33,054 nucleotides of DNA from Verrucomicrobiota bacterium. GTDB lineage: Bacteria; Verrucomicrobiota; Verrucomicrobiia; Chthoniobacterales; UBA10450. Of this stretch, positions 1 through 33,054 are shown piece after piece. The notes beneath the pieces were generated by a model, which ran no database searches, was not told the origin of the DNA, and saw only the letters and a program-made list of their open reading frames with translations. A program made the translations under genes and the position numbers. Each line of letters begins with the position of its first letter. The first letter of the stretch is position 1. The stretch lies in NCBI GenBank assembly GCA_003221295.1, contig QHRA01000179.1:1-33054 (forward strand), in the 5' to 3' direction.

Positions 1-615
1 CCAGTCGTGCTCGCTGCGGAAATGATTAATCAATGGCAAACGATCGCGAGTCGCGAGAACAACCCGATCGATCCCATTGTCATTACCGTTGGTTCCATTC
101 ACGGCGGAACCAAGCACAACGTCATTCCGGATGAAGTGAAAATGCAGCTGACGGTTCGTACCTACAAAGCGGATGTGCGCGAACGCGTCCTCGCCGCGAT
201 CGAGCGGATCGCAAAGGGTTGCGCGACCGCCGCCGGACTGCCATTCGGCAAAATGCCGACCGTGAATGTGCTGCGCGATCAATTCGCACCCGCAACTTAT
301 AACAATCCTGAATTAACCCGGCGCCTAGTCGCGGTTTGGAGAAAAGCGCTCGGTGATCAGAACGTCGAAATGGTCGATCCGACCATGGGTGGGGAAGATT
401 TTTCCGAATTTAGTCTGCTGCCAGAGCACTCCATTCCGGCGGTGGATTTTCATGTTGGCGCGGTGGATCCGTCCAAAATTGCGGACTCAAAAAAGCCGGG
501 CGCATCGCCCCTGCCCAGTTTGCATTCGAGCAAATTCGCGCCCGTGCCGGAGCCGACGATTCGCACCGGGATGGTGGCGATGACCGCAGCGGTACTGGAC
601 TTGATGAAGAAGTAG
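1..615 (+). CDS. M20-family amidohydrolase/peptidase, C-terminal part (5' truncated by window)
   Basis: The frame is open to the window edge. 'GSIHGGTKHNVIPDEVKMQLTVRTY' matches the M20 dimerization domain and 'MGGEDFSEF' the C-terminal metal-binding motif. Confidence 0.88.
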   Translation, partial: PVVLAAEMINQWQTIASRENNPIDPIVITVGSIHGGTKHNVIPDEVKMQLTVRTYKADVRERVLAAIERIAKGCATAAGLPFGKMPTVNVLRDQFAPATYNNPELTRRLVAVWRKALGDQNVEMVDPTMGGEDFSEFSLLPEHSIPAVDFHVGAVDPSKIADSKKPGASPLPSLHSSKFAPVPEPTIRTGMVAMTAAVLDLMKK

Positions 616-638
616 CCATCGGTCCGAGCCTTCTCCTT

Positions 639-1230
639 CTCATTAACACCGGCCTTCAGGCCGGTGCCCCAAGCGTCCAATTACAGTAAAGCCGTTTCAA
701 CGGCTTTTCTCATTCTGCCAGCGCAAACCATGGCGCTCGATGAATTCCCGAAGCTCATCGGCGAAAGTGCGCACCCGGTGGTGTTCCTCTTGTCCGGCAA
801 TGTAGGCACCAACCTGTATGACATTAGACTCAGACACGGAAAAGGCGCCGCAGCCTCGGCCCCAGGCAAATTTCCCCGGCAAAATGCGGTTGGCGTTCAC
901 CCAGTGGGAGGAACTGCCCTTCAGAAGCTGGACCAATTCCTCGATCGACATATTGGTTGGGAGATCGATAAGGGCATGAACATGATCGGCGTTTATGTAA
1001 TTGATCTTCATGTAAACGCCCTTGGTGTCGGCGTATTCAGCAAGGTGACGGGAGAGGCGGGGTGCAGCGTCCTTGTTGAGTAATTTCTCGCGGTTCAACG
1101 TTCCCCAGATTAAGTGGATCCAGCAGCGGGAGTAGGAATGCACGGACATTGGCCTCGAGGGTAAGCCGTTGAAACGGCTTATGTCGATCTCCAGCCCAGA
1201 GTCACCGGCCTGAAGGCCGGTGTTAATGAG
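639..1230. mobile_element. IS200/RAYT-like element: Y1 transposase flanked by symmetric nested palindromes
   Basis: A perfect 28-bp inverted repeat (639-666 ctcattaacaccggccttcaggccggtg and 1203-1230 caccggcctgaaggccggtgttaatgag), an inner inverted palindrome pair (688-708 and 1161-1182), and a transposase ORF between them. Confidence 0.7.
697..1149 (-). CDS. Y1 (HUH) transposase, IS200-like / REP-associated tyrosine transposase family
   Basis: The HUH motif 'NADHVHALIDLP' and a downstream candidate catalytic Tyr in 'VGAYIAGQEEHHR'; about 150 aa as expected for Y1_Tnp. Confidence 0.85.
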   Translation of the reverse strand: MSVHSYSRCWIHLIWGTLNREKLLNKDAAPRLSRHLAEYADTKGVYMKINYINADHVHALIDLPTNMSIEELVQLLKGSSSHWVNANRILPGKFAWGRGCGAFSVSESNVIQVGAYIAGQEEHHRVRTFADELREFIERHGLRWQNEKSR

Positions 1231-1241
1231 AGCGTGACCGG

Positions 1242-1322
1242 CATCCCGAGCGTAAGTCGAGGCATCCCGCCATGAAACCTTTAAGGTAACGCAACGGGGT
1301 CCCTCGACTGTCGCTCGGGATG
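1242..1322. repeat. Imperfect inverted repeat (27-bp arms) downstream of ftsZ
   Basis: Arms catcccgagcgtaagtcgaggcatccc (1242-1268) and ggggtccctcgactgtcgctcgggatg (1296-1322) are nearly reverse complementary. Confidence 0.7.
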
Positions 1323-1338
1323 ACGGCTATTTGGAAAG

Positions 1339-2820
1339 CTACTTCACCCGCACGTTCTTGCGCAGAAAGGTTGGCACGTCGAGGTCCTGGCCTTCTACGA
1401 TTGTCGGCTCGCTTTTTTCAAAGCGACCGCGGGTGATGGGCTCGAATTGCAAAATTTCCTGTTTCGCCGCGGCAGCAGCCTTTTCGCGCTTCGGGTTTTC
1501 CGCTTCAACTTTCGGCGCGATCAACGGTTTCTTTTTCGGCGGAATGATTCGCGGTGTGGTGGGCCGTGGCGCGCTCTCGATCTCGGGCTCCATCTCTGCC
1601 TCGGCGAACTGAGATTCTGCGACCGCTTCAGGCGCCGGCAAAATATCTTCGACCACCGGTTCCGGTGGAATTTGTTCGCGTTGAAAAACCGCCGGTTCGG
1701 CTTCCATTACCGGCTCTGGTTCCGGCGCCTCCGGTTGAACAAACTGGACGATCTGAGGTTCGGCCACCGGTTCGATAACAGGCTTCGGTGGTGGAGGCGG
1801 CGGCGCATGAGCCTTTGATTTGCGCGGCGCAACTTCCGCCTCGTCCGCGGGCAGCGAGCTAATCAACGTGACACTCAACCGATCGCCCATGCGGCCATCG
1901 ACGGCCGTGCCGAATAGGAGTTGGGTATGCTCGCTGATGTGCTTGTTCAATTCGCGCATCAAAATTTCCACTTCCGACAAAGTCATGCCCGGTCCGCCAG
2001 CGACCTGGACCAAGACTCGTGACGCATCGGCCAGCATTCGCCCGCGATCCATCAACGGATTTTTTAGTGCCTGGGCTAACGCCTGGTGTGCACGATTGTC
2101 TGAATCGCTTTCGCCGTAACCAAAGAGGCAGCGTCCGCCTCCCCCGCGCAGTGCGGCCAGCAAATCGTCGAACCCGATGCGCATGATTCCCGGCCGCTGG
2201 ATCAGATTCACAATCGAACGCAGGCTTTGACTGATCGTCATGTCGGCAACAGCGAAAGCCTGATGAATACCAGCTTTCGGTGCGACCATGTCGGCCATGC
2301 GGTCGTTTTCGAAACAGACGACGGCGTCCGTGGTTTCGTGCAGGCGCGCCAGGGCGTCGCGGGCCTGAGCGGTGCGACGTTTTCCTTCAAAAGTAAATGG
2401 CATCGTCGCGAACCCGATGACGAGTGCGCCCATTTCACGTGCGATTTGCGCGATCACGGGCGACGCGCCGGAACCGGTTCCGCCGCCGAGTCCGGTGCAA
2501 ATGAAAATCAGGCGCGCTTCTGCCAGCGCCTGGCGGATTTCATCGGCTGATTCTTGTGCGGCATCGAAACCGAGCTCGGGATCGCCGCCGGTGCCGAGTC
2601 CGCGCGTCAGAGAGCGCCCCAGTTGCACTTTCACCGCCGCCACGGAGCTGGCGAGCGATTGCACGTCGGTGTTGGCAGCAATGAGATCGGATTTGTCCAT
2701 TCCATCGAGCACGACGCGATCGAGCGCGTTCGAGCCGGCGCTCCCGACCGCGATCACTTTGATTCGAATGATTTGGTCTTCTCGTTCCGGCAAACTGTAG
2801 TTTCGGCTTAGTTGAATCAT
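1339..2820 (-). CDS. ftsZ: Cell division protein FtsZ with long Pro/Glu-rich C-terminal linker
   Basis: Tubulin signature 'GLGGGTGSGASPVIAQIARE', FtsZ N-terminal fold, C-terminal tail 'DLDVPTFLRKNVRVK'; adjacent to ftsA. Confidence 0.96.
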   Translation of the reverse strand: MIQLSRNYSLPEREDQIIRIKVIAVGSAGSNALDRVVLDGMDKSDLIAANTDVQSLASSVAAVKVQLGRSLTRGLGTGGDPELGFDAAQESADEIRQALAEARLIFICTGLGGGTGSGASPVIAQIAREMGALVIGFATMPFTFEGKRRTAQARDALARLHETTDAVVCFENDRMADMVAPKAGIHQAFAVADMTISQSLRSIVNLIQRPGIMRIGFDDLLAALRGGGGRCLFGYGESDSDNRAHQALAQALKNPLMDRGRMLADASRVLVQVAGGPGMTLSEVEILMRELNKHISEHTQLLFGTAVDGRMGDRLSVTLISSLPADEAEVAPRKSKAHAPPPPPPKPVIEPVAEPQIVQFVQPEAPEPEPVMEAEPAVFQREQIPPEPVVEDILPAPEAVAESQFAEAEMEPEIESAPRPTTPRIIPPKKKPLIAPKVEAENPKREKAAAAAKQEILQFEPITRGRFEKSEPTIVEGQDLDVPTFLRKNVRVK

Positions 2821-2868
2821 GTTGTCGTTCCTTGTCTATTTCTTGTTAGGAAATTTGTTTGATGTTTC

Positions 2869-2907
2869 TGGAGAGGCGAGCTCCTGCGAGCCCGGCGTCG
2901 TAGTTCC
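2869..2907 (+). repeat. Degenerate copy of the dispersed element also seen at 21255-21303
   Basis: tggagaggcgagctcctgcgagcccggcgtcgtagttcc closely matches the reverse complement of 21255-21303 (tggaggggcgagctctgcgagcgcggcgtcgcagagctcc...). Confidence 0.6.
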
Positions 2908-2908
2908 T

Positions 2909-4120
2909 TCATCGTATCCCTGGTAAAAAACGGCTGAAAATGCGACCGAATCCGCGCCGCTGCGGTCGCTCTGCCTGGACCGCTTGCGCATATTTGATCA
3001 ACCCGATCGCAGTTGAAAATTGGGGATTCTGAAAGGCGGAGGTCAATCCGGACATCGTCTGGGCATGCGCCACCCGCGCCGGAATTTCAAAGATTTCCTC
3101 AGCCAGATTATCGATGCCGCGCAGTAAACTGCACCCGCCGGTGATGAAGATCCCTTCGCCAATGAAGTTGATGAAGGATTCTTCATCGAGCGTCCGTTTG
3201 AGCAGCTCGAATGTTTCGCGCACCCGCAAATGAATGATGGTGTTCAAGGTCTCGCGTTCGACTTCCTTGCCCGCGAAACCGGAATCATCCTTCAACACCA
3301 CCGTTTCCCCCGGCAGACAATTGCCAAGAATGACGCTGCCTTCATCGATCTTTAACTTCTCCGCTCGCGCCATCGGGATGCGCAATCCCATCGAAATATC
3401 GTTCGTGATGTGATCGCCTCCAATCCCAATGGTCCCGCTTTGCTTGACCGCGCCGTCGACATACAAAATGAAATCGGTCGTGCCGCCCCCGATATCAATA
3501 ACCAGAGCACCGAGATTTTTCTGTTGTTGCGTCAACACCACCTGCGCGGAAGCCAGCGCGGTGAAAACAACGTCTTCCACCTCCAATGGCAGTTCCTTCA
3601 CACAACGAATCGTGTTTTGAATCCGAGTGCGTACACCGTGGATGATGTGAAAATCGGCTTCCAGTTTCTGACCAAGCATGCCAACCGGGTTGAGCACGCC
3701 GTCCTGCCCATCGACGTGATAATGTTGAATGATGGAATGGAGAAATGCGTTTTGCGCCGGAATGCTCACTTCACGCGCATTGATCTTCACATCTTCGATG
3801 TCCTGCTCATCGATCTCCTCGTGATCATCCGGCAACATGACGCAGCCACGATTGTTAAAACTCTGAATGTGGGCGCCGGTTACGCCGACGTAGACACCCT
3901 TGATCATGACATCACTCTTCGTCTCGGCATCGCTCAATGCTTCCAGGACGCATTTCATCGCCGTCTCAAAATCGACAATCTCGCCTTTGCGCACGCCGCG
4001 TGATGGCGCCTGCCCGACGCCCAAAATTTTCGTCGTCCCGTCCAGGCGCGCTTCCCCGACAACGACGCAAATTTTAGACGTTCCAATTTCCAACCCCACC
4101 ATCAGATCATTACTGGCCAT
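2909..4120 (-). CDS. ftsA: Cell division protein FtsA
   Basis: 'VGLEIGTSKICVVVGEA', 'ALVIDIGGGTTDFILYVDGAVKQSGTIGIGGDHITNDI', 'IFITGGCSLLRGI' and an amphipathic C-terminal tail; adjacent to ftsZ. Confidence 0.96.
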   Translation of the reverse strand: MASNDLMVGLEIGTSKICVVVGEARLDGTTKILGVGQAPSRGVRKGEIVDFETAMKCVLEALSDAETKSDVMIKGVYVGVTGAHIQSFNNRGCVMLPDDHEEIDEQDIEDVKINAREVSIPAQNAFLHSIIQHYHVDGQDGVLNPVGMLGQKLEADFHIIHGVRTRIQNTIRCVKELPLEVEDVVFTALASAQVVLTQQQKNLGALVIDIGGGTTDFILYVDGAVKQSGTIGIGGDHITNDISMGLRIPMARAEKLKIDEGSVILGNCLPGETVVLKDDSGFAGKEVERETLNTIIHLRVRETFELLKRTLDEESFINFIGEGIFITGGCSLLRGIDNLAEEIFEIPARVAHAQTMSGLTSAFQNPQFSTAIGLIKYAQAVQAERPQRRGFGRIFSRFLPGIR

Positions 4121-5213
4121 TTCCTTGTTCCTTCTTTCCCTTCTGAGTTTGTTTCTGCAATGAAAACGGTTGCGGGCCGTTTTGATTCTTTCCCGCTGCC
4201 GGCGTCGGCGACCTGGCGCTTGCTTTTGGCGGAGGAGGCGCCACTGGAATTGCTTTCATAATCCGCGGCGTTTCCTCCGGATCGATCGTGTCGTTGATCA
4301 CTTCCGCTGGTGGTTTCATGAAGGTGACAGGGATATTCCGCTGCACCAACAAATTGACGGTTTCGATCTCGTGCCGGGAATCGTCGGCATAAACAAGAAA
4401 CTGTTCGAGTCGCTGAATTTGTTTCTCGAGATGATCGAATCCAACCGTGACCCGGGTGTGATTCTTGTCCGTCACCACCAGGCAATAGCCTTTGGACGTA
4501 TCGATTTCGCGGATTTGAAAACGGGTTTGCATGAAACTGCCGGCGCTCAAGCGCAACAATTCGAGGGCCGCTTTCGCTTCAACCGACTGGACAATTTTCC
4601 CCGGTTCGAGCGATTCGCTGCTGCAGCCGGTGATCAGAGGTAATCCGAGATATTCCGGCAACAATTTTTTTTCCTTCATCAACACCCCACGGGCATCGAT
4701 CAGAAAAGCGACATCGGATTGAAACGGATCAGAAATTTGTTTTTCGCTCGTGATCCAGGCAATTGGTTTGCGCTCAAGGATGCGAATATCGATCTCGTCC
4801 GGCAATTTGCGCACCACTTCCACTTCATCCACTTGTGGCAACTGCTGCAAAACCCGATGCACATTCGCGAGATTGACCTGAAAAATATTTTCGCCCTCGC
4901 GCAAATCGGCAGTCTTTAAAACCTGATCGCGCTGAAGCGCGCCATCTGTCTGCACATCGATCATCGCCAGGCGGTACTCCGGATTCTCGAAAAAGAACCG
5001 GCGCATCCCAATCCGTGCCCCGAAAAAGATTCCCGCGCTGATTGCGGCAGCCAGTGCGATTTTTGAAATAAAAACAAGCACTCGCCGGTTGCGATGTTGC
5101 GTGGCCTTGCGCGCGCGCACTTTTACATCCAGCAAATGTTGCTGTTTGCGCTGGCGCGGGTTGGAAACGCGCTGATTGCGCGGCCGTTTGCGGGTAGAAC
5201 TGCTTAATTTCAT
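4110..5213 (-). CDS. ftsQ: Cell division protein FtsQ/DivIB (POTRA domain)
   Basis: N-terminal basic region plus TM, then POTRA-like 'IDVQTDGALQRDQVLKTADLREGENIFQVNL...VDEVEVVRKLPDEIDIRILERKPIAWI'. The start at 5213 gives an ATGA overlap with the ddl stop. Confidence 0.88.
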   Translation of the reverse strand: MKLSSSTRKRPRNQRVSNPRQRKQQHLLDVKVRARKATQHRNRRVLVFISKIALAAAISAGIFFGARIGMRRFFFENPEYRLAMIDVQTDGALQRDQVLKTADLREGENIFQVNLANVHRVLQQLPQVDEVEVVRKLPDEIDIRILERKPIAWITSEKQISDPFQSDVAFLIDARGVLMKEKKLLPEYLGLPLITGCSSESLEPGKIVQSVEAKAALELLRLSAGSFMQTRFQIREIDTSKGYCLVVTDKNHTRVTVGFDHLEKQIQRLEQFLVYADDSRHEIETVNLLVQRNIPVTFMKPPAEVINDTIDPEETPRIMKAIPVAPPPPKASARSPTPAAGKNQNGPQPFSLQKQTQKGKKEQGNGQ

Positions 5214-6145
5214 TTCGCGGCCTCCCGGCGTGCGCGCGACAATTCGATAATGCGCAGGCAAAGTTCGTCGTACTTGATCCCGGCCGCCGCCGCCGCTTCC
5301 GGAAGCAAGCTCGCCTCGGTCATTCCTGGAATTGTGTTTACTTCCAAAACGCTCGGCTCCGCATTTTCCGGCAACAGTACATCGACTCGCGAATAAACGC
5401 GCAAACCGATCGAGCGATACGCGCGCAAGGCCAGCTCCTGAATCTTGCGCGTCAGCGTCTCTTCAATCTTCGCCGGACAAACATGTTCCGCTCCGCCCCC
5501 CGCCTGCGGATTGAGAAATGGATACTTGTTGGTGAAATCGTAAACGCCGCCTTTTGGAATGATCTCGAGAATGGGCAGCGCTTGATCGCCCAGAACTCCG
5601 ATCGTCAATTCGCGGCCGGGGACGAACTCTTCTACCAGGAGCTGGCGATCGAATTTGCGCGCTTCGGCCAGGGCACTTTCCAACTGATTGGCTTCCTTAA
5701 TAATATAGACACCGACAGTCGATCCTTGGCGCGGTGCCTTAATAACGATGGGCAGCGGGAGGGTCGGTTGTTCGTTCGCGCCGATGACCTGCCACTGGGG
5801 AGTGGTAACATCAGCCGCTTCGAATCGTTTTTTCGATTCGATTTTATCGAATGCCGTCCAGCTTTCCTTTACGCCGTCGCCGGTATAAGGCACACCGCGA
5901 TTCTCCAAAACCTGTTGGAGCTGACCGTCTTCGCCAAACGTCCCGTGAATGGCGATGAAGGCGAGATCGATATCTTTCGGCAATTCAAAATTTTCATCGC
6001 GGACATCGATCTCGAGAACTTCCGCGCCGCGCGAGCGCAACGCTTTGGCGACGCCGCGAGCGGTCGCAAGTGAAACATCGCGTTCCGATCCCGGTCCGCC
6101 CATTAATACCGCAATCTTTTTTGGTAGCGCGTTCATTTCTTTCAC
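5210..6145 (-). CDS. ddl: D-alanine--D-alanine ligase
   Basis: 'VLMGGPGSERDVSLATARGVAKAL', 'FIAIHGTFGEDGQLQ', 'LVEEFVPGRELTIGVLG', 'VLEVNTIPGMTEASLLPEAA'. Confidence 0.95.
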   Translation of the reverse strand: MKEMNALPKKIAVLMGGPGSERDVSLATARGVAKALRSRGAEVLEIDVRDENFELPKDIDLAFIAIHGTFGEDGQLQQVLENRGVPYTGDGVKESWTAFDKIESKKRFEAADVTTPQWQVIGANEQPTLPLPIVIKAPRQGSTVGVYIIKEANQLESALAEARKFDRQLLVEEFVPGRELTIGVLGDQALPILEIIPKGGVYDFTNKYPFLNPQAGGGAEHVCPAKIEETLTRKIQELALRAYRSIGLRVYSRVDVLLPENAEPSVLEVNTIPGMTEASLLPEAAAAAGIKYDELCLRIIELSRARREAAK

Positions 6146-8439
6146 CCTTCCTCCCCCACGATTTGCACTTCAGTTTGTAATTCGACACCGCGCTTTTCTC
6201 GGGCCGTCGCTTGAATTTTCGCGATCAACTCGAGCATTTCCGCCGCGGTCGCGCCGCCGTCGTTAACAATAAAATTCCCATGCACCTCCGAGACCCGCGC
6301 TTTTCCGATGGCGCAATTTTTCAAGCCAAGCTCATCCACTAATTTTCCGGCGGGAATGCTGTCCGTATTTTTGAAAATGCATCCTGCGCTCGATGCCGCC
6401 GGCTGGGTCGTTTTACGTTTGTGCTGCGATTCCTCGAGTTTGTGCACGATCTCGTCCTTCCTGCTCGGCACACCACGAAATACCGCTGAGATCGCATAAT
6501 TTTTCTCCAGCGTCGGCACATGCCGGTAATGCACCTCCATCTCCGATGGTGTCATCGTATGTGCATTCCCTTCGGCGTCGAGAAGACGCACGCTCACGAC
6601 ATGCTCGAAAGTCTGTCCGCCCATTGCGCCGGCATTCATGCGCAATGCACCGCCGACTTCACCAGGAATCCCTTCCATCCATTCGAGACCACCGGTGCCG
6701 GCGTCGCGCCCGGCATAGGCAACTTGCTTTAATTTCGCGCCAACACCGGCCGTGATTTCATTTCCATTCACTGTGATATCGTCGAACTCGCCCCCACACG
6801 GATGAACAACCACGCCCGTGATTCCGCCATCGCGGACCAGAAGGTTTGATCCGCGTCCGATGACAAAGAGCGGAAGATTTTCTTGTCGACAAAAACGAAT
6901 CAGCTCGGCAAAGGCTTTCTCCGTGCGCGGCTCAATCCAAAACTGAGCCGGCCCGCCGACGCGCAAAGTAGTGTGTTTCGCCATCGGCTCATGCAAACGC
7001 ACTTCGCCTTCTTCGCCCACGATCGCCTTTAATTTTTCGGCAACCACCAGTTCCGCCGCCAGAATGGACAATTGCTCGTGAATATTTCCCGCGCCTAGGC
7101 TGAGGACGACATCGCCCGACGCCAGCATGTTGCCGACATCGTGATGGACGCGGGCGAAGCGCGATTGATAAGTCACGCCGCGATGACCGTGCGCGGAAAT
7201 GGCATCGGCAATGGTCTGCCCGCTGATCCCGGGAATGGGAGGCTCGCTCGCCGGATATATATCGGTAATGACAACGCGATCGGCCTGATCGAAGGCAGCG
7301 CCAAATTCCTTTCGCAAGGCCTTGGTCCGAGTGTAGCGATGCGGCTGAAACATTGTCAGCACGCGATTGCGCCCAGTCGATCGCGCCGCGGCCAGGGTCG
7401 CCCGAATTTCTGTCGGATGATGCGCATAATCATCGACCAACAGGAAACGATCGCTGGCATATTTGATTTCGAAACGCCGGCGCGCGTGTCGAAATTTGGC
7501 CAGCGCCATGGCGATTTTCTCGAACGGGATACCGAGTTCGCTCGCCAGCGCGACGACCCCAATGGCATTCTGCACATTGTGCTGGCCCGGAACATTCAGC
7601 CTCGCTTCGCCCAGTTTTTCTCCGCACCGAAAAACAGAAAAGACCGAGGCGAAATCCTCCAGCGTAACATCCTGCGCGCGATAATCGACGTTTTCGCCGA
7701 ATCCGTAGGAAACCGAACGGTCGGACTTGCAAACACGCGTTGCGATGGCGTCGTCGGCGCAGAAAAAAACCTTGCCAGATGTTTGACCGATCAACTGATC
7801 AAAGACCGCTTCGATTTTCGCCAGGTCTTCGTAAAAATCGAGATGCTCCGGCTCGATATTTAAGACCAGGATATGTTCGGGATAAAAACAGCGAATGGTG
7901 CCATCGCTTTCGTCTCCTTCAGCCACAAAAAATTCACCTCGCGGGTCCCAATGCGCGTTTTGTCCGAGGATCGGGATTTCGGCACCGACGTAATGCGACG
8001 GATGCAACCCCCCTTCGCGCAGGACATGTGCCGTCATGGCCGAGGTAGTGGTTTTACCGTGCATGCCGCAGATGATGATGCCGCGTTTTCCCTGCATGAT
8101 GGCGGCGAGCGCTTCCGCGCGCCGAGCCGTTCGCGTTTCCGATTGGCGCGCGCTAACGAGAATTGGATTGTCGGCCCTGATCGCCGAGGAGTACACGATC
8201 AACTCGGCTTCGGCTGCGTCTTCCGCCCGATGTTGTTGGAAAAATTGCAGACCCAGTCGCTGCAAACGTTCCACTTCCACCGAAATCGATTTGTCCGATC
8301 CGCTCACCTGATGTCCGAGCTCGAGCAGAAGCGCGGCGATGCCGCTCATCCCGCTGCCGGCCACGCCGATCAGATGAATGCGATGATGCTCACGTGTGAG
8401 AAATCGCGCCAGACTGAGTTGCACCCTCATCGTCGTCAT
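6142..8439 (-). CDS. murC/murB: Bifunctional MurC-MurB fusion: UDP-MurNAc--L-Ala ligase plus UDP-MurNAc dehydrogenase
   Basis: N-terminal MurC ('HLIGVAGSGMSGIAALLLELGHQVSGSDK', 'GMHGKTTTSAMTAHVL'). C-terminal MurB ('HTTLRVGGPAQFWIEP', 'VIGRGSNLLVRDGG', 'GIPGEVGGALRMNAGAMG', 'SAGCIFKNTDS'). Confidence 0.94.
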   Translation of the reverse strand: MTTMRVQLSLARFLTREHHRIHLIGVAGSGMSGIAALLLELGHQVSGSDKSISVEVERLQRLGLQFFQQHRAEDAAEAELIVYSSAIRADNPILVSARQSETRTARRAEALAAIMQGKRGIIICGMHGKTTTSAMTAHVLREGGLHPSHYVGAEIPILGQNAHWDPRGEFFVAEGDESDGTIRCFYPEHILVLNIEPEHLDFYEDLAKIEAVFDQLIGQTSGKVFFCADDAIATRVCKSDRSVSYGFGENVDYRAQDVTLEDFASVFSVFRCGEKLGEARLNVPGQHNVQNAIGVVALASELGIPFEKIAMALAKFRHARRRFEIKYASDRFLLVDDYAHHPTEIRATLAAARSTGRNRVLTMFQPHRYTRTKALRKEFGAAFDQADRVVITDIYPASEPPIPGISGQTIADAISAHGHRGVTYQSRFARVHHDVGNMLASGDVVLSLGAGNIHEQLSILAAELVVAEKLKAIVGEEGEVRLHEPMAKHTTLRVGGPAQFWIEPRTEKAFAELIRFCRQENLPLFVIGRGSNLLVRDGGITGVVVHPCGGEFDDITVNGNEITAGVGAKLKQVAYAGRDAGTGGLEWMEGIPGEVGGALRMNAGAMGGQTFEHVVSVRLLDAEGNAHTMTPSEMEVHYRHVPTLEKNYAISAVFRGVPSRKDEIVHKLEESQHKRKTTQPAASSAGCIFKNTDSIPAGKLVDELGLKNCAIGKARVSEVHGNFIVNDGGATAAEMLELIAKIQATAREKRGVELQTEVQIVGEEG

Positions 8440-9527
8440 ACTGCGGCAGTTGTATATTTCTCCATCGTTTCCACCACCGCGCTGGCGGCGTTTCTGGTCG
8501 AAAGTTTGGCCGCGTTCTGCGACATGCGCTGCAGACGCCCGTGATCTTCAATGAAGGGAAGGATTTTTCGCGCGAGCGCATCGTCTAAAATTTCCGATTC
8601 CTTCACCAGGATGGCTGCATCTGCCTTGACGAACACTTCGGCGTTACGCGCCTGGTGATCATCGGCGGCGTAGGGAAAAGGAATGAGGATGGCAGGCAAG
8701 GCGAATGCCGCCAGTTCCGCCAGACTGGCAGCGCCAGATCGAGCGACAGCGAAATCAGCCGCGCTGTAAAGTTCCTCCATGCGATGATGAAAAGCCGCCA
8801 CAAAAGCCGGCAGTTTGGCGCGCCGATAATTATCAGCCACCAGTTTTTCCTCGCGCGTTCCGGTCAGATGAATCACTTGCAGCCGCCCTCCATCGAGTGA
8901 CGGCAGCGACTTGATCATCGCCTGGTTGATCCCACTCGCACCCTGACTCCCGCCCATCACCAGCAAGGTCGTGAGGTCCGCGCTTAATCCAAGTTTTTCC
9001 CGCGCGGCCTTGCGATCGAGGCGCTGCAATTCTGTCCGAATCGGCGTGCCGGTCACTTCTGTTTTCACTTTGGGAAAAAAGGGCGCGCATTCTTTGAAGC
9101 CGAGCAGAACCGCTCGCACTAATCGCGCGGTCATCTTGTTGGCTTTGCCGGGGATGGCGTTGGATTCGTGGATGAATGTTGGGACGCCGCGCATTTTTCC
9201 GGCGAGGACCGGCGCCGTGGAAGTGAACCCGCCCATCCCGAGAATAACCTGCGGTTTGAACCGTCGGTAAATGGAACGGCAACGCCGGAAACTTTCGTTG
9301 AATCGACGAACAAATCCGAGGATGTCCGGTGAAAAAGGCGAGGGCAGCCCAATGGTAGGCAATTTTTCGAACGGAATTTCCGGATGTTCCTTCAACGCCA
9401 GCGCATCGACATCCTTTTCCGAAACAAAAAGCAGCACCTGGTGTCCGCGCGCGCGCAACACTTCAGCCACGGCAAGTCCCGGGAAGAGGTGTCCGCCGGT
9501 TCCTCCGCATGCGATGATGGCGTTCAT
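8436..9527 (-). CDS. murG: UDP-GlcNAc--MurNAc-(pentapeptide) pyrophosphoryl-undecaprenol GlcNAc transferase MurG
   Basis: 'IIACGGTGGHLFPGLAVAEVLRARGHQV', 'HESNAIPGKANK', 'LLVMGGSQGASGIN', 'ARSGAASLAELAAFALPAILIPFPYAADDHQ'. Confidence 0.95.
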   Translation of the reverse strand: MNAIIACGGTGGHLFPGLAVAEVLRARGHQVLLFVSEKDVDALALKEHPEIPFEKLPTIGLPSPFSPDILGFVRRFNESFRRCRSIYRRFKPQVILGMGGFTSTAPVLAGKMRGVPTFIHESNAIPGKANKMTARLVRAVLLGFKECAPFFPKVKTEVTGTPIRTELQRLDRKAAREKLGLSADLTTLLVMGGSQGASGINQAMIKSLPSLDGGRLQVIHLTGTREEKLVADNYRRAKLPAFVAAFHHRMEELYSAADFAVARSGAASLAELAAFALPAILIPFPYAADDHQARNAEVFVKADAAILVKESEILDDALARKILPFIEDHGRLQRMSQNAAKLSTRNAASAVVETMEKYTTAAV

Positions 9528-9542
9528 AGGATGGTTGATGGA

Positions 9543-9593
9543 CGGAGAGACGCGTTTCTGCGCGTGCAGGACGTGCAGAAGCACGTCTCTCCG
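9543..9593. repeat. Palindromic repeat in the murG-ftsW spacer
   Basis: cggagagacgcgtttctgc (9543-9561) and gcagaagcacgtctctccg (9575-9593) form a near-perfect 19-bp stem. Confidence 0.72.
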
Positions 9594-9642
9594 CATTCTG
9601 CTGCGGACAATTTGAGATCTAAGATTTGAACCCTGGAGTTCT

Positions 9643-10785
9643 TCATATCCTTGGCGTCATACGCGCCTGCATGGTAATGCGTTTCTGATTTCCCGGGTCC
9701 AGCTTGGCTTGCCGGTAAATGTTCACCAAAATGCCGACGCCAAAAAGACAGGCGGCGAGATTCGATCCGCCGTAACTGATAAACGGCAGCGGCAATCCCT
9801 TGTTCGGCAATAGCGAAGTCGTCACCCCGATGTTCACTGCCGCCTGCAAGGCCAGGAGCGAAACAATTCCACAACTCAGCAGCATGCCGAAGCGATCTTT
9901 GGCATGCAGCGCGATCATCATCCCGCAAACGATGATGACGATAAACAAAAAAACGACGAGCAAGCTGACGCGCAATCCCAGTTCTTCGCCGATCATTGGA
10001 AAAATGAAATCGGTGTGCGCGTAGGGTAGATAGAGCATTTTTTGGCGGCCGTTGCCGAGACCAAGCCCTTCCATACCGCCGCTGCCCCACGCGATCAGCG
10101 CCTGCATTTGCTGCAAACCGGCATCCTGTTTGTAATTCTCCGGATGTAAGAACGCGAGGAGGCGGCTCATTCGCTCCGGCATGCAGGTGGCGGTGAAGAT
10201 AAATCCACCGAGCGCGCTGGCGGAAAACGCGCCGAGCAGGATGGCGTTTGTTCCGGCGACAAACATCATCACCAAAGTTGTCGCGCCGATGAGTGCGGAA
10301 GTGCCGAGATCGACCTCGGTAATGATGAGCGAGACCAGTAGTGCAATGCCGATGAGTGGAACTAAGAAACCGAAAATTACGTTGCGGGTCCTGTTTTCAA
10401 AACGCGAAAACCACCAGGCCAGAAAAAATATTGCAGCAACCTTGGCAATTTCCGATGGCTGAAATGTGACCGGACCGGCGCCGACCCAGCGGCGCGAGCC
10501 GTTGATCCGCAATCCGAAGTGCGGCACGAAACAGAGAGCCAGGGTTCCGAGCGCGAGCAGGAACCAGAGCCACCAGGTGTGGTACCAGAAATGGTAATCA
10601 ACCAGCGCGGCCGCAATCAAAATTGTAAGGCCAATCCCAAGCCAGAGTGACTGTCGTTTGATGAAAAAATAAACGTCACCGTGGGCATCGCGGGCGAATG
10701 CACTGGTGCTGAAAAGCATGACGATCCCAATGACCAGCATCCCAAGCACAGCTATAAAAAGAAAATGTGCGCTCTTGCGTTGCAT
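9643..10785 (-). CDS. ftsW: Lipid II polymerase/SEDS protein FtsW
   Basis: Polytopic SEDS protein: 'FQPSEIAKVAAIFFLAWW', 'FIFPMIGEELGL', 'NIGVTTSLLPNKGLPLPFISYGGSNL'. Confidence 0.95.
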   Translation of the reverse strand: MQRKSAHFLFIAVLGMLVIGIVMLFSTSAFARDAHGDVYFFIKRQSLWLGIGLTILIAAALVDYHFWYHTWWLWFLLALGTLALCFVPHFGLRINGSRRWVGAGPVTFQPSEIAKVAAIFFLAWWFSRFENRTRNVIFGFLVPLIGIALLVSLIITEVDLGTSALIGATTLVMMFVAGTNAILLGAFSASALGGFIFTATCMPERMSRLLAFLHPENYKQDAGLQQMQALIAWGSGGMEGLGLGNGRQKMLYLPYAHTDFIFPMIGEELGLRVSLLVVFLFIVIIVCGMMIALHAKDRFGMLLSCGIVSLLALQAAVNIGVTTSLLPNKGLPLPFISYGGSNLAACLFGVGILVNIYRQAKLDPGNQKRITMQARMTPRI

Positions 10786-10823
10786 TTATACAGGGTCACG
10801 CAGATCGCGATCAAAATTGGATT

Positions 10824-10970
10824 GGGTAGCGCACGCAACGCCAGTTCGGCTCGGACCTCGCGTGTTGGTTGCGACGTCTCGTCGCAACATGCTTTCGTGA
10901 TGCCTTGGTTGGAGAAAAGTCCGTAATCGCGAGGACGCGATCACCAACACGCGAGACGCGTGCGCTACCC
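10824..10970. repeat. Composite palindromic (MITE-like) element between ftsW and the LysM gene
   Basis: Outer inverted repeat gggtagcgcacgc / gcgtgcgctaccc, second inverted pair ctcgcgtgttggt (10857-10869) / accaacacgcgag (10943-10955), and inner hairpins gttgcgacgtctcgtcgcaac and atcgcgaggacgcgat. Confidence 0.8.
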
Positions 10971-10994
10971 GGAATTCTGTCGCCGGACGCAATC

Positions 10995-11510
10995 TCATTC
11001 GTTCCCTTTCTTTGCCTTCGCGGCTTTACTTGGAATGATCAGCTTCTGTCCGACCTTTAATTTGCGCGGATCATCGATATGATTCGTCGCCAGCAGATCG
11101 TCGTACGAGACCTTGAATTTCTTTGCGATGTTCACCGGGTTGTCGCCTTTCGCGACGGTGTAAACTTTTGCGCCTTCCGGAATTGGATCGTTCGGCTTCG
11201 ATTTCTTCGCTGTTTTCGCCGGCGACGGTTGCGTTCCTTTCCCTTCCTCATAGTTAGTCGATGCCGTGGCGATGTGGCTCGAGTTGATGACCGCTACTCC
11301 ACCCTGCCGGCTTTTGATCGCGTTGAAGGCAATTATTCCCGCCACCGCGACGACGTGCAGCAAAAGCACAATCAAAAGCGCTCGCGAAAGTTTCATGTTC
11401 GGTTCCGAAAGATCGTCGAAGTCGGCACCGGAAGCGGTCGCGCGCCGCGTCGTCGCCGCCCGCAATTTCTTTTTGCGCGTAAAGATCTTCGGAAACTTTA
11501 TCGCTTTCAT
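10995..11510 (-). CDS. Membrane-anchored LysM-domain protein within the dcw cluster
   Basis: Basic N-terminus, TM 'ALLIVLLLHVVAVAGIIAF', then LysM 'VYTVAKGDNPVNIAKKFKVSYDDLLATNHIDDPRKLKVGQKLIIP'. Confidence 0.88.
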   Translation of the reverse strand: MKAIKFPKIFTRKKKLRAATTRRATASGADFDDLSEPNMKLSRALLIVLLLHVVAVAGIIAFNAIKSRQGGVAVINSSHIATASTNYEEGKGTQPSPAKTAKKSKPNDPIPEGAKVYTVAKGDNPVNIAKKFKVSYDDLLATNHIDDPRKLKVGQKLIIPSKAAKAKKGNE

Positions 11511-12838
11511 TTGGGCAAGGCATGGACGAGACGCCGGAATTGGTCGCCCCGGTCAGCGTAGCTCTTGAACATGTCGAACGAGGAAGTGCCGGGAGAAAAG
11601 AGGACCACGTCGCCAGTTTTCGCGGCCGCACGCGCGCGTTCGACCGCATCCGCGAGCGAGCGCGCGATTTCACATCGCGTTGCTTCGCGCCAATCATCGG
11701 CGATGCGGTTCGCCATCTCACCAAGAAGAATCGCGGTATGCGCTTTCTTCTTCACCAAATCGCGCAGCGGTTGGAAATCGAAACCCTTGTCTTTTCCGCC
11801 CGCGATCAAAACCACCGGCTTGGTTTGCGCCTGCAGCGCTTTTTCCGCCGCATCCAGATTCGTGGCTTTGGAATCGTTAATGTAATCGACCCCGCCGATC
11901 GTCCGGACAAATTCGCAGCGGTGGGGCGCCGGTTCATACGCACACAAGGGCGGCGCCATTTGCTCGAAGGCCAATCCGCGGATGTGTCCGACCGCGAGCG
12001 TCGCCATCAAGTTTTCGATGTTGTGGGAACCGCGCAATTTGGCATCGGCCAATCGCAACACCGGAGTCCTCTCGAAACAAATCGTCCCGTCCGCCAAACG
12101 AAAATCCGCGCGATCGTCGTAGGCGCTGAAGGTCAGACGATGCGCTTTGATCTGCGGCAGGTAGTCGCTCGCATTGACGACAGCGAACTCCTTCTCCGTC
12201 TGATATTCAAAAATGCGCAGCTTGGCCGCGTGATACTCCGCGACCGAGGCATAACGATCGAGATGATCGGGCGCGAAGTTCAACCACACCGCAATCTGCG
12301 GGCGAAAAGTCTTGATCGTTTCGAGTTGGAACGAGCTGACTTCGGCCGTCAGAACATCGAACTTCGATTGATGACGCACAACTTCGCTCAGCGGTTTGCC
12401 AATGTTGCCGCAGGCAACGGTGCGTTGACCGCACGCATTCAACATCTGCGCGACCAGCTCCGTTGTCGTGGTCTTGCCATTGGTGCCGGTGATGGCGATG
12501 AGCGGCAGTTCGCAAAATTGCCAGCCCAGCTCGAGCTCGCCGATCATTTCAATCTTTCGCGACGAAAAATTCTGCGCGAGTGGGGAATCGGGATCGATTC
12601 CAGGGCTCAGGACCGCCAGGTCGCAAGGATCGCGATTTGTTTCCGCGGCCGGACCGCTGATTACACGCACGCCATGGTCGCGCAGATTTTTGATCGTCGA
12701 TTCCGGCAACTTATTTTCCGTTGCGCTGTCGAGCACGCTGACGTTGGCATCATGCGAGCGCAGCAATAAAGCGGCCGCAGTCCCGCTTAATCCCGCGCCG
12801 AGGACAGCGATATTTTTATTTTGATAACGGGGGTTCAT
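11507..12838 (-). CDS. murD: UDP-N-acetylmuramoylalanine--D-glutamate ligase
   Basis: 'NIAVLGAGLSGTAAALLL', 'ITGTNGKTTTTELVAQML', 'INDSKATNLDAAEKAL', 'LIAGGKDKGFDF', 'FSPGTSSFDMFKSYADRGDQF'. The start at 12838 gives an ATGA overlap with mraY. Confidence 0.95.
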   Translation of the reverse strand: MNPRYQNKNIAVLGAGLSGTAAALLLRSHDANVSVLDSATENKLPESTIKNLRDHGVRVISGPAAETNRDPCDLAVLSPGIDPDSPLAQNFSSRKIEMIGELELGWQFCELPLIAITGTNGKTTTTELVAQMLNACGQRTVACGNIGKPLSEVVRHQSKFDVLTAEVSSFQLETIKTFRPQIAVWLNFAPDHLDRYASVAEYHAAKLRIFEYQTEKEFAVVNASDYLPQIKAHRLTFSAYDDRADFRLADGTICFERTPVLRLADAKLRGSHNIENLMATLAVGHIRGLAFEQMAPPLCAYEPAPHRCEFVRTIGGVDYINDSKATNLDAAEKALQAQTKPVVLIAGGKDKGFDFQPLRDLVKKKAHTAILLGEMANRIADDWREATRCEIARSLADAVERARAAAKTGDVVLFSPGTSSFDMFKSYADRGDQFRRLVHALPK

Positions 12839-13935
12839 CGCAACTTCAGCGTCGCTAATCCGAGGAGTGCAAAAACGGCAGACAAAATCCAAAACCGAAC
12901 GATGACGGTGTTCTCCTTCCAGCCGACCAGTTCGAAATGATGATGAAGTGGGGACATCGCGAAAATGCGGCGCCCGGTCAGTTGAAAACTCAGGACCTGC
13001 ATAATGACTGAGATCGCTTCGACGACGAAAACACCACCGACGACGGCGAGGAGAAATTCCTGCTTACAACAAATGGCGACGACGCCGATCATCCCGCCGA
13101 TGGCGAGTGAGCCGGTATCCCCCATGAAAACCTTGGCCGGGTGACAATTGAACCAGAGGAAACCAAGTCCGGCACCGACGAGCGCGGCACAAACCACCGT
13201 CAGCTCACCGGTGAAAGGATAAAACGGGACCTGCAAATATTCCGCGATCTTGAAATTGCCGGCGGCATAAGAAAGAAAAGCGTAGGCGAGCGCGACCGTG
13301 ACGGTGCAACCGATGGCAAGACCATCGAGGCCATCGGTCAAATTGACGGCGTTGGAGGAACCGACGATCACCACCGCAAAAAAGATGAGTGTGAACCACC
13401 CCATGTTGGTGACCACGGGAGCTTTGAAGAACGGCAGATAAAGCGAACGCGCCTGGACTTGCAGTAATGGGCTGGTGAGAAAAACGACGGTGACGACAGC
13501 GGCGAGCACCAATTGCGCAGCCAATTTCACCCGACCCGGAACGCCGTCGGATTTTTTCTTGGTGACCTTGAGATAGTCGTCGAGAAATCCGAGGACGCCG
13601 AGATAAAGCATGCTGAAAAGGACGAGCCAGACGAAGCGATTATCCGGGCGCGCCCAGAGTACGCTGGCGAGGAAGACCGCGCCGATGACCAGAACGCCAC
13701 CCATGGTGGGCGTGCCTTGTTTTCCTCCGTGAAGTTCGGCCAGGCGTCGCACTTCTTCGACGCTGCGGATGGGCTGGCCGATCTTGAGCGAGATCAATTT
13801 TCGGATGATGAAATTCCCGAAAACCAACGACAGGGCGAACGCGGTCACGGCTGATGCGACCGCGCGAAAAGTAACATAAAAAAAAACGTTGAGGCCGCCG
13901 ACCTGATCGCTCAAGCGATGAAGATAGAACATCAT
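12835..13935 (-). CDS. mraY: Phospho-N-acetylmuramoyl-pentapeptide transferase
   Basis: 'GTPTMGGVLVIGAV', 'GFLDDYLKVTKKKSDG', 'NAVNLTDGLDGLA', 'FMGDTGSLAIGG', 'MSPLHHHFELVGWKE'. Confidence 0.97.
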   Translation of the reverse strand: MMFYLHRLSDQVGGLNVFFYVTFRAVASAVTAFALSLVFGNFIIRKLISLKIGQPIRSVEEVRRLAELHGGKQGTPTMGGVLVIGAVFLASVLWARPDNRFVWLVLFSMLYLGVLGFLDDYLKVTKKKSDGVPGRVKLAAQLVLAAVVTVVFLTSPLLQVQARSLYLPFFKAPVVTNMGWFTLIFFAVVIVGSSNAVNLTDGLDGLAIGCTVTVALAYAFLSYAAGNFKIAEYLQVPFYPFTGELTVVCAALVGAGLGFLWFNCHPAKVFMGDTGSLAIGGMIGVVAICCKQEFLLAVVGGVFVVEAISVIMQVLSFQLTGRRIFAMSPLHHHFELVGWKENTVIVRFWILSAVFALLGLATLKLR

Positions 13936-15320
13936 CGGGCATCCCCTCCCACTGGCTGAAGTTTGGCGAATTCATCCAGCACCAATTCCGTGCGCGAAGA
14001 TCGACTGCCCTTAATAAGAACCAGATCGCCTGGCCCGACGATCGCACCCAACATCTCAGCCGCCTCGCTCGCGTCTTTCGCGACGGCGAAATTTTCCAGC
14101 CCCGCTTTTTCGGCCGCAACCGCAATGGTATCGTCGGCAATCGAGATCAAGTGATCGATTCCGAGCGTGGCCGCGGTTTCGCCAACTTCGCGATGACCGC
14201 GCTCCGATTCCGCACCAAGCTCGAGCATTCGCCCGAGAACGGCGACGCGCTTGCCGTCGGCATCGAGTTCCATCAAGGTGCGCAAGGCTGCTTTCATCGA
14301 ATCGGGATTGGCGTTGTAGCTGTCGTCGATGAACTGGACGCCGTTGATCTCGCGAATTTGCAAGCGCGCTTTGCTCAGCGGCGCCGCCACCAGACCGGCC
14401 GCACATTCTTCCAACGAAACACCGAAAGCCCGTCCCGCGGCGACGGCCAACATCGCGTTTTGCACCATGTGCAATCCCGGAACCGGCAGTTGTGCGCGGC
14501 AACGATGTGCCCCTTCCACGATCGTGAACTCGCAGCCGCCCGAAGTCTGTTGCACTTCAATGGCGCGAATCGTTCCCTTCTCAATCCCCGCGAAAATCAC
14601 GCGCGCGCGTGTCCGGTCTGCGATCGAGGTGCTGAACTCATCATCGGCATTCAAAATAACGAAGCCACCGGGATCGATCGCTTCCGCCAGGGCACCTTTT
14701 TCCTGCGCAGTCGCTTCTCGGGATCCCATAAACTCGATGTGCGCGATCCCGATGTTGGTAATGATGGCGGCGTCGGCCGAGGCGATGCGCGCGAGCGCGG
14801 CGATCTCGCCTGGATGATTCATCCCGAGTTCCCAAACCGCGAACTCGTCGTCGCGATTTGCTTCCAGCACGGTCCGCGGTAGACCAACGTGATTGTTAAA
14901 GTTCCCTTCGGTTTTTGTGACCCGAAACGCGCGTCCCAGAATCGAGGCCGCGAAGTCCTTGGTGGAGGTCTTGCCGTTGCTGCCGGTGATGCCGAGCACT
15001 TTTAACGGAAGAGTTTTTCGATAATTGGCGGCGAGATTTTGATAGGCAACCAGCGTGTCGGCTGCGCGTAAGATCGCGAAATTCTCCGGCAGATCCGACG
15101 GCGGATTCTGTGAAACAATCGCGCCGGCTGCGTCTGCCTTGGCAACATGTTCCAGGAAATTATGGGCGTCGAAATTTTCGCCATGCAAGGCTACGAAAAG
15201 TTCTCCCGGTTTGATCGTGCGCGAATCGGTACTGACGCGCTCGATCATGGTCTCTGCTTTTCCGCGCAGTATTTTGGCGCCTGCGAACTCTGCAACTTGG
15301 CGCAGTGAAAGAGCATCCAT
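13932..15320 (-). CDS. murF: UDP-MurNAc-tripeptide--D-Ala-D-Ala ligase
   Basis: 'ITGSNGKTSTKDFAASIL', 'WELGMNHPGEIAALARIASADAAIITNIGIAHIE', 'IDDSYNANPDSMKAAL'. Confidence 0.95.
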   Translation of the reverse strand: MDALSLRQVAEFAGAKILRGKAETMIERVSTDSRTIKPGELFVALHGENFDAHNFLEHVAKADAAGAIVSQNPPSDLPENFAILRAADTLVAYQNLAANYRKTLPLKVLGITGSNGKTSTKDFAASILGRAFRVTKTEGNFNNHVGLPRTVLEANRDDEFAVWELGMNHPGEIAALARIASADAAIITNIGIAHIEFMGSREATAQEKGALAEAIDPGGFVILNADDEFSTSIADRTRARVIFAGIEKGTIRAIEVQQTSGGCEFTIVEGAHRCRAQLPVPGLHMVQNAMLAVAAGRAFGVSLEECAAGLVAAPLSKARLQIREINGVQFIDDSYNANPDSMKAALRTLMELDADGKRVAVLGRMLELGAESERGHREVGETAATLGIDHLISIADDTIAVAAEKAGLENFAVAKDASEAAEMLGAIVGPGDLVLIKGSRSSRTELVLDEFAKLQPVGGDAR

Positions 15321-15346
15321 GGTATTAGCGACCGAAAAAAGAACTC

Positions 15347-15478
15347 TGGGGCGCGCAGGCTGCCAGCCTGCCCCGTTCGGCAGCCCGCCGAACGGAAGAC
15401 AAGCTCAACCCCACGTTTTCGCATCGCATGTTTGCGGCAAGCTGCCGCAAACGGCAGGCAGGCAGCCTGCGGTCCCCG
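15347..15478. repeat. Composite palindromic element in the murF-murE spacer
   Basis: Outer inverted arms rich in gcaggctgcc (15351-15373 versus 15452-15478), plus inner hairpins gttcggcagcccgccgaac (15375-15393) and gtttgcggcaagctgccgcaaac (15430-15452). Confidence 0.75.
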
Positions 15479-15500
15479 GAATGTTGTGCGTTGCTCATAT

Positions 15501-16979
15501 TCAAAATTGCACCGGCAGATCGTCGAGTGCCCGGCGCGCCACCTGAATGTCGTCAAAGGGAATGGTATGATCGGCAAACTCCTGATATTTTTCGTGACCT
15601 TTGCCGGCGATTAACACGAGATCGCGCGGCTGAGCCATCGCCACCGCATGTCGAATGGCTTCCGCGCGCTCCACAATTTTTTCGTAATGGGTGGAGCGAA
15701 ATCCCTTCTCCACTTCGTTAATAATTGCGTCCGGATTTTCTTTGCGCGGATTATCCGAAGTGATGATGGCGTGATCGGCCAGCTCATCCGTCACGCGTCC
15801 CATCAGTGGTCGCTTTTTACGATCGCGATCGCCGCCGCAACCGAAAACGACGATTAGCTTGCGTGGTTTCAGTTCGCGCAACGTTTTCAAGACATTGCGC
15901 AACGCGTCGTCGGTATGCGCGTAATCGACAAAGATTTGAAATTGGCGCTTTGCCGGAACGAGCTCGAGGCGTCCCGGCACCTGTGGTGAGCGGGCGAGCG
16001 AGAGAATGGCTGCGCGCAGATTTACGCCCATGACAGTGGCGGCTGCCAGCGCCGCCATCGAGTTCGCAACATTGAATCGACCGATCAACGGAACCCGCAC
16101 CAGATAACTTCTTCCACGCGCGTCGAGCTGATAGGAGGTGCCGGCAAATTCCGTCCGATAATTCGAAGCCCGAAAATCGGCGTGCAAACCGAGGCCGTAA
16201 GTCACGACCGGAATTTTGCCGGCCAGACGATCGACCAATTTTTCGCCGTAGCGATCGTCGATGTTAATGACCGCGCTGGCCCCCTTTTTTTTCGATTGCA
16301 AAGGGAGGTTCTGGAAAAGTTTCGCCTTGGCCTCGAAATAATTTTCCATGGTGCGGTGAAAATCGAGGTGGTCCTGGGTGAGATTGGTGAAGACGGCGAC
16401 GTCCCATTCGATTCCACGGGTTCTGTCCTGCGCTAGCGCATGCGAAGAGACCTCCATCGCGGCCGCGCGGCCACCGGCGTTGACGATTTGCGCGAGCAAT
16501 TCCTGAATGTCGAGCGCCTCCGGCGTGGTTCGGATCGCAGGCAAAATGCGATCGCCGATTTCGTATTGCACCGTGCCGAGCAATCCACACCGCATTCCGG
16601 CCTTTTCGCAAATGTGTTTGATGAGAAATGTCGTCGTCGTTTTCCCGTTCGTGCCGGTGACCGCGGCCATTTTTAATTTGCGCGCCGGCACCCCATAAAA
16701 CGCGGACGAGAGATCGGCCAGTGCCGACCGACTATCTTCGACGACGAGACAGGTCGCGCGCGGCGACGAAATTTCGCGTTCGGCTACGATCACACTCGCT
16801 CCCTGTTCGATCGCTTGATCGACGAATTGATGGCCATCGCTTTTCTCACCGCGGATGGCAACGAAAAGAGTGTTGCCCTGCACTCGCCGCGAGTCATACG
16901 CGATGCTTTCCACTTCGCGATCAAGTGACCCGATGACCCGACGTGGCGCGATGGCACGGGTGAGAACTTTGAGCTGCAT
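15501..16979 (-). CDS. murE: UDP-MurNAc-L-Ala-D-Glu--diaminopimelate-type ligase
   Basis: 'VTGTNGKTTTTFLIKHICEKAG', 'TTPEALDIQELLAQIVNAGGRAAAMEVSSHALAQDR', 'DYAHTDDALRNVLKTL', 'TSDNPRKENPDAIINEV' (DNPR motif associated with meso-Dap use). Confidence 0.95.
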   Translation of the reverse strand: MQLKVLTRAIAPRRVIGSLDREVESIAYDSRRVQGNTLFVAIRGEKSDGHQFVDQAIEQGASVIVAEREISSPRATCLVVEDSRSALADLSSAFYGVPARKLKMAAVTGTNGKTTTTFLIKHICEKAGMRCGLLGTVQYEIGDRILPAIRTTPEALDIQELLAQIVNAGGRAAAMEVSSHALAQDRTRGIEWDVAVFTNLTQDHLDFHRTMENYFEAKAKLFQNLPLQSKKKGASAVINIDDRYGEKLVDRLAGKIPVVTYGLGLHADFRASNYRTEFAGTSYQLDARGRSYLVRVPLIGRFNVANSMAALAAATVMGVNLRAAILSLARSPQVPGRLELVPAKRQFQIFVDYAHTDDALRNVLKTLRELKPRKLIVVFGCGGDRDRKKRPLMGRVTDELADHAIITSDNPRKENPDAIINEVEKGFRSTHYEKIVERAEAIRHAVAMAQPRDLVLIAGKGHEKYQEFADHTIPFDDIQVARRALDDLPVQF

Positions 16980-16998
16980 GTAAAATTAAAATGATTGC

Positions 16999-18768
16999 TC
17001 AATGCCCCGGCGCGCTGGTTGAAGCGACTCGGCCCGCCGCGGTCCGCTTAATCAAATCGGGTTGCGGGGCAAGATCGAGATAGCGCGCGGCCTTTTCGGC
17101 AATACGGGCAAAAATCGGACCGGCCACGAGTCCGCCGTAATTCAACTCCGGTTTGGATGTCTTGGCGTCATCCAGTACTACCAGCCCAACAAATTCGGGG
17201 TGGTCAGCCGGCAAAAATCCCGTGAACGAAACGATATACTTTCCTTTTTCGTAACCGCCGTGGGGATCTACTTTTTGCGCCGTCCCGGTTTTTCCCGCAA
17301 TGATGAAGCCGGGGACCGCCGCCGCGGCGGCGGTCCCGCGGTCGCTCACCACCCCACGCAGCGCACGACCAATTTGTTTCGCCGTTTCCTCGGAGATCAC
17401 CTGCCGAACAACCGAAGGCGAAAATTCGCTGATTGTTTTGCCGTCGGCCGTCGTAATTGATTTGACCACCCGCGGCGTAATTAGTTTTCCGCCGTTGGCA
17501 ATCGTCGCCATCGCGACCGTCATCTGCAACGGTGTCACAGCCACCTCATGTCCCATCGGTATCCGCGTAATTGAAATCTTACTCCAATTTTGCGGAGGTC
17601 GAATCATTCCGTTGATTTCGCCGGGCAACTCCACCCCGGTGCGTTCACCAAATCCGAACCGCCGGATGTATTCGTAAAACTTCTGGTCGCCGAGACTGAT
17701 CGCTAGTTTGGCCGCGCCGATGTTGCTCGATTTCACCAGAATGTCCTGCACGCTTAGTTCCCCGTAAGGGCGATGATCGTGCAGGGTGCGCCCGCCATAA
17801 TTCCAAATCCCCTTTTCACAATAGATCGTCGTGTCTGGCCGCACCTTTTTTTCGTTCAAGGCCGCCGCCGCCGTCACTATCTTGAACGTCGAACCCGGCT
17901 CCATCATGTCGATGACGGCGCGATTCTTCATTTGCTCGGGCCTGGCGGTGCTGCGCTGATTGAGATCAAAGTTCGGCCGGTTCGCCATCGCCAGAACTTC
18001 CCCGGTTTGCGGTCGCATCAGAATGATGGTGGCCCTCTCCGGCGAATACTCGCGCACGGCCGCGTCGATTTCGTTTTCGACAATATTCTGCAAATTCAAA
18101 TCAACGCTGAGATGGACCTGATAACCGTCGCGTGAGGCTCGCTCCTGGCCGCGGTAAAGCACGATTTCCTGGCCAGCGCGGTTGTGCTCGATATAGCGAT
18201 AGCCATCCTGCCCGCGCAAATATTCATCCATCGACGCTTCCACGCCCTGAATTCCCTTGTGATCAAAATCGGTAAATCCGATGACGTGACAAAGCATCGA
18301 GCCGTTGGGATAAAGGCGAGCGGCATCATGTTCGAAATAAATGCCGCGCAGATTTTGCTCACGAAGTTTGGCACGAAGCGCGTCGGCTGCTGATTCCGGT
18401 ACATCCCGTTTCAGGACGATGTAATGCCGGTCGCTTCCGAGTTTTCCCCGCAGCTCGTCCGCATCGATCTTCAGGTCGCGACTCAGCAGCGCGACGGCTT
18501 CGGCCACCTTCTCCTTGTTTAAATGTGACGTGTCCGCGACGACGATTTCCACCGGCACGTTGTGGGCGAGGACTTCGCCGTTGGCATCGGTGATCGCGCC
18601 GCGTTCGGCGTAAATCGGTTGTTTGTAGACATGTTTCTCCGCCGCTAGTCCGGCGTACTCGTCGTGCTTGACCAGCTGGAGATAAACGAGGCGAAACGAG
18701 AACGCGCTAAAAAGCAGAACAAAACCAATGCAAACCAGTGCGCACCGTGTCCGTCCATTCCATCTCAT
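16999..18768 (-). CDS. ftsI: Division-specific transpeptidase FtsI/PBP3 class
   Basis: N-terminal TM, PBP dimer domain, 'MEPGSTFKIVTAAAAL', 'KSSNIGAAKLA', 'GKTGTAQK'. Confidence 0.93.
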   Translation of the reverse strand: MRWNGRTRCALVCIGFVLLFSAFSFRLVYLQLVKHDEYAGLAAEKHVYKQPIYAERGAITDANGEVLAHNVPVEIVVADTSHLNKEKVAEAVALLSRDLKIDADELRGKLGSDRHYIVLKRDVPESAADALRAKLREQNLRGIYFEHDAARLYPNGSMLCHVIGFTDFDHKGIQGVEASMDEYLRGQDGYRYIEHNRAGQEIVLYRGQERASRDGYQVHLSVDLNLQNIVENEIDAAVREYSPERATIILMRPQTGEVLAMANRPNFDLNQRSTARPEQMKNRAVIDMMEPGSTFKIVTAAAALNEKKVRPDTTIYCEKGIWNYGGRTLHDHRPYGELSVQDILVKSSNIGAAKLAISLGDQKFYEYIRRFGFGERTGVELPGEINGMIRPPQNWSKISITRIPMGHEVAVTPLQMTVAMATIANGGKLITPRVVKSITTADGKTISEFSPSVVRQVISEETAKQIGRALRGVVSDRGTAAAAAVPGFIIAGKTGTAQKVDPHGGYEKGKYIVSFTGFLPADHPEFVGLVVLDDAKTSKPELNYGGLVAGPIFARIAEKAARYLDLAPQPDLIKRTAAGRVASTSAPGH

Positions 18769-19127
18769 CTGCCAACCTGATCGTTTGCCACCGGGCGAAT
18801 GGCATTTTCCTCTGGCGCGGGCCGGATCGGTGCGAGCCGGACGATGTTTTGTTCCGCAATCGGAATCATCTTGAGGTAACCCTCCTTCAGCCGGCGTTGC
18901 AGCGCGCTGCGCGAAGTGAGCGCCGCGATCTGCACATTCGCGACATCATTTTGCGTGCGCAGACCCACCAGCTCGGTCTCGAGCGATTTCTTGCGATCGC
19001 CCAAACGATGTAACTGCAAGGTGAGATAGACATAGCAAAGTCCCGCCGCCGCCAGCAGAGCAGTGATCACAATCCAGCGCGCCAGCGAAGCTACCCCCAC
19101 CCGATTGAGTTGCCTTGAACGGTTCAT
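18765..19127 (-). CDS. ftsL: FtsL-like bitopic division protein
   Basis: Short single-TM protein with a periplasmic coiled coil ('RLGDRKKSLETELVGLRTQNDVANVQIAALTS') between rsmH and ftsI. The start at 19127 gives an ATGA overlap with rsmH. Confidence 0.72.
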   Translation of the reverse strand: MNRSRQLNRVGVASLARWIVITALLAAAGLCYVYLTLQLHRLGDRKKSLETELVGLRTQNDVANVQIAALTSRSALQRRLKEGYLKMIPIAEQNIVRLAPIRPAPEENAIRPVANDQVGR

Positions 19128-20125
19128 CCCAGTTTTTCGGCAACCCGCAATTTCGCGCTTCGCGCTCGCGCATTGAAACGCTGTTCGTTTTCGCTCGGCT
19201 CCACCGGCCTTGGCGTAATGACGAGGAGATCGCGCTCTTTGTTCGGGCGGGGTTCCGGCCATTCCGGCCGATCGACATATTCGCGGCTGCGTTCGCGGAA
19301 GAAATTCTTCACCATCCGGTCTTCCAGAGAATGAAATGAAATCACTGCAATCCGCGCCCCGGGCTCGAGACGATCTGTTACCACTCGCAATCCCTGCTCC
19401 AGCGCGCCTAGCTCGTCGTTCACCTCCATGCGCAAGGCCTGGAAAACCTGGGTCGCGGGGTGGCGACGCCCGTGCCGGCCAACAATTTTCTCAATCGCAC
19501 GTGCCAACCCGAGCGTTTCACGAAATGGCGCAGTCTTGCGCTGCTTCACAATTGCACTGGCGATGCGACGCGCCGCTGGTTCTTCGCCGAGATCGCGAAA
19601 GAGCCGGGTCAATTCTTCTTCGCTGTAACTGTTAATGATCGCACCCGCGGTTTTATCGGAGCTTGGATCCATCCGCATGTCGAGCGGACCGTTCCGCATC
19701 AAACTGAAACCGCGTTCGGCATTTTCGAGCTGGCGCGAGGAAACACCGAGATCGAGGATTGCTCCGCCGATCTTACCGACCTCCAGCTCATCGAGCACAC
19801 GATCGGCGTGGCGAAAATTTGCCCTCCGCAAAGTAACGCGATTGCCGAATTCGGAGAGCCGATTCGTCGCTTCCGCGATCGCATCAGGATCCTGATCGAG
19901 GGCAAGAACATCAGCGCCCGTCTTCAAGATCGCCTCGCTGTGGCCGCCGCCGCCGCAAGTCGCATCGAGCACCAGGGCCCCGGCGCGCGGCGCCAGCAGC
20001 TCGATCGTCTCGCGCACGAGCACCGGGCGATGATAAATGAATTCTTCCCGGTCTTGTGCTTCTTCCTCAAACATGAGCGGGCTAGTCGCAAACCAAATCG
20101 GACGTTCAAAGAGTAATGCGTTCAT
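19124..20125 (-). CDS. rsmH: 16S rRNA (cytosine(1402)-N4)-methyltransferase RsmH/MraW
   Basis: 'YHRPVLVRETIELLAPRAGALVLDATCGGGGHSEAIL', 'GGAILDLGVSSRQLENAERGFSLMRNGPLDMRMD', 'RIAVISFHSLEDRMVKNFFRE'. The true start may be internal (around 20071). Confidence 0.95.
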   Translation of the reverse strand: MNALLFERPIWFATSPLMFEEEAQDREEFIYHRPVLVRETIELLAPRAGALVLDATCGGGGHSEAILKTGADVLALDQDPDAIAEATNRLSEFGNRVTLRRANFRHADRVLDELEVGKIGGAILDLGVSSRQLENAERGFSLMRNGPLDMRMDPSSDKTAGAIINSYSEEELTRLFRDLGEEPAARRIASAIVKQRKTAPFRETLGLARAIEKIVGRHGRRHPATQVFQALRMEVNDELGALEQGLRVVTDRLEPGARIAVISFHSLEDRMVKNFFRERSREYVDRPEWPEPRPNKERDLLVITPRPVEPSENEQRFNARARSAKLRVAEKLG

Positions 20126-20130
20126 CTTCG

Positions 20131-20586
20131 CTACAAGCCAATGACGTTAGCGACGTGTTGGTAAGTCGGTGTTTCCTCTTCGTGGGCGCGTTTCCACCGG
20201 GTCACATTCCAAATTTCAAAACGACCGCGTCCCCCCACGAGCGCGACTTCACCTTTCAATCCGATCTTGCGGCAAAGTTCCTCCGGTAAAACGAGACGCC
20301 CTTGTTTGTCAGCGAGGCCGTGCTGGGCGCGGGAGTGCAACTGGCGCAAAAAAACGCGGCGTTCGCGCGCGGCGACGCTAGCGTTGCTTTCCGCAGCTTC
20401 GCTCATGCGGGCGAATTCCTCCGGCGACATGACGAGGAGAAACTGATTTTGGGAGTCAGGCAGAAGAATAAATTCTTCGGCACTCTTTCGGCGCCAGCGA
20501 GAGGGGATGGTGATGCGATTTTTTTCGTCGAGAGCGTGACGAAATTCGCCGGCGTAGAAGGTTTGAGCTGAGGCAATGCTTTCCAT
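20131..20586 (-). CDS. mraZ: Transcriptional regulator MraZ
   Basis: 'YAGEFRHALDEKNRITIPSRWR' and 'DKQGRLVLPEELCRKIGLKGEVALVGGRGRFEIWN' (double SpoVT/AbrB-like), first gene of the dcw cluster. Confidence 0.95.
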   Translation of the reverse strand: MESIASAQTFYAGEFRHALDEKNRITIPSRWRRKSAEEFILLPDSQNQFLLVMSPEEFARMSEAAESNASVAARERRVFLRQLHSRAQHGLADKQGRLVLPEELCRKIGLKGEVALVGGRGRFEIWNVTRWKRAHEEETPTYQHVANVIGL

Positions 20587-20600
20587 GGGCCGGCGGGATT

Positions 20601-20658
20601 AGCGTCCACTTTAATCCACTTCGTCCCACTTTTAACCACCACTGCCGCTTGTGGTCAA
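20601..20658 (-). promoter_or_regulatory. Putative dcw promoter with MraZ-type operator (four 10-bp-spaced GTGG repeats)
   Basis: Minus strand reads TTGACC-N17-TTAAAA, with blocks ggtggttaaa / agtgggacga / agtggattaa / agtggacgct (20640 down to 20601), ending 14 bp before the mraZ ATG. Confidence 0.75.
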
Positions 20659-20722
20659 TACTTTTTCTTCGCCTTTTCTTCCCCCGTTTTCCCTTCTACC
20701 TTCCCCCGCCTCCTAAAACACT

Positions 20723-21193
20723 ATGCCCCGTCTCGCCTTCGCTCTTCTCTTCAGCTTCACCATCGGTCCCCTCTGCGTCCTCGCCCAGGAAGACAACACC
20801 GAGGTCCGGGTCAGCGTCGTGCTGAATGCCGATGGCTCGCGTACCGTCTACGAAACCAACGCGGCAACTCAGAAAACCGTCGCCACCACCACTGGCAAGG
20901 ACGGCAAGCTACGCGAAAAAATTCGATGGGATCTGGATGAGAACGGACGATTTCTGCGGGGCGAAGTTTTTGGCCCAAAGGAACAATTTCGATTTATCCT
21001 GCAAAACAAATACGACAGCAATAATCACCTGGTCGAGGAAGCGCATCTGGCCAAAGACCAGAGCGTGATCGGCAAGATCGTTTTTCGCTACGACGCCGCC
21101 GGGCATCAGATCGGTTACTCGACTTACGATGGCGCGGGAAAACTCCTCGGCCAAACCGTCGCGCCGAGCCCGTCACCGACGAAACGGAAGTAA
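20723..21193 (+). CDS. Secreted hypothetical protein
   Basis: Signal-peptide-like N-terminus 'MPRLAFALLFSFTIGPLCVLAQ', good coding composition, divergent from mraZ. Confidence 0.65.
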   Translation: MPRLAFALLFSFTIGPLCVLAQEDNTEVRVSVVLNADGSRTVYETNAATQKTVATTTGKDGKLREKIRWDLDENGRFLRGEVFGPKEQFRFILQNKYDSNNHLVEEAHLAKDQSVIGKIVFRYDAAGHQIGYSTYDGAGKLLGQTVAPSPSPTKRK

Positions 21194-21254
21194 CGAACCA
21201 AACAGAAAGTAACGAAGAAACAAAGGATTCGGCCGCCTGCGCTTGGACTAGCTT

Positions 21255-21303
21255 GGAGGGCGGAGCTCTGCGACGCCGCGCTCGCAGAGCTCGCCCCTCC
21301 ACT
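21255..21303. repeat. Palindromic dispersed element
   Basis: ggagggcggagctctgcg ... cgcagagctcgcccctcc forms a long stem; a related copy lies at 2869-2907. Confidence 0.65.
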
Positions 21304-21451
21304 TCCGAAAAGATCAGTAACCTTCGTTCTCTCTATTTCCTTCTGTTAAAAACTAATTTGGGTCCATTGCTGTTTCATTCGTGGTGAAATCGCAGTGGCG
21401 GACGCCCGCCCTGGCTTGCGACGAGGCCCAAAAGGCACTAGAAGGTGGGCC

Positions 21452-22129
21452 GTGATCGAATACCTCCAGAAGGGTGGGCTGCTGATGTGGCCCATCCTGA
21501 TTTGCAGCATCATCTCGATTGCCGTGATCGCGGAACGGCTTTTTTATCTGCATCGCGCCACCATTCACGTGGGCGAGTTCTTGAAGGGCCTGGCCAACCT
21601 GATCAAGCGTCGCAATTTTGCCGAAGCCTTGCATGAATCCGCCGGCACACCCGGGCCGGTGGCGCGCGTGATTCACGCCGCAATTATCCGGCATGATCTC
21701 CCGCGATCGGAATTGCGCGAAATCGTCCAGGAAGCCGGTCAACTGGAAGTACCCAAACTGGAGCGCTTCCTCGGTGTCCTCGCTACTCTGGCCTATCTTG
21801 CGCCCCTGCTTGGATTGCTCGGCACAGTTGCGGGAATGATTGAAGCCTTCGGCGTTATCGCATCTAATGGCGGCTATGCCACGGTGACGGAATTGTCCGC
21901 CGGCATTTACAAAAGTTTGCTCACGACTGCCGCTGGACTCGTCGTCGCGACGCCCACCTTCGTTGCTTACAGTTATCTTTCTTCGCGTGTGAACACGCTG
22001 ATGCATGACATGGAGCGCGCCGGCATTGAAATCGTGCAGATGTTAGCCGAAACGGAACCAGAGAGCGGGATTATCTCCTTCCAGCCAACCGCAGAAGGCA
22101 GCCAGCGCGATTTACGCCGCGAAAAATAG
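21452..22129 (+). CDS. MotA/TolQ/ExbB proton channel family protein
   Basis: 'VIEYLQKGGLLMWPILICSIISIAVIAERLFYL' and 'LATLAYLAPLLGLLGTVAGMIEAF...LTTAAGLVVATPTFVAYSYLSSRVN'. Likely GTG start at 21452; the ORF track extends to 21395. Confidence 0.9.
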   Translation: MIEYLQKGGLLMWPILICSIISIAVIAERLFYLHRATIHVGEFLKGLANLIKRRNFAEALHESAGTPGPVARVIHAAIIRHDLPRSELREIVQEAGQLEVPKLERFLGVLATLAYLAPLLGLLGTVAGMIEAFGVIASNGGYATVTELSAGIYKSLLTTAAGLVVATPTFVAYSYLSSRVNTLMHDMERAGIEIVQMLAETEPESGIISFQPTAEGSQRDLRREK

Positions 22130-22136
22130 CGGGCGG

Positions 22137-22535
22137 ATGAAACTGGTCCGGACGAAGCAATATCAGTTCGGGTGGCTGATAATTTTTCCACTGCTCGACG
22201 TTGTTTTTCTGATGATTTTTTTCCTGCTCCTCAGTTCCAATTTCGTTTTACAGCCGGGTATTTCGGTCAACGTCCCGTTCTCAAAATTCATGTTAGCACC
22301 GCAGGTGAAGTACCAAATCATCAGTATCACCAGCGGAGCGACGGTTTATTTTCGCGATCAGAAAATTTCCATCGATGAACTGGCGCCACAGCTCGAAATC
22401 GCGCGCAAAGAGGGCCGTTCCATCATCATCAAGGCCGATCGCTATACGCCTTACGAGACGGTGATTCGGGTGGCCAACCTCGCTCTCGAGCACGGCGTGC
22501 CCTCGGTTGCGCTCGCTACCACTCCCCCGAAGTGA
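22137..22535 (+). CDS. ExbD/TolR-family biopolymer transport protein
   Basis: Single N-terminal TM 'IIFPLLDVVFLMIFFLLLSSNF' and the 'VPSVALAT' C-terminal region; directly downstream of the TolQ/ExbB gene. Confidence 0.87.
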   Translation: MKLVRTKQYQFGWLIIFPLLDVVFLMIFFLLLSSNFVLQPGISVNVPFSKFMLAPQVKYQIISITSGATVYFRDQKISIDELAPQLEIARKEGRSIIIKADRYTPYETVIRVANLALEHGVPSVALATTPPK

Positions 22536-23320
22536 ACGTGTCCACCGTCGCGCCGCTTGTTTTCAGTTGGGCGCCACCGCGCAAACGTCGACGCGCTTTA
22601 ATCGTGTTTTTAATTCTCTCGCTTCTCTTGCACGCGCTTTGTTTCTACATCTTCCAAATTGTCTATCCGCCCACCGTTGCGCTGATGCCGCCGCCGGCGC
22701 GAGTCACATTGGTTTCGCCGGATGATCCGGAATCGCTTGCCCTCTTGCGTTGGGTGGAGGCGGAGGATCCCGCGCTCACTACGACAACACAGCGACTGCC
22801 AGAGACGAAATCTCTCGTCTTGCCGCCAGTGCAGCATCGCCCTTCTTACGCCAGTCATCAGCCGAAATTGAAAGCACTCCCGCCGCTGCTGCCCGATCTC
22901 AGCATTCCAAGCTCGGCCGCAATCGGGCCAGTTCGCCTTCCGCGAATGAAAGCGAATGCCAGCGGGCCCGGTCTAGCGCGGAAAACGACCGCGAATTTTG
23001 CCGATCTGCCCGCCGCTCTGGGCGAGCCAGTTTTCGCCGATTTCAAATTTAATCTCACTCGCCCTGATGCACCGGCCAACGCCCGTTTCCGTGTTGCCAT
23101 CGATGAGCGTGGCGCCATCCGCTTTTGTTTTTTGATCGAATCTTCGGGCGATCCGGCGCTCGATGAACAGGCGCGAAATTTTCTTCAACTCTGCCGTCTT
23201 AAGACAAAAGAAGATTCGCCCGTGACGAATGGAACCGCCCTTTTCTGGACCACTGCGACCATTCTTTGGGGGAACGATCTCGCCCCCAGCCCGGGCCCCT
23301 CCCCCAGTTCGTCGCCGTGA
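22532..23320 (+). CDS. TonB-like periplasmic energy transducer (divergent)
   Basis: N-terminal TM after a basic patch, Pro-rich linker, C-terminal domain 'FRVAIDERGAIRFCFLIESSGDPALDEQARNFLQLCRL'. GTG start overlaps the exbD stop. Confidence 0.68.
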   Translation: MNVSTVAPLVFSWAPPRKRRRALIVFLILSLLLHALCFYIFQIVYPPTVALMPPPARVTLVSPDDPESLALLRWVEAEDPALTTTTQRLPETKSLVLPPVQHRPSYASHQPKLKALPPLLPDLSIPSSAAIGPVRLPRMKANASGPGLARKTTANFADLPAALGEPVFADFKFNLTRPDAPANARFRVAIDERGAIRFCFLIESSGDPALDEQARNFLQLCRLKTKEDSPVTNGTALFWTTATILWGNDLAPSPGPSPSSSP

Positions 23321-23556
23321 TTCGCGTCAGTCTGGCCGCGTTGGTCACGATTTATCTGCTGGTTTTTCTTGCGGCAGTTTTCCTTGTCTGGTTAAGTAGT
23401 GAATGGAACCGCAGACGGCGCGAACGAAAAGCTTTTCGCTTCCGGCTGCGGTGTGTCATTTGCGGCTTCGAGTTCGAGGATCGCACCGATGCCATGCTGC
23501 CACGCTGTCCCCGTTGCGGCAGTTTGAACGAACGATTTAAATTCGAACGTATTTGA
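23317..23556 (+). CDS. Small membrane protein with C-terminal CxxC...CxxC zinc ribbon
   Basis: TM 'AALVTIYLLVFLAAVFLVWL', then 'RCVICGFEFEDRTDAMLPRCPRCGSLN'. GTG start at 23317 overlaps the upstream stop (ORF track start 23266). Confidence 0.7.
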   Translation: MIRVSLAALVTIYLLVFLAAVFLVWLSSEWNRRRRERKAFRFRLRCVICGFEFEDRTDAMLPRCPRCGSLNERFKFERI

Positions 23557-23562
23557 TTTGAT

Positions 23563-24741
23563 ATGGGAATGTGGATTGGCCGTAACCGAAAAGCGCGGGT
23601 GACTTATGGTTTCGATGAGATCGCGCTCGTGCCAGGCAGTGTCACGATCAATCCTAACGAGGTCGATACAACTTTTCGCTTGCCGCGGCGCGAGGGCCCG
23701 CCCTTGGAATTAAAAATTCCGATCCTGGCCAGCGCCATGGATGGAGTGGTGGACGTGCGTTTTGCGGTGGAAATGAGCAAGCTTGGCGGTTTGGCGGTGC
23801 TCAATCTCGAAGGAGTGCAGACGCGCTACAAGAATCCCTTGGAAGTGCTCGAGAAAATCGTGCAGACGGACAAGAACGAAATCACCGCTCTCTTGCAAAA
23901 AATCTACCAGGAACCGGTGCAGCCGGAATTGATCGGGGCGCGGGTGCGGCAAATCAAGGATGGCGGCGCGATCGCGGCGGTGAGTTCGATTCCGCAACGC
24001 GCGGCGGAATTTGGCGCCATCGCCCAGGAAGCGGGCGCCGATGTTTTCGTGGTGCAAAGCACGGTCTCAACTGTGCGTCACATTTCTTCGGAATATAAAT
24101 CGCTCGACCTCGCGAAATTCTGCCGGGAAATGCGCATTCCAGTGATCGTTGGCAACACCGTCGGCTACGATGTGACATTAGAGATCATGAGTTGCGGACC
24201 GGCCGCCGTTCTGGTTGGGGTTGGACCAGGGGCAGCTTGCACTTCGCGTGGCGTGCTCGGCCTGGGCGTGCCGCAGGTTACGGCCACGGTCGATTGCGCG
24301 GCCGCGCGCGACGCCTATTTCAAAAAAACTGCGCGCTTTGTCCCGATCATTACCGATGGCGGGATGAGTAAGGGCGGGGATGTCTGCAAGGCACTCGCCT
24401 GCGGAGGCGACGCCGTAATGGTGGGAAGCGCATTTGCCAAAGCCCAGGAAGCACCCGGCCGCGGTTATCACTGGGGAATGGCAACCCCACATGCCAATCT
24501 CCCTCGCGGGACACGGATCAGAGTTGGCGCCACTGGATCGTTGAAACAAATCTTGTTCGGTCCCGCTGAAGTCGACGATGGCAGCCAGAATTTGGTCGGC
24601 GCCATTACCACTTGCATGGGTAACGTGGGCGCCCGTGATCTGGCCGAGTTTCAACAAACCGAAATCATCATCGCGCCTTCCATTAAAACCGAAGGCAAAC
24701 TATTCCAAACCGTGCAAAACGTCGGAATGGGGACGTGTTAG
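23563..24741 (+). CDS. IMP dehydrogenase/GMP reductase family protein, GuaB3-like (no CBS domains)
   Basis: 'YGFDEIALVPGSVTINPNEVDTTFRL', 'PILASAMDGVVDVRFAVEMSKLGGLAVLNLEGVQTRY', catalytic loop 'GVGPGAACTSRGVLGLGVPQVTA', 'ITDGGMSKGGDVCKALACGGDAVMVGSAFA'. Confidence 0.88.
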   Translation: MGMWIGRNRKARVTYGFDEIALVPGSVTINPNEVDTTFRLPRREGPPLELKIPILASAMDGVVDVRFAVEMSKLGGLAVLNLEGVQTRYKNPLEVLEKIVQTDKNEITALLQKIYQEPVQPELIGARVRQIKDGGAIAAVSSIPQRAAEFGAIAQEAGADVFVVQSTVSTVRHISSEYKSLDLAKFCREMRIPVIVGNTVGYDVTLEIMSCGPAAVLVGVGPGAACTSRGVLGLGVPQVTATVDCAAARDAYFKKTARFVPIITDGGMSKGGDVCKALACGGDAVMVGSAFAKAQEAPGRGYHWGMATPHANLPRGTRIRVGATGSLKQILFGPAEVDDGSQNLVGAITTCMGNVGARDLAEFQQTEIIIAPSIKTEGKLFQTVQNVGMGTC

Positions 24742-24838
24742 GCGTTTAGCGAATAAGTGAGTTAGTGATTTAGAGATTGAGACTCACAGCCATTTGCTTC
24801 GCCATTCGTTAAATCGTTAACTCGTTAAATCACTAAAT
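24729..24838. repeat. Octamer-periodic inverted array in the guaB3-like/fabF spacer
   Basis: cgttaaat-cgttaact-cgttaaat-cactaaat (24807-24838) runs into the fabF ATG (24837). The left side (about 24733-24772) carries related octamers in inverted orientation. Confidence 0.65.
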
Positions 24839-26087
24839 GAACAACAATCGCCGCGTCGTCATCACCGGGATGGGTGCAATTACGCCCCTCGGCAACGATT
24901 TCGAGACTTTTTGGTCGAACTTGAAGAATGGCGTTAGCGGCATTCATAAAATCGAATCATTCGACACTTCTGCCTATGATTGCCGCATCGGTGGAGAAGT
25001 GCACGGCTTCGATCCGAAAACGGTCTTCAAGAACCCGAAAGATGTTCGGCGGACTGATCGCTTTGCCCAGTTGGCCATGGCGGCGGCGAAAATGGCGATG
25101 GCCGATTGCGCCCTCGAGATGGGAAGCGAAAATCCGGACCGTTTTGGCGTTCTCGTCAGCAGCGGCATCGGCGGACTAAAAACGCTCGAAGATCAATACA
25201 CCATTCTGCTTTCCAAAGGTCCAAAGCGCGTTTCCGCTTTCACCATTCCAATGCTCATCAGCAACATGGCGAGCGGATTGATCTCGATGGAATTTGGATT
25301 GCGCGGACCGAACATGTGCATCGTTACCGCTTGCGCGACTTCGAACAACGCCATTGGCGAATCCTGGCGCATGATCAAATTTGGTGACGCCGATGTTTTC
25401 CTCGCCGGCGGCTCCGAGGCAGCGATCATTCCTATCGGGCTCGCCGGGTTCGGTGCAATGAAGGCTTTAAGTACGCGGAACGACGAGCCGGAACGTGCCT
25501 CACGACCGTGGGACCGCGATCGCGACGGCTTTGTCATCGGCGAGGGAGCGGGCGTGGTCGTCGTCGAAGAACTCGAGCGCGCAAAAAAGCGCAACGCGAA
25601 AATCTATTGCGAGCTCGTTGGCTACGGTTTAAGCGCGGATGCGCATCACATGACGGCGCCGCCGCACGATGGCGGAGGCGCGGCCAAAGCGATGGAACTG
25701 GCACTCGAACACGCGCAGCTATCGATCGATCAGGTGGATTACATCAACGCCCACGCTACTTCGACCGGTCTGGGCGACGTGGCTGAGACGCGCGCGATCA
25801 AGACTGTTTTCGGCGACCTGGCGAAAAGCGTTTCGATTAGCTCTACCAAGTCGATGACTGGCCATTTGCTGGGTGGAGCGGGCGCGGTCGAGATGGCGGT
25901 GTGCGCGCTGGCCATACGTGATGGCGTTATTCCGCCCACGATCAATCTCGATCATCCCGATGAAGAATGTGATCTCGATTTCACCGCCCACACCGCCCGG
26001 GAAAAGAAAGTGAGTGTGGCTTTGAACAACTCGTTCGGTTTCGGCGGGCACAACGCGACCCTGGTGGTGAAGGAGTTTACTAGCTAA
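24837..26087 (+). CDS. fabF: 3-oxoacyl-[ACP] synthase II
   Basis: 'RRVVITGMGAITPLGNDFETFWSNLKNGVSGI', 'VTACATSNNAIGESWRMIKFGDADVFLAGGSEAAI', 'NAHATSTGLGDVAETRAIK', 'NNSFGFGGHNATLV'. Confidence 0.96.
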   Translation: MNNNRRVVITGMGAITPLGNDFETFWSNLKNGVSGIHKIESFDTSAYDCRIGGEVHGFDPKTVFKNPKDVRRTDRFAQLAMAAAKMAMADCALEMGSENPDRFGVLVSSGIGGLKTLEDQYTILLSKGPKRVSAFTIPMLISNMASGLISMEFGLRGPNMCIVTACATSNNAIGESWRMIKFGDADVFLAGGSEAAIIPIGLAGFGAMKALSTRNDEPERASRPWDRDRDGFVIGEGAGVVVVEELERAKKRNAKIYCELVGYGLSADAHHMTAPPHDGGGAAKAMELALEHAQLSIDQVDYINAHATSTGLGDVAETRAIKTVFGDLAKSVSISSTKSMTGHLLGGAGAVEMAVCALAIRDGVIPPTINLDHPDEECDLDFTAHTAREKKVSVALNNSFGFGGHNATLVVKEFTS

Positions 26088-26149
26088 CGAGATTTAGGTT
26101 GACGGTACAGATACGAGGAACAATTCGAACAACACCTCGCATCATTCCA

Positions 26150-26168
26150 AAGCGGCAGAAGACTGCCG
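26150..26168. repeat. Short REP-like palindrome
   Basis: gcggcagaagactgccgc: 7-bp stem with a 4-nt loop in the fabF downstream spacer. Confidence 0.5.
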
Positions 26169-26261
26169 CACTCCAAAAGCTGGCGCATTTTTTGAGACGG
26201 TTTCCCAATTCGCAAAGCTTCAGCGAGATTAATTGGGGGTTTTTGCGTCTCAACAAACGCA

Positions 26262-26414
26262 TTTTGGACTGCGCCGGCAAAGCGCAGTTGCCATGGCGCT
26301 TTTTCCACGGCGGTGTAACCTCGCGCGCATTGAGCGCCAGTTGGTTCGCGAAGTCCCGCGAAGCTGAACGAAGAAAAGCGGTGTCGCGCTGCGCTTGCCA
26401 CCGCAGTCCAAAAA
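26262..26414. repeat. MITE-like element with ~43-bp imperfect terminal inverted repeats
   Basis: The reverse complement of 26262-26306 (aaaaagcgccatggcaactgcgctttgccggcgcagtccaaaat) aligns to 26371-26414 (aagaaaagcggtgtcgcgctgcgcttgccaccgcagtccaaaa). Confidence 0.6.
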
Positions 26415-26426
26415 GCATCACCGCGC

Positions 26427-26454
26427 GGAACACAGGTCTCCAGACCTGTGTTCC
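26427..26454. repeat. REP-like palindrome
   Basis: ggaacacaggtctccagacctgtgttcc: perfect 12-bp stem with loop tcca. Confidence 0.75.
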
Positions 26455-26483
26455 TTGACGTTTATTCTACCATTCCTTTTGAG

Positions 26484-28094
26484 ATGAAGAATTCAACGAC
26501 TCGGGATGCGTTCTTTGCGGTCATTGCCGTGATTGCTGCTTTGGCCCCATTCCTCAACAAAGCGTTTCACATTGACGATCCGCTTTTCCTATGGATAGCG
26601 CAGCAGGTATCCCAACACCCGGCCGATCCCTATGGGTTCTCCGTGAACTGGTATGGCAGTGCAATGCCGATGTTTTCGGTCATGCAGAATCCCCCTTTAA
26701 ACGCCTATTACATGGCACTGGCCGCGAGCTTCTTTGGTTGGAGCGAGCTGGCAATGCATGGCGCTTTCCTCTTTCCAGCAGTCGTAGCCGTCCTCGGGAC
26801 GTTTTTTCTGGCGCAGCGCCTTTCGGATTCACCTTTGCTCGGCGCGCTTCTCATGCTTTTCACGCCCGTCTTCCTTGTCTCGGCAACGACGATAATGTGC
26901 GACGTCTGGTTGCTTGCCCTGTGGGTATGGTCGGTTAATTACTGGCTACGCGGTCTCGAGCTTCATAACTACTGGCTTCTTCTCCTGGCCTCACTACTCC
27001 TCGCCGCTGCCGCGCTAACGAAATACTTCGGGGCCAGTCTCGTTCCGCTTCTCGCCGTTTATACTTTGGTCCAGGACCGCCGCCTCACCAGCCGACTCTT
27101 GTTTCTTCTCATCCCCGTCGCGGTCATCGGCATCTATGAAGTGATGACTAAAGCAAAATACGGTCAGGGTCTTTTCAGCGGCGCAATGATCTATCCCTGG
27201 GAAGCAACCGCCAAAGCGGAGAAGCAATTGTCCGGACAATTTCTTACCGGGCTTTCATTCACCGGCGGTTGCCTGTTTTCTGCTTTGTTCTATGCGCCCT
27301 TGCTTAAATCACAGAAGGTCATTATTAGCGGAATCGCGATCTTCCTCGCCCTTCTCCCATTATTTTATCTCGGAATAGCGCGCGGACTCACTTGGAGAAC
27401 CGGTGCCGCAGTCACGGCCGAAGGAGCTTTGTTCGCTACCATCGGAATTGGGATTCTCGCGCTGGCAGTAGCCGATGTCGTCCAGCAAAAAACAGCGGAT
27501 TCGCTGCTGCTGGGCCTTTGGGTATTCGGCACATTCTTTTTTGCGGCGGTGATGAACTGGTCCATCACCTCGCGAACGTTTCTGCCGATGGCGCCGGCGG
27601 TGGTGATCCTCTTGCTGAGACGATGCAAAACCTTCGCACATCACAATGGTCTCACCCTGTGGTGGCCGCTTCTGCCAGCCGCGCTTGTTTCCCTGCTAAT
27701 TACAACGGCAGATTGCAAACTTGCCGACACCGCGCGCCTGGCCTCAAAGTCCTTTCAGAATCGATTCCGGAACCAGCCAGGCAAGGTATGGTTCGAAGGA
27801 CATTGGGGCTTCCAGTATTATATGGAACAATGGAAGGCGAAGCCCGTGGATTGGGATCAGCGCGGGATAATCTCGAGTGATCTGCTTATCCTTGCATTAG
27901 GTAACACCAACGTTAGTCGAACTCCGCCTGTCCCAACAACTGGTCCTCCCGAGCAGGTAAATTACCCCCAGTTATTGCTGGCAACAATGAGTCCAGAAAT
28001 GCGCGCTGGATTTTATTCAAGCATATGGGGCCCTTTACCCTGGGTATTTGCGCGCATCCCACCGGAACGGTATCTCATTTTTCGTGTCGAGTAA
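26484..28094 (+). CDS. Polytopic membrane glycosyltransferase, PMT/ArnT (GT39/GT83)-like
   Basis: Multiple TM helices with the first-loop motif 'KAFHIDDPLFLWIAQQVSQHPADPYGF'. Start at 26484 preferred over the ORF-track 26448. Confidence 0.75.
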   Translation: MKNSTTRDAFFAVIAVIAALAPFLNKAFHIDDPLFLWIAQQVSQHPADPYGFSVNWYGSAMPMFSVMQNPPLNAYYMALAASFFGWSELAMHGAFLFPAVVAVLGTFFLAQRLSDSPLLGALLMLFTPVFLVSATTIMCDVWLLALWVWSVNYWLRGLELHNYWLLLLASLLLAAAALTKYFGASLVPLLAVYTLVQDRRLTSRLLFLLIPVAVIGIYEVMTKAKYGQGLFSGAMIYPWEATAKAEKQLSGQFLTGLSFTGGCLFSALFYAPLLKSQKVIISGIAIFLALLPLFYLGIARGLTWRTGAAVTAEGALFATIGIGILALAVADVVQQKTADSLLLGLWVFGTFFFAAVMNWSITSRTFLPMAPAVVILLLRRCKTFAHHNGLTLWWPLLPAALVSLLITTADCKLADTARLASKSFQNRFRNQPGKVWFEGHWGFQYYMEQWKAKPVDWDQRGIISSDLLILALGNTNVSRTPPVPTTGPPEQVNYPQLLLATMSPEMRAGFYSSIWGPLPWVFARIPPERYLIFRVE

Positions 28095-28126
28095 CGCGGC
28101 GGGATTCCTGGCGCCCGCTGGAGCCG

Positions 28127-28162
28127 TTTCGACAGGACCCAAGGCCCGGAGCTTGCCGAAGG
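28127..28162. repeat. Palindromic dispersed element in convergent spacer
   Basis: tttcgacaggacccaaggcccggagcttgccgaagg; related to 29820-29854. Confidence 0.6.
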
Positions 28163-28228
28163 CGGTCCGATCCACCAAGGAAGGGCCGTCACCTCAATCC
28201 TCTCCCCGACTCCCACTCCTATGGCTCG

Positions 28229-28708
28229 TCAGGCCGCCGGCGGCGCATCGGCGAAGATGGGCGCGGCAGTGATATCGGAAGCATTGAAGCTGAAACCGTG
28301 ACCATCTTTTTGCAGCGATTTTAACAAAAGTGCGACCTGCTGCGCCGTGCCGGTAGAATAGAAACGAACCAGCCCAACCGTCGTCCGCGGACCAAAAACG
28401 GTGATCATGATCGTTTCGTCATCGACTGAGTTCATGAAAATGTGGCTGCCGTTGCCCTGGTGATAAAGGGCATTGAACTCCACTTCCCCAATCCGGCGTG
28501 CCAGTTCACGTGTCGCAGCAAAGGATCCGGCAGCGAGCGCAGCGATGATGGTCACGTCCATCACCGTCATGTCGCCGTATTGCGAAATGACATTGCCACC
28601 ACGGTCGATCACGACCGTTAACTCGGCCTCCGCCTTTTTTAAGAAGTCGGCGAGCACGCCATCGAGCGTTGCCACGTCGTCGATGGTAAGGACGGGAATG
28701 GCGTTCAT
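28229..28708 (-). CDS. Roadblock/LC7 domain protein (MglB-like)
   Basis: 'VLTIDDVATLDGVLADFLKKAEAELTVVIDRGGNVISQYGD...DVTIIAALAAGSFAATRELARRIGE', typical roadblock architecture, next to the MglA-like GTPase. Confidence 0.8.
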   Translation of the reverse strand: MNAIPVLTIDDVATLDGVLADFLKKAEAELTVVIDRGGNVISQYGDMTVMDVTIIAALAAGSFAATRELARRIGEVEFNALYHQGNGSHIFMNSVDDETIMITVFGPRTTVGLVRFYSTGTAQQVALLLKSLQKDGHGFSFNASDITAAPIFADAPPAA

Positions 28709-29379
28709 GCGACGCTTCGCTGCGGCTGGGGCGCGACATGTGTTTGCCCCGGCTTGGCGACGCCCGGCCCAGCAGAACGGCCGGCGTCACTTTGCTTGCT
28801 AAACTTGTGCAGCAGAATCTGCGAAACAGCGTTCAGGGTGGCGAAAACATTTTGCCCGGTGCTGGAAATGACCTCGAAACTTTGCATTCGTTTCTTCCGG
28901 TTGTTCAGGACGTAATCCAGATAATTAACAGGGGCGATATTTGGCAGATCGCGTTTGTTGTACTGCAAGACGTAGGGGACATCGTCGAGTGACATGTTTT
29001 GCTTCGCCAGGTTGTCCTCGAGATTTTTGAAACTCTCGACGTTCTCCTCCATTTTTTCCCACTGCGAATCGGCCACAAAAACGATGCCGTCGACGCTGCG
29101 CAGGACGAGCTGGCGGGTGGCGTTGTAAATTACCTGACCGGGGACGGTATAGAGCTGGAATTTGGTGACAAAGCCTTTAATAACCAGAGCGTTGAGCGGG
29201 AGAAAGTCGAAGAACAAGGTGCGATCGGATGCGGTAGCGAGTGAAACAAGGTCGCCGCGGTTTTGCGGATTAATCCGCTGATGAATGTAGCCGAGGTTGG
29301 TGGTTTTGCCGCAGAGGGCCGGCCCGTAATAAACGATCTTAAACTGAATCTCGCGGCTGGCGTAATTAATGATCGACAT
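28705..29379 (-). CDS. MglA-like small Ras-family GTPase
   Basis: 'FKIVYYGPALCGKTTNLGYIH' P-loop, 'SDRTLFFDFLPL', 'YTVPGQVIYNATRQLVLRSVDGIVFVADSQ', 'QYNKRDLP'. Start at 29379 inferred from homology. Confidence 0.9.
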   Translation of the reverse strand: MSIINYASREIQFKIVYYGPALCGKTTNLGYIHQRINPQNRGDLVSLATASDRTLFFDFLPLNALVIKGFVTKFQLYTVPGQVIYNATRQLVLRSVDGIVFVADSQWEKMEENVESFKNLEDNLAKQNMSLDDVPYVLQYNKRDLPNIAPVNYLDYVLNNRKKRMQSFEVISSTGQNVFATLNAVSQILLHKFSKQSDAGRSAGPGVAKPGQTHVAPQPQRSVA

Positions 29380-31486
29380 GAGGAGTCTCCACTTGCGGAT
29401 AGGTTCGCGAAAGTTCCTGTGTGATGCGGCTGAGCTCGCGCCGGCTCTCCGCACTCAATTCGCTGCCGTTGTGCACCGCGGTCAGGCAAAGATCGCCGGC
29501 ACTAAAGAATGTCACGGGCGACTTTTCACCATGGACCGTCATGCAGCTAAGGGAACCGAGTTGGGTCTCAGACATATGTTTTTGCAGTTTCTTCAGCATC
29601 GTCGGTGCCACCGCGCTCAAACCTTCCATATGCATTTCGTCCGGGATGTTTCCGGCGATGATTAAGCCATCTGCGAAAATCACGCTGCAGGAGGCAACCC
29701 CGGGAAGGGCACAGGCTTGAGCGATCGCCGCCTTGGCATCAAATTTCGGAGGTGCCTCGACTGGCTTGGCCACCGAAGTCTCCCCACTTGCTGTCGGAAT
29801 GGAAACCTGAAGGTCTGCCGCTTCGACAGGCTCAAGGCCCCGAGCCTGCGGAGGGGAAATTGTTACTTTCAGAGCTTCAGCTTTCGCTACTTCCGAGGGT
29901 TCTAGTTTGGGGATTTCAGCCTTCGGCACTTCCGGCTCTGCCGGTGCAGCGGCTGGAAGGGCGGTTCCCCGGCGTCGGGCAAAACGTTCCGCGTCCTCCT
30001 TTGCCTTCGCCAAAAATGGCGTCTCGAACATTTCATCCTGAGAGGCAACTTCCTGATCCCCTCGCACACGAAGAGAATCTCCGGGCAAGTTCGCCAGCAC
30101 ATCGGGAAGTGAAAGCGGCACCGGTGCTTCCACTGCATCAGGCAGAAACAAACCGCGATATTGCTCCGGTAGCGCGGCGTGAAAATCTTTCGGCGAAATC
30201 ACGACTTTTCCGCTTGCCAGCTGCGGCGTAATCAATGTCATCCGAAATGAAATCTTCGAGTCTGCCGGAATCGAAGCGACGTCGCCAGCAACCTGCATCG
30301 GCGGAAGACTCGCCAGGATTGGACGCAACGAGAGCGTGACCATTGGCTCCTGAGTTGGTTCAAGCGGTCCGGCGGCAATCGGGGCAACCGTCGGCGCCTC
30401 CCGCACCGGCGGTGGGGGCGCCGGCGTTTGCTCAGCGATTTTCGGCGGTGCAGCCTGCGGCGGCATTTGGAATGGAATTCGCGTCGGCGCAGCGGCCGCT
30501 GGTGCGGCGGGAGGAACGGGAGGCCCGCTGGAGGCTGGAACTCGCGGAAACGCGGACCCACCCGTTCCAATCAGCAAAGATTTTTCCGGCTTGTCTTCCG
30601 CCGGTGCGCCCGGTGTAACAATGCGCGACGTCGAACCGTCCTGGCTCGGTATCGTTCCGACACGCGGCGGTGGAATGGTGCGACTGGTCGCCGGTGCGAC
30701 AGGCGGCTTCACCGCTGGCGGCGGTTGAATTGGCGCAGTGGCCGGAGCCGACTGGGTGGCAGCCGGTGCGCTGGCCGAAGGTTCGATGGGTAGCGTCAGT
30801 TCTGTGGTCGTAAACGGCGCCACCGTCGTTCCGAATTTCTCAGATTCTTCCACCATCAATTTCAAGAAGGGCGTCTCAACCTGCGCCACGATCGGCTCTG
30901 CCGTCTGGTCGTCGCGAACTCGAAGGTGCAAAAGTTCATCGATTATTTTTTGCGCCGGCAATACCACCCCCGTCGTATCGGACGGCTGCACCGTGTGTAG
31001 GAAAATTTCCGGTGCCTGCTGATAGATCGCTGCAATCGAAATGCTGGGACGGCCTGCTGCCATACCCTTCTCCACCTCGGCCGCCTTCAACGTTACCCGG
31101 CGGGTAGTATCAAAACTTTCCTGTGGTTTGAGATAACCATCCGGCATTTGGGCGATTATATCGCTCAGGGCGAGAGAGAGTGTCCTTTCCCCGCGCGGTT
31201 CTACTGACACACCCGCGCTCGGTCCCAAATCACCGGGCGTTCCAACGGGCGGACGCGTCACCGGGATCCGTCGAGCGGCGATGACACTAGCCGCCGCCAG
31301 CGCCGGCGCGGTTGGATCCGGCGTCATCGTGCGCACCGCATAAGGCATCACCCGCTTCGCCAGTTTGTCGCCCTCAGGCTTGTCCTTCACCGAGGGCAAT
31401 GGCGCGGGCCCGGTCGGGCGGCGTTTCCCTTCAAATTTCTCTTTCGCCCGCTTAACGAGATCTAGGAACGGGATGGTCATGGCCAT
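29366..31486 (-). CDS. 706-aa Pro/Ala-rich multidomain protein: internal duplication plus C-terminal roadblock/LC7 domain
   Basis: C-terminus 'ACALPGVASCSVIFADGLIIAGNIPDEMHMEGLSAVAPTMLKKLQKHMSETQLG...VTFFSAGDLCLTAVH' is roadblock-like. Two ~120-aa copies (aa 101-219 and 382-503) are recognisable by eye. Confidence 0.8.
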   Translation of the reverse strand: MAMTIPFLDLVKRAKEKFEGKRRPTGPAPLPSVKDKPEGDKLAKRVMPYAVRTMTPDPTAPALAAASVIAARRIPVTRPPVGTPGDLGPSAGVSVEPRGERTLSLALSDIIAQMPDGYLKPQESFDTTRRVTLKAAEVEKGMAAGRPSISIAAIYQQAPEIFLHTVQPSDTTGVVLPAQKIIDELLHLRVRDDQTAEPIVAQVETPFLKLMVEESEKFGTTVAPFTTTELTLPIEPSASAPAATQSAPATAPIQPPPAVKPPVAPATSRTIPPPRVGTIPSQDGSTSRIVTPGAPAEDKPEKSLLIGTGGSAFPRVPASSGPPVPPAAPAAAAPTRIPFQMPPQAAPPKIAEQTPAPPPPVREAPTVAPIAAGPLEPTQEPMVTLSLRPILASLPPMQVAGDVASIPADSKISFRMTLITPQLASGKVVISPKDFHAALPEQYRGLFLPDAVEAPVPLSLPDVLANLPGDSLRVRGDQEVASQDEMFETPFLAKAKEDAERFARRRGTALPAAAPAEPEVPKAEIPKLEPSEVAKAEALKVTISPPQARGLEPVEAADLQVSIPTASGETSVAKPVEAPPKFDAKAAIAQACALPGVASCSVIFADGLIIAGNIPDEMHMEGLSAVAPTMLKKLQKHMSETQLGSLSCMTVHGEKSPVTFFSAGDLCLTAVHNGSELSAESRRELSRITQELSRTYPQVETPHVDH
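29820..29854. repeat. Palindromic element inserted in frame within the 706-aa CDS
   Basis: gcttcgacaggctcaaggccccgagcctgcggagg; encodes PPQARGLEPVEA on the minus strand; related copy at 28127-28162. Confidence 0.65.
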
Positions 31487-33054
31487 CTACAAATTATCGT
31501 CCGCCGCGACTCGCAATACTTCTTCCAGCGTGGTCTGGCCTTCGAGCGCCTTGTCGATGCCAGTCATACGCAAGGTTTTCATTCCTTCGGTGACAGCTTG
31601 GTTCTTAATCACCGCCGCCGATGCACGCTTCATAATGAGGCGGCGGATGGATTCGGTCACCGTCAGCGCTTCAATGATGGCCAGCCGTCCGAGATAACCG
31701 CGACCTTTGCAACGATCGCAACCGCTCCCGCGGTAAAAGACATTTTCAGTCTTCGGTTCAACTCCGAGCCTCGTGAAAATTTCCGGCTCGGGCGTAAATT
31801 CCTCACGGCAATTTGTGCAAATCTTGCGCACAAGACGTTGCGCGCACGTCATCAACATCGAGCTCGAAATCAGGAACGGCTCGATCCCCATGTCGTCCAG
31901 ACGCGTAATCGCGCCGGCAGCGTCGTTGGTATGCAAAGTCGAAAGCACCTGGTGACCGGTCAGCGCCGCTTTCACCGCGATGTCGGCGGTCTCGTTGTCG
32001 CGAATTTCACCCACCATCACGATGTCGGGGTCCTGCCGCAGGATCGAGCGCAGGGCCGAGGCAAAATCCAGCCCGATGTCGTTACGTACCGACACCTGGT
32101 TAACCCCGTTGAGCTCGTACTCGATCGGGTCCTCCACCGTCACGATGTTGTATTGCGGGTTGTTCAGCTCCTGGAGCACGGAGTAGAGCGTGGTTGTTTT
32201 ACCAGAACCGGTCGGGCCGGTAACCAGAATCATCCCGTGTGGCGCATCGATCGCTTTCCTGAATTTCAGCAGCGTCTCTTCATCTATTCCCATTGTGTCG
32301 ATCGAGCCGGTCAACGCCGTCTTGTCCAAAATACGAATAACAATTTTCTCCCCGTGCGAAGTTGGCAGAACCGAAACGCGAAGATCGACTTCTTTGCCCA
32401 TCACTTTGACGCGAAAACGCCCATCCTGCGGCACGCGCCGTTCGGCGATGTTAAGGCCAGCCAAAATTTTGATGCGTGAGGTGATCGCCAGTTGCAGCGC
32501 TTTCGGCGGCGATTCCGCCGGGGCCAAATCCCCATCCACGCGATACCGCAGCTTCAAGGACTTCTGGAACGGCTCTATATGAATGTCGGATGCGTTTTCC
32601 CGAATCGCCTGCACCATGATCAGGTTCACGATCCTGATCACCGGCGCGTCTTCGCTGTCGGTCGCGAGCCGATCGATATCGATCTCTTCGCTCGTTTTCG
32701 CCTGAACTTCGACGCCGCCCTCGGGCTTCTCCGCTTCCTTGACCACGTCCCGCAACGCCTGGTTTATTCCCGCCCCGCCATGCACCCCACTGAGGGCCTC
32801 GGCCACGCCCTTTTCCGTGGCGATCATCGGCACTACGTCTAATTGGACGCGGCGCTTTACGTCATCGACCGCCAACACATTGGTCGGGTCCACCATCGCG
32901 ACAAACAGCTTCCCGTTTAAGCGCGCTACCGGCACCAGCTTGTTTGCCTTCGCCATCTCGCGCGGGATCAGCCCCATGATTTCCTCGGGAATCCGGATCC
33001 GCGCCAAATTGACCGGCGACACGTTCAGGCAACGACCCATGCTGAAGGCCATGT
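31487..33054 (-). CDS. PilB/GspE-type secretion/pilus assembly ATPase (5' end probably outside window)
   Basis: Walker A 'ILVTGPTGSGKTTTLYSVLQELN', 'TVEDPIEYELNGVNQVSV', 'RSILRQDPDIVMVGEIRDNETADIAVKAALTGHQVLSTLHTNDA', tetracysteine 'CTNC...CDRC'. The N-terminus starts abruptly at the window edge. Confidence 0.93.
   Translation of the reverse strand, partial: MAFSMGRCLNVSPVNLARIRIPEEIMGLIPREMAKANKLVPVARLNGKLFVAMVDPTNVLAVDDVKRRVQLDVVPMIATEKGVAEALSGVHGGAGINQALRDVVKEAEKPEGGVEVQAKTSEEIDIDRLATDSEDAPVIRIVNLIMVQAIRENASDIHIEPFQKSLKLRYRVDGDLAPAESPPKALQLAITSRIKILAGLNIAERRVPQDGRFRVKVMGKEVDLRVSVLPTSHGEKIVIRILDKTALTGSIDTMGIDEETLLKFRKAIDAPHGMILVTGPTGSGKTTTLYSVLQELNNPQYNIVTVEDPIEYELNGVNQVSVRNDIGLDFASALRSILRQDPDIVMVGEIRDNETADIAVKAALTGHQVLSTLHTNDAAGAITRLDDMGIEPFLISSSMLMTCAQRLVRKICTNCREEFTPEPEIFTRLGVEPKTENVFYRGSGCDRCKGRGYLGRLAIIEALTVTESIRRLIMKRASAAVIKNQAVTEGMKTLRMTGIDKALEGQTTLEEVLRVAADDNL

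Follow-up and report, generated by a model that had tools for sequence, protein, structure and literature searches.

A conserved Verrucomicrobiota operon that may connect an MglA/MglB switch to pilus extension through a roadblock protein with a duplicated module

The stretch of DNA analysed here (the window; 33,054 nucleotides) is the entire contig C71 of a 2.98-Mb, 291-contig metagenome-assembled genome (MAG) of the order Chthoniobacterales (Verrucomicrobiota), the nearest named relatives of which are Chthoniobacterales/Spartobacteria soil MAGs of the same phylum. At its right end lie four minus-strand genes that encode, in order of transcription, a PilB-clade extension ATPase, a long protein ending in a roadblock domain (hereafter the long roadblock protein), the Ras-like GTPase MglA, and the roadblock protein MglB (Table 1). 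An earlier note on this sequence had described four packed genes, and all four are indeed present, abutting or overlapping. The pilB stop abuts the long roadblock start with a 0-bp junction (31487/31486); the stop of the long roadblock gene (29366) falls, as that note had observed, inside the GTPase start, within the first codons of mglA, giving a 14-bp overlap (ATGTCGATCATTAA) with the mglA ATG at 29379; and mglA and mglB overlap by 4 bp (ATGA), an arrangement also present in 33 related loci. Translational coupling of the overlapping genes is plausible. Packing by chance is ruled out by its conservation across dozens of genomes. Elsewhere in the window, the minus strand carries an ordinary division and cell-wall cluster at 1339-18768 (ftsZ, ftsA, a murC/murB fusion, murG, other mur ligases, and a penicillin-binding protein).

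Table 1 Genes and domains of the operon in the window.
Feature	Position	Strand	Basis
pilB-clade extension ATPase (MshEN + T2SSE), N-terminus cut by contig end	31487..33052	-	Pfam, PDB match, orthologues, tree
Long roadblock protein, 706 aa: N-terminal helix, two modules, Pro-rich linkers, roadblock	29366..31486	-	
Module 1 (residues 93-224), four strand-helix units, ending RDDQ-x10-TPF	30815..31210	-	Profile match, AF2, homology to module 2
Module 2 (residues 371-506), ending RGDQ-x10-TPF	29969..30376	-	Profile match, AF2, no PDB fold
C-terminal roadblock/LC7 domain of long protein (residues 581-700)	29387..29746	-	Foldseek; Pfam marginal; homologues
mglA, Ras-like GTPase, 224 aa	28705..29379	-	M. 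xanthus MglA match; invariant catalytic residues
mglB, roadblock protein, 159 aa	28229..28708	-	MglB match, Robl_LC7

The identities of MglA and MglB are well supported by sequence. The GTPase, which the earlier note had started at a GTG of a longer open reading frame, begins instead at the ATG that is preceded by GGAG; its MglA-like nature is borne out by a match to M. xanthus MglA over residues 1-195 (E 4.5e-68), and the P-loop Lys25, the intrinsic arginine finger Arg53, Thr78, and the catalytic Gln82 are invariant in 61 aligned relatives. It thus belongs to the MglA family by its similarity to a characterised MglA together with conserved key residues. Likewise, the protein previously proposed as a second roadblock protein matches MglB (6h5b; E 1e-16) and Robl_LC7 (E 1e-10), and we assign it to MglB on its similarity to the solved structure and on the overlap that joins its gene to mglA; it scores below the cut-off of the NCBIfam Thermus-type MglB model (57 vs 200 bits). 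A single MglA and two roadblock proteins were found in the genome, and this operon encodes all three. Second, divergent MglA copies occur among its relatives, immediately downstream of TPR-MshEN-pilB in G041 (L183:11637-12191) and adjoining a second module-bearing protein in G050 (L190:6011-8764).

The long roadblock protein had been described as a roadblock domain fused to a single 600-residue module with no nameable domain. This region resolves into two homologous domain copies of ~130 residues plus disordered linkers. Aligned by hhalign, modules 1 and 2 match each other at 99.3% and E 4e-20, while 20 column-shuffled control alignments all gave E > 0.06. Each module consists of four serial strand-helix units of the type vxLPLxxILxxLP, and both are closed by R-x-D-Q-x10-TPF with the same spacing (residues 191/205 and 475/489). 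AlphaFold2 predicts both modules and the roadblock at a pLDDT of about 90 with disordered linkers, and module 2 reaches 90.8 when predicted alone. The homologues are built alike, with a short helix at the N-terminus, two modules, linkers rich in Pro, and the roadblock at the C-terminus. In the window protein and these homologues, the modules match no Pfam or NCBIfam family; they have no sequence relative in the PDB (best E 0.39), no fold match there (best E 2.8), and no fold match in a viral structure library. Modules 1 and 2 thus fall outside any domain family described in Pfam, NCBIfam, or solved sequences and folds.

The C-terminus of the 706-residue protein is marginal by Pfam Robl_LC7, with 19.5 bits in one search (cut-off 23) and 23.9 bits in a second; however, its predicted fold resembles roadblock structures (Foldseek E 4e-7), and 9 of 35 homologues match Robl_LC7 (best 5e-9). 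Together with the MglB match of the 159-residue protein, this agrees with the proposal in the earlier note that both proteins carry roadblock/LC7 domains. Profile comparison detects a faint similarity between the roadblock of the long protein and MglB (E 0.06), and because this is weak we do not call the domain an MglB paralogue. The family also varies in length and composition. Long roadblock proteins of 992-1264 residues (L049:9645-12623, L085:3171-6965, and L105:3408-6926) have longer Pro/Ala-rich linkers and still conserve the modules and the roadblock. The G204 protein (L164:573-1961) has an apparent helix-hairpin-helix-like stretch between module and roadblock, and two sequences in the family alignment have Pfam HHH_3 matches. 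Proteins of 149-162 residues with one module and without a roadblock are encoded at L179:7311-7760, L180:7191-7679, and L181:7149-7616, in genomes in which no MglA was detected; their N-terminal SLDSLVxxFWxIEEALG also resembles part of the G204 protein.

Rightward extension of the locus, which the earlier note had proposed, was achieved through relatives, and in related loci with enough flank a gene encoding TPR repeats and an isolated MshEN domain (TPR-MshEN) lies directly before pilB. The full operon as reconstructed from relatives is therefore TPR-MshEN / pilB / long roadblock / mglA / mglB. MglA was found in 41 of 58 relatives searched, and the order pilB-long roadblock-mglA-mglB recurs in the long loci L040-L046, L048-L050, L055, and L058, with the pilB of L045 broken into two frames, while L047 and L059 end before pilB. 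A MAG assigned to Chthoniobacter flavus (L110) also carries the operon. Among 80 named loci, the long roadblock gene is present in 52 of the 57 with enough flank, pilB in 28 and TPR-MshEN in 29 of 44 with enough flank, and mglB in 68 of 78. As the proposal in the earlier note requires, the linkage persists throughout Chthoniobacterales and, in rearranged form, in the wider phylum. Beyond the order, the usual neighbour of the long roadblock gene is mglA, often in divergent orientation, and in G041 and G050 TPR-MshEN and pilB remain together on a contig other than that of long roadblock-mglA-mglB. Because the five parts recur as a shuffled set, they are a stronger sign of shared function than one fixed operon would be. 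Of 241 sampled Verrucomicrobiota genomes, 25 carry the module and 24 MglA, with 21 having both, 4 the module alone, and 3 MglA alone (Fisher p 3e-23, ignoring relatedness of genomes); a wider draw placed the module in 39/368 genomes and 35/189 genera. The nearest outgroup loci (KSB1; L138, L139) have mglB-mglA with no module gene nearby. Beside the G168 long roadblock gene lies a gene for a DUF4388 (PATAN) protein (L167:4908-6035), which recalls MglA/MglB-PATAN neighbourhoods already published (PMC4316618).

The link to PilB is not universal, as some lineages have MglA and the long roadblock protein without this PilB. Families f5 and f17 pair the long roadblock gene with mglA but lack this PilB type and, for the most part, an adjacent mglB, and Pfam, which is insensitive to this roadblock group, found no other roadblock in them; thus, the most constant association in the phylum is that of the long roadblock protein with MglA. 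In f5 and f17, the long roadblock protein may itself regulate MglA. Extended to the whole family, this pattern would fit a protein that acts mainly on the nucleotide state of MglA, as a GTPase-activating protein, an exchange factor, or both, with modules that localise or oligomerise it and no bridge to a motor. We consider this unlikely because a genuine MglB is present in most loci, the insensitivity of Pfam makes the apparent absence of another roadblock weak evidence, and the likeness of the roadblock to MglB is faint.

The ATPase, for which the earlier note had proposed a PilB-like identity, belongs to the PilB clade by its domains and by phylogeny, but the start then given to it, for a product of 521 residues, is an internal Met located 2 bases from the contig end. 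Orthologues of 572-574 residues start about 53 codons earlier, so that about 53 residues are missing in the window. The protein combines a T2SSE ATPase domain (E 2e-140) with an N-terminal MshEN domain (9e-16), as expected of a type IVa PilB, and its best PDB match is M. xanthus PilB (3jc8). Full-length orthologues score highest with the PilB family (626-631 bits), with GspE second and within a few bits; because they do not reach the cut-off of the TIGR02538 PilB equivalog (676 bits), we describe the ATPase as PilB-clade and not as a certified PilB. In the tree, it groups with the PilBs of G172, G204, and G216 (support 100/99), and the other GspE/PilB-like copies of the genome branch apart. 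In these three genomes pilB is adjacent to pilC, which is not the case in the order of the window itself. In G204, a single operon holds mglA-mglB-pilB-pilC, with an NtrC-type regulator after it, and TPR-MshEN comes after the long roadblock gene; in G172 and G216, TPR-MshEN and pilB-pilC are transcribed divergently, and in G216 the next gene encodes a PilS-like kinase. The link to pili is strengthened by these neighbours of the PilB clade (pilC and PilS- or NtrC-like genes) and by the G204 operon. The 13 genomes of the order that lack MglA have only PilB paralogues that score at most 460 bits, compared with about 800 bits for the orthologues in G041 and G050. A co-occurrence test with PilT was uninformative, as PilT is nearly universal in the phylum, and pili as such therefore do not explain the distribution.

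The close GspE score, together with the secretin and GspE-like genes elsewhere in the genome, raises the question of whether the ATPase might power a type II secretion system, or some other pseudopilus, instead of a motility pilus, in which case the switch would control secretion. With PilB as both the best-scoring family of the full-length orthologues and the top PDB match, orthologues placed with pilC and, in G216, near a PilS-like kinase, and PilT/PilU encoded in the genome, we regard this as very improbable.

MshEN domains are known as c-di-GMP receptors through a tandem 24-residue motif, RLGxx... (PMC5013675). An operon functioning as a c-di-GMP sensor, with the switch gated by nucleotide binding to MshEN in PilB and in the TPR protein, is hardly credible, since both proteins match the MshEN profile but lack the motif even in relaxed form. 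Many PilBs keep motif I alone with its Gly replaced by Ala, and with the motif so degenerate we dropped c-di-GMP sensing by MshEN as a claim.

Altogether, we favour a model whereby the operon wires the MglA/MglB switch to type IV pilus extension, probably with the long roadblock protein as the scaffold. In this model, MglA-GTP would be the on-state and MglB its GTPase-activating partner, as homology and the conserved catalytic residues suggest, and PilB would power pilus assembly. The C-terminal roadblock of the long protein would engage MglA and/or MglB, while its two strand-helix modules, carried on flexible arms, would bind the motor side, i.e. PilB and/or the upstream TPR-MshEN protein; the latter may serve as an adaptor, perhaps much as SgmX, also a TPR protein, does in Myxococcus. 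Pilus extension would thereby be licensed locally and in a GTP-dependent manner. We read the operon as switch, scaffold, adaptor, and motor because of the analogy with MglA-SgmX-PilB and MglC of M. xanthus. Starting from the genes, domains, duplication, co-occurrence, and linkage observed here, we infer every protein contact in this model, the direction of control, and polarity itself; control of polarity through localisation and oscillation, in particular, is suggested by analogy with Myxococcus. More tentatively, we speculate that the duplicated module is an undescribed domain family, closely associated with MglA in the phylum, and that it evolved into a dedicated physical adaptor between GTPase and pilus motor, such that polarity would be implemented via one scaffold and not via a multi-protein relay.

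The novelty lies in the arrangement and in the module; the parts of the operon are themselves of kinds already known. A search of the open-access literature found no description of either the operon or the module, and no earlier study of MglA-type control in Verrucomicrobiota. The survey of Wuichet and Sogaard-Andersen (2014) noted MglA in Verrucomicrobia as well as loci of one MglA with two MglBs, and described the neighbourhoods of MglA groups 1, 4, and 5 as widely variable (PMC4316618); the portion available to us mentions neither a PilB operon nor a fusion of module and roadblock. With the module comes a widespread domain family of no known fold. The operon bears on a question unresolved in Myxococcus, namely how the PilB motor is controlled by MglA, and a conserved operon uniting GTPase, regulator, TPR protein, roadblock scaffold, and PilB offers a short list of testable contacts. 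Our findings suggest a compact connection from switch to motor in soil Verrucomicrobiota.

The closest parallel is the M. xanthus network of MglA, MglB, MglC, RomR, and SgmX. There, MglA-GTP and SgmX bring PilB to the pilus machine, and SgmX is required for polar PilB, although a direct SgmX-PilB contact was never detected (PMC11580455). The second roadblock protein of M. xanthus, MglC, docks MglB to RomR (PMC7949163, PMC12719032). Both systems have homologues of MglA and MglB, a second roadblock, a TPR protein, and PilB; in contrast to M. xanthus, a single operon encodes them all here, the second roadblock shares its polypeptide with two undescribed modules, and the short TPR protein includes an MshEN domain. 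The long roadblock protein resembles MglC in its setting, as a second roadblock protein beside an MglA/MglB pair, but MglC is small, stand-alone, and has lost MglA binding (PMC7949163), whereas modules and disordered linkers are part of the long protein. Finally, the actinobacterial conservons (CvnA-D) are likewise conserved operons that combine a Ras-like GTPase and a roadblock protein with a protein whose function is unknown; they differ in encoding a histidine kinase and in lacking a pilus ATPase (PMC4316618).
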